Assembly (NCBI GenBank): GCA_002733685.1
Contig: NVWN01000013.1
Location: forward strand, 11,744-68,939
Direction: 5' to 3'
DNA: 57,196 nucleotides
From: Arcobacter sp.
GTDB taxonomy: Bacteria > Campylobacterota > Campylobacteria > Campylobacterales > Arcobacteraceae
Shown: positions 1 to 57,196 of the stretch, piece by piece
How the letters are laid out: each line of letters begins with the position of its first letter
How positions within the stretch are numbered: position 1 is the first letter of the stretch
Made by a program: the position numbers and the translations under genes
The notes under the pieces: generated by a model
Databases searched by the model: none
What the model was told of the DNA's origin: nothing
What the model saw: the letters and a program-made list of their open reading frames with translations, nothing else

Positions 1-611
1 CAGATGAAGCAAGTGCTTTAAAAGAACTTATTTTATTAAATAAAGAAATCAAAGATAAAAACATAATGGTTAAAAATCTAAAAGATATAAAAGAATCTTA
101 TTTACTATATATTAATGGATTAGAACTCGAAGAACCAACAGAAATTATAGTTGAAAAAATTGTAGAAAAAATTGTAGAAAAAGTAGTTGAGAAAATAATC
201 ATAAAAAAAGAAAAGAAGATATTACCTTATTCAAATAATAAAGCATTTGAAAATACTTTTTTAAATGCTTCTAATCAGAGATTTACTATTAATGTGGGAT
301 CGTTTAGAACACTTAAGAGTCTTGAAAATTTTGTTAAAAAGAATAAATTTGAAAAAAACAGTTTTTTCTTTTCATCTGGTGGAGTTAATACTCTATTTAA
401 ATTACTTTACGGGAATTATGCCAGTTATGAAGATGCAAAAAAATCCTACAATAATTTAGATAATTCAATAAAAGAAAACTTCTTACCAGTTATAGAAAAA
501 ATTATTAATGTAAAAAAACAATATGAAAAACAAAATATACAAATTAAGAATAAAGAATCAGTATTGCTATTTATAAGAATGCCACTTTTTACTAGTAGAA
601 AGCAAGCATAA
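1..611 (+). CDS. SPOR-domain-like protein, C-terminal part (5' end outside window)
   Basis: The reading frame is already open at base 3, so the ATG at 66 is probably internal and the gene starts before the window. The visible part has a charged helical stretch, then a low-complexity run of V-E-K-I repeats (about 28-45 residues after the ATG at 66), then a domain starting FTINVGSF and containing LLYGNYASYEDAKKSYNNL. That pattern is typical of SPOR domains, which bind denuded peptidoglycan at division sites; DamX-like and AAA-ATPase fusion proteins carry one at the C-terminus. The stop is directly followed by the ATG of the LapD-like gene (TAA ATG), so the two are probably co-transcribed. The N-terminal domain cannot be seen. 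The SPOR call is by pattern and moderately sure. Confidence 0.6.
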   Translation, partial: DEASALKELILLNKEIKDKNIMVKNLKDIKESYLLYINGLELEEPTEIIVEKIVEKIVEKVVEKIIIKKEKKILPYSNNKAFENTFLNASNQRFTINVGSFRTLKSLENFVKKNKFEKNSFFFSSGGVNTLFKLLYGNYASYEDAKKSYNNLDNSIKENFLPVIEKIINVKKQYEKQNIQIKNKESVLLFIRMPLFTSRKQA

Positions 612-2813
612 ATGTTTTCTCTTCTTAATATAGCAAATAAGAATAATATATTTTCTTTTTCTAAAAATATAATTTATATATTGTTTTTTCTTTTTGTACT
701 TATTTGCCTGCTTTTTTCTTTTCTTTTTTCAAATTATAAAGAGCAAAGATTGTTAGAAAATAAAAATGAATACTTATTGATAGTAAAAAACTTACATAAT
801 GAATTACAAGAGAATTTACTCAATAATGACTATGTAGAATTTAATAGTGATGTATATAAAGCATTTAAAAGTAATTTCTTTTCAAAAATACAAATTAACT
901 ATGACGAGTTTATTTTTAATAAACACAGTTTAATAAAAAATGTAAAGTTCTTTGATGATGACTTATGGACTATAGGAGATATTACAGTTGATGCTTCTTT
1001 TGGTTATATTCTTAAAATTCCTAAGACTAATGCATATAGATTTATAGAAGCAGATACAACACAAGAGGTTCAACGAATTCAAGTTAAAATTCAAGTGTAT
1101 AATGCCTTTGAAATAAAATACTTTTTTACACCTCTTGTGTTTAGAGACATAATTAAAATACATGATTTTCCTATTTCTAATTCCTTTTATGAATATTTTG
1201 AAAATTTGATTGATTATAAAAATGAAACCTTGGTAAAAGTACTTTTAATTAACAAGAGCTATTTTGGAAAGATCACCTATCATATTGATCAAAGAATGAT
1301 AAAACAAGAGATAATTGAACTCTTTTTAATATACATTTTTTTAATTTTCATATTTATTCTTTTGCCATTCTTTTTTATAGCTTATTATCATTATAATGTT
1401 TCTCATCGTTTTATAAAAGAACCAATTTACTATTTAAATGAATACTTAGATAGCTTACTTAAGAGTGATTTTACTTTAATAAAAAAAGAGAAAGCGCTGG
1501 GTATTTATGGAATTACTAATTTTACTAATAAAATTAGTAAGATTACATCAAAACTGGCCTCTTTACAAAATGAGGTAAATATGAATAAAGAGAATATTGA
1601 AAGAAAAATTTCAATTGATACTTTAACTGGTTTAGCCAATGAGAGTTTATTTAATTTTGATATGAAAAATAAGTTAATCAATAATGAAGATGGTATTTTA
1701 CTTTCCCTTCAAATTGAATGTTTGGTGAGTCTTAGCAAAAAAATTGATTATGACTCTGTAAATAACTTCATCAATGTATATGTTGGTTTGATTAAAAATG
1801 TTATAGCTAAATACAGCCACAATAATATCATTTTATATCGTTTATTTGGGTCCTCTTTTTCTATTGTATGTTCAAAAACTTCTTTAGAAGACAGTATAAA
1901 AATGAGTAATGAGATTATTAAAGTACTGGAAAAAAATATTCCAAATATGTTTAATACAAATGAAAAGGTTATTACTATTGGAGGAACATACTTTGATGGT
2001 TTTGGAACCATCCAATCTACCCTAAAATCTTCCAAAGAAGCGTTATTACATGCTAAAGAAATGGGATCTAGTATTTGCCATATTATTGAGAAAGATCTTA
2101 TATTAAAAGCTACACAAGTTCTTACAGAAGAAGTTATTTCTATTGTTAAAAAAGAAAACTTTAGTGTTTCCTTTTCATTTGATACTCATTTAATTGGGGA
2201 TAGAAAAAATATTATAATGAGAGAAATTTCGCCCCTTTTATACGATGAATATAAAAACAAGATTGCAATTGGTTCTTTTTTATCAATTGCAAGCAGCATA
2301 AAAATGGTTCACCTTTTTGATGAAATTATTATAAAAAAAGCAATGTCATATATAGAAGAAAATGACAGTAAATACTGCATTGTTGTTAATATTTCATTTG
2401 ATTCTTTAGTTTACAGTGAGTTTTTAGAGTGGTTAATGAAAACATTGCAAGCAAATACAAAGATTGCTAAAAAAATTATTTTTACTGTGACATCTTATTC
2501 TGCTTATATGAATCAAAGTTTACTTAAAATGTTTATTGAAGAAATACATAGCTGCGGTTCAAAGATCTTAATTAAACGTTATCAACTGAACGATTTTCCT
2601 ATTAATGAATTAAAAGATCTCAATATTGATTATATTAGATTGCATCAAAATACTAGTATTAATATATCAAATGATAAAAGTAAAAAATACATACTTAGAA
2701 ATACCATTGCATTTGCTAATTTGCATGATATTAATATTATTGCTGACAGTGTTTATTTAGAACAAGATTATAAAATACTAAGTGCTTTGGGCACTTATGC
2801 TATTTGTGAATAA
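612..2813 (+). CDS. LapD-like inner-membrane c-di-GMP receptor (degenerate GGDEF-EAL)
   Basis: A 733-residue protein. Transmembrane segment 1 is near residues 17-40, followed by a periplasmic region of about 195 residues, transmembrane segment 2 near 236-258, a HAMP-like linker, a GGDEF-fold domain (about 330-490, starting DTLTGLANESLFNFD) and an EAL-fold domain (about 505-733). The GGDEF signature is replaced by RLFGSSFSIV, and the EAL start reads FSFDTHLI without the catalytic E-A-L. Fold markers remain: VNISFDSL, LKDLNIDYIRLH, IIADSVYLEQ. That combination fits LapD, which binds c-di-GMP through a dead EAL domain and sequesters the protease LapG to keep a large adhesin on the surface. Lack of enzyme activity is inferred from the missing motifs. 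No LapG or adhesin gene is in the window. Confidence 0.75.
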   Translation: MFSLLNIANKNNIFSFSKNIIYILFFLFVLICLLFSFLFSNYKEQRLLENKNEYLLIVKNLHNELQENLLNNDYVEFNSDVYKAFKSNFFSKIQINYDEFIFNKHSLIKNVKFFDDDLWTIGDITVDASFGYILKIPKTNAYRFIEADTTQEVQRIQVKIQVYNAFEIKYFFTPLVFRDIIKIHDFPISNSFYEYFENLIDYKNETLVKVLLINKSYFGKITYHIDQRMIKQEIIELFLIYIFLIFIFILLPFFFIAYYHYNVSHRFIKEPIYYLNEYLDSLLKSDFTLIKKEKALGIYGITNFTNKISKITSKLASLQNEVNMNKENIERKISIDTLTGLANESLFNFDMKNKLINNEDGILLSLQIECLVSLSKKIDYDSVNNFINVYVGLIKNVIAKYSHNNIILYRLFGSSFSIVCSKTSLEDSIKMSNEIIKVLEKNIPNMFNTNEKVITIGGTYFDGFGTIQSTLKSSKEALLHAKEMGSSICHIIEKDLILKATQVLTEEVISIVKKENFSVSFSFDTHLIGDRKNIIMREISPLLYDEYKNKIAIGSFLSIASSIKMVHLFDEIIIKKAMSYIEENDSKYCIVVNISFDSLVYSEFLEWLMKTLQANTKIAKKIIFTVTSYSAYMNQSLLKMFIEEIHSCGSKILIKRYQLNDFPINELKDLNIDYIRLHQNTSINISNDKSKKYILRNTIAFANLHDINIIADSVYLEQDYKILSALGTYAICE

Positions 2814-2822
2814 AGGAAAACT

Positions 2823-3539
2823 ATGAAAAAAAGTATAATACTAATATTATTAGTAATTGTTTTTACCTCTTGCGCTAAAAACTATTCTACAATACAAGAA
2901 AAACCAAATTATATTAGCGAAGAATTTTTTAGTAATATATCTAAAAATGCAGTCTTAGAAGCAATAAAAAAAACATATATTTTTACCTCTGATAATTTTG
3001 AGATTAATAGTTATCGTGACAAATTAGTCATAAGGCAAATTATTATTTATCCTATTTCTTTTAATACTCTTGTAAATACTTGGTATTTCAAATTAGAATC
3101 CAATGATAAAGGTACGAAAGTCTTTTTATATGAAGAACAAAGAGAAAATATAGAAGATGGCATAATTTATAAAGATAAAAAAAATCATAAGATAATTTTT
3201 TCTAAAATAAAATATTTTCTTTCATTAAGAGATAGTTGGGATAATTGTGAATATTTTAATTCTTCTTTAAATTCATTTTGTTTTAATGCCGGTAATTTTT
3301 TTAAAGAGCAACCAGAGCAAAAAGACAAGGTTAAAAATACTAGCTTAATAAATGAAAGTAAAACTCTAGTGGATATTCACGATGACATTATACTAAGAGA
3401 TAATTTTTTAATCAGTAAATATAAAAAAGATATTTTAGTTCAAGAAACTACGATAGATGATAAAATCATTAAACATGAAGATTATAAAGAAATTGATGCT
3501 ATGATTAATGATATAAAAGAACATCAGAACAAACGGTAG
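2823..3539 (+). CDS. Predicted lipoprotein, unknown function
   Basis: A 238-residue protein with a lipoprotein signal: MKK start, hydrophobic core, then a TSCAK lipobox with Cys at residue 17. It should therefore be lipid-anchored in the envelope. The mature part has no motif I recognise; it is rich in Lys, Asn and Ile with several aromatic residues. It starts 9 bases after the LapD-like gene with AAAGGA upstream, so it belongs to the same operon and may act with the LapD-like protein or the secretion system. That role is inferred from position only. Confidence 0.65.
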   Translation: MKKSIILILLVIVFTSCAKNYSTIQEKPNYISEEFFSNISKNAVLEAIKKTYIFTSDNFEINSYRDKLVIRQIIIYPISFNTLVNTWYFKLESNDKGTKVFLYEEQRENIEDGIIYKDKKNHKIIFSKIKYFLSLRDSWDNCEYFNSSLNSFCFNAGNFFKEQPEQKDKVKNTSLINESKTLVDIHDDIILRDNFLISKYKKDILVQETTIDDKIIKHEDYKEIDAMINDIKEHQNKR

Positions 3540-3561
3540 TGTCATTTTACAAGGTGAGTTT

Positions 3562-4491
3562 ATGCGAGTATTATTAATATTATTTCTTTTCTTTTCTCAA
3601 CTTTTATCTTCTAAAAATGAGCATAAAATAATTGATTTTGGTCACAGTACATATGAAGAATCCTACGCGTTCTTTATGCAAGGAGCACTTGATGATAATA
3701 AAGAAGCTCAATATCATTTAGCTTTAATGAATTATCATGGATTAGGCATGAAAAAAAATAAAAAACTGGCTTTTTTTTGGTATAAAAGTGCTTCTGAATT
3801 AGGTGATAAACTAGCTCAAAATAATCTTGCTCAAATGTATTTTTTAGGGAATGGTACAAGTAAAAATAAAAAACTAGCAATTTATTGGTTTAAAAAATCT
3901 GTAAAACAAGGTTATTCTTTGGCAGAACTAAATCTTGCTATGATTTATTCTTCAAGAATTAATAAAAAAAGTCAAAAGAAAGCTTTTGAGTTGTATTTTT
4001 CTTCTGCAAATAAAGGAATTATTTTTGCCCAAAATAATTTAGCAAAAATGTATTATTTTGGTTTAGGCACTAAACAAAATAAAAAACTTGCTTTTAAATA
4101 TTATACTATGGCAGCAAATAGTGATGATTCTGTTGCCCAAAAGAACTTAGCAATGATGTATTTTTTGGGAGAAGGAACAAAAAAAGATCCAAAAAAAACA
4201 ATTTTTTGGTTGAATAAATCATCAAAACTTGGTTTTGTAGATGCTCACATGAAATTAGCAGACTTCTACCGGAATGCAAATTATGTAAAAAGAGATTATA
4301 AAAAATCATTCAATCTATATTTAAAAGCAGCAAAATATAATAAGACTAAAGCAATGTTTTATTTGGGATACTTTTACTACAAAGGCTTAGGCACTAAAAT
4401 AGATAAATCAAAAGCTTATTTTTGGTTAAACAAAGCTAAAAATAATAAACATAAAAGAGCTGCAGTTTTTTTAAGGAATAATAAGTTTTGA
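3562..4491 (+). CDS. Exported Sel1-repeat protein
   Basis: A 309-residue protein with an N-terminal signal peptide (hydrophobic run LLILFLFFSQLLSS) and about seven Sel1-type repeats of 36 residues, visible from recurring segments such as AQYHLALMNYHGLGMKKNKK, AQNNLAQMYFLGNGTSKNKK and AQKNLAMMYFLGEGTKKDPK. Sel1 repeats form alpha-helical solenoids that mediate protein-protein contacts, often in envelope signalling. It is last in the run that begins before the window, 22 bases after the lipoprotein gene and with a GGTGAG-type ribosome site. A scaffold role beside the LapD-like receptor is plausible but inferred. Confidence 0.75.
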   Translation: MRVLLILFLFFSQLLSSKNEHKIIDFGHSTYEESYAFFMQGALDDNKEAQYHLALMNYHGLGMKKNKKLAFFWYKSASELGDKLAQNNLAQMYFLGNGTSKNKKLAIYWFKKSVKQGYSLAELNLAMIYSSRINKKSQKKAFELYFSSANKGIIFAQNNLAKMYYFGLGTKQNKKLAFKYYTMAANSDDSVAQKNLAMMYFLGEGTKKDPKKTIFWLNKSSKLGFVDAHMKLADFYRNANYVKRDYKKSFNLYLKAAKYNKTKAMFYLGYFYYKGLGTKIDKSKAYFWLNKAKNNKHKRAAVFLRNNKF

Positions 4492-4524
4492 TGGCCCATT
4501 CAAGTTAGAAGCATAACTGCAATT

Positions 4525-5716
4525 GAGAGTGTAAACTCAACTGTTTAACCCACCAATTATCTTCTAACTACTTTGTATATTTTTCCATAATTTCACTGAA
4601 AAATATACATAATTGAGGGTAAATCTCAGACGAACTTCTAACTCTTGATCTTTTCCATTTATTTTGAACCTCCTGTGTTGATAAATACATTACTTTAAAT
4701 TCAGAATCAACAGTAGAAAATGAACCTTTTGATTTTGTCTTCCTTTTAATGGTTGAATTTAGTGATTCTATTGGATTTGTTGTATAGATTAGCTTTTTTA
4801 TAGCTTCTGGATATTTATAGAAAGTAGATAATTCAGTCCAATGATTAGCCAAGATTGTTTAATATGAGGGTATTTAGATCCCCAAATATTATGAAATTTA
4901 TTTAGGTTTGCTAAGGCTTGTTCTTCTGCGATAGGCAATATAAGGATTTAAGATCTTTAGCAATGGCTTTTCCATCTTTCACAGATACAAACTTCAATGA
5001 ACTTCTTATTTGATGGATATACACCTTTGAATCTCTGTTTTTGGATAAATGGCTTGTATCGCTTCGTTAAATCCATTTAGACCATCTATTTCAAAGATAA
5101 GAACATCTTTCTATACCTCTGTTCTTAATTTCATTAAGTAGAGATAACCAGTATTTAGATGTTTTATTATTTCCAATCCAAATACCTATTATTTCTTTCG
5201 TCCCCTCAGCTGTTATGCCTAGGATGATATAATCAGCTACATTTTTAACAACTCTGTCTATTCTAATTTTAAGAACAGTAGCATCCAAGAGATAATTGGA
5301 TAGATTTGAGATAAGGCTCTATTTTGCCAATTTCTAATACTTTATTCGTCATATTAGAAATTGTTTTAGTGGATAGTTCATATCCATATAAACCATTGAA
5401 TATCTCTTATACTCATACCTTTGGCATAAAGTGATACTATTAAATCGTCAGTACCTTCTAAAATTGTTTCTCTTTTTTTAATTAATTGTGGCGCAAACGA
5501 GGAATCTCTATCTCTTGGTATTTTTAAATCAACTTGACCATATTTTGAATTGAGTTTCTTTTTCTCATAACCTAAATGCGAAGTTAATTCTTCTTGTGCA
5601 GTTTCTTGTAATGCTTCTTTTAACATTGATTTAAATTCATTTTCAAGTGATTCTAATCCTTTAAAAGTACCTTCTTAAATTTGTTTTTTTAATTCTTCTA
5701 AATTTAATATTGCCAT
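4525..5716 (-). mobile_element. Decayed IS256-family insertion sequence, copy 1
   Basis: The element contains a broken IS256-type transposase on the minus strand. The 3' outer end is near 4525, where GAGAGTGTAAACTCAACTG begins; this sequence recurs inverted at the ends of two further remnants (near 41079 and 43606). The other end has no visible terminal repeat: the transposase ATG at 5715 abuts the traN frame, so that end seems truncated or rearranged. Confidence 0.7.
4568..5715 (-). pseudogene. IS256-family (Mutator-type) transposase, inactivated
   Basis: Reading the minus strand from the ATG at 5715 gives MAILNLEELKKQI and then a stop. Further transposase pieces lie in different frames: an N-terminal piece (5378-5626, with KIPRDRDSSFAPQLIKKR), a catalytic middle piece (5091-5288, with IIGITAEGTKEIIGIW) and a C-terminal piece (4568-4852, with TTNPIESLNSTIKRKTK). 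These are hallmarks of IS256-type DDE transposases of about 400 residues. Several frameshifts and a gap near 4860-5090 make it non-functional. Confidence 0.85.
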
Positions 5717-6184
5717 AATGTATTTGTAAAAATTGATACGTGTAAAGATGAAATGGAAGCAATTCAATGGGGAATGTTAGATTATAAGACTAATAAATTC
5801 TTAAATCAAGAACAATGTCATTATATAGAATCGGAATGCGATAAAATGGTGAATTTTGGCTTTAAGAAAAAATGTGTTAGAACTAGAAAAGAATATTGTT
5901 GTTATGACCAAGTTATAACAAAAGTCTTAGCTGTCGGGTTAAAAGCACAATTAAATAAAGGATGGGATTCTTGTAATGATATCGAAGTTGATGATCTTAA
6001 GAATATTAGCTTTAGAGAATGTAGAGTAGGAGAAGTACCACATATTAATAAGTGTATTCCAACTGATAGTTATAGTGAATTTAAAAAAGTACTTTTTAGA
6101 CAAGCAAGTAAAAATGTAAATTCTTCAATTGGAGATGGGCTAGTAAACCAAGTAAAACAAAGTATGGGTCAACCCAATAACTAA
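5717..6184 (+). pseudogene. traN: TraN-like mating-pair stabilisation protein, C-terminal remnant
   Basis: The frame is open from the IS junction near 5717 to the stop at 6184, reading through the ATG at 5753, which is therefore probably internal. The fragment is cysteine-rich (for example KKCVRTRKEYCCYD, KGWDSC, FRECRVGEVPHINKC). The CC motif followed by a segment like LKAQLNKGWDSC and a conserved FRECRVGE block match the C-terminal region of F-type TraN, the outer-membrane protein that stabilises mating pairs. The full protein is several hundred residues longer; the 5' part is gone at the boundary with the IS256 remnant. No other tra gene is visible in the window. Confidence 0.6.
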
Positions 6185-6261
6185 GTATGTAAAAAACAAT
6201 ACTTAATAATAAATACTAAATAGTATATAAAATTATATACAATTTAGTATATTATTAATAA

Positions 6262-6312
6262 TTGTGTGTTATAATACTTTTATGTATAAAATTTATACTA
6301 TAAAGGTATGAG
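6262..6312 (+). promoter_or_regulatory. Probable promoter of the 6313 gene cluster
   Basis: A TATAAT hexamer at 6270-6275 preceded by TGTGT (extended -10 style) lies about 40 bases upstream of the ATPase start. It is followed by an AGGTATGAGATG ribosome-binding region. Such hexamers are common in AT-rich DNA, so confidence is limited. Confidence 0.35.
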
Positions 6313-7425
6313 ATGAAAAGAGATAGTACACCATTTCCATATGAGACATTTGCAGATAAAGATACATTTTATGGAAGAACGAATGAAGTAAAACAGTTAA
6401 AAAAACTTTTTTCAACTTCAAATAATCTTTTACTATTTGCAAAAAGAAGAATGGGGAAGAGCACATTAATTAAAAAAGTAATGAGAGATATGGAAAAAGA
6501 TGCAATTGGTATTTATATTGATATTTTTGACATATCAAGTGAAAAAGATTTTGCATATGCTTTAATAAATGGACTTCTAAATGCACAAAAAGGTGATATA
6601 AAAGCTATTTTAAAACGTATAGGCAAGGTATTTACGAAATCTAGGATATCAGCATCATTTGATCCATTAACAGCTAAGACAAGTATTAAAATTGGTACAG
6701 TAAGTTCAACTTTTGAAGAGTTAATAGAAGAATTTTTTACAGCACTGTTTGAAATGTCAAAAAGTAAAAAAATAATTCTTGCCATTGATGAGTTTCAACA
6801 AATTAGTACTATTAAAAATGTAAAAATTGATGCTTTATTAAGAAAGTATATTCAACAACCATACAAAATATCATATGTATTCCTTGGCTCAAAAAGGCAT
6901 ATATTAAATAGTCTATTTCAATATAAAGCACCATTATTTGAGTTAGCTTCTCCTTTACAATTAGAAAGTATAGGTATAGATGATACGTTTGAATATGTCA
7001 AATCTTATTTAAAGATAAATCGTGATGTTTTAGAATATATGTTTGAATTATCTGATGGTGAAACGAAATTAACACAACATATTTGCCATATTTTGTATGA
7101 TGAGTATAAAATGAAAAAAGAAATTACAAAAGAATTAGTTGATGAAGCAATAAAAGAAATCTTAATTTTAAAAAATGAGAGTTATAAGATTCTCTTTAAT
7201 AATTTAACTACAAATCAGAAGAAAACATTTAAATTGTTAACAAAATATGGAACTAATATATTTTCTGGTTCAAAATTAGAAGAACAGAATATTGAAAAAA
7301 CAGCGTTACAATCTTCCCTTAAACAGTTATTTCAAAAGGAATATATAGATAAGGATACTGATACAAATAATTATTTTGTGCCGGACAGAACGTTAGAGTT
7401 ATGGGGAAATAAAATTTTAAATTAA
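6313..7425 (+). CDS. AAA-type ATPase with C-terminal winged-helix region (ATPase_2-like)
   Basis: A 370-residue protein. It opens with FADKDTFYGRTNEVKQLKK, a box VII-like lead, followed by a P-loop AKRRMGKSTL (residues about 42-51) and a Walker B ILAIDEFQQIS (near 155). This layout matches the archaeal/bacterial ATPase_2 family of the STAND/AAA class, in which a small ATPase is followed by a winged-helix region (here about 270-370). Substrates of this family are generally unknown. The stop is 15 bases before the next gene, a lipoprotein, so the two are probably co-transcribed. Confidence 0.7.
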   Translation: MKRDSTPFPYETFADKDTFYGRTNEVKQLKKLFSTSNNLLLFAKRRMGKSTLIKKVMRDMEKDAIGIYIDIFDISSEKDFAYALINGLLNAQKGDIKAILKRIGKVFTKSRISASFDPLTAKTSIKIGTVSSTFEELIEEFFTALFEMSKSKKIILAIDEFQQISTIKNVKIDALLRKYIQQPYKISYVFLGSKRHILNSLFQYKAPLFELASPLQLESIGIDDTFEYVKSYLKINRDVLEYMFELSDGETKLTQHICHILYDEYKMKKEITKELVDEAIKEILILKNESYKILFNNLTTNQKKTFKLLTKYGTNIFSGSKLEEQNIEKTALQSSLKQLFQKEYIDKDTDTNNYFVPDRTLELWGNKILN

Positions 7426-7440
7426 ATAAGGAATTAATGC

Positions 7441-8613
7441 ATGAAAAAGAGTTTAATGAATATATTTGGGTTTATGATAATTGTTACGATATTTGTTGGT
7501 TGTACAGATGGGTATAGGTATGGAGTAAAAATTCCTAGTAAAAGTAAACTTCTTAAAAATAAGAACATAACGGTATTTGTTGATAATAGTGGAACAATAA
7601 AAGCAGAAGGTAATTTCTTGGATGAGGTTAAAAGTCATCTAGAAAAAGATGGACTAAATGCACATAATATCTTTTTCATTAAAAACTCAGTAACGAATAA
7701 ACAAAACATCAAATCTGTAAGCACTAATGAGAATACAGAGGGGCTTCTTTCTGGAGTTAGAAGTGCAGTTGATAATGTATCTTGGAATGAATTAAAAACT
7801 TTTTATAATGCAACATACGTTAAACATCACAAAAAACCAAAGAATTTTAAATATTCTTTTAAAATTAAAAATCGAACGCTGGTATCAACAAAAAAATATG
7901 AAAGTGAGCTGGATGTATTCATAGACTTTATGCATATAAATAAGCATTTGTACCAGGATTATGGTATTTGGCTTGCAAAAAAATATGGATATCATAAGCT
8001 TGTTTTAGATGGAAATGAAATGAGAAAAAATAGATTAGTACTCCGTCCACTAACATTAAATTATCCTGTAAAAGACATAATAGTTGGGAGATTAGAAAGG
8101 CTAGGATATAGAGTCGTTGATAATAAGAATGATGCAGTAAACATTTTAGAAGTAGAAAATCTTGCATTTGCAAGAGGCGATTTTCTAAAGGGGAGTACAA
8201 GAAGCTCATATATATTAGAGGCAAAAGCTAGTGCAAAAGCTAGTCAAAACACTATGGATCTAGCTTCTGGTTTAGGGACCTCAAATAATTTTGCTGCTGG
8301 TTTAGGTTTAGCACTTTTTGCATTAGATTACTTATCTGATAGTAATAGAGAAGAGTTTCTTGTAGCCAATTATGTTATTAAGTATTACAACAAGGGCTTT
8401 GAAGATAAACCGTCAATTATTCAACCAAATGCTAAAACATTTAGACATTATGGAAAAGTAAAAGAACAATATGAGAAGAAGATGGCTGGTGACTTTATCC
8501 AAATAGCGATGGGAATAACAACTTTTATGAAGGATGGTGGACATAGTACTAATGAAAGAATTTTGGTTAGAAGTGAAAGACATCCACAGGTTCGTTTTTG
8601 GCAAAGTAAATAA
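7441..8613 (+). CDS. Predicted lipoprotein with TraT-like features
   Basis: A 390-residue protein with a lipoprotein signal peptide ending VGCTDGYRYG (Cys about residue 21). The centre and C-terminus resemble the layout of the F-plasmid surface-exclusion lipoprotein TraT: a segment RLGYRVVDNKNDAVNILEVE like the TraT 'AKGYQVVTSPDKAYYWIQA' region, then a Gly/Ala-rich hydrophobic stretch (AAGLGLALFALDYLSDSN) and a closing beta-rich part. TraT is about 240 residues, so this protein carries an extra N-terminal domain of about 150 residues. Given the nearby traN remnant, a link to conjugation or surface exclusion is possible, but I regard the similarity as weak. Confidence 0.5.
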   Translation: MKKSLMNIFGFMIIVTIFVGCTDGYRYGVKIPSKSKLLKNKNITVFVDNSGTIKAEGNFLDEVKSHLEKDGLNAHNIFFIKNSVTNKQNIKSVSTNENTEGLLSGVRSAVDNVSWNELKTFYNATYVKHHKKPKNFKYSFKIKNRTLVSTKKYESELDVFIDFMHINKHLYQDYGIWLAKKYGYHKLVLDGNEMRKNRLVLRPLTLNYPVKDIIVGRLERLGYRVVDNKNDAVNILEVENLAFARGDFLKGSTRSSYILEAKASAKASQNTMDLASGLGTSNNFAAGLGLALFALDYLSDSNREEFLVANYVIKYYNKGFEDKPSIIQPNAKTFRHYGKVKEQYEKKMAGDFIQIAMGITTFMKDGGHSTNERILVRSERHPQVRFWQSK

Positions 8614-8705
8614 AAGAATTTTGATTAAAAATATTCATGTAATTGTAGTTTAAAATTATGTTATAAATTATATACATGAAATGGAGAATTTTAAAAGGAT
8701 TAATA

Positions 8706-9377
8706 TTGAAAAAAAAAGTATGGTTAGTTACTAAAAACTCATATAATGGATTTCGTAAACGTTTGGGTTTTATACAACGAAACACTAATGGAAAATATGA
8801 TGATTTGTATTATGATTTTACAATGGTTAACGGTACACATAATTCATACCATAGAGATGGTTCTGAATGGAGGACATACTCTGACGGCAAAAAGAAGAAG
8901 CTTGGAGAAAGTATTCCTCTAAAAAACTTTAAAGGTTTGTATCCTCTTGGCTTAAACTTATTTGATTATCTCTCTCTTTACACGTTACCTAATCTCAAGG
9001 CTAAGAACATTAGAAATGATATTCTTTATGAGGTTGATATAGAGGCTTTACCCTCTTCAACATATAATATATTTATTGAAATGATAGACCCATCTACAGT
9101 TATTCTTAATGATGAAAATATGAAAATTCCAGATAATGCAGTTACTTTGGTTATTAAAGATTTTGAGCCATGGATTATTGTCACAGTTTTAGGATATAAA
9201 GAGAATTTAATTGCAAACTTCACAAACAATGGAGTTACTCTAAATCATTTTAATGAAAGGTTCACTGCGAATGGTGAAGGAAAACAATATGAATTAGAGC
9301 AAGTTCCTATTGGAAATAAAATAACATTTAGTCAAGATGATAAGGGAAAAATAAGAATTGGAATATCTAACAAATAG
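8706..9377 (+). CDS. Hypothetical protein (TTG start preferred)
   Basis: The open frame can begin at ATG 8676, but that has no ribosome-binding site. A TTG at 8706 lies a few bases after AAAAGGA and would start KKKVWLVTKN, so I prefer it (223 residues). The protein has no signal peptide and no motif I recognise. It starts with a basic segment (KNSYNGFRKRLGFIQRN), has a Tyr/Asp-rich central part, and ends in a beta-rich section (ILNDENMKIPDNAVTLVIKD). It follows the lipoprotein gene by about 90 bases on the same strand. Confidence 0.55.
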   Translation: MKKKVWLVTKNSYNGFRKRLGFIQRNTNGKYDDLYYDFTMVNGTHNSYHRDGSEWRTYSDGKKKKLGESIPLKNFKGLYPLGLNLFDYLSLYTLPNLKAKNIRNDILYEVDIEALPSSTYNIFIEMIDPSTVILNDENMKIPDNAVTLVIKDFEPWIIVTVLGYKENLIANFTNNGVTLNHFNERFTANGEGKQYELEQVPIGNKITFSQDDKGKIRIGISNK

Positions 9378-9432
9378 ATAAAATAAAACACTATTTTAGA
9401 ATAATTAAAGCTAGTTAGTTAAAAAGTAAATA

Positions 9433-10422
9433 TTATGTATTATTTTCAAATGCAAGAAGGTAATTATCTTGCGTTTGTTCATCATTCTCTGCAGCATAAA
9501 TCATTGTAGTATTAATTGAAACGTGTCTCAGAATTGCCTGTAAACTTCTTAAGTCTTTTGTCTTTTTATAAAAATCTTTAGCAAATGTATGTCTTAGAAT
9601 ATGAATTCCAGATGCCTTTACATTACAATTTTTATAAATTGTAGAAAAAACCTTCCATGTTTGAGTACGATCTAATATATTCCCTGATACTGTTATTGAT
9701 ATTAATTGGTAATCATTTCTCTTGAAAAAGTTTACTTCTTCACTAATAAATGATGCTAAAATGTAAGCTTTTGCTTCTTTATTTCCTTTTCCAATGATGC
9801 TAAATACGTATAAATTCTCTTTAATTAAGTTGAAATTTTTGATTTTTACACCTATTAATTCACTAGCTCTTATACCAGTATACAAATACATTTTCATTAA
9901 TAAAGAGTTTCTATATGCTAGAAATTGCTTTTTTTGTTTTGCATTTTTGCTTTTTGCCCTGCTTTTAGATGAATCATAATTGTTGGCTTCAAGTACTTTA
10001 TTCTTTAAATAGTCAAGAACTTTTTCTACATCTTCATCATTAACACCTTTAGGTTCACGCTTTGGTATAGGTATCTTTAATTTTTTAAATATAGCTGTAA
10101 AGTCTAATTTCTCAATACTTTCGCTTGAGATATATTCAAAATATTGGGATAAGTGAGTTATGTATAATGCTTTAGATGCCGGTTTAGAATCTTCATGTTT
10201 ATTTAAATTGTTTGACTTATATGTAAGGAACTTAGTAAAATCACTTCTCCTAATATTTTTGAAGCTCATATCTTTTTGATGCTCATTTTCAATGAAATAA
10301 ATAAATGTGGAGATGGTTGAAGAATATGAATCAATTGTGTTTTGTGATTTACTTAAATCTTCTAATTCTGAAATGTAATCGTTGAAATAACCTCTAAGTA
10401 CCTCAGCAAATAAATGGTTCAT
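9433..10422 (-). CDS. Tyrosine recombinase / phage-type integrase (XerC/D-like)
   Basis: A 329-residue protein with a SAM-like N-terminal DNA-binding domain (about 10-110) and a C-terminal catalytic domain. Catalytic residues visible: Arg in TGIRASELIGV, His-x-x-Arg in HILRHTFAKD, a second His in LRHVSINTTM and the nucleophile Tyr in MIYAAEND. These make a complete R-H-R-H-Y set, so it is probably active. It may resolve plasmid dimers or integrate an element. It lacks the extra helix motif expected of integron integrases as far as I can see. A GGAAAATTT leader precedes the ATG. No paired attachment sites were found. Confidence 0.85.
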   Translation of the reverse strand: MNHLFAEVLRGYFNDYISELEDLSKSQNTIDSYSSTISTFIYFIENEHQKDMSFKNIRRSDFTKFLTYKSNNLNKHEDSKPASKALYITHLSQYFEYISSESIEKLDFTAIFKKLKIPIPKREPKGVNDEDVEKVLDYLKNKVLEANNYDSSKSRAKSKNAKQKKQFLAYRNSLLMKMYLYTGIRASELIGVKIKNFNLIKENLYVFSIIGKGNKEAKAYILASFISEEVNFFKRNDYQLISITVSGNILDRTQTWKVFSTIYKNCNVKASGIHILRHTFAKDFYKKTKDLRSLQAILRHVSINTTMIYAAENDEQTQDNYLLAFENNT

Positions 10423-10475
10423 AAATTTTCCTTATTTTTTAATAAAATTTTTAATCTAACAAAGAAAAGTTAAAA

Positions 10476-10505
10476 ATCAAGAAGTCCCTACTTATAGGAC
10501 TTGAT
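10476..10505. other. Imperfect hairpin upstream of the integrase
   Basis: ATCAAGAAGTCC and AGGACTTGAT face each other across 8 bases, about 55 bases upstream of the recombinase start. It could be an operator or recombination site; there is no U-tract to make it a convincing terminator. Confidence 0.35.
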
Positions 10506-10710
10506 TGATAATACTTTTAAAAAATTGGTACTTTTTAGCTTTAAATTGTAATTAGTATAACATTATATTAATAATGTTTCATTTAAATTATCTTCTTTTA
10601 AAGATTTAGCTGTCACATTATAGTCATTTACAAAATTAAATTTAACTCTACAAGTATAATGTTAACTAAATTTGAGATATAATATTTTAAGTAATTAAAA
10701 GTGAGTAAAA

Positions 10711-11490
10711 ATGAAAGTAAAAACCAAAGATAAAATCGCTTATGTAGCAAGAAAAAGCAATGTAAAGCCCAGTTTTTGGAAGAGATTCAAAAAAGAAATG
10801 CCAAAAAAATTTGATATTTTGTTTGAACATGCTAAGAAAGGGGATGTTATTACAGTGAAGAATGATATGGTTAGTGTCCATCCTGTAATACCAACATATA
10901 AAAGTATAGGTTTTTCTGAGTATAGTATTGAAGAAAAAAGCAATCATGAACAGTTTATCAACAAAACAGCAGATGCACTACTTGAGTACATAGAAGCATT
11001 TGAGTTAATTGGAGCTTGTATGACAATTCCTTATTTCTACAAACTATTTCTTGAAAAACATGATGTTCCAATTGATGTAGAGTATGGTGTGTTTGAGTTA
11101 AATAATCGCTTCTCTGTCCATTCTTGGAATAACTATAATGGAAAAATTATAGACTTGACATCATTTCTTCAAAAGGAAAATATATCTGGAAATGCTATAG
11201 TAATGAACAGAGTCTTAAAAAAAGGCAAAGATGAAATTTTATACCATAGAGCAGATCAATTACCAAACACATATTTAGATGCTATAGAAGTGGCTGCTAA
11301 GGATGAAATATTAAATGAAGACTCATCAAATAGTGATTATTTGAAGTGCATGTTGGATACAGATGCATTTATTTGTAGTGCTTTAAAAAGAAACATGAAC
11401 TCACCAGAAACTATTAAAAGAGAGATTTTACCAAACAATGCTGAAGAATATAGACATTTTGAAGAAAACTTTGCAAGTAGGTTTGCTTAA
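10711..11490 (+). CDS. Hypothetical protein with possible Cys-His-Asp (transglutaminase-like) core
   Basis: A 259-residue protein. The middle contains LIGACMTIPYFYKLFLEKH, then VEYGVFELNNRFSVHSWNNY and GKIIDLT. A Cys at the start of a helix followed by a beta-strand His and an Asp about 10 residues later is the order of catalytic residues in transglutaminase-like and papain-like cysteine peptidases. This is pattern reading only; no family match is claimed. The N-terminus (residues 1-60) is basic with a short beta-rich domain. It is a lone gene on the plus strand, convergent with the broken gene at 11530. Confidence 0.5.
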   Translation: MKVKTKDKIAYVARKSNVKPSFWKRFKKEMPKKFDILFEHAKKGDVITVKNDMVSVHPVIPTYKSIGFSEYSIEEKSNHEQFINKTADALLEYIEAFELIGACMTIPYFYKLFLEKHDVPIDVEYGVFELNNRFSVHSWNNYNGKIIDLTSFLQKENISGNAIVMNRVLKKGKDEILYHRADQLPNTYLDAIEVAAKDEILNEDSSNSDYLKCMLDTDAFICSALKRNMNSPETIKREILPNNAEEYRHFEENFASRFA

Positions 11491-11496
11491 TCTTAT

Positions 11497-11533
11497 TTAG
11501 CACAATAAACTATCCATTATTATTTATTGCTAA
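11497..11533. terminator. Hairpin between convergent genes
   Basis: TTAGCACAATAAA pairs with TTTATTGCTAA across about 13 bases, between two convergent frames. It probably ends transcription from the plus-strand gene at 10711. Confidence 0.45.
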
Positions 11534-11908
11534 CGAGTAGTTATTTCATTATCAAATTTAGTAACAATTTGTATTTGAGCAAGCTCACTTGCATAAACTG
11601 GAACAATGAGGTAAACTCCATTTTCAAGTACTAAACTTGTCTTAACTTCTTCAATTGCCATGACTGAAGTGATAAATGACTTTTCACTAAAAGCACAATG
11701 ATTTTGATCATAAATCTTCCAAACCTTACCCTCTTTGTTATTTTTCAGATGTTTAATCCATTTAGGAGAAGTATGAATACACTTCTTACACATGTTAGAG
11801 TCTTTAATGATTTCTAAATATTTTTCATATGTATCAACATCATTAGTGACTAATTTATTTTGATTAATTTTAATATTAGATAAGCAAAAAGTAAGATTTT
11901 CTCATTGT
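11530..11908 (-). pseudogene. 3' part of a small gene split by the Tn3-family transposon
   Basis: The minus-strand frame runs upstream past the ATG at 11793 without a start codon, through VTNDVDTYEKYLEIIKDSN, to a stop just inside the transposon junction. The gene's 5' end appears at 27391-27448, on the far side of the transposon (see there). Joining the two flanks at the TATATT repeat gives a frame beginning MKKDEKIITVRIPHRKIHFK that runs across the junction and then needs a one-base shift to enter this part. The fragment contains CKKC near its start and further Cys residues, perhaps a metal site. Function unknown. Confidence 0.55.
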
Positions 11909-11914
11909 TATATT
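11909..11914. repeat. Target-site duplication, left copy (TATATT)
   Basis: TATATT immediately precedes the GGGTAC end of the transposon and recurs immediately after the GTACCC end at 27385-27390. Tn3-family elements usually duplicate 5 bases; here 6 match, which may be one chance extra base. Confidence 0.7.
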
Positions 11915-12185
11915 GGGTACTTACGTACAAAAGTACTAAACGCGCCATCCTGCTTGTAAATAGCTTAATCCAATAAACCCTAAAAATACTGATTCATTGA
12001 TTACCCATAACAGCGCAATTAAGAATTTTTAATATTAAAGTATGTTTAGCTTTAAATAGTCCATATCTTTTAAGTATGCGCTATTTTTACGATTTAATTT
12101 TGTAAAATCATATTCTCCATAAAAATTAATATGACTCCAGTGCATAATAGAACTTTGTCGAATAGTTTTAATTATCTCTTTTTTT
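11915..12185. repeat. Left 271-bp inverted terminal duplication of Tn3-family element
   Basis: This segment is the reverse complement of 27114-27384 at about 90% identity, with no gaps. The inner part (about 12057-12185), matching tnpA codons, is nearly identical; the outer, non-coding part differs more. It is a relic of a second tnpA in opposite orientation, broken near 12185. Confidence 0.85.
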
Positions 12186-12259
12186 GTCGATATTACTTAG
12201 TATTTCACGCAAGCTACACGATATTACATTATAATTAAATTAAATAATAGGAGATACTA

Positions 12260-12472
12260 ATGTGGGAGTGTATGAATACCAATATGTCATTTTCTCATGG
12301 CTTTGGAATGATAATTTTTTGGATTTTAGTTATAACTTTAATTTATTTTATATTTACGAGAATTAGAAACAAACCAGAGGTTGATACTGCGTTAGATTTA
12401 CTAAAAAAAAGACTTGCAAAAGGTGAAATAAACAAAGAAGAGTTTGAAAACTTAAAAGAAGTAATACAATAA
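12260..12472 (+). CDS. Small membrane protein with C-terminal SHOCT domain
   Basis: A 70-residue protein with one transmembrane helix (IIFWILVITLIYFIFTRI, about 19-36) followed by a short SHOCT domain (LDLLKKRLAKGEINKEEFENL). SHOCT tails are oligomerisation modules found on many small membrane proteins, frequently in heavy-metal islands of Campylobacterota and Proteobacteria. A strong AGGAGAT ribosome site precedes the ATG. It is the first cargo gene and points away from the mer operons. Confidence 0.75.
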   Translation: MWECMNTNMSFSHGFGMIIFWILVITLIYFIFTRIRNKPEVDTALDLLKKRLAKGEINKEEFENLKEVIQ

Positions 12473-12611
12473 AGTAACAAAAAAATATTTGTTGCTTTAT
12501 CGAAGTGGAAGTATTATATTTTTTGATTGGAATCTTTTAAAGAACGAAATCTTTATTTCTCACATATTATTCCAAAATACTCTATTATCATAAAGGAACA
12601 GATATTATCAA

Positions 12612-13337
12612 CTAAAAATGAAATCTAACGCTTACTATATATCTCAACTCTTTATTATTGTTTATGTCTTTAGCCCCTCCACCTTTAAGTACCCAGTCTT
12701 TATTAATTAATTGAAGTCCAGTAGTAACTTGATGCGTGATTTTATTGCCTTCTTTATATCTACCATTTAATTCCAAAACACTATTTATTTCTTGAGAAAA
12801 ACCCAATATAGGTCTTTTGGAAGGAGAGAGTCTATGTTGCCAAGAAATATCGTATCTACCACTATTTGATCGATTTTACAAACCTTCTTGATATAAAATA
12901 TCAACATCTAGTTCATTTTTATCTTTAAAATAGGTATATACAAAACCTGCTTGTACTGCAGCATCACGTTCATTATCCGTTGGCACAATTACTCCACCTA
13001 AAAGACCCAAACGTTTTGTACCTGAAAAGCTATCTTTTTGCCAAACAATATGTCTGTATAATACAGATACATCACCTTGACGATCTGTTCCTGAAGGGGA
13101 GAGTCGATAAGGCATTCCTAAAAGTAAAGTTTGATTAGAGCTCAACCCATAAGCTAAACTAGTTGATAAAGTATCTGTATTTGCATCTTTTGTATTTTCA
13201 TATAAAAAACGTACAACTGTACCATCTTCTTCAACTGGTAATGCAACAAATGAACGCAATCCCATACTATAAAGACTTGTGGTCATTAACAACATCAAAA
13301 ATATTAAGAAATAAGTCTTTTTAACTACATTTCTCAT
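12612..13337 (-). pseudogene. Outer-membrane beta-barrel protein of the mer cargo, interrupted by one stop codon
   Basis: The frame from ATG 13337 runs to TAA at about 12873-12875 and continues in the same frame to 12612, so a single nonsense codon splits an otherwise intact protein of about 241 residues. It has a signal peptide (YFLIFLMLLMTTSLYSMG), alternating beta-strand segments and a C-terminal aromatic VSVRFHF, the signature of outer-membrane barrels. It resembles transporter-like barrel proteins often annotated next to mer genes. Its ATG overlaps the stop of the HMA gene upstream (ATGA), indicating translational coupling. Sequencing error is an alternative to a real mutation. Confidence 0.7.
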
Positions 13338-13621
13338 TTTGAAATCACCTCCACTTTAATAGGCGTAAATCCTGTGTCTAAAACAGCTTTTTTAATCTCA
13401 TCTAAACTTGGACTATTTTCCTGCGTTTCAAGTCGAATTTTTTTTAGTTCCAAACTTACATCAACTTTTAAAACGGAATCCATTTTCTTAAACTTTCTCT
13501 CTAAACTATAAACACAAAAAGAACAAGTCATTCCATGCACTTGAACTTCAACTGTTCTAGCAAATGTTGATTCTAGAAGTAGCAATGTAAAAAGTAAACT
13601 AGTTAATACTAACTTTTTCAT
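13334..13621 (-). CDS. merP: MerP-like periplasmic HMA-domain protein
   Basis: A 95-residue protein with a signal peptide (VLTSLLFTLLLLESTFA) and one heavy-metal-associated domain with the metal-binding motif GMTCSFC (Cys about residues 32 and 35). MerP binds Hg(II) in the periplasm and passes it to the inner-membrane MerT. Sits 13 bases after the MerT-like gene and overlaps the barrel gene by 4 bases. Length matches MerP (about 91). Confidence 0.8.
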   Translation of the reverse strand: MKKLVLTSLLFTLLLLESTFARTVEVQVHGMTCSFCVYSLERKFKKMDSVLKVDVSLELKKIRLETQENSPSLDEIKKAVLDTGFTPIKVEVISK

Positions 13622-13634
13622 AATTTTATATCCT

Positions 13635-14030
13635 TTATATATCTAAAAATATTCGCAAGGGTAATAATAAATAACTGGCAAAAAAACCAATTACCCATAT
13701 TGATAAACTTAATGAAAATATACGTTTATTCCAAATCTTGGTTTGATTACATAAATTGCCAAGTTGTTGATCAGCTGGACATGATTGTTTACTTCCATAA
13801 ATGAACCAAGCAGATATAAACATCATAATACCTGAGAATAAAAACACCCATGTTTTATGAATACTTAAAAATATTAAAAAAGGGAAAGCATTTGTTAATG
13901 CTGCAATACTACTTCCAAGACCTATGGTTACAAAGATAATAGGTAAAGCACAACATATCAATGTTCCCGTGCTTGAAAATAGTGTAAAGCAGGTTACTTT
14001 ATTACTTGAAATTTTTAAACTTTCTTTCAT
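13635..14030 (-). CDS. MerT-like mercuric ion transporter
   Basis: A 131-residue membrane protein with three hydrophobic segments. The first contains a Cys pair within LICCALPIIFVTIGLG, as in MerT helix 1, and a loop carries a second pair, SCPADQQLGNLC, matching the cytoplasmic Cys pair of MerT. These pairs relay Hg(II) through the inner membrane. It lies between two HMA proteins in one operon, as expected for MerT-MerP pairs. It differs from the MerT-HMA fusions elsewhere in this element and could be MerC-like, but the paired loop cysteines favour MerT. Confidence 0.7.
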   Translation of the reverse strand: MKESLKISSNKVTCFTLFSSTGTLICCALPIIFVTIGLGSSIAALTNAFPFLIFLSIHKTWVFLFSGIMMFISAWFIYGSKQSCPADQQLGNLCNQTKIWNKRIFSLSLSIWVIGFFASYLLLPLRIFLDI

Positions 14031-14040
14031 CGTTTACCCT

Positions 14041-14334
14041 TTATTTGTCAATAGTTTTTGCCATACTACGAAAAGTAAATCCTGAATCTTGAAATAAGGT
14101 TGTCATTTGACCTTCTGTGAACTTAACTTTTTCATCTGTACTCACTAATACCAATCCTTTCTTTAGGTCTATATCAATAGTATTTACACCTTCAATTGCC
14201 TTAAATTTTTTCTCTATTCCATAGGCACAGTATAAACATGCTAGACCATCAACTCTCATTTTATAAGTCATTTCTGCTGCAAAAACTGAAATATTTAGAA
14301 GTATAATAAATATTGCCAATAATAACTTTCTCAT
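14041..14334 (-). CDS. Periplasmic HMA-domain protein with altered metal motif
   Basis: A 97-residue protein with a signal peptide (LLLAIFIILLNISVFAA) and one HMA domain whose motif is GLACLYC instead of GMTCxxC; both cysteines are kept. It is probably a second periplasmic metal-binding protein serving the neighbouring transporter. The ATG is preceded by AAGGAG. It lies between the barrel gene (14360) and the MerT-like gene (13635), all on the minus strand with short gaps. Confidence 0.75.
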   Translation of the reverse strand: MRKLLLAIFIILLNISVFAAEMTYKMRVDGLACLYCAYGIEKKFKAIEGVNTIDIDLKKGLVLVSTDEKVKFTEGQMTTLFQDSGFTFRSMAKTIDK

Positions 14335-14359
14335 TTTATTCTCCTTATATTTTTATTGT

Positions 14360-15178
14360 TTAAAAATGCCATTCTAAAACAAATTTGGCACGATAATCTG
14401 TATCATCTTGCGTTCCATTTAAATTGCTAATAATAGGTATTTGAACACCTGCTTTAATGGCAAAGTTACGCTTAGTCCAAAATATTCCAGGAGAAAGAAA
14501 GAGTTGATCTCCACCCGTATTAGCTACCTCACTCCCATTTAAATTCGCAGATTCACCAAACTCGGCATTTAATTCTAATATCCAAACGGTATCGGCTTCT
14601 GTATAGTTATTTAAAACTGGTCTGTAACCACCTGAAATATCAAATAATATCTTTTCTCCACGTTGTAGTCCAGCATCATTTCTTCCATTTTGTCTATACC
14701 GTATACTTGCCCATCTGTACCAAGTAAGACTTTCATATCCGTAGGTTAAACCAACTATTCCATCAGTTGTACCTGTTCCAAGGGATGGGTCGTCATTATC
14801 ATCTGCACTATTACTAATTACTTTCAATAACACAGCTGCGCTCTCTTGAACACCTAATATGTCTTTTCTATAAAATCTATATTTGGTAAAAAAACTAATA
14901 TCTGACAAACCTTGACTTTTTTTATTATCATCTTCTTTAAGTACATATGGAACTTCTAGACCAATTGCCCAATCACCTGTTAAACCATATTTAAGTCCCA
15001 GAGCTTGTTCTAACTCTTGTTCTTTACCTGCTTTATCAAGATGGGTCTCAAGTTCAACTTCAACGCCACCTTTAAATAAAACATGTGGACCTATTCCAAA
15101 TATTGGGTCATGTGCCCAAACTAAAGTTTTTGAAGCTATTGAAAATAACACTAAAAAAACAAATGCAAATCTTTTCAT
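14360..15178 (-). CDS. Outer-membrane beta-barrel, transporter-like, of the mer cargo
   Basis: A 272-residue protein with a signal peptide (FAFVFLVLFSIASKTLVWA), a long run of amphipathic beta-strand segments and a C-terminal LVLEWHF, typical of barrel proteins inserted by BAM. It resembles the metal-resistance barrel proteins labelled 'transporter' near mer operons. Together with adjacent HMA proteins it may deliver Hg(II) across the outer membrane to the MerT-type carriers; that is inference. A second, broken paralog-like barrel lies at 12612. Confidence 0.65.
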   Translation of the reverse strand: MKRFAFVFLVLFSIASKTLVWAHDPIFGIGPHVLFKGGVEVELETHLDKAGKEQELEQALGLKYGLTGDWAIGLEVPYVLKEDDNKKSQGLSDISFFTKYRFYRKDILGVQESAAVLLKVISNSADDNDDPSLGTGTTDGIVGLTYGYESLTWYRWASIRYRQNGRNDAGLQRGEKILFDISGGYRPVLNNYTEADTVWILELNAEFGESANLNGSEVANTGGDQLFLSPGIFWTKRNFAIKAGVQIPIISNLNGTQDDTDYRAKFVLEWHF

Positions 15179-15206
15179 AATTCTTTCTCCTTTAATATAA
15201 TTAAAA

Positions 15207-15768
15207 TCATTCTTGAACCTTATACCCTATAGAGTTTAATTTATCAATTATTTCTGATTCATTGGTTTTTGTTCTGTCAAATCTAACATTCACTTTTTGT
15301 GTTTCATAACTTGCAGTTACGCTAACAATACCACTAAGTGAATTTATTGCTTGTTTGGCATATTCTTCACAACCACTACACGTCATTCCTTTTACCCTAA
15401 ATTCCTTATTCATAATATTTTGTGATTCTACAATTACAACTTTTTGTGTAATTGTGGGATAAAATATTTTTGAATAATACGGAAAAGACATCATTACAAT
15501 TGCAAAAACAGTAATAATAGCTAGGATTTTTTTTGATTGAAAGAATGGTTCTTTCTTACTATTTTCACAATTACAGTCTATCACTTGAGAAGGTTGAAAT
15601 TTTTTATACCACAATCACTGTAAAAGCAATCAAATATGGTCTGATTGGTACAATCCATGAAAAAGCCGAGGCCATCCCGCTCACGCCTGCTACAAATGCC
15701 AACAAGGGAATAATACAACATAATGATGCAGCTATTGCTAACCCGCCACTTAATGTATGTTTGTCCAT
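15207..15768 (-). pseudogene. merT: MerT-HMA fusion transporter, frameshifted
   Basis: From ATG 15768 (after GGAGG) the frame reads MDKHTLSGGLAIAASLCC and continues through a MerT-type membrane region up to IAFTVIVV, then stops. The rest continues in another frame from 15614 (WYKKFQPSQVIDCNC) through a hydrophobic helix to an HMA domain with KGMTCSGC. Comparison with the intact paralog at 18240 shows that a few residues around the junction (LGYAW in the paralog) are missing as well as the frame. The gene follows the ArsR regulator by one base. Probably inactive. Confidence 0.75.
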
Positions 15769-15769
15769 A

Positions 15770-16117
15770 TCACACCTCCAGTATAATTTCTAATTTATCT
15801 TTCATTGAATTTTTAATAAAATAATAGACAGCTGAACCTTCTCGTTGATTTTCTAAAATACCTGTATCTTTTAGTTTTCGTAAGTGTTGTGAAATAGGAG
15901 ACTGATTAACTTCCAAAATATCTACAAAATCACAAACACATAATCTTTTATATTTTAAAATAAGATATATGATTTTTAATCTCACTTCATTTCCTAAAAG
16001 AGAGAAAAGTTTTGATTGATTATCAAGTGATTCTTTATTTACTTTATAATCTTTTGTTGCATTTTCAATTAGATTTTCATTAATAACGGTTCGACAACAA
16101 CTGAATGAATTGCTCAT
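15770..16117 (-). CDS. ArsR-family metal-responsive repressor (copy 1)
   Basis: A 115-residue protein with an ArsR/SmtB winged helix (about 30-110): LLGNEVRLKIIYLILKYKR, then LCVCDFVDIL, which places a Cys-x-Cys at the alpha-3 metal site, and a recognition helix QSPISQHLRKLKDTG. A Cys pair near the N-terminus (FSCCRTV) could be a further ligand. Such proteins repress metal-efflux operons until metal binds. First gene of the operon 16117-12612; no MerR is present, so Hg(II) is the likely inducer. It shares most of its core with the copy at 18895. Confidence 0.85.
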   Translation of the reverse strand: MSNSFSCCRTVINENLIENATKDYKVNKESLDNQSKLFSLLGNEVRLKIIYLILKYKRLCVCDFVDILEVNQSPISQHLRKLKDTGILENQREGSAVYYFIKNSMKDKLEIILEV

Positions 16118-16140
16118 ATTTTTATCCTTTTGTTTCTATA

Positions 16141-16160
16141 TTAGAATATTATAATATTAG
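16141..16160. promoter_or_regulatory. Candidate ArsR operator/promoter of the left mer operon
   Basis: TTAGAATATTATAATATTAG, containing a dyad and a TATAAT on the plus strand and ATTATAATATT symmetry on both, lies 24 bases upstream of the regulator's ATG. It resembles the dyad at 22372-22389 upstream of the second operon, suggesting a shared operator. Confidence 0.5.
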
Positions 16161-16221
16161 TGTTTACTAATTATGTAGTATTTTGGATTAGTTATTAATT
16201 TTAAGTAATTTATTCTGATAT

Positions 16222-16550
16222 TTATATGTTTCTTGGAGCAAAGATAATAATTGACATGCCAATTAAAGCAACTGAAGCACCCAATAGGTCCCAAAAGGTG
16301 GGTGTGACTTTATAGACACTCCATAGCCAAAAGGCGACAAAAATATAGACACCACCATAAGCTGCATAAACTCTTCCAGAAGCTGTTGGGTGAAGTAAAA
16401 GTAACCATACAAAAAGAGCCAAGCTAATTGCAGCTGGAATTAAAAGAAAAATACTTTTACCCTGTTTAAGCCATAAGTAGGGTAAATAACACCCTATTAT
16501 TTCTCCAATTGCAGTAATTAAAAATAAGCTTATTGTTTTAATTCGAACAT
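16222..16550 (-). pseudogene. ynfA: YnfA/UPF0060-family small membrane protein, frameshifted at the start
   Basis: The open part from 16422 contains the family hallmark [14 protein letters not shown] and a final hydrophobic helix. Reading upstream in the same frame adds [20 protein letters not shown], which is the normal YnfA N-terminus, but no in-frame start codon exists. The only ATG (16550, MFE) is one base out of phase, so a single-base deletion probably broke the gene. With that base restored it would be about 109 residues, the normal length. Follows merA by 12 bases. Confidence 0.7.
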
Positions 16551-16562
16551 ATTACTTTATCA

Positions 16563-18194
16563 TCATGTAGCACAACAACTGAGTTTTTTAATATCTTTAC
16601 CAAATGTAATGGCTGCGAGTTTTATACCTTCAGAAAGTGTTAGGTAAGGATGGAACATATCTTTTAATTCACTTACCTTAATTCCAAACTTCATTGCCAT
16701 TGAAATTTCCATTAATAATTCAGATCCTTCAGGTGCCACGATTCTTGCACCCACTAAGGTATCATCTCTAATATTACGTATTAGTTTAATAAAACCTCTT
16801 GTGTCTTTTGCTGCAATTGAACGAGGTACATGGCTTAATGGTAAAAGTGCAATATTAAAATTGATACCATGCTCAGTTGCTTGTTTCTCGTCAAATCCAA
16901 CACCCGCAACTTGAGGGTCTGTAAAAATTACCCAAGGTAAAACTTTGAAGTCGGCTTCTTTTTGAATACTTGAAAAAGCGTTATTTACTGCCAGTTTTCC
17001 TTCATATGCAGCAGCATATACAAACATATTGGTTCCCAAAACATCACCAGAGGCATAAATTGTTTCAATAGATGTTTGTAAAAAATCATTTACTTTAATT
17101 GATTCATCTAATTTGAGTTCAACACCAATATCCTCTAATCCCATATTTGCGCTATTGGCTTTTCTACCCGTTGCAACTATTAACTTGTCAGCGGAGAAAA
17201 CTTTGTCATGCCCATTGATAGCAGATAAAACAGATATTTTATCGTCTATTTCTTCCACATATTTTATTTGATTATTGGTGATAATATTGATATCTTCTTC
17301 TTTTAAAGATTTAGAAAGTTCATCTCCAATATCAAAATGCTCTTTTGATATTATTTTGGATGAGCGCTGTAAAATCGTTACTTTACTTCCAAGACGAGAA
17401 AATAATTGTGCAATTTCTAAGGCAATGTAACTTCCACCTAAAACAATAATTGATTCGGGTAAAATGTCTAATTCAAAAGCATCTTCATTGGTAAGATATG
17501 GCACCTTATTAAGCCCTGAAATATTTGGTATCAGAGGAGATGCACCCGTTGCAATTAAAAAATGAGTACCCGTTATAACTTCTCCATTAACTTCAACTGA
17601 TTGTCTTGTAATAAATTTTGCTCGACCTTTAATTAACTCAAAATTTTCCATATCTTTAATAATATTGATATATTTTTGTTCACGTAAATCAAGAACCAAT
17701 TTACGTTTTTCATCTATTAAAGAACTAAAATTTTCTACTTTGGCAGAAGTATTAATTCCAGCAAATGGATTATTATTAGCTTTATATAATGATTCAGCTG
17801 CTCGAAGTAGATTTTTTGAAGGAACACATCCTACATTTACACATGTTCCACCAATTTCCAGACCATCATTAATCATCGTTACTTTTACACCCAACTCTTT
17901 CGCTTGAATAGTAGCTGCAAATGCAGCTGATCCACCTCCTATAATTATAAGGTGTTTTTCTTCTTTATTTTTATTTATAATTGACTTCTCAATTACTTTA
18001 TAGTTTCCTACCTTATCAATAATATTTAGAATTTCGTCTTCACTAATGATCATTTCATCAAATGATATTATTGCATTTAACTTTGCGAAGCTAACCACTT
18101 TATTTTCAATACCACTGATATCTAAATTATTTTCTATTGATACTGCACAATGACTACAGGTCATACCTTTAATTTTAAATTCATATGTTTTCAT
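16563..18194 (-). CDS. merA: Mercuric reductase with N-terminal HMA domain
   Basis: A 543-residue flavoprotein that reduces Hg(II) to Hg(0) with NADPH in the cytoplasm. An HMA domain (residues 1-65) carries GMTCSHC with Cys 13 and 16. The FAD-binding motif is IIIGGGSAAFAATIQAKELG; the redox-active disulfide is in GGTCVNVGCVPSKNLL; the NAD(P) motif is IIVLGGSYIALEIAQLFSRLG; the C-terminal Cys pair that hands Hg(II) to the active site is in KKLSCCAT. All features of an active MerA are present and the length is normal for a one-HMA MerA. It is in the operon downstream of the MerT-HMA fusion. Confidence 0.95.
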   Translation of the reverse strand: MKTYEFKIKGMTCSHCAVSIENNLDISGIENKVVSFAKLNAIISFDEMIISEDEILNIIDKVGNYKVIEKSIINKNKEEKHLIIIGGGSAAFAATIQAKELGVKVTMINDGLEIGGTCVNVGCVPSKNLLRAAESLYKANNNPFAGINTSAKVENFSSLIDEKRKLVLDLREQKYINIIKDMENFELIKGRAKFITRQSVEVNGEVITGTHFLIATGASPLIPNISGLNKVPYLTNEDAFELDILPESIIVLGGSYIALEIAQLFSRLGSKVTILQRSSKIISKEHFDIGDELSKSLKEEDINIITNNQIKYVEEIDDKISVLSAINGHDKVFSADKLIVATGRKANSANMGLEDIGVELKLDESIKVNDFLQTSIETIYASGDVLGTNMFVYAAAYEGKLAVNNAFSSIQKEADFKVLPWVIFTDPQVAGVGFDEKQATEHGINFNIALLPLSHVPRSIAAKDTRGFIKLIRNIRDDTLVGARIVAPEGSELLMEISMAMKFGIKVSELKDMFHPYLTLSEGIKLAAITFGKDIKKLSCCAT

Positions 18195-18239
18195 CTAAAG
18201 TTCCTTTGTAAATAAATTTTAAATCTGACTTTTAATACT

Positions 18240-18884
18240 CTACTGGTGTTGACTCACTATAATACCTTCTACTTTATGTTTGCCCAAGTTGTCTTCATAG
18301 TTAATAGGCATATATCCAGTCTCTCCAATTGCTTTCATAATATGAGTTATTGATGTTTTAGTTTTGTCAAACTCTACAACCGCATTTTTATTTTCAGTTG
18401 ATGCTTTAATTTTTATTACACCATCAACTTGCATTGCCACAGTTTCCACAGTTCTTTCACAGGATGGACAAGTTAAGCCTTTTATTCCAATTGTATTTTT
18501 TACAATATTTGTTGTTTTGACTGTTTGTACTTTTATTTCATCCGCTTGAATAAAAACACTTCCCCAATAAGGAAATGAAAGCATTATGGTTGCAAAAACT
18601 GTTATAAGCCCTAGAAAACTTTTTGTATTATAAAAACTCTTTTTACCTAGCTCATCAGAATCACAAGCACATTTTATTGCATCTTTTTTAGTCTTTAAAA
18701 CTCTCCACCATGCATATCCAAGTACTAATACCGTTAGAGTTATTAGATAAGGGCGAAATGGTTCTATCCAAGTAAAAGTTGATGCCAAACCTGTTGTTCC
18801 AGCTAATAAGGCTAAAACTGGTGTGATACAACATAATGATGCACCTACTGAGGCAAAAACACCTGTCATAATTTTTTTATCCAT
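18240..18884 (-). CDS. merT: Mercuric transporter, MerT-MerP fusion
   Basis: A 214-residue protein. The N-terminal part is MerT-like: helix 1 with the Cys pair in VGASLCCITPVLALLAG, a second helix, then a cytoplasmic segment with a Cys pair CACDS, then a third helix. A C-terminal HMA domain (about 135-200) has KGLTCPSCERTVE. Fusions of MerT to a periplasmic HMA occur in mer operons and let the carrier capture its own Hg(II). It lies directly between the ArsR regulator and merA. A terminal tail of about 15 residues ends EGIIVSQHQ. Confidence 0.85.
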   Translation of the reverse strand: MDKKIMTGVFASVGASLCCITPVLALLAGTTGLASTFTWIEPFRPYLITLTVLVLGYAWWRVLKTKKDAIKCACDSDELGKKSFYNTKSFLGLITVFATIMLSFPYWGSVFIQADEIKVQTVKTTNIVKNTIGIKGLTCPSCERTVETVAMQVDGVIKIKASTENKNAVVEFDKTKTSITHIMKAIGETGYMPINYEDNLGKHKVEGIIVSQHQ

Positions 18885-18894
18885 TGGTGTGCTC

Positions 18895-19242
18895 CTAAAA
18901 CTTTATTAATGATTCTATATTTGATTTTAGTGATGAAGGTATGGAATAAAATATAATCAAACCTTCTCTATTGTTCTGCAAGATACCCCCATCTTTTAGT
19001 TTTCGTAAGTGCTGTGAGATAGGTGATTGTTTCATTTCTAGAACATCACTTAAATCACATACACACATTTTTTCATGTTTTAAAATGAGGTATACAATTT
19101 TTAATCTAACATCACTTCCTAAAAGTGAAAATAATTTTGCTTGATTGTCAAGCGTTTCTTTATTTGATGAGATATCTTCTTTAGCGTTATCCAATAACTC
19201 TTTATCAACATTGACACGATAACATGTGGTATCATTTTTCAT
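18895..19242 (-). CDS. ArsR-family metal-responsive repressor (copy 2)
   Basis: A 115-residue winged-helix repressor closely related to the copy at 15770: LLGSDVRLKIVYLILKHEK, MCVCDLSDVLEMKQSPIS and a recognition helix ISQHLRKLKDGG. The Cys-Val-Cys element marks the metal site. It sits inside the operon, 10 bases after the permease gene and 10 before merTP, so it is probably transcribed from the promoter near 22380 as well as regulating it. Confidence 0.85.
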   Translation of the reverse strand: MKNDTTCYRVNVDKELLDNAKEDISSNKETLDNQAKLFSLLGSDVRLKIVYLILKHEKMCVCDLSDVLEMKQSPISQHLRKLKDGGILQNNREGLIIFYSIPSSLKSNIESLIKF

Positions 19243-19251
19243 TATATTTCC

Positions 19252-20385
19252 TTATAACTTTTGTTTAAAATTTGAATTTGACATGTTTTTTGGCTTCTCT
19301 ACACTAAAACTTAAGGAACTTGTATTCATAATATTAGCTTTAATAATATTGGAAGTATTTTTGTTTTCTAGTTTTCTAAATTTATCTTTCAATAAATGAT
19401 AGAAGATTAATATAATCATTAATACTGAAGATATATTATTTAGTAGGGATACTTCATCTTCATCTATACTAATCATTAATAAACTTAATTTTGTAAAATA
19501 GGTGTCATATATATAACCAAATAAAAATGCCAATAAAGCTATAACCACAAGATAAACAATCAAGGATGTTTTCCCTAGCATTTTATATACAACACTCATT
19601 GTTATCATGCTTGTTGCCGGACCTGCGGTTAAAAAAATAAAAACTGCTCCAGCAGACATACCTTGAAGCATAAATGCTGCTGCAATTGGAAGTGAAGCTG
19701 TAGCACAAGTATATAAGGGCATTGCAAAAAGCATCACAATAAAATATGTTAGGAATTGATTTTCAAAGAGTAGTTTCGTATATTCTTGAGGTATAAAAGT
19801 TACAAATACAGCTCCCAAAATAAGACCAATAAGTAAAGGCTTTGCCATATCTGCGAAGAGTGTTCCATAACCATATTTTAATGAACTAACTAAGGAAAAA
19901 CTTTTTTTAGTAGTTTCACAGTTTGAAGAGCACCCACAAAAGCTTTGGGTATCTCCTACTCTTTTAACATCATCTTTTTGTATAAAGTTTTGAACAAGTC
20001 CAACGCTTATAGCAATAATAATCGATGAAATAACTCTAAAAATAGTGAATACAAAACCAAATAAGGAATATGTAGCCAATATTGAATCCACACCCGTAAT
20101 TGGTGTGGAAATTAAAAAACTTTGAACCGCACCTTTACTAGCACCTTCATTTCTCAATCCTTGAGCTAAAGGAATAACAGAGCAAGAACAAACAGGTAAA
20201 GGTATACCAAATAACGTGGCTTTTACAACAGAACCCACAGAGTCATTACCTAAATGATTTGATACAAAAGTATCAGGTATCAATTGTTTAAGAACTCCAG
20301 CAATCAACAACCCAATGATAATGTATATTGACATTGCATTTAAAAGTACTAGAAAATTATCTATGAATTGGATAACCAATTCCAT
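19252..20385 (-). CDS. SO_0444-type Cu/Zn/Hg efflux permease
   Basis: A 377-residue membrane protein with about eight hydrophobic segments and the family motif GIPLPVCSCSVIPLAQGLRN followed by ISTPITGVDSI. This permease family (DUF318/ArsP-like, SO_0444 group) exports soft metals or organo-metals. A cytoplasmic loop has CGCSSNCE, a probable metal-binding cluster. In mer cargo it probably exports metals that are not reduced, but the substrate is inferred. The C-terminal 50 residues are poorly conserved and polar. Its ATG overlaps the merF stop (TAATG), so it is coupled. Confidence 0.8.
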   Translation of the reverse strand: MELVIQFIDNFLVLLNAMSIYIIIGLLIAGVLKQLIPDTFVSNHLGNDSVGSVVKATLFGIPLPVCSCSVIPLAQGLRNEGASKGAVQSFLISTPITGVDSILATYSLFGFVFTIFRVISSIIIAISVGLVQNFIQKDDVKRVGDTQSFCGCSSNCETTKKSFSLVSSLKYGYGTLFADMAKPLLIGLILGAVFVTFIPQEYTKLLFENQFLTYFIVMLFAMPLYTCATASLPIAAAFMLQGMSAGAVFIFLTAGPATSMITMSVVYKMLGKTSLIVYLVVIALLAFLFGYIYDTYFTKLSLLMISIDEDEVSLLNNISSVLMIILIFYHLLKDKFRKLENKNTSNIIKANIMNTSSLSFSVEKPKNMSNSNFKQKL

Positions 20386-20618
20386 TACTTATCCAAACTC
20401 TTATCATTATTATCACAACAATTTCCACTTCTTTTTGAGAGTGCATAAATTGTTAATAAAACAAAAAACCCCAATGCAGGGAATAATACGTAATCTAAGT
20501 ATCCAATAATCGCACTAAGACCAACTGCAGTTACAATAACTACGAGAATTGGAGTAAAGCAACAAAGTGCCATTATTATACTACCTATAATTCCAGTTTT
20601 TAATGGGTTGATTTTCAT
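20385..20618 (-). CDS. merF: MerF mercuric ion transporter
   Basis: A 77-residue protein with two transmembrane helices. The first contains the vicinal Cys pair in MALCCFTPILVVIVTAVG; the second cytoplasmic pair is in GNCCDN near the C-terminus, followed by a charged tail. The spacing and the segment LSAIIGYLDYVLFPAL match MerF. It imports Hg(II) for reduction by MerA. ATGA overlap with the upstream metallochaperone gene. Confidence 0.9.
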   Translation of the reverse strand: MKINPLKTGIIGSIIMALCCFTPILVVIVTAVGLSAIIGYLDYVLFPALGFFVLLTIYALSKRSGNCCDNNDKSLDK

Positions 20619-21115
20619 TTATCATCCTTTGATAGTTTTATTTTGATATCCTCAATGGCTTTTTTAACATCTCCCATGCAACATTTTCCTTTTGGATTTT
20701 GTACTTCACAGTTACAAGCTTTGTTTTTAACTTTTTCTTTTATCTCTTCAAGTGCAGTAGTTGTTCCTGAATCTCGTATTTGATCCTCAATTCTCTCTTT
20801 TGACCAATTAAAACAAAAGCAAACAGTTGCAGGTTTTGAATTCTCTTTGATACCGATACTAAATTTTACGTCAGATTGCTTAAGAATCTGTCCCTTTTTA
20901 AAATAAATCACATCGCAAGTAGGTGTATTGCAAAAATGAAAACCATCCAAAGATGAAATATGTTTTTTTACGTCATCGTTTACAAAATGGCTTACTGCAC
21001 TTACTGGTACAGTTTTTGCCTTTTGATTGCATGAAGGGCATATATTGTCGTTTGGTTTTATCATTGTAAATAATGGTTTAGATTCAGCAGAACAACAATT
21101 ATGAGAATTATTCAT
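20615..21115 (-). CDS. CopZ-N-like iron-sulfur/zinc metallochaperone
   Basis: A 166-residue cysteine-rich cytoplasmic protein. Near the N-terminus: HNCCSAES, then ICPSCNQKAK, a zinc-ribbon half; then FHFCNTPTCDVIYF and TVCFCFNWS. Further cysteines (ACNCEV, KGKCCMG) follow. This layout corresponds to the N-terminal [2Fe-2S]/Zn domain of CopZ from Archaeoglobus, which serves as a metal chaperone in efflux operons. It overlaps both neighbours by 4 bases (ATGA), so production is coupled with MerF and the membrane protein upstream. Confidence 0.75.
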   Translation of the reverse strand: MNNSHNCCSAESKPLFTMIKPNDNICPSCNQKAKTVPVSAVSHFVNDDVKKHISSLDGFHFCNTPTCDVIYFKKGQILKQSDVKFSIGIKENSKPATVCFCFNWSKERIEDQIRDSGTTTALEEIKEKVKNKACNCEVQNPKGKCCMGDVKKAIEDIKIKLSKDDK

Positions 21116-21858
21116 ATTTTATCCTTAATTTGAGTACCTTTTAAAAAAGGTAATAGACATTGGGAATCTTCCCTTTTAAGCCAAAGATGGACCAAGAAGC
21201 CCAATATTATACCAAATACAATATGTGCGAATAAGGTCAATAAGAATAATTCTGGCCATAGCCATTTTACACCAAAAAAACCTACCATAGGAGCCATAGG
21301 CGGTGCTACCATCATTCCAAGTTCTAAGATTGATAACCATAATATTGCAAAAAACATAGTTTTTTTATAAGAATTAAAATTACCAAATACAATGGTAAAT
21401 ATAAGACCAAACCCTGCACCATTTAAAAAATGTGATAGCTGTCCAATCCAAAAATATTCATTAAAAGAAGAACTACCCGTTATCATTTTTCCAAACATAA
21501 CAGGAGTATCTCCTGGCAACCAACCATTTAAGACTCCCATTTGTCTAACCCAATCTAGTCCAATGGTAGCAATAGCACCAGCAGCAAATCCTATAATAAG
21601 TCTTCTAGATAAATCAGGATATTTAAATTTACTATAAATCATTATTCCAACTAAAATAATCATAGAAGGAATATATAAGTATAAAGTATATGGTAAGCCA
21701 AATTCATGGGCAACTTTTATAATCTTAGGACCCATAGTCTCACCCATATAATATTCTGAATATCCAAAAGACAGAACTATTAAGTGAATAGGAACAAATC
21801 CCCCTGTAAATAATGCAAAGAGGGTAAGCAATGATTTTTCTTTCATTAATATGTTCAT
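21112..21858 (-). CDS. Polytopic membrane protein, unknown, in mer cargo
   Basis: A 248-residue protein with about seven hydrophobic segments. Noticeable conserved-looking residues: GFVPIHLIVLSFGYSEYYMG, GLDWVRQMGVLNGWLPGD and MVAPPMAPMVGFFGVKW. I do not recognise the family. It starts within the operon opened by the DUF302-like gene, 8 bases downstream, and overlaps the metallochaperone gene. A role in metal uptake or export is inferred from this neighbourhood. Confidence 0.6.
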   Translation of the reverse strand: MNILMKEKSLLTLFALFTGGFVPIHLIVLSFGYSEYYMGETMGPKIIKVAHEFGLPYTLYLYIPSMIILVGIMIYSKFKYPDLSRRLIIGFAAGAIATIGLDWVRQMGVLNGWLPGDTPVMFGKMITGSSSFNEYFWIGQLSHFLNGAGFGLIFTIVFGNFNSYKKTMFFAILWLSILELGMMVAPPMAPMVGFFGVKWLWPELFLLTLFAHIVFGIILGFLVHLWLKREDSQCLLPFLKGTQIKDKI

Positions 21859-21865
21859 AATATCC

Positions 21866-22345
21866 TCATTTCATGATTTCAGATACAATATTATCTATCA
21901 ATCCATCTAATTCTTTTGCAATGGCTTCTTCTCCCTTATAGGCATTGAGTAATGTTGAGGGTTTGAAATACTTTATAATTACTATTTTATTGGGTTTTTC
22001 CATTACAATCATTTTTAATGGGATTTGAATGGTTGCTTCTTTATTGGCATCCATCACGCGTTTCATGTAGATGGGGTTAAAGAAAAATATTTGTTTCATT
22101 CCATTTATTTGTTTGCCAGCCATTCTAAGCATTCTTTGTCCATCGATAATTTTGATTATCATTAGATTTTGTCCCTCAATTGCTCCTGTTAGGATGTCAA
22201 CTGTGTCAGAAAAAGAGTAAATTGATTTCTTAATCACTGAACCATCACTTGGTTTAATTTGAGCAAAAGCATTTTGAGTAGACATAATTACACTTACAAT
22301 AAGAAGCATTTTAATAAATGCATTTTTAAGAGTAACATTTTTCAT
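21866..22345 (-). CDS. DUF302-like secreted protein
   Basis: A 159-residue protein with a signal peptide (MLLIVSVIMSTQNAFA). The mature part has the DUF302 pattern: SDTVDILTGAIEGQNLMIIK, then a central FFFNPIYMKRVMDAN and PLKMIVMEKPNKIVIIKYFKP. DUF302 proteins are small periplasmic proteins with uncertain function, common in metal-resistance and redox operons. First gene of the right mer operon, with the putative ArsR operator about 25 bases upstream. Confidence 0.65.
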   Translation of the reverse strand: MKNVTLKNAFIKMLLIVSVIMSTQNAFAQIKPSDGSVIKKSIYSFSDTVDILTGAIEGQNLMIIKIIDGQRMLRMAGKQINGMKQIFFFNPIYMKRVMDANKEATIQIPLKMIVMEKPNKIVIIKYFKPSTLLNAYKGEEAIAKELDGLIDNIVSEIMK

Positions 22346-22371
22346 TTTTTATCCTTTTTTCTATTTATATG

Positions 22372-22389
22372 AGAATATTAGTATATTCT
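22372..22389. promoter_or_regulatory. Candidate ArsR operator of the right mer operon
   Basis: AGAATATTAGTATATTCT is a 7-base-arm perfect dyad 27 bases upstream of the first gene of the operon, followed by TAATATAATA. It resembles the dyad at 16141-16160 upstream of the other ArsR gene. Confidence 0.5.
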
Positions 22390-22457
22390 AATATAATATA
22401 AGCTTAAGTTTAAATATTATCAGTTACAATTAAAATATTAGATAAGGATCTCCAGAA

Positions 22458-22890
22458 TGTATAAAAAATTAGCAGATTAATTTACATTATAATCTTTTCA
22501 ATTGGCTTGAGTCAAATAACTCTATGGGGAGTAGAATTTAAATCAAATGAAAATTTTAACATTAACAATAGAACCTTTTCTGGGAACAGTGGAATAAACG
22601 ATATAGAGAGTGACCATATAGATATACTAAATTTTAAGGATGGAATGTTTAATTCAAAATATTGTGAACAATGGGGATTTAAAGCTGTAAAATTTAAAAG
22701 TACTTTTAAAGATAATCAAACTTTTTTTGAAGGAATCTTGAAAAGTCAGGACAATGGAACTCTTTTATGCGAAGGTGTAGTAAAGAATATAAAATTAGAA
22801 GCAATCTTCACGTGGACAAGAAAATTTCTTTTCTGGGAAATAAAAAATGAGTACTGGTTTAGAGGTGAAGAGATACTCAAAGTAAAATAG
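22458..22890 (+). pseudogene. Secreted lipocalin-like protein, frameshifted in the signal peptide
   Basis: An ATG at 22458 behind AAGGA reads MYKKLAD then stops; one base later the frame resumes as LIYIIIFSIGLSQITLWGVE, an obvious signal peptide. The rest is open to 22890. A single-base deletion near 22476 is the simplest explanation; otherwise a TTG at 22507 could initiate. The mature part has one Cys pair (KYCEQWG...TLLCEG) and alternating beta strands ending TWTRKFLFWEIKNEYWFRG, giving a small beta-barrel or lipocalin-like look. It abuts the VTT protein gene with no gap. Possibly a metal-binding exported protein; I do not know the family for certain. Confidence 0.6.
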
Positions 22891-23523
22891 ATGAAAAAAA
22901 TATTCTTAATATTTTCAATTTTAGCATTGCTTCTATCGATAAATTATTTTGGTATGAATATTGTTGAAAGTATCAATCTTCCCTTATGGCCAAAACACAC
23001 CGAAATAACAGATCCTAGTATAATTATTGCATTTATATTGTATGTTTTATTAATGACTATGCCTTTTATGCCTGGAATTGAGATTGGACTAGCTTTGATG
23101 TTTGTGCTTGGTAAAGAAGGAATATTTCTTGTATATTTAGCGACCTTATTTTCCTTAGCTTTGAGCTACTGTATAGGTAGATTTATTCCTATTGTATGGG
23201 TTCTTATTTTCTTTAAATTTTTTAAGCTTAAAAAAGCATATACCCTTATATTCGAATTAGATAAATTAGAACCTAAAGAAAGAATTTCTTTTCTTCTTAA
23301 AAACCTTCATGATATATTTTTACCCAAAATATTAAAATACAGATATATTCTCCTTGGAGTTTTATTTAATACTCCTGGTAATTCCTTAAATGGAGGTGCA
23401 GGAGGAATTGGAATAGCTGCTGGAATGAGTGGTTTATTTAATATTTATTATTATGGTTTACTTATAATAATTGCTGTTTCTCCTATCCCTTTGCTTTTAT
23501 GGTTTGGATTTATTAATATATAG
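22891..23523 (+). CDS. VTT/TVP38-type membrane protein
   Basis: A 210-residue membrane protein with about five hydrophobic segments. The motif MPFMPGIEIGLALMFVLGK followed by a small-residue helix and FSLALSYCIGRF matches the VTT (DedA/TVP38/TMEM64, SNARE-associated) core; a Gly-rich segment (NGGAGGIGIAAGMSG) replaces the usual second repeat motif. Similar proteins occur in mer operons, where a DedA-like protein is thought to assist mercury or selenite handling. It directly follows the secreted protein with shared stop/start spacing (TAG ATG). Confidence 0.65.
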   Translation: MKKIFLIFSILALLLSINYFGMNIVESINLPLWPKHTEITDPSIIIAFILYVLLMTMPFMPGIEIGLALMFVLGKEGIFLVYLATLFSLALSYCIGRFIPIVWVLIFFKFFKLKKAYTLIFELDKLEPKERISFLLKNLHDIFLPKILKYRYILLGVLFNTPGNSLNGGAGGIGIAAGMSGLFNIYYYGLLIIIAVSPIPLLLWFGFINI

Positions 23524-23690
23524 TCTCAATAAGTATGGTGCATTTTATAAATGTATTGGAAAGTCTACTTTTAGAGTCACTACAAATAAAAACTAGAGGT
23601 ACCGATATATAGTGTCTCGAAATATATCTCCTTTTAGTGTCCTTTAACTTCTTAAGAGATACAATATACTTAAATTAAATAAGGCTTAAA
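23524..23690. other. Probable res (resolution) site of the transposon
   Basis: The 167-base gap ahead of the resolvase gene has several AGTGTCT/GAGATAC-type half sites: AGTGTCTCGAAATATATCT near 23620 and TTAAGAGATACAATATACTT near 23655. Tn3-family res sites sit here, made of inverted resolvase half-sites, and also hold the tnpR promoter. The number of subsites was not resolved. Confidence 0.45.
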
Positions 23691-24251
23691 ATGAAAGTTG
23701 GTTATGCAAGAGTTTCAAGTATAGGACAAAACTTACAATCTCAAATTGAATTATTAAAAAAAGCTGGATGCCAAAAAATATTTCAAGAAAAGAAAAGTGC
23801 CACACATACTTCAAAAAGAGTTGAATTACAAAATGCCTTGGATTTTGCAAGAGAAGGGGATATTTTTGTTGTGACAAGATTAGATAGGTGTAGCAGAAGT
23901 GTTTTAGATTTGTATAAAATCATTGATATATTAACTAGTAATGGAGTGTCGTTTAAAGCAACTGAACAAGACATAGATACATCAACGAGCTCAGGAAGGT
24001 TGATGATAGGTTTATTATCTATTGTTGCAGAATTTGAAACGGATTTAAGATCTGAAAGACAAGCTGAAGGAATATCATCCGCAATAAAAAGGGGTGTGAA
24101 GTTTGGAAGAAAAGCTAAATTTGATAATCTAAAAGTTAAAGAAGCCATCAAGATGCAAAATGAGGGAATGATTAATCAAGATATAGCTGATTACTTTGAA
24201 ATAGCTAGAAGTACTCTATTAAGGTGGATAGCAAAGTATAACAAGGATTAA
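23691..24251 (+). CDS. tnpR: Serine recombinase, Tn3-type resolvase
   Basis: A 186-residue protein, normal for TnpR. The catalytic Ser is in YARVSSIGQNLQSQ; conserved Arg residues are in VVTRLDRCSRSVLDLYK; the linker RSERQAEGI and a C-terminal helix-turn-helix NQDIADYFEIARSTLLRW follow. It resolves cointegrates at res. Directly followed by tnpA with a 4-base gap, so both are one transcription unit. Confidence 0.92.
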   Translation: MKVGYARVSSIGQNLQSQIELLKKAGCQKIFQEKKSATHTSKRVELQNALDFAREGDIFVVTRLDRCSRSVLDLYKIIDILTSNGVSFKATEQDIDTSTSSGRLMIGLLSIVAEFETDLRSERQAEGISSAIKRGVKFGRKAKFDNLKVKEAIKMQNEGMINQDIADYFEIARSTLLRWIAKYNKD

Positions 24252-24255
24252 CTAA

Positions 24256-27200
24256 ATGGCTCGTATACAGATTTTATCAAAACAAGAAGAAAAAATATTT
24301 AATGAGCCACCAGATTTTTTACCCAATGAACAGAAATATTATTTCAAAATACCTACAAAGCTTTTGGATCAACTTTATACTAACATAGCGATAGAAAATA
24401 TCGGCTATGTAATTTTACAATATGGTTATCTAAAAGCAAATAATAAATTCTTTGAAACTCACAAAGAACCTGACATTCAATATATAAAAGATATTTATAT
24501 GTTGAAAGATTTAAATATTAATATTCCTAAGCGAACCAAACAAAGATATCATTCTATAATAAAAGAATATATAGGTATTCAATTACTAACAGCAAGCATA
24601 AAACTTATACTCCAAAACGAAGCAATTTCAATGGCAAATAATTTTCAAGATAGAAGAAAAATATTTTGGACACTTGTAAATATATCCAAGAATGTAAAAA
24701 TTGAAATACCAAGTTATACAGAATTAGTTGAAATAATTGCAACTGCCTTAAATCATCAAAAATCATTTATTATAGAAAAACTCAAAGAATTTGAAACTAG
24801 TGAAAATTTAAAACAATTAGATATCTTTGTAGAAAAAAATTCAAAATTCAAAAATAAATATAATATAGGTAGCTTTAAAAGATTGGAACATTCAACAGCT
24901 AGAAGTAAAATACTTAAAAGTCTATCTCATCATCAAACTATACAAAGTAAATTTAGATTGAATAAACAAATTATTGAAGCCATTGGCATAAGCTCTGAAA
25001 TAGCTCAATATTATGCCAAATGGATTAACAAAAGTAGAGTTCACCAGTTAACAAGAAAGAATACTTTAGATACTTACTTTACACTATTATCCTTTATTTA
25101 TTATCAATATTTTATTCGTAATGACAATTTAATAGATCGATTTATAGGTATCGTTCAAAGTGCCAAAAATTCATCAATCAGAGCACAAAAAGATTCCATA
25201 TTTCAACAATCTTCTGCTAAAAATAATACAATAACTAGTTTGGAAAATACAAGCCTAGAAATTGTAAATAATATTAAAAATATTACTCAAAATCCAAATA
25301 TAAGTGCTGTAATAAAAGTAAAACTTATTGATGATTACATAAATAAACAAACACAAATCTTAGCTAAAATTTTATCAAATAATAAAACAATTGAATCGGA
25401 TATGGATAGCAAGTATAATTTTATTGAATCTAAATCAAAAGTCATACAAGGTAAATTATCTGGCATTTTAAAAGTAATAGAATTCGATGAAGTATCTTCA
25501 AATAAAGATATAATCATTGCTATAAATTATTTTAAAAACAATACAAACATCAATGAGAAAGCACCTCGGGCTTTTTTAGATAATCAAGAACAAGAGATGA
25601 TATTTAATAATGGTAAATTTAAAATATCTCTTTATAAAATTTTATTATTTTTTGCAGTGAGTAATAATATAAAATCTGGAACATTAAATCTAAAATATTC
25701 GTATAGATATCAAAGTTTTGAGAAATATTTAATCAATAAAGAAGCATGGGAAAAATCTAAAGACAATCTTTTAAAGGCTTATAAAATTGAACACTTGAAA
25801 GACTTTAGCTCCTTTATGAATCCTATAATTAAGAAATTGGATGATAGTTATAAAAATACAAATTATCGCATAATCAATCAGTTAAACAGCAATTTTAAAT
25901 TTAATAACGATTCATTTATATTAAAAACTCCTGCTATTGAAAGATTAAATGACGAAGATAATATTAGTAAGTATCTACCAAGTAGTAATTACATCTCTAT
26001 TATTGATATTTTGAATATGATCAATAAACAAACTCAATTTCTAGATCCACTAACTCATTTCAATATTAAAAATAAGAATAAAGTCTCTATACACTTATTA
26101 TTGGCAGCTATATTAGGATATGGATGCAATATAAATATATCAAAAATTGCTAAAATATCAAAAGGCATTAATCCAAATCAATTAGATAATACAAAAACCT
26201 GGTATTTTACAGAAGATAACACAATTGATGCCAATGATAAGATAATAGCTTTTATGGATAATTTAGAAATAGTAAAATTACTTCGTAATCAAGAAAATAT
26301 AAATCACACCTCAAGTGATGGACAGAAGTACAATATGAAACCATCAGTTGAGTCAACCAATGCAGGCTATTCCTTTAAATATTTTGGAACTCAAAAAGGA
26401 GTTAGTGTATATACTTTTATTGATGAGAGCCATAGATTATTTTATTCTACGGTTATAAACGTTAGTGAGAGAGAAAGTGGATATGTTATTGATGGGCTAA
26501 TGCATAATGATGTAATAAAAAGTGATATACACTCAACAGATACACATGGTTTTTCTGAAGTCATATTTGGACTCACCCATCTACTTGGATTTTCATTTGC
26601 TCCTAGAATTAAGAATTTTAAAGATCAACAATTATATGCATTTAAAAGTAGAAAAGAATATTTGCAACTAGGGTATGATCTCTTACCAAAACGCAAAATC
26701 AACACAATTAAAATGGAAGAGAATTGGGATGATATTTTAAGGTTTATTGTTACTATAAAATCTAAAAAGACATCTGCCTCACAATTGTTGAGAAGATTAA
26801 CATCTTATTCAAAACAACATAAATTATATGCAGCAATTAAAGAGTTTGGTAAAATTATAAAAACAGATTTTCTATTAAATTATATTGATGATGTTGAACT
26901 CCGTCAAAGAATTGAGAAACAATTAAACAAAGTTGAAAGTTCAAATAAATTCTCCAAAGCAGTATTTTTTGGAAATAACACAGAATTTACAGTTGCTACA
27001 ATAGAAGAACAAAACATTGCTAATAACTGTAAAAGATTAATACAAAACTCTATCATCCTATGGAATTATCTTTATATGTCCCAAAAATTAAATATAACAT
27101 CCAATAAAGAAGAAAAAAAAGAGATAATTAAAACTATTCGACAAAGTTCTATTATGCACTGGAGTCATATTAATTTTTATGGAGAATATGATTTTACAAA

Positions 27201-27264
27201 ATTAAATCGTAAAAATAGCGCATACTTAAAAGATATGGACTATTTGAAGTTAGACATACTTTAA
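24256..27264 (+). CDS. tnpA: Tn3-family DDE transposase TnpA
   Basis: A 1002-residue protein, the normal size for TnpA. The N-terminal part binds the terminal repeats. The DDE core is visible: first Asp in NHTSSDGQKYNMKPSVES, second Asp in SDIHSTDTHGFSEVIFGL, with the Glu further downstream. The end reads SIMHWSHINFYGEYDF, typical of Tn3 TnpA (usually S-P-x-x-W-x-H-I-N). The last 50 codons are duplicated, inverted, at the transposon's other end. The gene looks intact. Confidence 0.92.
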   Translation: MARIQILSKQEEKIFNEPPDFLPNEQKYYFKIPTKLLDQLYTNIAIENIGYVILQYGYLKANNKFFETHKEPDIQYIKDIYMLKDLNINIPKRTKQRYHSIIKEYIGIQLLTASIKLILQNEAISMANNFQDRRKIFWTLVNISKNVKIEIPSYTELVEIIATALNHQKSFIIEKLKEFETSENLKQLDIFVEKNSKFKNKYNIGSFKRLEHSTARSKILKSLSHHQTIQSKFRLNKQIIEAIGISSEIAQYYAKWINKSRVHQLTRKNTLDTYFTLLSFIYYQYFIRNDNLIDRFIGIVQSAKNSSIRAQKDSIFQQSSAKNNTITSLENTSLEIVNNIKNITQNPNISAVIKVKLIDDYINKQTQILAKILSNNKTIESDMDSKYNFIESKSKVIQGKLSGILKVIEFDEVSSNKDIIIAINYFKNNTNINEKAPRAFLDNQEQEMIFNNGKFKISLYKILLFFAVSNNIKSGTLNLKYSYRYQSFEKYLINKEAWEKSKDNLLKAYKIEHLKDFSSFMNPIIKKLDDSYKNTNYRIINQLNSNFKFNNDSFILKTPAIERLNDEDNISKYLPSSNYISIIDILNMINKQTQFLDPLTHFNIKNKNKVSIHLLLAAILGYGCNINISKIAKISKGINPNQLDNTKTWYFTEDNTIDANDKIIAFMDNLEIVKLLRNQENINHTSSDGQKYNMKPSVESTNAGYSFKYFGTQKGVSVYTFIDESHRLFYSTVINVSERESGYVIDGLMHNDVIKSDIHSTDTHGFSEVIFGLTHLLGFSFAPRIKNFKDQQLYAFKSRKEYLQLGYDLLPKRKINTIKMEENWDDILRFIVTIKSKKTSASQLLRRLTSYSKQHKLYAAIKEFGKIIKTDFLLNYIDDVELRQRIEKQLNKVESSNKFSKAVFFGNNTEFTVATIEEQNIANNCKRLIQNSIILWNYLYMSQKLNITSNKEEKKEIIKTIRQSSIMHWSHINFYGEYDFTKLNRKNSAYLKDMDYLKLDIL

Positions 27265-27384
27265 TATTAAAAATTAATAATTGGTCCTCTATGGGTAATC
27301 TATGAGTCAGTTTTTTTAGAATTTATTGAATTAAGCTACTTATAAGCAAGATGGCGCGTTTAGTACCTTTGTACATAAGTACCC
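27114..27384. repeat. Right 271-bp inverted terminal duplication (tnpA 3' end plus IR)
   Basis: Reverse complement of 11915-12185. The terminal GTACCTTTGTACATAAGTACCC is the functional inverted repeat end, and the bases from 27265 outward are non-coding. Confidence 0.85.
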
Positions 27385-27390
27385 TATATT
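27385..27390. repeat. Target-site duplication, right copy (TATATT)
   Basis: Matches the six bases immediately before the left end of the transposon (11909-11914). Confidence 0.7.
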
Positions 27391-27448
27391 TAAAATGAAT
27401 TTTTCTATGTGGTATTCTTACCGTAATAATTTTTTCATCTTTTTTCAT
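27391..27448 (-). pseudogene. 5' part of the gene split by the Tn3-family transposon
   Basis: On the minus strand an ATG at 27448, with GGAGAAA upstream, starts MKKDEKIITVRIPHRKIHFK and runs into the transposon end. Removing the transposon and one TATATT joins this to the frame just beyond 11908 (YNNEKILLFAYLILK). It is thus the missing start of the gene whose 3' part lies at 11530-11908. One further base shift lies inside that part, so the gene was probably already decayed or continued decaying. Confidence 0.5.
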
Positions 27449-27549
27449 TTTTCATTTCTCCATAGATTGTATACTTGATAATCAAAAAAATTTGATCTTA
27501 TTTATGTGTATTTTTTGTTATTTGTGAAAATTATTTAACTAGATACTTT

Positions 27550-27921
27550 TTAGTTAATTAAAAATTGTAAGTCATTCCCCTGTAACATATCAAAACTTTT
27601 AAGGAAATCATGTGCCTTAAGTATCTTATTCAACTGGTCTTCCCCAAAAGTAAATTCACTTTTGATAATTAAGATATTGTTACTAATCTTTCCATTATGT
27701 AATTCCACGTGGAAAGTTTTAGTTATAAACCTAAACACTTCAAAAGTTTTATTATAAAGCTCTTGATCTGTGTATTTATAAATCACCTTATTATCTTGTT
27801 TAATTTTTATCATTGGAATTTTCATAGATTTAGATTGTATGTTACACAACAGGTCAATATGTTCTGCATTTATTTCTTTTGCAGCTTCTAGTATTTCTTT
27901 AATTGATGATGTTTTTGACAT
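27550..27921 (-). CDS. Hypothetical protein, 123 residues
   Basis: No family recognised. It is a soluble protein with alternating helices and strands (for example IDLLCNIQSKSMKIPMIKIK and NNILIIKSEFTFGEDQLNK) and no signal peptide. It has a GTTTACT-type leader and lies alone on the minus strand, divergent from the four-gene cluster at 28235, separated by 313 bases. It could be a regulator or antitoxin for that cluster, but nothing in the sequence shows it. Confidence 0.5.
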   Translation of the reverse strand: MSKTSSIKEILEAAKEINAEHIDLLCNIQSKSMKIPMIKIKQDNKVIYKYTDQELYNKTFEVFRFITKTFHVELHNGKISNNILIIKSEFTFGEDQLNKILKAHDFLKSFDMLQGNDLQFLIN

Positions 27922-28234
27922 AGTAAACCTTTATTTTATTTAATAATAATATATAGTTAAATAATATTATATGAAATTTTATCTAAAAAAAAGACCTTGT
28001 GCTCAAAAACTTTATTTTCATTTCATTTTATTAAATGAAAATATTAGAGGATAGTGCTTAATTTAATTAAATATAATGTTTTGAAAATCACCTGACTCAA
28101 ATAAAGTGTAATAAACTTATCATTTAAAGACATTTATACTCTAATTTTCATAAGTTTTTATGACTAAAATAAGTTCTATTATATATTATTTTGCTAGAAT
28201 TTTGTTTATCAATATTTAAAAATAAGGGAGTACC
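27922..28234. other. Intergenic region upstream of the 28235 cluster
   Basis: Non-coding. It contains a 10-base-arm inverted repeat ATTTTCATTT / AAATGAAAAT (28015-28042), which may be an operator or a transcription end for neighbouring RNA. An AT-rich stretch near 28180-28200 (TATTATTTTGC) may be the promoter; no firm -35/-10 pair was chosen. Confidence 0.3.
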
Positions 28235-28672
28235 ATGACTGCAGTTGAAAAATTTTTTTTCAAAAGTGATATGTTTGATGTCCTTATATTAGAACCACTT
28301 GAACATATAAGAGGTAATACTGATTTAACTTACGATGGTATTTTACATTTCTTTACTCCTGAGGGAAACAGTTTTGCTGATGAAGTAAATCAAATGCTTA
28401 AAGAGTTACATAATACTATCGTCCCTAATGCATATCATGAAAATGAAGATATTCTTGCTAATAATGTGATTAAAAGACATAAATGGAATATATATAAAGA
28501 AAATTCACGATGGAAAGGTAATGATTATGACGAGCTAAACCTTCTTGCCGCTGCTGCAGGAAGAATAAAATCAGCATTTGATCATAATACACTACATTTC
28601 GATGATATGGAAAAAGGTCATCAAAAAATATTAGCAGATATTCTCTCAATAATTTTATACCATCGTTTTTAA
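28235..28672 (+). CDS. Hypothetical protein, first gene of a four-gene cluster
   Basis: A 145-residue soluble, acidic protein with a strong AAGGGAG ribosome site. Nothing recognised. Visible features: FFFKSDMFDVLILEPLEH at the start, a helical middle (FADEVNQMLKELHNTIVPN) and a C-terminal helix with LNLLAAAAGRIKSAFDHN. It may be a small partner protein for the downstream nuclease and glycosylase-like genes, all on the same strand with gaps of 20, 5 and 15 bases. Confidence 0.55.
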   Translation: MTAVEKFFFKSDMFDVLILEPLEHIRGNTDLTYDGILHFFTPEGNSFADEVNQMLKELHNTIVPNAYHENEDILANNVIKRHKWNIYKENSRWKGNDYDELNLLAAAAGRIKSAFDHNTLHFDDMEKGHQKILADILSIILYHRF

Positions 28673-28692
28673 TAAATCTAAGGAGATACTAA

Positions 28693-29574
28693 ATGGAAAT
28701 AATAAAAATTAAGGGTAAAGCATTAGAAAAACTTATTAATGTAACCAGTAATGCAATCGGTACTCTTTATGAGCCTAGAAAGATTAGAAAAAATGCAGAT
28801 GCTCAAGCATATAGAATTGAGGTAATAGCAGAAGCAGAAAGAACTAAAATACTTATAGAAGACGATACAAAATTTGAGGTTTTGGAAAGAGCAAAAAAAA
28901 GAATTTTTTTACAAAAAATTAATAAACAAATAAATATTGAGGAAGTAGTATCTAAAGCAATACCTCATCTAAAAGATAATGATACAGAGGAAGTAGTTGA
29001 CAAAGATTGGAGCACGAAGTTTTTTCAAAAAGCTCAAGACATAACTAGTAGCAATGTACAAGAAAAATGGGCAAGAATACTGGCGAACGAAATTTCAAGT
29101 CCTGGTACAACAAGTATACGCACAATGGAAGTACTTTCTGTTCTAAGTAAATCTGAAGCAGAAAAATTTGAAATACTATGCTCTTTAGTATCTAGTGATA
29201 ATCTTATATGGAAAACTAAGAAACAAAATGCGTTTGATGAATATAATATTAAATACAGTGATTTGCTTTTACTTAGGGATGCAGGGTTACTATACTCAAG
29301 TGATACATTAGTATCTATCATTCCAATTATACCAGATATAAAAATTGGGATGATGTGGATAGGGAATGATGAATACACCATAACTAATAAAAAATCGCAT
29401 GAAAATAGTTTTAAATTTAATCAGATTGCTTTGTCAGTTGCAGGTAAAGAATTATGCAAAATTTTGAATATTGAAAAAAATGAAAAATATATTAAAGAAC
29501 TAATAAATGAAAAAACTCAACATGGGTTTACTCTTGTTAAGGTAATTAAAGTTGTATCAAATAAAGGAATATAA
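28693..29574 (+). CDS. DUF2806-family protein
   Basis: A 293-residue protein that resembles DUF2806: an N-terminal helical section with heptad-like charges (EAERTKILIEDDTKFEVLER), the conserved DKDWSTKFFQKAQDI and EKWARILANEISSPGTTSIR and TMEVLSVLSKSEAEKFE blocks. DUF2806 proteins are widespread but without assigned function, and several lie near defence genes in published genomes. The ribosome site AAGGAGA is strong. Gene 2 of the cluster. Confidence 0.6.
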   Translation: MEIIKIKGKALEKLINVTSNAIGTLYEPRKIRKNADAQAYRIEVIAEAERTKILIEDDTKFEVLERAKKRIFLQKINKQINIEEVVSKAIPHLKDNDTEEVVDKDWSTKFFQKAQDITSSNVQEKWARILANEISSPGTTSIRTMEVLSVLSKSEAEKFEILCSLVSSDNLIWKTKKQNAFDEYNIKYSDLLLLRDAGLLYSSDTLVSIIPIIPDIKIGMMWIGNDEYTITNKKSHENSFKFNQIALSVAGKELCKILNIEKNEKYIKELINEKTQHGFTLVKVIKVVSNKGI

Positions 29575-29579
29575 TTAAT

Positions 29580-30281
29580 ATGGAAAAAATGGGAGAATCA
29601 CAAATCATTGATTTTTTTTCGACAATTATCAATGACGAATTTAAAAAAGAATTTGGAGATACCGAAAGCTATTCAATTGGCAACTTTTCAGGAAGTCAAG
29701 ATAGAGAATTTGCGGATTTCTTTGCTGGCACTGATGCAGTAAATGTTTTAATAGAATTTAAAGAGAAAAAAGTTGAATATAAAGCAGAATCAAGAAAACC
29801 CAATAGAGAAATACTTTGTAAAAATCTTAATGATACTATTTCAATAATCTCACGTAAATGCCATTTTATTGGCTGGGGAACTGATCAAGTAGTAATAGAA
29901 GCTGAATTTTGCCCATATATTGATATAGTATGTCACATCTGGAATTGTACAAATTTATTAAAAAAAGAAAAAATACATAAAGATTATCAATTCGTTCAAG
30001 AACTTATTAAAGAGGAAATAGGGGTAAACCATAATGAATTTATTACTTATATTAACTATCTACACAAGATATCAGGTGGTAAAGATTCAGGAGGAGAGAT
30101 ACCTTTCAAATCTATCCTCTATAGTTATAAGGATAATAGAATAGTAGCTACTCGCTTTGATAATCTTAATGAATTACTAGTATTAAGACAAATTATACGA
30201 ATGAAAAATAATGAAATAAATGAAGAAAAGAATAAACAGAATGACATAGACAACGATAGAGGAATGGGAAGAAGAATGTAA
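29580..30281 (+). CDS. PD-(D/E)XK-like nuclease, putative
   Basis: A 233-residue protein. The N-terminal half has a motif reading QDREFADFFAGTDAVNVLIE FKEKK: acidic residues, then Asp about 15 residues before an E-x-K of the form IEFKEKK. That is the pattern of PD-(D/E)XK nucleases. A C-terminal region (about 130-233) is helical with Lys/Asn-rich end. The active-site reading is mine; no family match was run. Third gene of the cluster, 5 bases after the DUF2806 gene; the nearest AGGAAT is 13 bases upstream of the ATG, so the start is less certain. Confidence 0.5.
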   Translation: MEKMGESQIIDFFSTIINDEFKKEFGDTESYSIGNFSGSQDREFADFFAGTDAVNVLIEFKEKKVEYKAESRKPNREILCKNLNDTISIISRKCHFIGWGTDQVVIEAEFCPYIDIVCHIWNCTNLLKKEKIHKDYQFVQELIKEEIGVNHNEFITYINYLHKISGGKDSGGEIPFKSILYSYKDNRIVATRFDNLNELLVLRQIIRMKNNEINEEKNKQNDIDNDRGMGRRM

Positions 30282-30302
30282 AGATTTAAACTAAGGATGA
30301 AA

Positions 30303-30896
30303 ATGGATCTACATATTAATAGCACAAATCATAGAACTATAAAAGAAAGCTTCTTTAAAATTGCAAAACAGATACTTAACCAGTACATTTTAGTTGTAAA
30401 TAAAAAAGAGTATAGAGTAGTTACAATAGAGTTTTATTATTATAATGAAGACGTTCACAAAGATACACATTCACATGCATACAAACGTAAAAGAGCAAAA
30501 GAAATGCACGTACATTCCAGTAAGTGGTATTTACATTATTTAAATACACAGGATAGCACAAGGTTTAAACGTAAAGGAATAGATTATACCTTTGGTGATG
30601 GAACAAATTATGGAGGAATACTAATAAAAGAGGTCAGAGAGCTTTATGGAGATAAGTTACTACATACGCAATCAATATTTATTGATGAGTTAGTGAAAGA
30701 ACTTAATCCTGCTGAGGTAGATAAGTGTAATTCTATTATATTTCAAAAAATGATTGAAGAAGATAATAGGCTAAATTTTGAAGCAAGACAAGACTTAGAA
30801 GAAAAAAATATTTTAACCTGGACAAGAAAAGGTTTATCGAAAAAAGAAAATGAATTCTCAAAAAAAGCATATGCATTCAAACTTGAAGACTTTTAA
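30303..30896 (+). CDS. Putative DNA-3-methyladenine-glycosylase-like (MPG-fold) protein
   Basis: The first ATG (30297) touches the AAGGA ribosome site; the ATG at 30303 has a normal 6-base spacing, so I start there (197 residues). Within VVTIEFYYYNEDVHKDTHSH the residues E, Y and H fit the spacing of the catalytic Glu, Tyr and His of human AAG (Glu125, Tyr127, His136). Downstream KWYLHY, RKGIDYTFGDG and GGILIKEVREL correspond to the nucleotide-flipping loop and the strand VLIRALEPL of MPG glycosylases. That makes it a probable member of the MPG-type glycosylase fold that removes modified bases. Last gene of the cluster, followed by a strong terminator. Confidence 0.5.
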   Translation: MDLHINSTNHRTIKESFFKIAKQILNQYILVVNKKEYRVVTIEFYYYNEDVHKDTHSHAYKRKRAKEMHVHSSKWYLHYLNTQDSTRFKRKGIDYTFGDGTNYGGILIKEVRELYGDKLLHTQSIFIDELVKELNPAEVDKCNSIIFQKMIEEDNRLNFEARQDLEEKNILTWTRKGLSKKENEFSKKAYAFKLEDF

Positions 30897-30921
30897 TGCA
30901 ACAAGGGTTAACCTTGTTGCA
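30897..30921. terminator. Bidirectional terminator between convergent clusters
   Basis: TGCAACAAGG and CCTTGTTGCA form a 10-base perfect stem with a 5-base loop. T-rich sequence on one side and A-rich on the other suit termination from both directions, for the 28235 cluster and the 32526 cluster. Confidence 0.7.
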
Positions 30922-30933
30922 AATTAATTCCAA

Positions 30934-31479
30934 CTAATTTGCTTTTGTGTCTTTATTAACTTTTAATTCCATTTTTCTTTGATAATTATATAGGACAGAT
31001 TCACATTCTTCAGCAATTTTATTTGTAATATCGCAAAATGAAGCAAATCCATACACATCAAAACTTATATTAATTGCAGCATTGGTTTCCATATTAATAA
31101 AGTAATTACTTCCCTTGCTTGGATCTTCTTTAACACCAAGTGTCAACGTTTTCTTATAACCATTACTCGTTCTTGTAAGATTTGGGTCCGTATAATTTTT
31201 ATAATTAGTTTTACCTGATCTTAATAGTTCCTTACATCCATGCACAAGTCTTCTAAGCTCATAAGAGTCCATTTTCATTGATATTCTATTATTATAGTCG
31301 TAAGAAAAACCCGATGCATTGCGAATACCATTATAAAATTCAAGATAAACTAAATCCTTGCATACAGGGTAAGCAGAAGAAGAATTTTTTGTAACTGTTA
31401 TAAAAGCAGATATATTTAATAGATTTTTTGATTGAAAACCTTTTTGTGCTACTCTGTATTTTTTGTCATCGTCACTCAT
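30934..31479 (-). CDS. Hypothetical protein, beta-rich, possibly ssDNA/RNA-binding
   Basis: A 181-residue protein rich in beta strands with Ser/Thr/Asn. Its layout (AFITVTKNSS near the start, KKTLTLGVKED in the middle, NISFDVYGFASFCDITNKIA near the end) faintly suggests a PC4/Whirly-type nucleic-acid-binding fold, but this is a guess. A basic C-terminal tail (YNYQRKMELKVNKDTK) is present. Last gene of a three-gene minus-strand set with short gaps (13 and 20 bases). Confidence 0.5.
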   Translation of the reverse strand: MSDDDKKYRVAQKGFQSKNLLNISAFITVTKNSSSAYPVCKDLVYLEFYNGIRNASGFSYDYNNRISMKMDSYELRRLVHGCKELLRSGKTNYKNYTDPNLTRTSNGYKKTLTLGVKEDPSKGSNYFINMETNAAINISFDVYGFASFCDITNKIAEECESVLYNYQRKMELKVNKDTKAN

Positions 31480-31492
31480 AGATATCCTTTAA

Positions 31493-32218
31493 TTATTTGT
31501 CATCATTTAATTTTACATACACATTACCTAATGCTCTGTACCCCTCTTTAATAAATTTTGCTACCATCATATCAGTTCGGTGGTTATCTACTTCCTCAAG
31601 CTCTTTATATCTCAAAATATTAGGGTAATTAATTGATAAATGTTTTTGTGCCCTACTCTTTTTTTCTTTTTCGTAATAAGCCCAAGATATTTGACCATAT
31701 TGTTTTCTTTCTTTAAAGGTGCTAATAATAATATGGTATGATTCTGGATTTTGTGAAATTTTACTAAATTCTTCTTCTTCATTTAATATTTTAGCAGCTG
31801 CAGTTGCGTTAATTCTTGCTGCTTCTTCATTATTAAGTTCTTCTGTAATAATTATTTCACGTGCATTTTTTTCTATTCTATTTTTTGAAATACTTTTCTC
31901 AACTTTTAATCTTTTAATACATTTTTCTTGTTCTGTAATCAATGAGGATTTCATAACTGATGTAAGATTAAATTGAAAAGCTATATTATTGGGATTTAAT
32001 ATATTAACAATCTTATTTAAATCATAAACAGAGCCTCTTCTTGTGTCTGTTTTATATTCCTGCAGCTTTTCATCTATTACGATTAACTTTGAATAAAGAG
32101 CCTCATCTATAAGGTAAAGTTTTGCTTTTTCAAAATCTATATAATCTATAGATTCAAGTAGAGAGATTATTTCAAGTTTTGCTTGAGCTAAGATAATTGT
32201 TTTTGTCACGACTTCCAT
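31493..32218 (-). CDS. Hypothetical protein with central coiled coil
   Basis: A 241-residue protein. Residues about 100-165 form a charged helical stretch (EEAARINATAAAKILNEEEE) likely to be a coiled coil. N-terminal part: AQAKLEIISLLESIDYIDFE. No motif is known to me. It is the middle gene of the three-gene minus-strand set and ends with a short basic/acidic segment. Confidence 0.5.
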   Translation of the reverse strand: MEVVTKTIILAQAKLEIISLLESIDYIDFEKAKLYLIDEALYSKLIVIDEKLQEYKTDTRRGSVYDLNKIVNILNPNNIAFQFNLTSVMKSSLITEQEKCIKRLKVEKSISKNRIEKNAREIIITEELNNEEAARINATAAAKILNEEEEFSKISQNPESYHIIISTFKERKQYGQISWAYYEKEKKSRAQKHLSINYPNILRYKELEEVDNHRTDMMVAKFIKEGYRALGNVYVKLNDDK

Positions 32219-32238
32219 AGTATTTCCTTTCTGGGCAG

Positions 32239-32526
32239 TTATTCCTTTAACACAAAATGCTCATCTACTATGTAGCTTGGCAAAATGAATGCAAAAGAGT
32301 TAGTTTTATTTTCCGCTTCATATCTAATATAATATTCATCATTCATAATAGAAAAGGTAAAGAAATTCCAAGAATTAATTGTATCTGAGCGAAACATAGT
32401 TAATACATACTCTAATTCTTTGTTCCCCAAAGACAATACTAGTTCATTGAAAAATTTAGTTTTCTTATTAATATTAAATATTCCATATTTTGCATTTGAT
32501 GCAATAAAAGTATTATTCTGAGACAT
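32239..32526 (-). CDS. Hypothetical protein, 95 residues
   Basis: A small soluble protein with a strand-rich core (NSWNFFTFSIMNDEYYIRYE). No family recognised. First gene of the minus-strand set; its ATG is preceded by TAAGGTAAATA. Together with the two genes after it, it may form a functional unit. Confidence 0.5.
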   Translation of the reverse strand: MSQNNTFIASNAKYGIFNINKKTKFFNELVLSLGNKELEYVLTMFRSDTINSWNFFTFSIMNDEYYIRYEAENKTNSFAFILPSYIVDEHFVLKE

Positions 32527-33362
32527 TATTTACCTTAATTAGTATTTAGAAAGAATAAATATGATAGTCATTATTCATTTGCACCATTAAACTAAAAAAA
32601 TGCTTAATTACTAATTAAAGGTATAAATCATTTGTATAAAAACATCTTTATAATATGAAAATACTACTTATTTACAAATTTGTAGATAACTAATACAAAT
32701 AACAATTGCATTGCTCTTGTTATCATTAAGTATTGATATTTATTCTTACAACAACTAATGTTAAGTTCTTGAAGAGAACCATTGTAAACAAAATTAGTAT
32801 AACACATATATGTTATATATGTGCAATATTCATATTATATAATATATAACAATTTGACAATATAATCACCAATTTACTTCAAGACACCCTCCCCGTCACA
32901 ATCAAAATTTTGAAAATTCCCAAAAAAAACAAAAATTGAAAAATTAACCTCTAGTACAGAAGGTCACTTTGGCATTTTGAATGAGGTTTTTCAAATAATT
33001 TTGAATTTTGATGATACTGAAGTGTGAAGACACGGGGATTATTGAGATAAAGTGACATATTATATAATATGAATATTGTACTAACTAATTTTATATTCAA
33101 ATATGCGAGAAAAACAGTTCGGACTAAACATAAATTATTTTTGTATTATATAATAATAAAATTAAGTGAAATAATATAATAAACCAAATTAAAGAAAGAA
33201 TCCAGCTTAGAATTGATGTCAAAATAGACAGTTTATTGCTAAACAAATTTAAGGCATCTGCTGGTAATAATACAAAAGTTGCCAAAACTAACAGAAAAAC
33301 ATAGTAATGATTTTTCACCCATTGGGTTTTTTAAAGTTTTTTCACTCAAAACTTTAGAAATT
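32527..33362. other. Gene-poor region with palindromes
   Basis: Contains palindrome CACATATAT-GTT-ATATATGTG near 32801-32823 and the large inverted repeat described separately, and a weak 64-residue hydrophobic frame on the minus strand (33124-33318, two hydrophobic stretches) that I do not call as a gene. I see no other coding sequence. Confidence 0.5.
32821..33081. repeat. Long inverted repeat with 25-base arms
   Basis: GTGCAATATTCATATTATAT (32821-) continues to 32845 and is the inverse of 33057-33081 (one mismatch, G/A). Between the arms partial inverse symmetry continues, e.g. CCCCGTC at 32892-32898 and CACGGGG near 33031, and AATCAAAATTTTG versus AATTTTGAATTTTG. This could be a MITE-like element, replication or segregation site. 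Confidence 0.55.
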
Positions 33363-33611
33363 TCAAGATTTTTTTTGGTTATTTTTTTTCAAAGGGATAA
33401 GTATATGAATATCGCAATTTAATATTTCTGAAATATCATATAAAACATGCAAAGAAATAGTCGTATTTCTTGTGAATATGTTTGAAATGAATCCATCAGT
33501 AAAACCCATTTGAATAGATACTGCAGAAAGATCAGTGTTTTTTTCTACACATAGAATTTTTACTAATTTATGTATATCTGATAGGAGAAGTTTTTGATGT
33601 TTTTTATCCAT
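33363..33611 (-). CDS. Cro/CI-type XRE-family HTH regulator
   Basis: An 82-residue helix-turn-helix protein: LSAVSIQMGFTDGFISNIFTR gives the second and third helix of an HTH_3 domain, followed by TISLHVLYDISEILNCDIHIL, the usual end of the XRE domain. It is a small DNA-binding repressor, probably self-regulating. It lies upstream of the partition region on the minus strand. Confidence 0.75.
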   Translation of the reverse strand: MDKKHQKLLLSDIHKLVKILCVEKNTDLSAVSIQMGFTDGFISNIFTRNTTISLHVLYDISEILNCDIHILIPLKKNNQKKS

Positions 33612-33764
33612 GCTATTCCATATTTTTAAATTTCTAAATTAAAGCAAATTTAAGAAAAAAATGCTAAATCAACCAAAATATAAATCTAAAAACATCTAAT
33701 ATTATTCGTGTCAATATCATCATATATAACTTATAAATCATCAAATACAGAGAAAGGATTAAAA

Positions 33765-33959
33765 GTAAAGTTAGTTTAAAAAGAAGTACTAGTAAAAGCA
33801 GGATATGCAATTAATAATGATCCAAAAGATTTTTTAAACTCACTTGTGGGAAAAGAAGTCTCCATTAAAAACACTTTTGATGAAGATTTTATTTACACTT
33901 GCACTGAAGAACCAGATGTTGCAATATATTCTGTCTTTATTGAGTGTTCTCTTGAGTAA
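33765..33959 (+). pseudogene. Gene fragment, start lost
   Basis: An open plus-strand frame without start codon reads KEVLVKAGYAINNDPKDFLN and ends EDFIYTCTEEPDVAIYSVFI ECSLE before a stop. The codon use is coding-like. A stop precedes it directly, so it is a remnant of a gene I do not recognise; a one-base shift may link it to the preceding 30 bases. Confidence 0.35.
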
Positions 33960-33962
33960 GAA

Positions 33963-34037
33963 ATGACTCAATTGGCAATATCAAAACTATTAGGGATCAC
34001 TAGAAATACAGTTAGAAGCACCACTAAAAAGCGATGA
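33963..34037 (+). CDS. Short HTH-like open frame (24 residues)
   Basis: Starts right after the previous fragment and reads MTQLAISKLLGITRNTVRST then TKKR. This looks like a helix-turn-helix tip, with an unusually short length. It is probably the 5' remnant of a regulator or of an IS21-type transposase (IstA also begins with such an HTH). Existence as a functional gene is doubtful. Confidence 0.3.
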   Translation: MTQLAISKLLGITRNTVRSTTKKR

Positions 34038-34039
34038 AT

Positions 34040-34660
34040 AAAATTAAAAAATGATAGAAGACAAAGGAATAGGACAGTATGTATAAAATAGAAACTACTA
34101 AAGTCTTTATCAAAAAGTGTTACAGCTATTTAGGATTTTTTAAAGATGAACACAAACAAATAATATAATCAAATATTGAATTATTAATGCATTCTCCTTT
34201 TATTTTTTTAAGCTTGACATTTAAAAGATTAATAATAGCAAAAGACAATAGGAATAAAAAATTAGTACATTTTATATAAGTGAGATAATTAATTGATTTT
34301 TCTTTAATCTTTATTTTTTAAAGAAGTTTCGCGCATCTTCCTTCAAAAACTAGTTTGTTTCTACCTTATGTCCCTTCTACATTTTTATCTATAATAATTT
34401 CTTCTTCTGTAATTCAATTTTCATAAAGCACTGTTGATTTTTCATCTCTAAAGTTTACATTAGAACTCTCTGTCTATGTATCCTGACATTTTTAAAATAC
34501 ATTAGTTCAGGTAGCGAAAGTAGAGTTATTATTTACTCTTGGTCTTATAGTTATGCCCTACCCTATTCTCTTTTATTCAGCCAATAAGATAACTTTTAAA
34601 CTCAATTTTATGAATTACTATCATCTTTTTTCTTTCATAATAAACTAATAAATTACTAAT
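34040..34660. other. Long non-coding stretch before parA
   Basis: About 620 bases without a credible gene. Several T-rich and A-rich runs are seen; near 34310-34360 there is TTTTAAAGAAG but no clear terminator. I see nothing else. Confidence 0.5.
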
Positions 34661-34666
34661 AATACA

Positions 34667-34689
34667 AAGTGTTATTCCGAATAACACTT
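34667..34689. promoter_or_regulatory. Perfect palindrome upstream of parA, site 1
   Basis: The 23-base site has 11-base arms AAGTGTTATTC / GAATAACACTT around one central base. The same core TGTTATTCCGAATAACA recurs at site 2. Most likely a ParA/ParB operator or a parS-like centromere. Confidence 0.55.
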
Positions 34690-34710
34690 ATAATTGACAA
34701 TTAAAAATAA

Positions 34711-34730
34711 TTACGATAGAATAATCGTAA
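34711..34730. promoter_or_regulatory. Inverted repeat between the two parA-upstream palindromes
   Basis: TTACGAT AGAATA ATCGTAA: 7-base arms and a 6-base spacer. It lies between the two repeated palindromes and may be part of the same regulatory array. Confidence 0.4.
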
Positions 34731-34743
34731 ATATGCTGTTAAG

Positions 34744-34760
34744 TGTTATTCCGAATAACA
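34744..34760. promoter_or_regulatory. Perfect palindrome upstream of parA, site 2
   Basis: TGTTATTCCGAATAACA, 23 bases before the parA ATG, repeats the core of site 1. Position just before the start suggests autoregulation by ParA or ParB. Confidence 0.55.
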
Positions 34761-34783
34761 GTAAATAAAAAATAGGTTGAAAA

Positions 34784-36040
34784 ATGGTAAAATTTGAGAA
34801 CAAAAAACCCACTAATGTGGAGATTGGTAAGAGAATTGATAAAAAAGAAAGTACAATAAGAGCTTTTAAAAAAAATCATCCCGAAAAAATTGAACAATTA
34901 GAACTTGAACATAAAGAGGCAACCTACCCATTTTTAAATATAAAAGAATATTTACAGGCAATAAACTTAGATGAGCCACTTAGTGAAAAAGACTTGCTAA
35001 ATGAAATTATTACATTAAGTCAAAGGATTGAAAAGAAGGAATTACCAGGAACTATTTATATAGATGGGAATAAATTTAAACATATATTTATTCCAGCAAT
35101 TATAGATAGACTTGAAGGAATAAAAGATTTTATGAATGACATAAAAATTCAATTACCAATAACAATTAGTATTGGAAATCACAAGGGAGGCGCAATTAAA
35201 ACCACAAATACAACAAATATTGCTGCTTCCCTAGCCTACTTTGGATACAAAGTTTTAATTGTAGATTTTGATCCACAAGGTAACGCAAGTGGAAGTTTTG
35301 GTATTTATGAAGGAGATTACAAATATACAATAGTTGATCTATTAACAATGAGTGCTGATAAAGATATTGAACATAAAGTAAAGGAATCAGTAATTAACAT
35401 AAACATGGATAATACATTTGAGAATGGGATTACTGGTAAACTAGATATTTTAGCAAATAATGCAACAATGAGTGAGCAAGTTGAAGATTTACCAAGCATG
35501 ACAAGACATATAGGTACGATTGAAAATACATTAGATAGAGTACTTAGTTATATAAAAAATGATTATGACTTTATACTAATTGATTTACCTCCTCGAACAG
35601 ATGTAATTTTAAGAACCTCTATGATTGCAAGCGATTATTTCCTTGTATCCTTGAATACTCAACCATTTGCAAAAATGGGGATGCCTAATATTTTAAATCC
35701 AATTAATAAATATAAGCATGTGTACAAACAAGAAAAAAATAAAGATTTTATTATACTTGGAGGAATAGTCGCTTGTCATGAAAGTGGAGTAAGTATTCAA
35801 GATGCGAATTATAATCAAATGAAAGAAGATATATTAACTTGTACAGATAATAAAACATCACTGTTTGATACATATATACCCAAAGCATCAGTTATTCCAG
35901 AATCTCAGCAAGGAGATGGTGCAGTTATCTTCAATTCACCTACAAGTAAAATTACAAGAAAGTATTTTGATTTAACGCTTGAAATTCTAGAGAGGTTAGC
36001 TATTGAAAAAGATATGGAAAACAATAAAGGATTAAACTAA
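34784..36040 (+). CDS. parA: ParA-type plasmid partition ATPase with unusual P-loop
   Basis: A 418-residue type Ia ParA. The N-terminal part (1-60) looks like a helix-turn-helix used for autoregulation (VEIGKRIDKKESTIRAF). The ATPase domain begins near 125. The deviant Walker A reads NHKGGAIKTTNTTN (about 132-145): the signature Lys is present but the usual Gly before the catalytic Lys is Ile (Ile138), which is uncommon. Motif A' DFDPQGNASGS and motif B FILIDLPPRTD are intact. It moves plasmid copies to daughter cells on ParB-bound parS. Its stop overlaps the parB start by one base. Confidence 0.85.
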   Translation: MVKFENKKPTNVEIGKRIDKKESTIRAFKKNHPEKIEQLELEHKEATYPFLNIKEYLQAINLDEPLSEKDLLNEIITLSQRIEKKELPGTIYIDGNKFKHIFIPAIIDRLEGIKDFMNDIKIQLPITISIGNHKGGAIKTTNTTNIAASLAYFGYKVLIVDFDPQGNASGSFGIYEGDYKYTIVDLLTMSADKDIEHKVKESVININMDNTFENGITGKLDILANNATMSEQVEDLPSMTRHIGTIENTLDRVLSYIKNDYDFILIDLPPRTDVILRTSMIASDYFLVSLNTQPFAKMGMPNILNPINKYKHVYKQEKNKDFIILGGIVACHESGVSIQDANYNQMKEDILTCTDNKTSLFDTYIPKASVIPESQQGDGAVIFNSPTSKITRKYFDLTLEILERLAIEKDMENNKGLN

Positions 36041-37083
36041 TGGAAAATAATTATTCAATAAAAGAATTTATTAAATTAGATGATTTAACGCAAAAGAATT
36101 ATGTAATTAATTTTGAAAAAGAGGAGCAACGTGTATTTCTAATTGATTTGAAGAAGAAAGACATGCGTTTATCTCTTCAATTATCATCATTTATACAATC
36201 TTCTAAAAATATGGATAATACTGAATCTGTAAATAAAATCATAACAATACTAGAAACAAATATTTCAGTATTAATTGATATTATCAAACCAAATCCTAAT
36301 CAACCAAGAAAAATTATTACAGAACCTGAAATTACTGAAAAAGTAAAGTCCATAGAGAATAGGGGGCTTATAACGCCAATAACTGTCTATAAAGACGAAA
36401 AAGGCGAATACATACTCATTAGTGGGCAACTAAGATTAAAAGCTTATTTTAGACTACATGAAAAAGAAAAATTAGATGGAGTAGTCGAAAAGGATTATAA
36501 ATATCAGAAAATACCTGTATATATTAAAGAAGCTGTTAAATATTCAAAATCTGATTTTGAATATGATGGATTAATAGAAAATATTATTAGAACAGAATTA
36601 CATGTTGTAGATGCAGCAATATCAATTAAAAATGTCTTTGAAAATCAAGATAAAAGTTTGAATGAGTTCTCGCAGTTATTAGGAAAATCGTCCTTTTATG
36701 TATCCTCATACATTAAAATTGCAGAGGCTGGAGAAAGCTTTTTATCGTTCATTAGAGAAAAAGATATTCAAGCTCCAACTATTATATATTTAATAATACG
36801 CCTTGATAAAACACTAGACGAAAAAAAAGCACTAATTGAGCAATATATAGCTGGGGATATTAAAAAGAGTGATTTAATTAAGATTAAATCAATTGATTCT
36901 AGTACAAAGGAGAACAAAGCAAATGTACAAGAGAAAGTATCTTTGTTTGATAATGTATTTTCTTTTAAAAAAATATTTACAAAAAAGAAATACAATTCGT
37001 TGGATAAGAAAGATAAATTAGTGGTTGATAATAAACTAAACGAAATAGTTGAACTTCAAAAAGAAATTAATAGAATTATATAA
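36040..37083 (+). CDS. parB: ParB-type plasmid partition protein
   Basis: A 347-residue protein. A ParB/Srx-like nuclease fold lies at about 85-190: IKPNPNQPRKI, ENRGLITPITVYKDEKGEYI, LISGQLRLKAYFRL, and LIENIIRTELHVVDAAISIK. A KorB-type HTH follows (FSQLLGKSSFYVSSYIKIAE, 210-230). The C-terminus is charged and probably dimerises. It binds parS and stimulates ParA. The N-terminal 80 residues are variable. Translation is coupled to parA (overlapping TAATG). Confidence 0.85.
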   Translation: MENNYSIKEFIKLDDLTQKNYVINFEKEEQRVFLIDLKKKDMRLSLQLSSFIQSSKNMDNTESVNKIITILETNISVLIDIIKPNPNQPRKIITEPEITEKVKSIENRGLITPITVYKDEKGEYILISGQLRLKAYFRLHEKEKLDGVVEKDYKYQKIPVYIKEAVKYSKSDFEYDGLIENIIRTELHVVDAAISIKNVFENQDKSLNEFSQLLGKSSFYVSSYIKIAEAGESFLSFIREKDIQAPTIIYLIIRLDKTLDEKKALIEQYIAGDIKKSDLIKIKSIDSSTKENKANVQEKVSLFDNVFSFKKIFTKKKYNSLDKKDKLVVDNKLNEIVELQKEINRII

Positions 37084-37486
37084 ATACTACTATTAAAAAT
37101 TAAAGTAGGGTAGGGAAGTACCTATAGTTTTGATATTTTAACAGATGTCATTATTATATTTTTAGGTATAGACGAAAATAATTACTCCTGAAAAATAGTA
37201 AAATATACAGGTAGTTTAATCTATTAATTGAGATTTGCCATGAACTAACTATTTCTCATAAGAGTAATAGTTAGTAAATTTAAAGAAGTTCTCGTTTTAG
37301 TAATAGTAAGGCAGTTACATTATATTTAGTGCAGCTTTTAGTCACATCAAGTTAGTATATTCTTTATTTTTACTCTCTTTATTCTAAATCAGTTCTAAAA
37401 TTCTCTAAATATTTCACCATAATTCGCATTTTAGTAATATTTAAAATTTAATATTACCAATTTTAGAAATAAATCATTAATACTTC

Positions 37487-37530
37487 TCATTCTAGTAATA
37501 TTAATGATTTAAAATTACTAGAATGAGAAG
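37487..37530. repeat. Inverted iteron pair with 17-base arms
   Basis: CTTCTCATTCTAGTAAT and ATTACTAGAATGAGAAG, 10 bases apart, end directly against the DnaA box at 37531. Confidence 0.8.
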
Positions 37531-37539
37531 TTATCCACA
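37531..37539 (+). promoter_or_regulatory. DnaA box
   Basis: TTATCCACA is the strict consensus DnaA box (TTATNCACA). It lies inside the iteron cluster, so host DnaA probably helps Rep open the origin. Confidence 0.75.
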
Positions 37540-37618
37540 GGTTGCTATTCTGATAATATCTATGTAATAAAACTCATATTACCTTCTATGCTCCAAAGTT
37601 AGCGTATTCAAGTATAAT

Positions 37619-37670
37619 TTATTCTCATTATGGTAATAATTGGAAACTACTATTACCATAATGAGAATAA
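37619..37670. repeat. Inverted iteron pair with 20-base perfect arms
   Basis: TTATTCTCATTATGGTAATA and TATTACCATAATGAGAATAA are exact inverses with a 12-base spacer; each arm contains an iteron. Confidence 0.8.
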
Positions 37671-37761
37671 ATACATTTTATCAATTCTCATTGAAATAAT
37701 CCGTAGCTTTATATCTCGAAAAGACTGATATTCGCATAAGCACTGATAATATCAGTTAAAT

Positions 37762-37813
37762 AGTTCTCTTATTGGTAATAATAGTTTTTAATTATTACCA
37801 ATAGGAGAACTAT
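37762..37813. repeat. Inverted iteron pair, near-perfect
   Basis: AGTTCTCTTATTGGTAATAAT and ATTATTACCAATAGGAGAACT face each other across about 7 bases, with one asymmetric base. Iteron inverse pairs of this type regulate initiator dosage (handcuffing or autoregulation). Confidence 0.7.
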
Positions 37814-37934
37814 TGAGTATATCCATTCTAAAAAGTATTATTAATTAGTAGAATACTCAAAAGAATAGTCTTAGAGCTAGTATTGGCTATCAATTGAGAA
37901 TTTAAAGTTGATTAAAGAAGCTATTCTTCTCAAA

Positions 37935-38025
37935 TAGGTAATATTAAGGTCTTATTTCTCAAATAGGTAATATTTAAACGAATATTTCTCATACAAGTAA
38001 TTGTAAATCTCAAATTAGTAATAGT
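37935..38025. repeat. Direct iterons before the initiator gene
   Basis: Four direct copies read TTCTCAAATAGGTAATATTA, TTCTCAAATAGGTAATATTT, TTCTCATACAAGTAATTGTA and a shortened TCTCAAATTAGTAATAG. Spacing of about 20-25 bases gives helical phasing typical of Rep-binding iterons. Confidence 0.75.
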
Positions 38026-38101
38026 TTACTTAGTGTGAAGCCCTTCAAATACTTAGGCAGGTTAGTAAGTAATAAATAGATTAATAAATAATATATATAT
38101 A

Positions 38102-38230
38102 AAGTAGAAATGATTCTTTCTACTTAATTATTTAGAATCTCTAAAAAGTAATACTTATCTAAATAATACTTTTAAGAGAAACTTAATGATAAAGATATTA
38201 TCATAATTAAAATAAACATTAAGAGTAAAT
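38102..38230. promoter_or_regulatory. Leader of the replication operon with hairpins
   Basis: AAGTAGAAA-TGATTC-TTTCTACTT (38102-38125) and CTCTAAAAAGTA / TACTTTTAAGAG (near 38141-38176) form hairpins, and ATGATAA-AGATA-TTATCAT follows (38188-38206). They may be Rep operators for autoregulation; a terminator role is also possible. Confidence 0.4.
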
Positions 38231-39175
38231 ATGCAAAAAAAAAATCATTTACATAATAAATATGTAATTCAAAAAAATGAGTTACTATATGGAGATACCT
38301 CACTATTTACAATTGATGATTTAAAAATATTTAGACTTGTAATATCAAAAGTAAATTCACAGAATTTACTTTTTGAAGATTTTTATGAAATAACTAATGA
38401 TGAACTAAAAGACTTAAAATTAAAAGAAAGTCATCTCTATCAAAACACATTAACTTCTTTAAAAAAACTTGCAAATATATATGTCCCCTTAGAAGTTAAA
38501 GGAGAAGATGGGAAAGTAACTAGTATTAAAGAAGTTGGGTTAATACAAAATAATTTTGAATTTAAAAAATATTCTAGAAAATTCTATGTATCATTTCATA
38601 AAGATTTAAAAAAATATCTCTTGCAAATAAAAGGTGGGTTTACAAAATATCCAATTATTGAAATTACAGATTTAGACTTTAAATATTCATTAAAACTATA
38701 TGAATATTTAAGATCAACAAATTTAACAGTAATGAAAGTTGGAATAGAGAAACTTAAAAAAAGATTAGATGTTAAATCAGCATCCTATTCAGTTTACGGA
38801 AACTTTAACAACAAAATTTTGAAAGCTGCTATTAATCAAATTAACAACAGTAAAACTTGTAATATGCATGTTGAATGTGAACCTATAAAAGATGGTAGAA
38901 AGATAATTCAAGTTCAATTCAGAATTACAAGAAATGGTGTACTTACAGGTTTTAAAAAGAAAGAAAATACTTATAATTTAGATTTAATTAAACTTCAAAA
39001 ATATGAGAATAAAATAATTGTTATGGAAGATCAAAGTTATATTATTAATGAAGTTAACATAGATACTATTTCAATTACAATTGCTAATAAAGAAAATAAG
39101 AATGATGTAATGGAGAAAAAATTTGGTAGCATTGACGATATGGAAAAAGAATTAAAAAGTTTAAATTATGAATAG
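38231..39175 (+). CDS. Rep_3-family plasmid replication initiator
   Basis: A 314-residue protein with two winged-helix domains typical of RepE/RepA/Pi-type initiators. WH1 (about 10-140) starts KYVIQKNELLYGDTSLFTID and contains LKESHLYQNTLTSLKKLA. WH2 (about 150-235) has FSYSLKLYEYLRS-like helix (here FKYSLKLYEYLRSTNLT) and IEKLKKRLDVKSASYSVYGN. It binds the iterons directly upstream and opens the origin. The gene overlaps the helicase gene by 8 bases, so both are coupled. Confidence 0.85.
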   Translation: MQKKNHLHNKYVIQKNELLYGDTSLFTIDDLKIFRLVISKVNSQNLLFEDFYEITNDELKDLKLKESHLYQNTLTSLKKLANIYVPLEVKGEDGKVTSIKEVGLIQNNFEFKKYSRKFYVSFHKDLKKYLLQIKGGFTKYPIIEITDLDFKYSLKLYEYLRSTNLTVMKVGIEKLKKRLDVKSASYSVYGNFNNKILKAAINQINNSKTCNMHVECEPIKDGRKIIQVQFRITRNGVLTGFKKKENTYNLDLIKLQKYENKIIVMEDQSYIINEVNIDTISITIANKENKNDVMEKKFGSIDDMEKELKSLNYE

Positions 39176-40472
39176 TAATGTTGATTTAGCTATCGAACAA
39201 TCATTATTATCTTCAATCATATTTGATAATAACCTAATGGATGATTTACTTCAAATAATATCAAATGAAGATTTTTATATACCCCAACATAATAAAATTT
39301 TTAAAGTTATGACCGAGCTTTATTATAGAGATGAACCCATTGATGAAGATTTTTTAAGAAAAAGATTATCTTCAGATGAAGTAACTGATATAACTATATT
39401 AGATATTCTTTCAAAAACCCCAATAACTAATCCTAATATATATGCAAAAGAACTAAAAGAAAGTTCAATCAGTAGAAAACTTTATTCATTCTCAAATGAT
39501 ATAAAAAAAATAATAGAAGAAGATAAGAGTATTGAAGAAAAAACTGAAGAAATCGAAAACATGTTATTTGAAATAACATTTGAAAAAGATGGGAATAATA
39601 AAACTTTACTAGAATCTAATGATGTAGTTAATGATGTATTAAAGAAGATAGAAGAAGCTAAAGACAATAATGGTCCCATAGGTCAAAAAACTGATATTAT
39701 TGCCTTAGATTCAATATATGGAGCCATACAAGCTGGATTAATTATAATTGCAGCAAGAACATCTGCAGGAAAAACAGCTTTTCTTACTACATTGGTTACA
39801 AATTTTATAAAAAAACAAAATAGGTCGTTAGTCGTTACATTGGAAATGTCTAGTAATCAAATCATGGAAAGAATATTAGCAGCTCTTTCTGGAGAAACAT
39901 TAGACAATATACAATATGGGAAAATTCAGAATTTAGAAAAATTTGAAGAAGCTTGTAGGGTAATAAAGAATAGCCATATTATATTCGATGAAAAGACAAG
40001 ACCTACAATGAAACAACTTTCAAAAAGAATTAGAAAGGTACTTAGTAAGAACACGGATATTAAAGATGTTTTTATTGATCACTCAGATCATATTAAAATT
40101 AATCCAAACAACAGAATAGATGTAGAAATTGGTGAAATTACAAAGGAATGTAAGGCTATATCACGGGAATTTGAAGTTAGAGTATATCTGTTGCATCAAT
40201 TAAATAGAGAATTGGAAAAAAGAACCGATAAACGTCCTGTACTGTCTGATTTAAAAAATAGTGGGAACGTAGAACAAGATGCAGATTTAATATTGTTTCT
40301 ACATAATGATTATTATCATAATTCAAACAATTCTGATATTCCTGATGAAATAAATGCTGAAATTAAAGTTGGTAAAAATAGAATAGGTAATGTTGGAATT
40401 GCAAAAGTTAGATTTGATAGAACTCGAAGTTATTTCAAAGATGCTGAAGTAGGGGTTTGGAAAAAGAAGTAA
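39168..40472 (+). CDS. dnaB: Plasmid-encoded DnaB-like replicative helicase
   Basis: A 434-residue DnaB-family helicase. N-terminal domain (1-100) reads LAIEQSLLSSIIFDNNLMDD. The RecA-like motor has Walker A AARTSAGKTAFLTTL (usual ARPSMGKTAF), a Walker B in DVFIDHSDHI, H4-type HQLNRELEKRTDKRPVLSDLKNSG and a glutamine/Asp-rich QDADLILFLHND. All key motifs are present, so it is probably active and loaded by the Rep protein. It is shorter than chromosomal DnaB in some species (about 450-490) but complete. Confidence 0.85.
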   Translation: MNSNVDLAIEQSLLSSIIFDNNLMDDLLQIISNEDFYIPQHNKIFKVMTELYYRDEPIDEDFLRKRLSSDEVTDITILDILSKTPITNPNIYAKELKESSISRKLYSFSNDIKKIIEEDKSIEEKTEEIENMLFEITFEKDGNNKTLLESNDVVNDVLKKIEEAKDNNGPIGQKTDIIALDSIYGAIQAGLIIIAARTSAGKTAFLTTLVTNFIKKQNRSLVVTLEMSSNQIMERILAALSGETLDNIQYGKIQNLEKFEEACRVIKNSHIIFDEKTRPTMKQLSKRIRKVLSKNTDIKDVFIDHSDHIKINPNNRIDVEIGEITKECKAISREFEVRVYLLHQLNRELEKRTDKRPVLSDLKNSGNVEQDADLILFLHNDYYHNSNNSDIPDEINAEIKVGKNRIGNVGIAKVRFDRTRSYFKDAEVGVWKKK

Positions 40473-40537
40473 TCACTAAAATAACTTCTTCAATTTATAT
40501 AGGTAGAATTAGCCATTACTCATTCTAGTGGTAACGT

Positions 40538-40815
40538 AAATTCACTAAAGAATTTAAAGAATGCCCCTTTCGGTGTAACTGTAGAGGTAATAATCAATAA
40601 TAATGAAAGTGTTGTGAATGTAGCACAAGATTTAGACATAAATGAGAAGTCATTGTATAATTGGTTAGAGCTTATAAGAAAGCACATAATATCCCAATTA
40701 AAAGTAGAAATATAAGCGCTTTGGTCGTGAATTATAGATAGTCAAAGTAGAATGTGATATATTAAAAAAAGCAATCGCAACCAAGTGCATTTTCTCTCTT
40801 TGCTCACGGCAATTC
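40538..40815 (+). pseudogene. IS3-family OrfA remnant
   Basis: Two coding-like pieces remain: SVVNVAQDLDINEKSLYNWL, the HTH of IS3 OrfA (usually SLGINEKTLYNW), and after a break VECDILKKAIA, the leucine-zipper end (usually ERDILKKATAFFA). Stops and shifts separate them. It is a decayed IS3-type element without OrfB here. Confidence 0.55.
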
Positions 40816-40819
40816 TAAA

Positions 40820-41079
40820 CAATGTTAAAAGAAGTACTAACTTCAGATTGAGGTTATGAAAAAAACCAAATCTTAGAAAACTCAACTGAATTTTATGATA
40901 TGTGGGGGGAATAAATACCCAGAAGCTAATCTATACAACAAATCCAATAGAATCACTAAATTCAACCATCAAAAGGATCTTTCCCCTCAACTATGTATAT
41001 TTTTCAGCGAAATTATGGAAAAATATACATAGTAGTTAGAATATAATTGGTGGGTTTACACAGTTGAGTTTACACTCTT
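40820..41079 (+). mobile_element. IS256-family remnant, copy 2
   Basis: A drastically deleted copy of the element at 4525-5716, in the plus orientation. It keeps a piece of the N-terminus (MLKEVLTSD, then GYEKN), the segment coding TTNPIESLNSTI in a shifted frame, and the 3' end with TTGGTGGGTTTACACAGTTG and the terminal ..TTTACACTC. About 150 bases between ACCATCAAAAGG and the C-terminal part are missing. Confidence 0.75.
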
Positions 41080-41244
41080 TTTTATGTGTGTTATTTATGC
41101 TACTTTCATGTTTGGGTTAAAATATTAATATCACTAATTATTAATATTTTAGTATTGTATTTACGTTATTCTAACTTACACGATTTTTAGAACTTAGCTA
41201 TACTAAGAAGTAAATTTCTTAAATAGAATATAAGGCTAATATTA

Positions 41245-42099
41245 ATGATTATAACGCTACCAAACTACCTATATGAAAATCCAAAGTCTTTCACATTAAT
41301 ATCAGATAAAACATTTATAGCATCAAAATCGATTCATTATAATAAAGGAAAACTCTCTTTACGAAATAGCAGACATATGATCGTTTTATTAATAAATGGT
41401 GAAAAAGTACTTCATTTAAAAGATAAAGACATAAAGATTGATGAGAGTGAAATACTTTATTTAGCTCAAAGTAATTATTTTATGACTGAAAAAATAAGCA
41501 AAAGGAATGATTATGAGTCAATACTGATTTGTTTTGATGATGATTTTATTTTGAACTTTTTAAAAAAATACAATATAAAACTTGAAACAAAAGAATCAGA
41601 AACAATAATAGCTGTTAAAAAAGATGCTTTTTTAAGCTCTTGCGTAACTAGTATTAATACACTTTTTAATTCAAAACTTGAAAATAAAATTGATTTGTTA
41701 AAACTAAAAACAGAAGAACTCTTTTTGTATACACTCTCTCAGGACAAACAGCAGTTTATTTCTTTTTTTAATAGCATTGTTTCTACTGAATCTTCAAGAG
41801 TCAAACATATTTTAGAATCAAACCTTGATATAATTACTTGCGTTTTGGATATGTGCAAACTCACGCGTTTAAGTAAAAAGGCCTTACGCAAAGAAATTCA
41901 AAGACTTTATAATCAAAATCCTAAAAAATGGTTAGATACAAACAGATTATACATTGCATCCCTTCTTTTAAGACAGACAAAAAATTCAATCTCAAATATT
42001 GCCACAAGTTGTGGATACTCAAGTGTATCTTGGTTTATAATACAGTTTAAAAAATACTATAAAACAACTCCTTTTTTATATAGAGAAGAAAACTTATAA
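41245..42099 (+). CDS. AraC-family transcriptional regulator
   Basis: A 284-residue protein with an N-terminal ligand-type domain (about 1-165) and a C-terminal double HTH (about 190-284): DMCKLTRLSKKALRKEIQRL and SISNIATSCGYSSVSWFIIQ followed by FKKYYKTTPFLYREE, the classical AraC end. It probably activates the neighbouring DUF2798 and lipocalin-like genes, but the ligand cannot be inferred. It lacks a membrane segment. Confidence 0.85.
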   Translation: MIITLPNYLYENPKSFTLISDKTFIASKSIHYNKGKLSLRNSRHMIVLLINGEKVLHLKDKDIKIDESEILYLAQSNYFMTEKISKRNDYESILICFDDDFILNFLKKYNIKLETKESETIIAVKKDAFLSSCVTSINTLFNSKLENKIDLLKLKTEELFLYTLSQDKQQFISFFNSIVSTESSRVKHILESNLDIITCVLDMCKLTRLSKKALRKEIQRLYNQNPKKWLDTNRLYIASLLLRQTKNSISNIATSCGYSSVSWFIIQFKKYYKTTPFLYREENL

Positions 42100-42169
42100 A
42101 AGAGACTCCTTTTCTTATACTGATAGTTTTAAAAAGCCACTAATATCTTCTTAAGAAAAAAGGAGAATA

Positions 42170-42241
42170 ATGAAATCACAAAAATATAAAAACGGTATAA
42201 ATGGATTATTTATTGATAAAGAGGTTTTTAATGATAAATAA
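42170..42241 (+). CDS. Small 23-residue open frame
   Basis: An ATG with a strong AAAGGAG ribosome site starts MKSQKYKNGINGLFIDKEVF and ends NDK, overlapping the next gene's start by 11 bases. It may be a leader peptide coupling translation of the DUF2798 gene, or the rest of a truncated gene. No function is known. Confidence 0.4.
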   Translation: MKSQKYKNGINGLFIDKEVFNDK

Positions 42242-42455
42242 AAAATATGAGTTTATGATATTTTCTTTTTTGACATCACTTTTCATGTCATTTCTTGTTT
42301 CTGGTGTTAGTTTACTTTCTATCTTAGGTTTCATTGATGGCTTTGCTTTTTTATGGTTTAGTGCATGGATGAAGGCTTTTATTATAGCTTTTCCCTCTGT
42401 AATGTTAGTTATTCCAATGGCGAGAAAAATAGTTCTTAGGGTAGTGGAAAAATAA
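42231..42455 (+). CDS. DUF2798-family small membrane protein
   Basis: The ATG at 42201 has no ribosome site; the ATG at 42231, 6 bases after AAAGAGG, gives MINKKYEFMIFSFLTSLFMS, which is the usual start for this family, so I use it (74 residues). It has two transmembrane helices, with a conserved FAFLWFSAWMKAFIIAFPSV and a basic end. Family role is unknown; such genes are often close to AraC or TetR regulators. Confidence 0.75.
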   Translation: MINKKYEFMIFSFLTSLFMSFLVSGVSLLSILGFIDGFAFLWFSAWMKAFIIAFPSVMLVIPMARKIVLRVVEK

Positions 42456-42523
42456 AGAAGAGAAAAAATAATTTTGGCTTATTTAAATTAGTGAAACTTA
42501 ATTTTAACAAAAGGAATGCTTAA

Positions 42524-42967
42524 ATGAAAAATGTAAATCAACTTATAGGAACATGGAAACTTATTTCCTTTAAACTTCGTTTAGAGGATGGAATAATAAA
42601 ATATCCTTGGGGGAAGAATATCGAAGGGCAAGTAATGTACGGAGCAGATGGATATATGGCTGGCTCATTTATGAAGCAAAATCGAACACTTTTTGAAAGC
42701 CCTGATGTCATGGCTGCTAAAAAGGATGAATGTGAAAGTGCAATGAAATCATACGTAGGTTATGCTGGTGCATATAGTTTAGATGGCATGTGTGTATTTC
42801 ATCATACAAGCGTCAGCATTTTTCCTAATTGGACAGGCATAGATATTAAAAGATTTTACGAGATAAGTGACAACAAACTTTCTCTTAGTACACCCCCTTT
42901 ATTATTTAGTGGCGTCCAAGCGACAGCTGTTTTAGTCTGGGAAAAACTACCTGCATTGAAAATATAA
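42524..42967 (+). CDS. Lipocalin-like domain protein
   Basis: A 147-residue cytoplasmic protein of the lipocalin-like family (PF13924 type): NQLIGTWKLISFKLRLEDG at the start, followed by GQVMYGADGYMAGSFMKQ, a central YVGYAGAYSLDGMCVFHH and an ending LVWEKLP. It forms a small barrel that may bind a hydrophobic ligand. It follows the DUF2798 gene by about 70 bases with AAAGGAA upstream. Probably belongs to the AraC regulon, by position. Confidence 0.8.
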   Translation: MKNVNQLIGTWKLISFKLRLEDGIIKYPWGKNIEGQVMYGADGYMAGSFMKQNRTLFESPDVMAAKKDECESAMKSYVGYAGAYSLDGMCVFHHTSVSIFPNWTGIDIKRFYEISDNKLSLSTPPLLFSGVQATAVLVWEKLPALKI

Positions 42968-42974
42968 ACAATTC

Positions 42975-43012
42975 TAAGTAAAAAGTAAAGAATAAAAAGA
43001 AATTTTTACTTA
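42975..43012 (+). terminator. Probable terminator after the lipocalin-like gene
   Basis: TAAGTAAAAA and TTTTTACTTA form a 10-base stem with an 18-base loop just after the stop codon. The T-run is within the stem, so the assignment is moderate. Confidence 0.45.
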
Positions 43013-43345
43013 TATGTTTTAAATTTAATAGCAAGGTCAAACACTTTATCAATTTAGGATGTGTATCACCATAAAATAATTAAATTTTATGGAGATGTTT
43101 GAATATTTTAAAGGGACTTAGTTCTCATATTTTAAAAAATTAATGTTATTACTTTTTATTTCCTATTATCTCCTATCCTACTTACTTTAACGGCTAATAG
43201 GGATTAAGGCATAAATAACTGAAGGGTAATTTAGTTGAATAGGAAATAAAATATGATAATACGAAATATGTTAATCTATTCATTTTCTACGTATTAAATA
43301 GGGCGAATATTCAGAACCTATAAATAGCTACTTTTTATAAATATC

Positions 43346-43607
43346 TTGAAGCTAATCTATACAACAAATTCAATAGAATTACTAAATTCAACCATTAAAA
43401 GGAAGACAAGATACAAGGGTTCATTTCTTACTATAAACTCTGTTTTTAAAGTAATGTACTTCTCAACAGAGGAGGTTCAAGATAAATGGAAAAGATCCAA
43501 AGAGAGAAATTAGTCGGAAATTTACCCTCAACTATGTATATTTTTCAGAGAAATCATGGAAAAATACACATAGTAATAAGAAGTTAATTGGTGGGTTTGC
43601 ACTCTCT
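43346..43607 (+). mobile_element. IS256-family remnant, copy 3
   Basis: A third piece of the same element: GAAGCTAATCTATACAACAA at the start, a C-terminal transposase segment in which GGAGGTTCAAGATAAATGGA is recognisable, and the end TTGGTGGGTTTGCACTCTC. Compared with copy 1 several bases are changed and part of the terminal repeat (ACAGTTGAGTT) is missing. Confidence 0.75.
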
Positions 43608-44955
43608 ATATTTATTAAAATATTATCAACTAGAGTTTTATCTGAAGTACTCAGCTATTTAATTTCTTTTTTGTAAATACTTTTTTAAAAGAAAATACAG
43701 TGCCAAAGACATTTTTAATTGATATTACACAATTACAACATATAATTCTGTTCTAATAATATTTTCTATTAAACAATCATATTCAAAAAAAGAATATGAT
43801 TGTCTTCTCGCTGCCTTCTTTTAATCGTTTATTTTCTTTACATTTCATTATCATTCTTTAGTGATTACGACAAAGGATAATGCTTTGAAATTATTATTTT
43901 TTAATGTGCTTTCTTGTCAAGTTGTTCTTCTTATTATCTTCTAAATCTTTCAACACTTGTATATATATTTTCATGTTAAATATCATTAAATTCGATTTAA
44001 ACTAGTACAATATAATTAATTGTAGTAATTTATTTTTATTCGAATAGTATAATTATGGGTAGGCATACTAAGTACTATATATAGATGCTTGGTATGCCTT
44101 TTTGTTAAACATAACAACAATTATTTTTCTAAATAATATAAAAATGGGAGATACCCATTATCGCAATATTTCATGTTACAATAATGGGTACACAAGTTAA
44201 CTAGTTATGAAAGAGAAATTTATTCTTTATTTTTTATAACTACACCAGCCATTAATGATCTTTTTTTTTATTAAGAGTCAGGCATGAGAAATACTTAATA
44301 TTTCTTCGAAACCTGCATATTTACTTGGAGTAATTTTTTTCACCTTTTTTCACAATTCCAGAGATTTTAATTCATCTCAAATAACATCAAGTGCTAAGAA
44401 AACTACTTTAGTTAATATGCATTTTGTAATTTATTTTTGCTTATTTTTTTAGTATAACGATTAATTACTTTGAATAATTGTAAGTTTTAAAATGTATTTC
44501 TAAAAAAAGGTTTATCCATTTTAAAGTTGTATTTTCCCACTCACAAATAAAATATTTAAATACAATTACGAAAAGAAACTTATCCTAAACTGTAAATATT
44601 AGTAACACTTAAAATTATTGATGAATAATGTAAAATTGATTTGACTCCTACTAGACAAGATAATCAGAAGTGTCTTTTTCTTCCTGTAACTTCATCATCA
44701 CTTCTTGCTGAGTAAAAGCTGTAATGCAAAAGTGTATTTGTGTATAGAATTATTCAACCTCAATATTAGTTGATTTTATGTTTTTTGAAAGAATAAGGAT
44801 AAGGATATTAAAAATTTGTATTTATTTTTACATGGTCACTTGTGCAATATATAAAATACGCGGATTAATATGTTTTATATACTATATCCTCGCAACTGAA
44901 TTTCAAGCTTCTTATTTCTACGCGTAATAATTAGTGATTATATTTATAAAGGAGT
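43608..44955. other. Gene-poor region
   Basis: About 1.35 kb without credible protein genes. It holds an inverted repeat at 43773-43803 (12-base arms ACAATCATATTC / GAATATGATTGT) and the hairpin at 44061-44099. Otherwise AT-rich with stops in all frames. Confidence 0.5.
44061..44105 (+). terminator. Strong hairpin with T-tract, no gene directly upstream
   Basis: AGGCATACTAAG and CTTGGTATGCCT make a 12-base stem with one G-T pair, then CTTTTTG. It is a typical Rho-independent terminator; since no gene lies upstream on the plus strand for 400 bases, it may end a small RNA or mark lost genes. Confidence 0.6.
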
Positions 44956-44956
44956 T

Positions 44957-45362
44957 TATGCGCAATGACAAACTAATATCTTTTATCAAAAATGTGATTT
45001 ATTACAATTTGTATATTAAGCGTAATAGAGTATTTTTTATACTTCTTAATGATTTAAGCCTCCATTTATGTTTAATGTAGCTTGTAAGCAATATATTACT
45101 TGTTATGCATGTATTGATATCAATTTAATTTCTTTTAGTAGATTAGAGGAAGGTACTCGCTTTACGTAGTAACTACTTAAATGGTTTTATAACTGCTAAT
45201 GATTTAAATATTACAGCTACAAATGTTATAGAAAATAATAATACTTTATATTCAAGGCACAACATAGGAATAAAAGTGCAAGGGTTAGGCAATTCAGAAA
45301 CTATTAGAAGTAATAAAGATATTGACTTATTCATTGAAAATAGACTATATGATTTATACTGA
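44957..45362 (+). pseudogene. Filamentous-haemagglutinin-like gene remnant
   Basis: An ATG at about 44957 with AAGGAG upstream reads MRNDKLISFIKNVIYYNLYI and stops after 40 codons. Further on (45147-45362) a frame reads NGFITANDLNITATNVIE NNN, which resembles repeats of filamentous haemagglutinin/CdiA-type exoproteins, and continues to QGLGNSETIRSNKDI before a stop. The two pieces together look like the start and an inner part of a decayed large exoprotein gene. Weak evidence. Confidence 0.3.
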
Positions 45363-45545
45363 TAGTACAATACAGTTTATAAAATAATAAAAAGTACAAT
45401 TAAACTAGCCAAATAATGGTCGATTTCTCTTATTACTATATTTAGATAAGTACAATTAGAAAAGATGTAGTAAATTATAATTAATTCTCGTATTTTTAGG
45501 GACCGTTCAAAATTATATTACAGTTTATATTCTGTTCCTAATTTA

Positions 45546-45744
45546 GAGAAAGTTCCAAACCTTACAGGTTGTTGAACTTATTTTTATAACTCATCTTTGT
45601 AATAATATTTTTTGCTAAATTTTTTACAATTGTCTTACTTAATGTGTTTTATGATGTTGCAAAATATGACATTTTTTTATGTATGTTATTTATTCATTTT
45701 CAGGTTATCTTGTATATAATATATGTTTAATAAATAGTTAAATA
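45546..45744. repeat. Repeated upstream module, copy 1 (before the GIY-YIG gene)
   Basis: GAGAAAGTTCCA..., TTGTTGAA..., ATAACTCATCTTTGTAA and a final TATCTTGTATATAATATATG / TTTAATAAATAGTTA are shared with the region before the gene at 51055. The end contains a TATAAT and lies directly ahead of the coding start, so it probably holds the promoter. Confidence 0.7.
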
Positions 45745-45761
45745 TCAAGGATAAAACAAAT

Positions 45762-46208
45762 ATGAACATACAGGATGCTTTGTTAAACAATGAAAATAAA
45801 CTAAGCTCATCACAAAGATATACACTCTTTGAAAATAATTGGAAAGAGATTTTTCCAGATTATAGTGGTGTGTATGTTATATGGGAAAAAGAAAAACCCA
45901 TTTATGTTGGTGAAACATCTGGTTTAAAAAGCAGAATGTCAGACTTAATGAGACCAATAAATCATGCTTTCACTAAAAAAATAAGTCAAAAACTAAATAC
46001 AGAAGATTTAAGTATATTAAGAAAATTTATGTCTAAAAACTATAAACTATCATATCTTAAAACAGACCTTGGTCGTTCTGAAATTGAAGAATATTTGATT
46101 CTGAGATGGAGAAAAACATTAATAAACAAACCAACAATTAGACTGTTTGCTCCAGCCGGAGTATCCGGAAGGCCAGCCGTTTTTTATTCGGAAGGTTTGG
46201 TGAAGTAA
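45762..46208 (+). CDS. GIY-YIG nuclease-family protein
   Basis: A 148-residue protein. The GIY-YIG core is visible as SGVYVIWEKEKPIYVGET (residues about 35-52), followed by the conserved Arg in LKSRMSDLM and the metal-binding Glu in LGRSEIEEYLI. It is a small single-domain nuclease, used in DNA repair, restriction or mobile elements. The last residues (from PAGVSGRPAVF) are coded by GC-rich repeat sequence, and the stop lies within the terminal repeat of the following IS21-type element, which may have changed the C-terminus slightly. Confidence 0.75.
   Translation: MNIQDALLNNENKLSSSQRYTLFENNWKEIFPDYSGVYVIWEKEKPIYVGETSGLKSRMSDLMRPINHAFTKKISQKLNTEDLSILRKFMSKNYKLSYLKTDLGRSEIEEYLILRWRKTLINKPTIRLFAPAGVSGRPAVFYSEGLVK
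46150..46200. repeat. GC-rich palindromic repeat units, left side of IS21
   Basis: CCAGCCGGAGTATCCGGAAGG and CCAGCCGTTTTTTATTCGGAAGG are two units in reverse orientation to those at 48629-48735 and lie within the end of the GIY-YIG gene. High GC content makes them stand out from the AT-rich surroundings. Confidence 0.65.
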
Positions 46209-46246
46209 AAAATCTTATATAAAATTATAGCACAAGCTTCCGGATG

Positions 46247-46996
46247 TTATTTTATTTGTCTTATATTTGATCGTAATTTTCTCATGGATTCACCTTCTAA
46301 TTCTAGTCTATGAGAAGAGTGAACAACTCTATCTAAAATTGCATCTGCAACAGTATCATTATTCAAATAATCGTACCATTTTGAAACAGGTAATTGAGAA
46401 GTAATTATGCTTGAATTTAGATCGCTTCTATCTTCTATAATTTCAAATAAATTAGTAGCATCATCATTTGTAATACTTGATATCCCAAAGTCATCAAGAA
46501 TTAATAAATGAAACCTTGAGTATTTTTTTATTAAATTTGTATATGTCCCAGAGGCTCTTGCTATTTTAATTTCTTCAAGTAATGTGGGAACCCTTACATA
46601 GTAAACTTTGAAGCCATTTTGTATTGCTCTATTTGCAAGAGCTTGGGCTAAAAAAGACTTACCTGTTCCCGTTTTTCCAGTGATTATTATATTTTGATGA
46701 AGACGTATAAAATCCATATTTGCTAAATCTTTAATAACACCTTTATCTAGTTTTCTTTTAACACTATAGTCTATTTCTTCTAAAGCTGCTTGTTTATCTT
46801 TAATTCTTGAAGCTTTGAAATTAGTTGCGATTCTTTTATTTTTAGTATATATTTCTTGAGCATCTAAAAGGCCATATAACCTTTCATCAAAGCTAAGGTG
46901 CAAATAGTTTGGATCTTCTATTTGTCTTAGGTAAGCTTCTTTTAAACCACTATAGTTTAAATCACATATTTTGTTTATTACAGTTGTTTGGTTCAT
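46247..46996 (-). CDS. istB: IstB-like ATPase of IS21 element
   Basis: The frame extends to 47101, but the ATG at 46996, preceded by AAGGATAAAA, gives MNQTTVINKICDLNYSGLKE, the usual IstB start (249 residues). The AAA+ core has Walker A IITGKTGTGKSFLAQAL, Walker B LLILDDFGISS and an arginine-rich end. IstB assists the IstA transposase as a target-choice regulator. It follows istA after 25 bases. Confidence 0.9.
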   Translation of the reverse strand: MNQTTVINKICDLNYSGLKEAYLRQIEDPNYLHLSFDERLYGLLDAQEIYTKNKRIATNFKASRIKDKQAALEEIDYSVKRKLDKGVIKDLANMDFIRLHQNIIITGKTGTGKSFLAQALANRAIQNGFKVYYVRVPTLLEEIKIARASGTYTNLIKKYSRFHLLILDDFGISSITNDDATNLFEIIEDRSDLNSSIITSQLPVSKWYDYLNNDTVADAILDRVVHSSHRLELEGESMRKLRSNIRQIK

Positions 46997-47021
46997 TTTT
47001 TTATCCTTGTTTATATATTTT

Positions 47022-48560
47022 TTATTTATAATAATCTTTACCACGAATGTTTTTATGTTCATTAAATACGGTATTTGTAATATTATTAACTCCTTGGGCA
47101 TAAAGCTTTTTCTCTAAAATAGATTTAATTGATTTTACATGTGTTGCATTAATACTTAAAGCATAAGCCAATGCTAAATCTAACTCTATTTTTCCATATA
47201 CTTTTGCTAAAGATAATATGGCAATTATTCCTTTATATGAATTTGAAGGATGCTGATACATTTCTAATCTCATCTGCACAAACAGCTTTACGTTTGAACC
47301 AATTGAACTAGCCCAGTTTAGTAATCTTTGAGGATTCATTTTTTCATATTGATACTGATGATTTAAAGGCATATGTTCTTTTAGTGTTGACGTATTATTT
47401 ATAATATGCAATCTTGGATGTGTGGCTATAAGAGAAGATTTGAAGTATATTTCTAACAAAGATGTTGAATATTTTATTTCTACTTTTTCTTGTAAATATT
47501 TAAAAGGCACAGAGTAGAAACATTTAAGTAATTCAACATGATAATCTATATTTACGCGAGCTAGTTTAAACTCTTTATATATAAATCTATTTGCTGGGAG
47601 AGCAAGAAGATGTTGTTTCTCTACTTCTTCAAATAATTGCGTTCTACTTTTATTAATTTTCTTCATAATTTTATTATTGTAAATATCTAATAAGGGATTT
47701 ATCGCTTGATTAATTTCATCAACACTAAAAAATACTCTGTTTCTAAATACAGCTAGTATCCAGCGTTGTATTGCTTGTACACCTTGTTCTGCCAATGATT
47801 TATCTTGTGGTTTTCGTACTCGTGCTGGGTTTATGGCACAATTATAATGGCGTCCAAGTTCTGCATAACTATTATTTATTACAATACCTTTTTTAGTATT
47901 ACTAATAACTGCACTTTTTAAATTATCAGGAACTAGTATTTTAGGAACACCTTCATAAAATTCGAAAGCTTCTATATGTGATTTTATAAAGTCTTCTTGC
48001 TTCTGTGAAGCAGTTGCATGCACAAAGGTATATCCGCTAGCACCTAAGACGGATACAAATATTTGAGCTTTGCTTATTTCTCCCGTTTTTCTACAAACAA
48101 CATCAACTATCATTCCACTATAATCAACAAACATATTCTCACCTGCTATATGTGTTTGTCTCATTGATGGATTTAATTTCTTTTTATAACGATAATAATG
48201 TTCTTTGAATTGACTAAGACCATAACCTGTTGGATTGGACTCTTTATATTCTTGCCATAACAAGGTAAAAGTAACTCCTCTTCTTGTTATTTCTTTTGAA
48301 ATATAATTCATATCAGGAAGTGGACGTATTAAAAGTTCTTTTTTTACTTTCCTCTCTGGAAATAAATACGCAAACATTATATCTTCATCAAGAAGTAAAA
48401 ACTCTTCTATTGTATGCTTAATTATCTCAAATCTTTTGCAATAATCAGAGGCAGTTGATTTAGCTACTCCAGTTGAAATTGCTATTTTTGGAAAAGATAA
48501 ATTAACAATATATCTTAGCTTTAAAACATCTTTTATTTTCTTCATAGAAATCCTTTTCAT
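47022..48560 (-). CDS. istA: IstA transposase of IS21 element
   Basis: A 512-residue IS21-type transposase: N-terminal HTH (LPKIAISTGVAKSTASDYCK-like, here FPKIAISTGVAKSTASDY), an rve-type DDE domain with first Asp in MFVDYSGMIVDVV, second Asp in ILVPDNLKSAV and Glu further downstream, and a C-terminal domain. Length and motifs look complete, so the element may be active. Preceded by AAGGTGAAGT. Confidence 0.9.
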   Translation of the reverse strand: MKRISMKKIKDVLKLRYIVNLSFPKIAISTGVAKSTASDYCKRFEIIKHTIEEFLLLDEDIMFAYLFPERKVKKELLIRPLPDMNYISKEITRRGVTFTLLWQEYKESNPTGYGLSQFKEHYYRYKKKLNPSMRQTHIAGENMFVDYSGMIVDVVCRKTGEISKAQIFVSVLGASGYTFVHATASQKQEDFIKSHIEAFEFYEGVPKILVPDNLKSAVISNTKKGIVINNSYAELGRHYNCAINPARVRKPQDKSLAEQGVQAIQRWILAVFRNRVFFSVDEINQAINPLLDIYNNKIMKKINKSRTQLFEEVEKQHLLALPANRFIYKEFKLARVNIDYHVELLKCFYSVPFKYLQEKVEIKYSTSLLEIYFKSSLIATHPRLHIINNTSTLKEHMPLNHQYQYEKMNPQRLLNWASSIGSNVKLFVQMRLEMYQHPSNSYKGIIAILSLAKVYGKIELDLALAYALSINATHVKSIKSILEKKLYAQGVNNITNTVFNEHKNIRGKDYYK

Positions 48561-48628
48561 ACTTCACCTTTTTAATAAAAAGTGTAGTGTATTTGTAAGA
48601 ATTTTCTACTTCATTTTTTAACAAAAAA

Positions 48629-48735
48629 TCCAGCCGGTCTTTTTTGCTTTTCTTCCGGATGTAAAACGGCTAGCTTTCCGAATCAAGACCGGCTGGCCTT
48701 CCGGATGTTAACCGGCTAGCCTTCCGGATAGCTCC
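48629..48735. repeat. GC-rich tandem and palindromic repeat cluster, right side of IS21
   Basis: CCAGCCGGTCTT (48630-) and AAGACCGGCTGG (48687-48698) form a perfect 12-base inverted pair around about 45 bases. After it, units ACGGCTAGCTTTCCGAAT, ACCGGCTGGCCTTCCGGATG and ACCGGCTAGCCTTCCGGATA repeat about every 23 bases. They match the two units at 46150-46200 in reverse orientation. Confidence 0.7.
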
Positions 48736-48840
48736 GATTTTTGCAACTGTTAAAAGGTTCACAATATTCTTGGGTAAAAGATGTTTAACAAATCAGTGGA
48801 ACTAATAACTTATCCTGTGGGCAATTCATCGGCTCATTTT

Positions 48841-48860
48841 AAACGTTATGTAAAGGAGAA
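48841..48860. repeat. Repeated cassette-junction-like sequence, copy 1
   Basis: AAACGTTATGTAAAGGAGAA directly before the gene at 48863 recurs, one base changed, at 49720-49739. It includes the ribosome site, and resembles integron attC/gene junctions (AACGTTATG) but lacks proof. Confidence 0.45.
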
Positions 48861-48862
48861 AT

Positions 48863-49669
48863 ATGGAAAAGATATCACTTATTGAAAACTCATATACTTT
48901 TGTCAATGAAGCAATATTAAATTCTAGAAAAGCTAAGTTAGATGTAAAATATTTGTCTTTTTCAATACTGCATCTTATTCAAGGTTTAGAACTAATGCTT
49001 AAACATCTTCTAAATAAGGAACATCCAATTCTAATTTATGAGAATATTGATAAGCCTAAAAATACCGTAAGTTTAAAACAAGCTCTTGAAAGATTAATAA
49101 ATATATCAAATGTTGATATAGAACCAAACGAAATAAAAATTATAAACCGAGCAATTTCTCAAAGAAATAAAATTGTACATCATGAGTATGAACTTAATCC
49201 ATATCAACAATATTCAATATTTATACAACTATTTGAATTTATCCACTATTTTCATAAAAAGCATTTTAAAATTGAACTACATGATTTTATTGATAAAAAA
49301 CTATGGAGAAGAGAATCAGAATTATTATCTGATTTTAAACAGGAATGGATTGAATATAGAGGACAAAAAGTACCAAACTATTTTCCATTAGAAATTGTAT
49401 TATCTCAAAAATACACTGCTGTAAGACAAAAAATAGGTAGTGGTTATAAATTTTATGCTCGAAATGTATTTGGTATAAACAATGAGTTTCCAGAACACGA
49501 TACATGTGATGACTGTGGTGCAAATAGAGGAGAATATCATTTAGATATGTGTGATATAGAACGATGCCCTATATGTCATGGAGCATTAATGATGTGTATT
49601 ATTTCAGATAGAGGGTGTAACTTAGACTATTGGATACTAAAGAGAAAAGATGAGCTTGATATTATATGA
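48863..49669 (+). CDS. HEPN-like domain plus zinc-ribbon protein
   Basis: A 268-residue protein. The N-terminal helical part (1-130) includes FSILHLIQGLELMLKHLLNK and the R-x4-H motif in SQRNKIVHHEYELNPYQQ, which is the HEPN RNase signature. The C-terminus has a zinc ribbon CDDCGANRGEYH and CPICHGALMMC, a type of ribbon seen on many uncharacterised proteins. HEPN proteins often act as RNA-cutting toxins or defence effectors. It has AAGGAG just before the start and no neighbour in the same operon, so a lone cassette gene. Confidence 0.6.
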   Translation: MEKISLIENSYTFVNEAILNSRKAKLDVKYLSFSILHLIQGLELMLKHLLNKEHPILIYENIDKPKNTVSLKQALERLINISNVDIEPNEIKIINRAISQRNKIVHHEYELNPYQQYSIFIQLFEFIHYFHKKHFKIELHDFIDKKLWRRESELLSDFKQEWIEYRGQKVPNYFPLEIVLSQKYTAVRQKIGSGYKFYARNVFGINNEFPEHDTCDDCGANRGEYHLDMCDIERCPICHGALMMCIISDRGCNLDYWILKRKDELDII

Positions 49670-49719
49670 TTACATATCATAGTACTATAAAGTATATTCA
49701 GGACTTTATTAGTGTATTC

Positions 49720-49739
49720 AAACGTTATGTAAAAGAGAA
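49720..49739. repeat. Repeated cassette-junction-like sequence, copy 2
   Basis: AAACGTTATGTAAAAGAGAA, one base different from 48841-48860, lies just before a small frame at 49745. Confidence 0.45.
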
Positions 49740-49744
49740 TACCC

Positions 49745-49870
49745 ATGAATGAATACAATACAAAGAAATTAAAGTTAACTTGCTCTTGTCCAGATTAGAA
49801 AGAAACAAAACTAATCGAAACGCTCAATAGTGAAGAAAAAAAGAGTAATGTATTAAAAAGGTTTTTTTAA
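49745..49870 (+). pseudogene. Short frame with in-frame stop
   Basis: Starting after the junction repeat, the frame reads MNEYNTKKLKLTCSCPD, a TAG at 49796-49798, then KETKLIETLNSEEKKSNVLK RFF and a stop. If the TAG were sense it would be a 41-residue protein with a Cys-x-Cys. It is either a decayed small gene or not expressed. No family known. Confidence 0.3.
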
Positions 49871-49904
49871 AATAAGTTCAATATAGCAAGATATAGGAAG
49901 CATT

Positions 49905-50690
49905 ATGGCAGAAGAAGTAAAAGAAAAATTCGAATTATTGACTGAAATTGCTACAGACCTTTCTATGCAATTCGATGGCATTAATACTGATTGTCGGAGA
50001 AAAAAAGTTTCAACTCACTATCTAGCAAAGCTTGTTCATACTTGCTGGTCTCTTACTAAGCTACTACCTCTGTCAAAAGAAGACTTCTTGGACTTTCCAT
50101 CAATTGCGGCGGTGTGTAGAAATATTATTGAGCTAACAAATTTATGTTGGTACTACTGTATAGAAAATGTAAGTGAATTAGAATCTGAGTTTAGGTTTTT
50201 ACTATATGATTTTCATGACGTCACCGCATTAAATGCAATCTTTAACAAACTTTCTTTTGAATTAGACGAGCCTCAAAAATTGTATCAAGAAAAAGAAGGT
50301 TTAAAATCAGTTATTATGAAACATCAACAATTTGATATCCTAAGTGAAGAGGATAAAAAGCAAGTAAAAAAAGGTAGAAAAGCGACTTTACTAAACCATT
50401 TTCAAATAATTGAAAATCGAGGTATTAATGTCGATTATTTCCATGGCATATATAAACTAATGTCTACACATACTCATTCGACGGCAACTTCAGTAAATCT
50501 TGTTGTAAATTCGAGATTCAATACATCTGAAATGGATGAAGCCTTTTTAGATCTTACGATTGACTATACCTCTGGTTTTATCGCTGAAATGATCTTAGAA
50601 ATAGGGATTATGTGGAATATAGATTTCGCTAAAAGTGAATCCAAAAAATTTATCGAGTTTCATGCCAGTCAATTGTACTCAGACATATAA
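49905..50690 (+). CDS. DUF5677-like protein
   Basis: A 261-residue helical protein. Conserved-looking parts: FPSIAAVCRNIIELTNLCWY in the first half and YFHGIYKLMSTHTHSTATSV in the second, which resemble DUF5677 proteins (helical, often with R..H residues). Function is not known; relatives occur in defence and accessory islands. It stands alone with its own upstream region. Ribosome site AGGAAGC. Confidence 0.55.
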   Translation: MAEEVKEKFELLTEIATDLSMQFDGINTDCRRKKVSTHYLAKLVHTCWSLTKLLPLSKEDFLDFPSIAAVCRNIIELTNLCWYYCIENVSELESEFRFLLYDFHDVTALNAIFNKLSFELDEPQKLYQEKEGLKSVIMKHQQFDILSEEDKKQVKKGRKATLLNHFQIIENRGINVDYFHGIYKLMSTHTHSTATSVNLVVNSRFNTSEMDEAFLDLTIDYTSGFIAEMILEIGIMWNIDFAKSESKKFIEFHASQLYSDI

Positions 50691-50860
50691 TAAGCACAAT
50701 TATGCCCTATGCATGGATCTCTACTTTTAAGGTTTAAAAAATAGAAGAAATAACAAAACTTTATCAAATAAATGCCCTAGCAGTCATTTATTTGATAAAG
50801 TCAACTGTTCCAGAATCTCTAGATTTTGGAATACTATTTTCAGTAATACTTAAAAATGTT

Positions 50861-51037
50861 GAGAAAGTTCCACAAGGTACAGATTGTTGAATTTGTTGTT
50901 ATAACTCATTTTTGTAACAGTTTTTTACCATATTGCATCTCCCAATATATTTAACATTTTACAGGTTTATTGATGTTTAAATAAATAACATTTCAGGCTA
51001 TCTTATATATAATGTATGTTTAATAAATAGTTATACA
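50861..51037. repeat. Repeated upstream module, copy 2 (before the 51055 gene)
   Basis: Begins GAGAAAGTTCCACAAGGTAC, has ATAACTCATTTTTGTAAC and ends TATCTTATATATAATGTATG with TTTAATAAATAGTTA. Strongly similar to 45546-45744. It contains the likely TATAAT -10 element. Confidence 0.7.
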
Positions 51038-51054
51038 TTAATTGGAGTTTAGAT

Positions 51055-51612
51055 TTGGAAATAGTCTTAGGCATAGCCACAATACTTGGCGGAATAACAG
51101 CGGTTTGGTTTTTTATCGATAAATTTTTAGAGTCCAAACGACAACGAAAAGTAATTATGCCTACTAATACTAAAAATCATGTTGTGGTAAATAGACCAAG
51201 AAATACTTCTCAGGTGTTTGGTGCTACAGAGTCAGGTAGGCACCCATTTTTTATAAATGAGCCTCAAGATGATATTTCTTCTGCAATTAAACTTGCAGGA
51301 AAAAACGATAAAATGGTTTTTGTAGTTATTTATGATGATAACCACCCAACTAAAAGTAAGTTATTTTATTCTTTGGGTTGTTTTATGGATTATTTTACAA
51401 CCAAAAAATTGGTTGAAGATCATTTCATACCTGCAATCGTTAACTCTTCGAGTAAAATGGTTATACAATATATCCCTGAGGATGACCCTTTGGAAAATGC
51501 TAGATTAGTCCTGTTATTAAAATCAGGAGAGATTCTTCTATCGGAAGGTGTATATGCTAATCCCGATGAAGGCCTGAAACGTATTCGAAATGTAATCGCA
51601 CAAAATGTATAA
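51055..51612 (+). CDS. Membrane-anchored thioredoxin-fold-like protein
   Basis: A 185-residue protein with TTG start at 51055, 8 bases after GGAG. One N-terminal helix (IVLGIATILGGITAVWFFID) anchors it, followed by a linker and a domain (about 75-185) with KMVFVVIYDDNHPTKSKLFY, then helix FTTKKLVEDHFIPAIVN and strands ENARLVLLLKSGEILLSEGV, which is a thioredoxin-like layout. It lacks a CxxC motif, so redox activity is unlikely. Role unknown; occurs as a single cassette gene. Confidence 0.55.
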   Translation: MEIVLGIATILGGITAVWFFIDKFLESKRQRKVIMPTNTKNHVVVNRPRNTSQVFGATESGRHPFFINEPQDDISSAIKLAGKNDKMVFVVIYDDNHPTKSKLFYSLGCFMDYFTTKKLVEDHFIPAIVNSSSKMVIQYIPEDDPLENARLVLLLKSGEILLSEGVYANPDEGLKRIRNVIAQNV

Positions 51613-51683
51613 CAAGTTACTTAGAAACAGGTGGCTGTACTCGTTCCTTGCCATACTCGCCAGCCATTTAAATAAACATTAAT

Positions 51684-52784
51684 ATGAAAACTATTTATAC
51701 ACTCGATGCAAGAAGCTATGTAATGCTAGAAGTAACTCAAGAGTACTTTAATTTAGATTCAAAAACTATGTATACAGAAATAAATAAAATTTTTGATAAT
51801 TTTATAGATTTTCTAAAAAGTAAAGAAATTTCATATGAAAGTCTAAAAACCTGTTTAACTCCAAGTATAAAGAAAAATGAAATTGTTTTAGTTTTTGATA
51901 GAATGAAAATTGAAAGTAATTGGTATGGGAATAGTGTATTTGAAAAGATAATACCTATTTTTGAAAAAGATACAAGTCATAGTATTTTATGTGGTGACTA
52001 TGTTGGAGATAAGGATAGTCAAGATGTATTAGAACGCATTTTAGAAGAAAGTTTAGAAGTAACAAATATTTTCAATTATGAACATAGTAATCAATTTTAT
52101 ATGGTATATTTAAATAATGTATCTGAATTGATGATGAAAAAATTTAATGATGGTCTTAGAAATTATAATGCATATGTAGGTTTCATAAATTTAACATACA
52201 AATCTCATTTAAAAACATATTTAGCTTTAACATTAGCTCCAACAGTAATTAAATATAAAGAATATATTTTAAATATAGTAGAAGGATATGATCGATATGA
52301 AGGTGGTTATATCCCTGATGAAAATTTATACGGATATCCTTTTGAAAAATTTGGATTTAAATGTAAAGGTATCCCTGATGATTTTTATGGTCTATTCTTA
52401 TCTTATAAAATTGAAAGTGAAGTGATAAATAGTTTTGAAAATGATATAAAATACTCAATAAATTCTCTTACAGATAAAATAATTGATCTTAGAGATTGTA
52501 AAGTAATTATAGAAGATTCTAAATATACATATGTTCATAAAGAGAAAGAAAATCAATTAAAAAAAGCAGAAATATTAACACTAGATAAATTTAAATTAGA
52601 AAAAGCTATTAAGGAAAAAATATTTTCAAATTATATATATAATATGACTTACAATGGACATATTTTAAAATTTAATATAAGTATAGAATTTTTTGCAAAA
52701 AAAATGAAAAAACAAGTAAAAATATTAGTTTCATTAGAATATAACCCTAATTTAAAATCGCTAAGACTACTTACAATGTTTTAA
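51684..52784 (+). CDS. Hypothetical protein, 366 residues
   Basis: No family recognised. A soluble, highly Lys/Tyr/Asn-rich protein without signal peptide. It starts MKTIYTLDARSYVMLEVTQE, has a middle GYDRYEGGYIPDENLYGYPF and a long helical Lys-rich end. Alternating strands suggest an alpha/beta fold. The gap to the previous gene (71 bases) holds CAAGTTACTTAGAAACAGG and GTGGCTG...CAGCC, a hairpin-like sequence of higher GC. Confidence 0.5.
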   Translation: MKTIYTLDARSYVMLEVTQEYFNLDSKTMYTEINKIFDNFIDFLKSKEISYESLKTCLTPSIKKNEIVLVFDRMKIESNWYGNSVFEKIIPIFEKDTSHSILCGDYVGDKDSQDVLERILEESLEVTNIFNYEHSNQFYMVYLNNVSELMMKKFNDGLRNYNAYVGFINLTYKSHLKTYLALTLAPTVIKYKEYILNIVEGYDRYEGGYIPDENLYGYPFEKFGFKCKGIPDDFYGLFLSYKIESEVINSFENDIKYSINSLTDKIIDLRDCKVIIEDSKYTYVHKEKENQLKKAEILTLDKFKLEKAIKEKIFSNYIYNMTYNGHILKFNISIEFFAKKMKKQVKILVSLEYNPNLKSLRLLTMF

Positions 52785-53363
52785 TTGTTTTATCTTTATT
52801 TAGTCTAGTTAATCTAATCCTTTATTATTAAACAATCATCGACAGAATCAGTGTATTCATCTATCAACAAGAAATAGGACACAATATTCTGAGAAACTAC
52901 AATCAGCTTTTTGATAGCTCATTTAAATGTGCAATAATGTACAGGTTATTGAACTAATCTTCAGATGTAGAAATTTTATCATTTCTGTGTTCTAAAAAGC
53001 GTAGCCAGTCATATTAGTGGAATAGGATACTTAGTAAACCATTTAATAGCTTCCTTTTCAATTGTTTAATAACCTCATATTGAATAAATCTAATTGTTAG
53101 ATCTGCAAATAATCATTATGAGAAGCTGGAGAGTACTCTGTGTAATATTTATCTTGCTTTTGAGTCACTGTTTCAAAAAAGAGTTTTTCAGACATAGGAT
53201 TCCTAATAATTAATTTACTTTTAAAAAGAAAGTAAAGTACACATTTAAATAGACTTATTATATGTACTAACATTTCATAAGCCGTTGTCCACCTTTTGTC
53301 TATATTTTGAAATTCCTGATATACAAAATATAGTTAAAACTGACAGGCAAATATTGTAAAACA
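52785..53363. other. Gene-poor region before the large NTPase gene
   Basis: Non-coding apart from a short minus-strand frame (53097-53195). It has a partial match to the repeated upstream module (GTACAGGTTATTGAACTAAT near 52940). I see nothing else. Confidence 0.4.
53097..53195 (-). CDS. Short 32-residue frame
   Basis: ATG at 53195 with AGGAATCCT nearby reads MSEKLFFETVTQKQDKYYTE and ends YSPASHNDYLQI. It looks like the N-terminus of a larger protein, now truncated; it may be a remnant. Low confidence that it is expressed. Confidence 0.25.
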   Translation of the reverse strand: MSEKLFFETVTQKQDKYYTEYSPASHNDYLQI

Positions 53364-56300
53364 TTATGAACTATATCTTTTTGTATGTAAATCCATAACT
53401 AATGGATAAAGAGACAGTAAATCTACGCTTGCTAGTTGTAATTCATCACTCCAGATTTGTAGTTCACTTATATTTAATCTATCTTTATCATTAAAAAGAG
53501 AATCAGGATAGAGATGAGTCCAAAAACTACTTAATTCAGAAACTACATCAAGATAAATATCATTCTCATATTCTGGTTTTTTTTCAATATCTTCTTTTAA
53601 AACAGCTAATTTATTGATTATAACGTTAATCGAATCATTGATAATTATATTGATTTTTTTTACATAAGCAGTTAGTATTTTTTCACCATAATTTAAATTA
53701 TCCGGAAGATTTTGCAAGTCTTTGAGATTAGAAATATATAAAAGTAATTTAGACGTCAAATCAAATATTTCATTTATTTTATCTGTTCTAGAGGAAGAAA
53801 ACGGAGATAATTTTAATAAATCACATTCTTTCTTGGTTAATTTTTCTGGTATATGTTGAAGAGGATTAATTTCTTCTTCATTATTTGATAGCAAGAGATG
53901 ATTTGTTGGCATGGGAATGATAATATTATTGACAGTCCAAGTGTTTGTAGTTGGAATGAATAAAATTCTTTTCCAATACCATTCCAAAGTAGTTTTTGCA
54001 AATGGAGTTAAATTATGTATATATTTAATAGTCTTCGTTATAGCTTCAATACAAGCGTGCCATGATTGTAAAGCAGAATTATTTTCTATTTTAATCCAAA
54101 GGATAGAATTTTTTTCTACAAAAGAAAATCTTGTTTTTGTGTCATTTTTATTTAATAATACAAGTACCTCATTTAATAAGTTCTTTTTTCTATCTTCAAA
54201 TCGTTTGATTAATTCTTTTTGAGCTCTCTTTGTTTTGATGTCAGGATTGTGAACGAAAAAATACCATAATTGTCCAAGTCGTTCAATTGTTAACTTCTCT
54301 TGATTCTTTAAATTTTCGTTCAATTTATAATCAATTATTTCAGAAAAAATATCATCGAATTCTTTTTGTAAAATTGGAATACTGTTAATACTTTCTAGTA
54401 AGTTAATCCATGATAGAGGTAAATGATTAACTGGAAAATTTTGCATTTCAATTTTTTGAATTAAATTATTACGTTCTTTTGATGATAGTTTTCCGGCGAA
54501 AGCATTAATATCAAATACGGAAGCAGCTTGTGAAAAAAAATCTCCTAAATTTGATTTATAGTCTCTAAGTACTTTTTGAATTGGAGTATATCTTTTGATT
54601 GAAAGATTAATATTCTTGATTTCATTAGAACCTTTTTTGAAGATTGAATCTTCATCAAAAAATCCCCATTCATCAACTGCTGTGATTGGTAAAAGTATTT
54701 GATGTTTTAAAGTAGAATCTAATTCGTTCCATTTCTCTATGGCTCCTGATTTACGTAGTGGATCGATTGCTTGTTTATTCTGAAAATATTGTTCTAGTAG
54801 ACTTAAGGTTATTTTTAAATATTCTAAAATTTTCTGACGTAACATCATTACATCTTCAACGTAATCATTCCAAGTTTCTGGTCTAAAAAGATTATTAGTT
54901 ATTCTACGAAACATTGCATTTACTTCTACAAATTCTTTAGTATGAAGATTTTCAGCAGGAATATTTTTTACACTTTCATCATGATTAATCATTTCAGAAA
55001 ACAGATGTCCATATCCTTGAGATGATATAACTTTTTTTTCTGGAAATAATTTATGTAAGATGTCAATAACTGCCATTGTTTTAGCATGAACAATATTTTC
55101 CTCATCATCAAAATCTTTATTGTCTTGGTCTATGGTTAAATCAAAAGTTAAAAAATAAGCTTTAATATTTTCTTCTGTCTCTTCAACACCAATTATATTT
55201 TCTTTTTTACATAAATTTTCTAAAATAATTTTTCTATTTGAACTTTGCCATTTTGAAAATGATTTTGGATATAGAAGATATAACGATGTAGCAAAAAGAC
55301 TTGCTATTTTGATAGATTTTATTTTGGCATGTTCAAGTATATCTTTGTCTATTAAAGATATATCTTTGATAATGTTGCATTTCCAAAGCCATAACATTGT
55401 TTTAGATAAACAATGCCATTCTTCATCTATTTTTGGTGTAGGAAGCTGTTTTGGAAGTTCTTTCAAATATTGTATTAAATAGTTAAGTTTAAAATGATCT
55501 ATCCCTAGATGATTGTGTATCTCAATACATTTTAAGCGTCTTTCTTCTGGTACTGATGGTAAACTAATTAAATCTTTCCATGAATCATTACTTATATTAG
55601 CTATATCTGCTCCTAAAGTAAGAATAAAGTGTCCCTCATTAGTATTGAAAATATTTTTAATATAGTCTAAATTATTATCAATATATCCTCTGACTGAAAG
55701 CCAAATTAACGCCTGTACGATTTTTTCAATGGAAATCCAATTATTTGGATTAGATAATAAAACAGTAGAAAAAATTTCTTCTCTTTTATTGAAATGATTT
55801 ATAAATGAATGAAGTAAAATTATGCCAACATCTTCATCATGTATCAGTGGCCATACTATTTGAAACTGCTCTAACCAAGGGGCATAACCTTCATCAATTA
55901 ATATCTCTTCTAATATTACTGAACGCAGAGGATGATAGGCTTCAATCCATTGTTTTGAGTCATCAATTCTGAGGAAGTATTCGGATTCAAGTCTTTTAAA
56001 TAGCATTTCTGGAGTAATTTGAAAGTGCTGAATTGTCTTTTTAACATTTATTCTAGCACCAGATGCAGTTGCAACGGCTATACATCGTAATAAAGAGATA
56101 ATAGAATTGTTATTTTCATCTATTATTCTGTTGATTTGGGATTGTAAACGCTCTTTAAGTCTTCCACCTTGAGTAATCAGATACACAAATTCAAGTAAAG
56201 AACCTTTGTTGCCAAATGCATTCCATGCATCCATAAAACTAATATAATGTTGTATTGATTGTTTATCAAATAAATTTTTGAAAATTTCTTTAGCTTCTTC

Positions 56301-57196
56301 TTCATCAAATGTTAATTCAATATCATTAAATGAAAAGTCAACTCCGGTTATATAAGATTTTTTCCAGTCTTCTTCTCTAATAGTAATTAAAACTTTAATA
56401 TTTGAAGAGTTTGACAAAGATTGTACAAGTTCTTCCCAACCACTATCGTGCGGAGAAACATCCATATACACAAAAATTGGAGTATCTAAAACACTCGCAT
56501 GTTCTGAAATTGCAAAAGCACTTTCTAATGCATCAGTTCTATTCTCTGTTAACTTTATTTCAAAACACCATGATTCAGGATAAAACTCATGTACATATCT
56601 ATAAGCTAATGTACTTTTCCCCTGTCCTGAAGCACCATGAATAAAAAGTATATTTTGTTCAGAATGTAGCTTTCTCATTCTCGTGAGTTTACTTAAACGT
56701 TTGACATCAAGATTAAGCTGAATATGTGATGTTTTTGCTGATTCTCCTTGATAATATGAGATTGACAGTGAATCTTTTTGTTCATCACTAATCTCTAAAG
56801 ATTCTATAGGGTGTATAACTGAAAACCATTTTTTGTGATAAGTTTCTCTTCCTTTTAAAAATTTACCAATATTTATGATTTTATCTTTTAGTATATTTTG
56901 GGTAATCATTCCTTGTTCTTCAGAAAGGTCATAAATCCATTTAGTTAGTAAGTCAAATGCATGATCTTTACTTATTCCAAGTAATGAGTCTTTTAAAACA
57001 TCATCAATTTTTTGATATATATCTTTTTCTATTACTACTATTGTTTGCATTGAATTAAAAAGATTCTCTAGTTGATTTTTGTTGCATTTAAAATTTTCTT
57101 TACGTAATAGCTTATTAATAACATTTTGTCGTTCAACTCCATTATTATTACAAGCGTTTTCTAGTTCTATTCCTATAGGTCCAAATTTAACAATAT
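53364..57196 (-). CDS. Large P-loop NTPase, STAND-like (5' end outside window)
   Basis: The minus-strand frame has an ATG at 57050 (1228 residues from there), but it stays open to the window end (FGPIGIELENACNNNGVERQ), so the gene starts beyond 57196. The NTPase has Walker A ILFIHGASGQGKSTLA (about 139-146 from the ATG), Walker B TPIFVYMDVSP (about 198-208) and a sensor-like VLITIREEDW, then a helical winged domain and a 700-residue helical C-terminus. This matches the layout of STAND-type NTPases, used as sensors in defence and signalling. The precise class cannot be told from sequence alone. Confidence 0.65.
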   Translation of the reverse strand, partial: IVKFGPIGIELENACNNNGVERQNVINKLLRKENFKCNKNQLENLFNSMQTIVVIEKDIYQKIDDVLKDSLLGISKDHAFDLLTKWIYDLSEEQGMITQNILKDKIINIGKFLKGRETYHKKWFSVIHPIESLEISDEQKDSLSISYYQGESAKTSHIQLNLDVKRLSKLTRMRKLHSEQNILFIHGASGQGKSTLAYRYVHEFYPESWCFEIKLTENRTDALESAFAISEHASVLDTPIFVYMDVSPHDSGWEELVQSLSNSSNIKVLITIREEDWKKSYITGVDFSFNDIELTFDEEEAKEIFKNLFDKQSIQHYISFMDAWNAFGNKGSLLEFVYLITQGGRLKERLQSQINRIIDENNNSIISLLRCIAVATASGARINVKKTIQHFQITPEMLFKRLESEYFLRIDDSKQWIEAYHPLRSVILEEILIDEGYAPWLEQFQIVWPLIHDEDVGIILLHSFINHFNKREEIFSTVLLSNPNNWISIEKIVQALIWLSVRGYIDNNLDYIKNIFNTNEGHFILTLGADIANISNDSWKDLISLPSVPEERRLKCIEIHNHLGIDHFKLNYLIQYLKELPKQLPTPKIDEEWHCLSKTMLWLWKCNIIKDISLIDKDILEHAKIKSIKIASLFATSLYLLYPKSFSKWQSSNRKIILENLCKKENIIGVEETEENIKAYFLTFDLTIDQDNKDFDDEENIVHAKTMAVIDILHKLFPEKKVISSQGYGHLFSEMINHDESVKNIPAENLHTKEFVEVNAMFRRITNNLFRPETWNDYVEDVMMLRQKILEYLKITLSLLEQYFQNKQAIDPLRKSGAIEKWNELDSTLKHQILLPITAVDEWGFFDEDSIFKKGSNEIKNINLSIKRYTPIQKVLRDYKSNLGDFFSQAASVFDINAFAGKLSSKERNNLIQKIEMQNFPVNHLPLSWINLLESINSIPILQKEFDDIFSEIIDYKLNENLKNQEKLTIERLGQLWYFFVHNPDIKTKRAQKELIKRFEDRKKNLLNEVLVLLNKNDTKTRFSFVEKNSILWIKIENNSALQSWHACIEAITKTIKYIHNLTPFAKTTLEWYWKRILFIPTTNTWTVNNIIIPMPTNHLLLSNNEEEINPLQHIPEKLTKKECDLLKLSPFSSSRTDKINEIFDLTSKLLLYISNLKDLQNLPDNLNYGEKILTAYVKKINIIINDSINVIINKLAVLKEDIEKKPEYENDIYLDVVSELSSFWTHLYPDSLFNDKDRLNISELQIWSDELQLASVDLLSLYPLVMDLHTKRYSS

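Follow-up and report, generated by a model that had tools for sequence, protein, structure and literature searches.

The window analysed here, i.e., the whole stretch of 57,196 nucleotides of Arcobacter sp. DNA, is part of a 123-kb contig in a 3.3-Mb genome. Four plus-strand genes are closely packed in it, just where they had been predicted, and a hairpin follows the last one:

28235..28672, plus strand: gene 1, 145 amino acids, member of an uncharacterised plasmid family
28693..29574, plus strand: gene 2, 293 amino acids, DUF2806 protein (PF10987), apparently distant kin of Abi-alpha (DUF4393)
29580..30281, plus strand: gene 3, 233 amino acids, with a PD-(D/E)XK-type motif D46...E59-x-K61
30297..30896, plus strand: gene 4, 199 amino acids, member of a divergent, putative MPG/AAG-type DNA glycosylase family
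30897..30921: 10-bp hairpin, between gene 4 and the convergent gene at 30934-31479 (minus strand)

All four open reading frames are genes, since each of them has protein relatives elsewhere. Shine-Dalgarno-like GGGAG, AAGGAG, AAAGGA, and AAGGA precede the starts of genes 1 to 4, respectively, in agreement with the ribosome sites proposed earlier; two of the predicted gaps (20 and 5 nt) are exact, but the last one is 15 nt rather than about 20. The terminator proposed at 30897 is a strong hairpin indeed (-16.2 kcal/mol, z -5.0), but there is no U-tract on the plus strand and the terminator scan found none, so that a standard terminator was rejected; the hairpin is possibly a terminator that functions without a plus-strand U-tract.

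The four-gene run sits on a plasmid, as the following replication and partition genes indicate:

34784-37083: ParA/ParB, plasmid partition marker
38231: RepM-like initiator, plasmid marker
39168: DnaB, plasmid marker

An IS21 element in the plasmid matches Aliarcobacter plasmids at the DNA level, in support of a host from the Arcobacteraceae (Campylobacterota). Upstream of the run, positions 11910-27389 of the window are occupied by a Tn3-family mercury-resistance transposon, which carries:

16563-18194: mercuric reductase
an ArsP-like permease
23691-24251: resolvase
24256-27264: transposase

The inverted repeats of the transposon (11910-12185 and 27114-27389) are unusually long, 276 nt, and 92% identical. 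Because they stop at 27389, and gene 1 starts 850 bases past this point, the four genes lie outside the transposon, and we rejected the possibility that they are Tn3-type cargo. On the other side, the minus-strand protein at 30934-31479 matches the plant Whirly ssDNA-binding family just short of the threshold (E 4e-4, 20.7 bits, cut-off 23); if true, this would be an unusual find for a bacterial plasmid. Further downstream there is a defence-like stretch (48863-57050):

48863-49669: PDC-S64/DUF3644-like protein (PADLOC match)
49905-50690: DUF5677-like protein (by eye)
51055-51612: C-terminal part of PD-T4-6 (PADLOC match)
53364-57050: STAND NTPase, 1228 amino acids

The PDC-S64, PD-T4-6 (C-terminus), and STAND NTPase genes are carried by the same plasmid, 18-26 kb from the four-gene run.

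Gene 4 had been predicted to encode an AAG-type 3-methyladenine DNA glycosylase on the basis of an E-x-Y motif and a suitably spaced His. A direct comparison of gene 4 with Pfam MPG (PF02245) gave E 0.0024 and 17.7 bits, which is under the curated cut-off of 27 bits, and the protein is also under the NCBIfam cut-off for MPG. Seven gene 4 relatives taken without the window sequence gave no Pfam MPG match. We then compared a family profile (the window sequence plus these 7 relatives) with a profile of 13 MPG proteins found by PF02245 in other genomes. HHalign scored this pair at 40.5 (P 5e-5 for a single comparison; HHalign probability 68-76%) over 159-196 columns; the alignment takes in both the N-terminal helix and the C-terminal R-x-G-L...Y-R-F block. 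Scores for comparison were 12.3 with the profile reversed, at most 19.8 in 100 column shuffles, and 14-16 for the families of genes 1 and 3. Adding four more gene 4 relatives raised the score to 42.5; leaving out the window sequence lowered it to 31.7, which is still above the shuffles. A PDB search by the family sequence profile found no match, and the AlphaFold model of gene 4 from a single sequence (pLDDT 34) gave no reliable structure. From the profile comparison, we consider the gene 4 family a distant, unannotated branch of MPG/AAG, seemingly homologous along the full domain length; the relationship that had been predicted is thus supported, albeit as a distant one, and the E-x-Y and His placement goes beyond chance.

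The residues themselves agree with this assignment. Gene 4 positions E45, Y47, H60, Y78, K111, and R177 all match MPG positions. Briefly, a joint alignment was built from 8 gene 4 family rows and 13 MPG rows, and a larger set (n=12) of family members was also considered. All 8 family rows and all 13 MPG rows share E45, Y47, Y78, and R177, H60 is identical in 20 of the 21 rows, and the K111 position is Arg or Lys in every row; E45, Y47, and K111/R are present in all 12 members of the larger family set. The gene 4 counterparts H60 and Y78 are those that we take to be His136 and Tyr157 in human AAG numbering, so that Glu125, Tyr127, His136, Tyr157, Arg182 (a position that is Lys in most bacterial MPGs compared), and the C-terminal R-x-G-I/L...Y-R-F block have counterparts in gene 4, in a co-linear, end-to-end profile alignment. 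There is one clear difference: H80, at the human Tyr159 position, is His in 12/12 gene 4 family members, whereas Tyr is found in 13/13 MPGs. Besides the below-threshold Pfam and NCBIfam scores, the motifs Y-x-H, G-x-D-x-T-F-G, and G-G-I-L-I-R/K also set the gene 4 family apart from MPG/AAG as its own. In human AAG, Glu125 and Arg182 act on the water, which Glu125 activates; Tyr127 is the base-stacking residue, and Tyr159 belongs to the base pocket (PMC12347255). With the catalytic residues conserved and Tyr159 replaced by His, gene 4 appears to retain the hydrolytic core and to differ in one wall of the base pocket. What is new here would be an unannotated MPG branch with a diagnostic Tyr-to-His change, and members of the family can readily be recognised by this His80 signature.

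The other three genes are less informative individually. Gene 1 has relatives on plasmids of Pseudanabaena (47% identity), Paracoccus, Agrobacterium, and Ensifer, belongs to no Pfam, NCBIfam, or PADLOC family, and its family profile found nothing significant in the PDB. Gene 2 is a DUF2806 protein as predicted (PF10987, E 6.5e-41). Abi-alpha of Enterococcus prophages is a proven abortive-infection protein and has been stated to resemble PF10987 (PMC6356687). Gene 2 has no match to PF14337 (DUF4393, Abi-alpha). The DUF2806 profile aligned with Abi-alpha over 45 residues with a score of 29.5 (best of 60 shuffles, 17.4) at an HHalign probability of just 14%, and it retrieved one Abi-alpha protein with E 1.7e-4; gene 2 is, judging from these comparisons, distantly related to Abi-alpha. 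Note, however, that the two belong to different Pfam families and that the phenotype is proven for Abi-alpha, while DUF2806 is likened to it by sequence. DUF2806 is also present in two phages. On an Escherichia coli IncX4 plasmid (L028, 4348-7725), mcr-1.1 and the adjacent PAP2 gene are flanked by two annotated DUF2806 pieces, which looks like one DUF2806 gene interrupted by the insertion of this pair.

For gene 3, a PD-(D/E)XK-like nuclease had been predicted from its E-x-K pattern. In two alignments of five sequences each, no row departs from D46, E59, and K61 (D-x12-E-x-K), and helices and strands are predicted in an order that is compatible with a PD-(D/E)XK core; the motif part of the prediction therefore stands, but the fold was not confirmed: with a low-quality model (pLDDT 59), Foldseek returned no significant match, Pfam gave no nuclease match, and the PDB search with the family profile found nothing significant. 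Relatives of gene 3 are found on plasmids of Nostoc (42%), Pantoea, Robbsia, and Klebsiella/Raoultella, in genomes of Erwinia, a Methylococcales, and a Pseudomonas, and on one viral contig (51%). A nuclease is our best guess for gene 3, and a reasonably probable one.

The original prediction combined these genes into a single base-excision defence system, in which modified foreign DNA is marked by the glycosylase and cut at its abasic sites by the gene 3 protein, DUF2806 is a sensor or regulator, and all four genes work together. The tight spacing and the ribosome sites favor such a unit, as do the adjacent glycosylase and nuclease motifs and the presence of Abi-alpha among DUF2806 relatives. 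Another gene 4 relative, moreover, lies directly downstream of two REase-like proteins (L073, 2849-4314; identified by motif and by eye), although neither matched anything in a PDB sequence search. One of these two proteins has, by eye, a TIR/deoxyribosyltransferase-like N-terminal part. If the four genes are one system, their families should be seen together elsewhere, and a neighbourhood comparison of homologues had indeed been proposed. We ran all four family profiles over 27 independent loci of 6-16 kb each (11 for gene 4, 8 for gene 3, 5 for gene 2, and 3 for gene 1; please note that this is a limited sample in which most relatives are distant). Not one of the 27 loci holds two of the four families, and none of genes 1-3 lies beside the closest gene 4 relative, which is 55% identical. 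Neither gene 1 nor gene 3 was found in other Campylobacterota genomes (230 and 397 searched, respectively, own genome included). The absence of a conserved four-gene set is thus established for the loci examined, and, with no two families sharing any of them, the unit is at best a local combination. A single four-gene defence system is therefore, in our view, rather improbable.

How gene 4 relatives are distributed bears on whether the protein serves repair or defence. In Campylobacterota, a whole-genome search found relatives in 7 of 397 class genomes (8 counting the own genome), and a profile search in the host family, where the 55% identical relative was found, added four further copies in three genomes. 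Scans of genome contig, viral contig, plasmid, and phage collections with gene 4 found no relatives; with a relative's protein as the query, one weak plasmid match was obtained (Hymenobacter, E 9e-4). A search for the GIDITFGD pattern in viral contigs yielded just unrelated phage-type proteins and no gene 4 relative, and none was found in 166 genomes from the class of the Pseudomonas relative. MPG family proteins are repair enzymes, and gene 4 might simply be an ordinary repair glycosylase carried as plasmid cargo, acting on alkylated or deaminated host purines with no role in defence. The niche for such an enzyme is open, i.e., 0/121 Campylobacterota genomes have an MPG above the Pfam cut-off, and several gene 4 relatives adjoin ordinary chromosomal genes (HIT, thiamine-binding, CorA), neighbours that fit a repair role equally well. 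However, the patchy distribution, two different gene 4-family copies within one genome, the mobile or defence-like neighbours of relatives, and the changed substrate pocket are all unlike a housekeeping gene, and we judge ordinary repair to be unlikely, though a reading to be taken seriously.

The neighbourhoods of some relatives do look suggestively defence-like. In one locus (L012), the gene 4 relative is in a run with an ADP-ribosylglycohydrolase (PDB match E 2e-5) and a WYL-type regulator (by eye). In another (L013), it is preceded by a protein resembling DUF2779/Cas4-like nucleases (by eye) and followed by a macro domain (E 6.6e-11) and again a WYL-type regulator (by eye; no match in a PDB search). 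ADP-ribosylglycohydrolase genes have been reported near Brig1 and Brig3 (PMC11078745, PMC13160076), and the L012 and L013 neighbours echo these. Such hydrolases, together with the Y159 to H change in the pocket, could mean that gene 4 keeps the MPG fold and acts in step with them on, e.g., an ADP-ribosylated or otherwise bulky nucleic-acid adduct. Yet they occur in just 2 of the 11 relative loci and none adjoins gene 4 in the window, which makes this possibility highly improbable.

Brig1 had been the precedent for the predicted defence role. Brig3 is reported to be a Brig1 homologue and a UDG-superfamily protein (PMC11078745, PMC13160076). The gene 4 profile matches MPG, so that a homology with Brig was rejected; the comparison holds as a functional analogy, i.e., a glycosylase in defence-like neighbourhoods, some of them with ADP-ribosylglycohydrolase genes, phage protection being a hypothesis for gene 4. 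The restriction glycosylases R.PabI/R.CcoLI, found in the same order, Campylobacterales, have the HALFPIPE fold and always lie beside a cognate methyltransferase (PMC10273834). Base excision against foreign DNA, known for PabI and hypothetical for gene 4, would be common to both, but gene 4 is of the MPG type by its profile and has no adjoining methyltransferase: no methyltransferase match was found among the genes at 27550-32218.

Taken together, we lean moderately towards an operon-like run of plasmid accessory genes whose families travel separately, probably as defence cargo, with gene 4 as an active glycosylase of changed specificity that acts on foreign DNA. We infer its catalysis, substrate, and defence role from sequence. 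Most likely, gene 4 would be a monofunctional DNA N-glycosylase of the MPG/AAG fold, in which Glu45 would activate the water, Lys111 would help position it, Tyr47 would stack on the flipped-out base, and His80, in place of Tyr159, would alter which base is accepted. The substrate is likely a modified or deaminated purine (hypoxanthine, an alkylpurine, or a phage base), and the likely role is the excision of such an abnormal purine from foreign DNA, leaving an abasic site where the strand would then be broken by host AP endonucleases, by other nucleases, or, should gene 3 encode a nuclease, by its product. Gene 2 (Abi-alpha-like) and gene 3 (nuclease-like) are probably independent cargo of the defence type rather than obligate partners.

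A more specific target can be considered for the glycosylase. AAG removes hypoxanthine (PMC12347255), guanine is replaced by deoxyinosine or deazaguanine in Campylobacter phages (PMC8713573), and the idea of a Campylobacter inosine glycosylase has been raised as a speculation in a review (PMC10273834). Deoxyinosine-containing Campylobacter phage DNA may thus be an attractive candidate target of gene 4. The bolder proposal, that the gene 4 family are MPG-fold anti-phage glycosylases for the guanine-replacing purines of Campylobacterota phages, above all hypoxanthine (deoxyinosine, Fletchervirus/Firehammervirus group), is in our own estimate improbable. The DNA glycosylases known to act against phages have either a UDG (Brig) or a HALFPIPE (PabI) fold, and to our knowledge none with the MPG fold has been described earlier. 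If true, an MPG/AAG branch with an altered pocket, scattered through Campylobacterota and at some loci next to ADP-ribose hydrolases and restriction-type nucleases, would add a third fold to the anti-phage glycosylases, and the inosine glycosylase suspected to act against deoxyinosine phages would have a concrete candidate in the gene 4 family.
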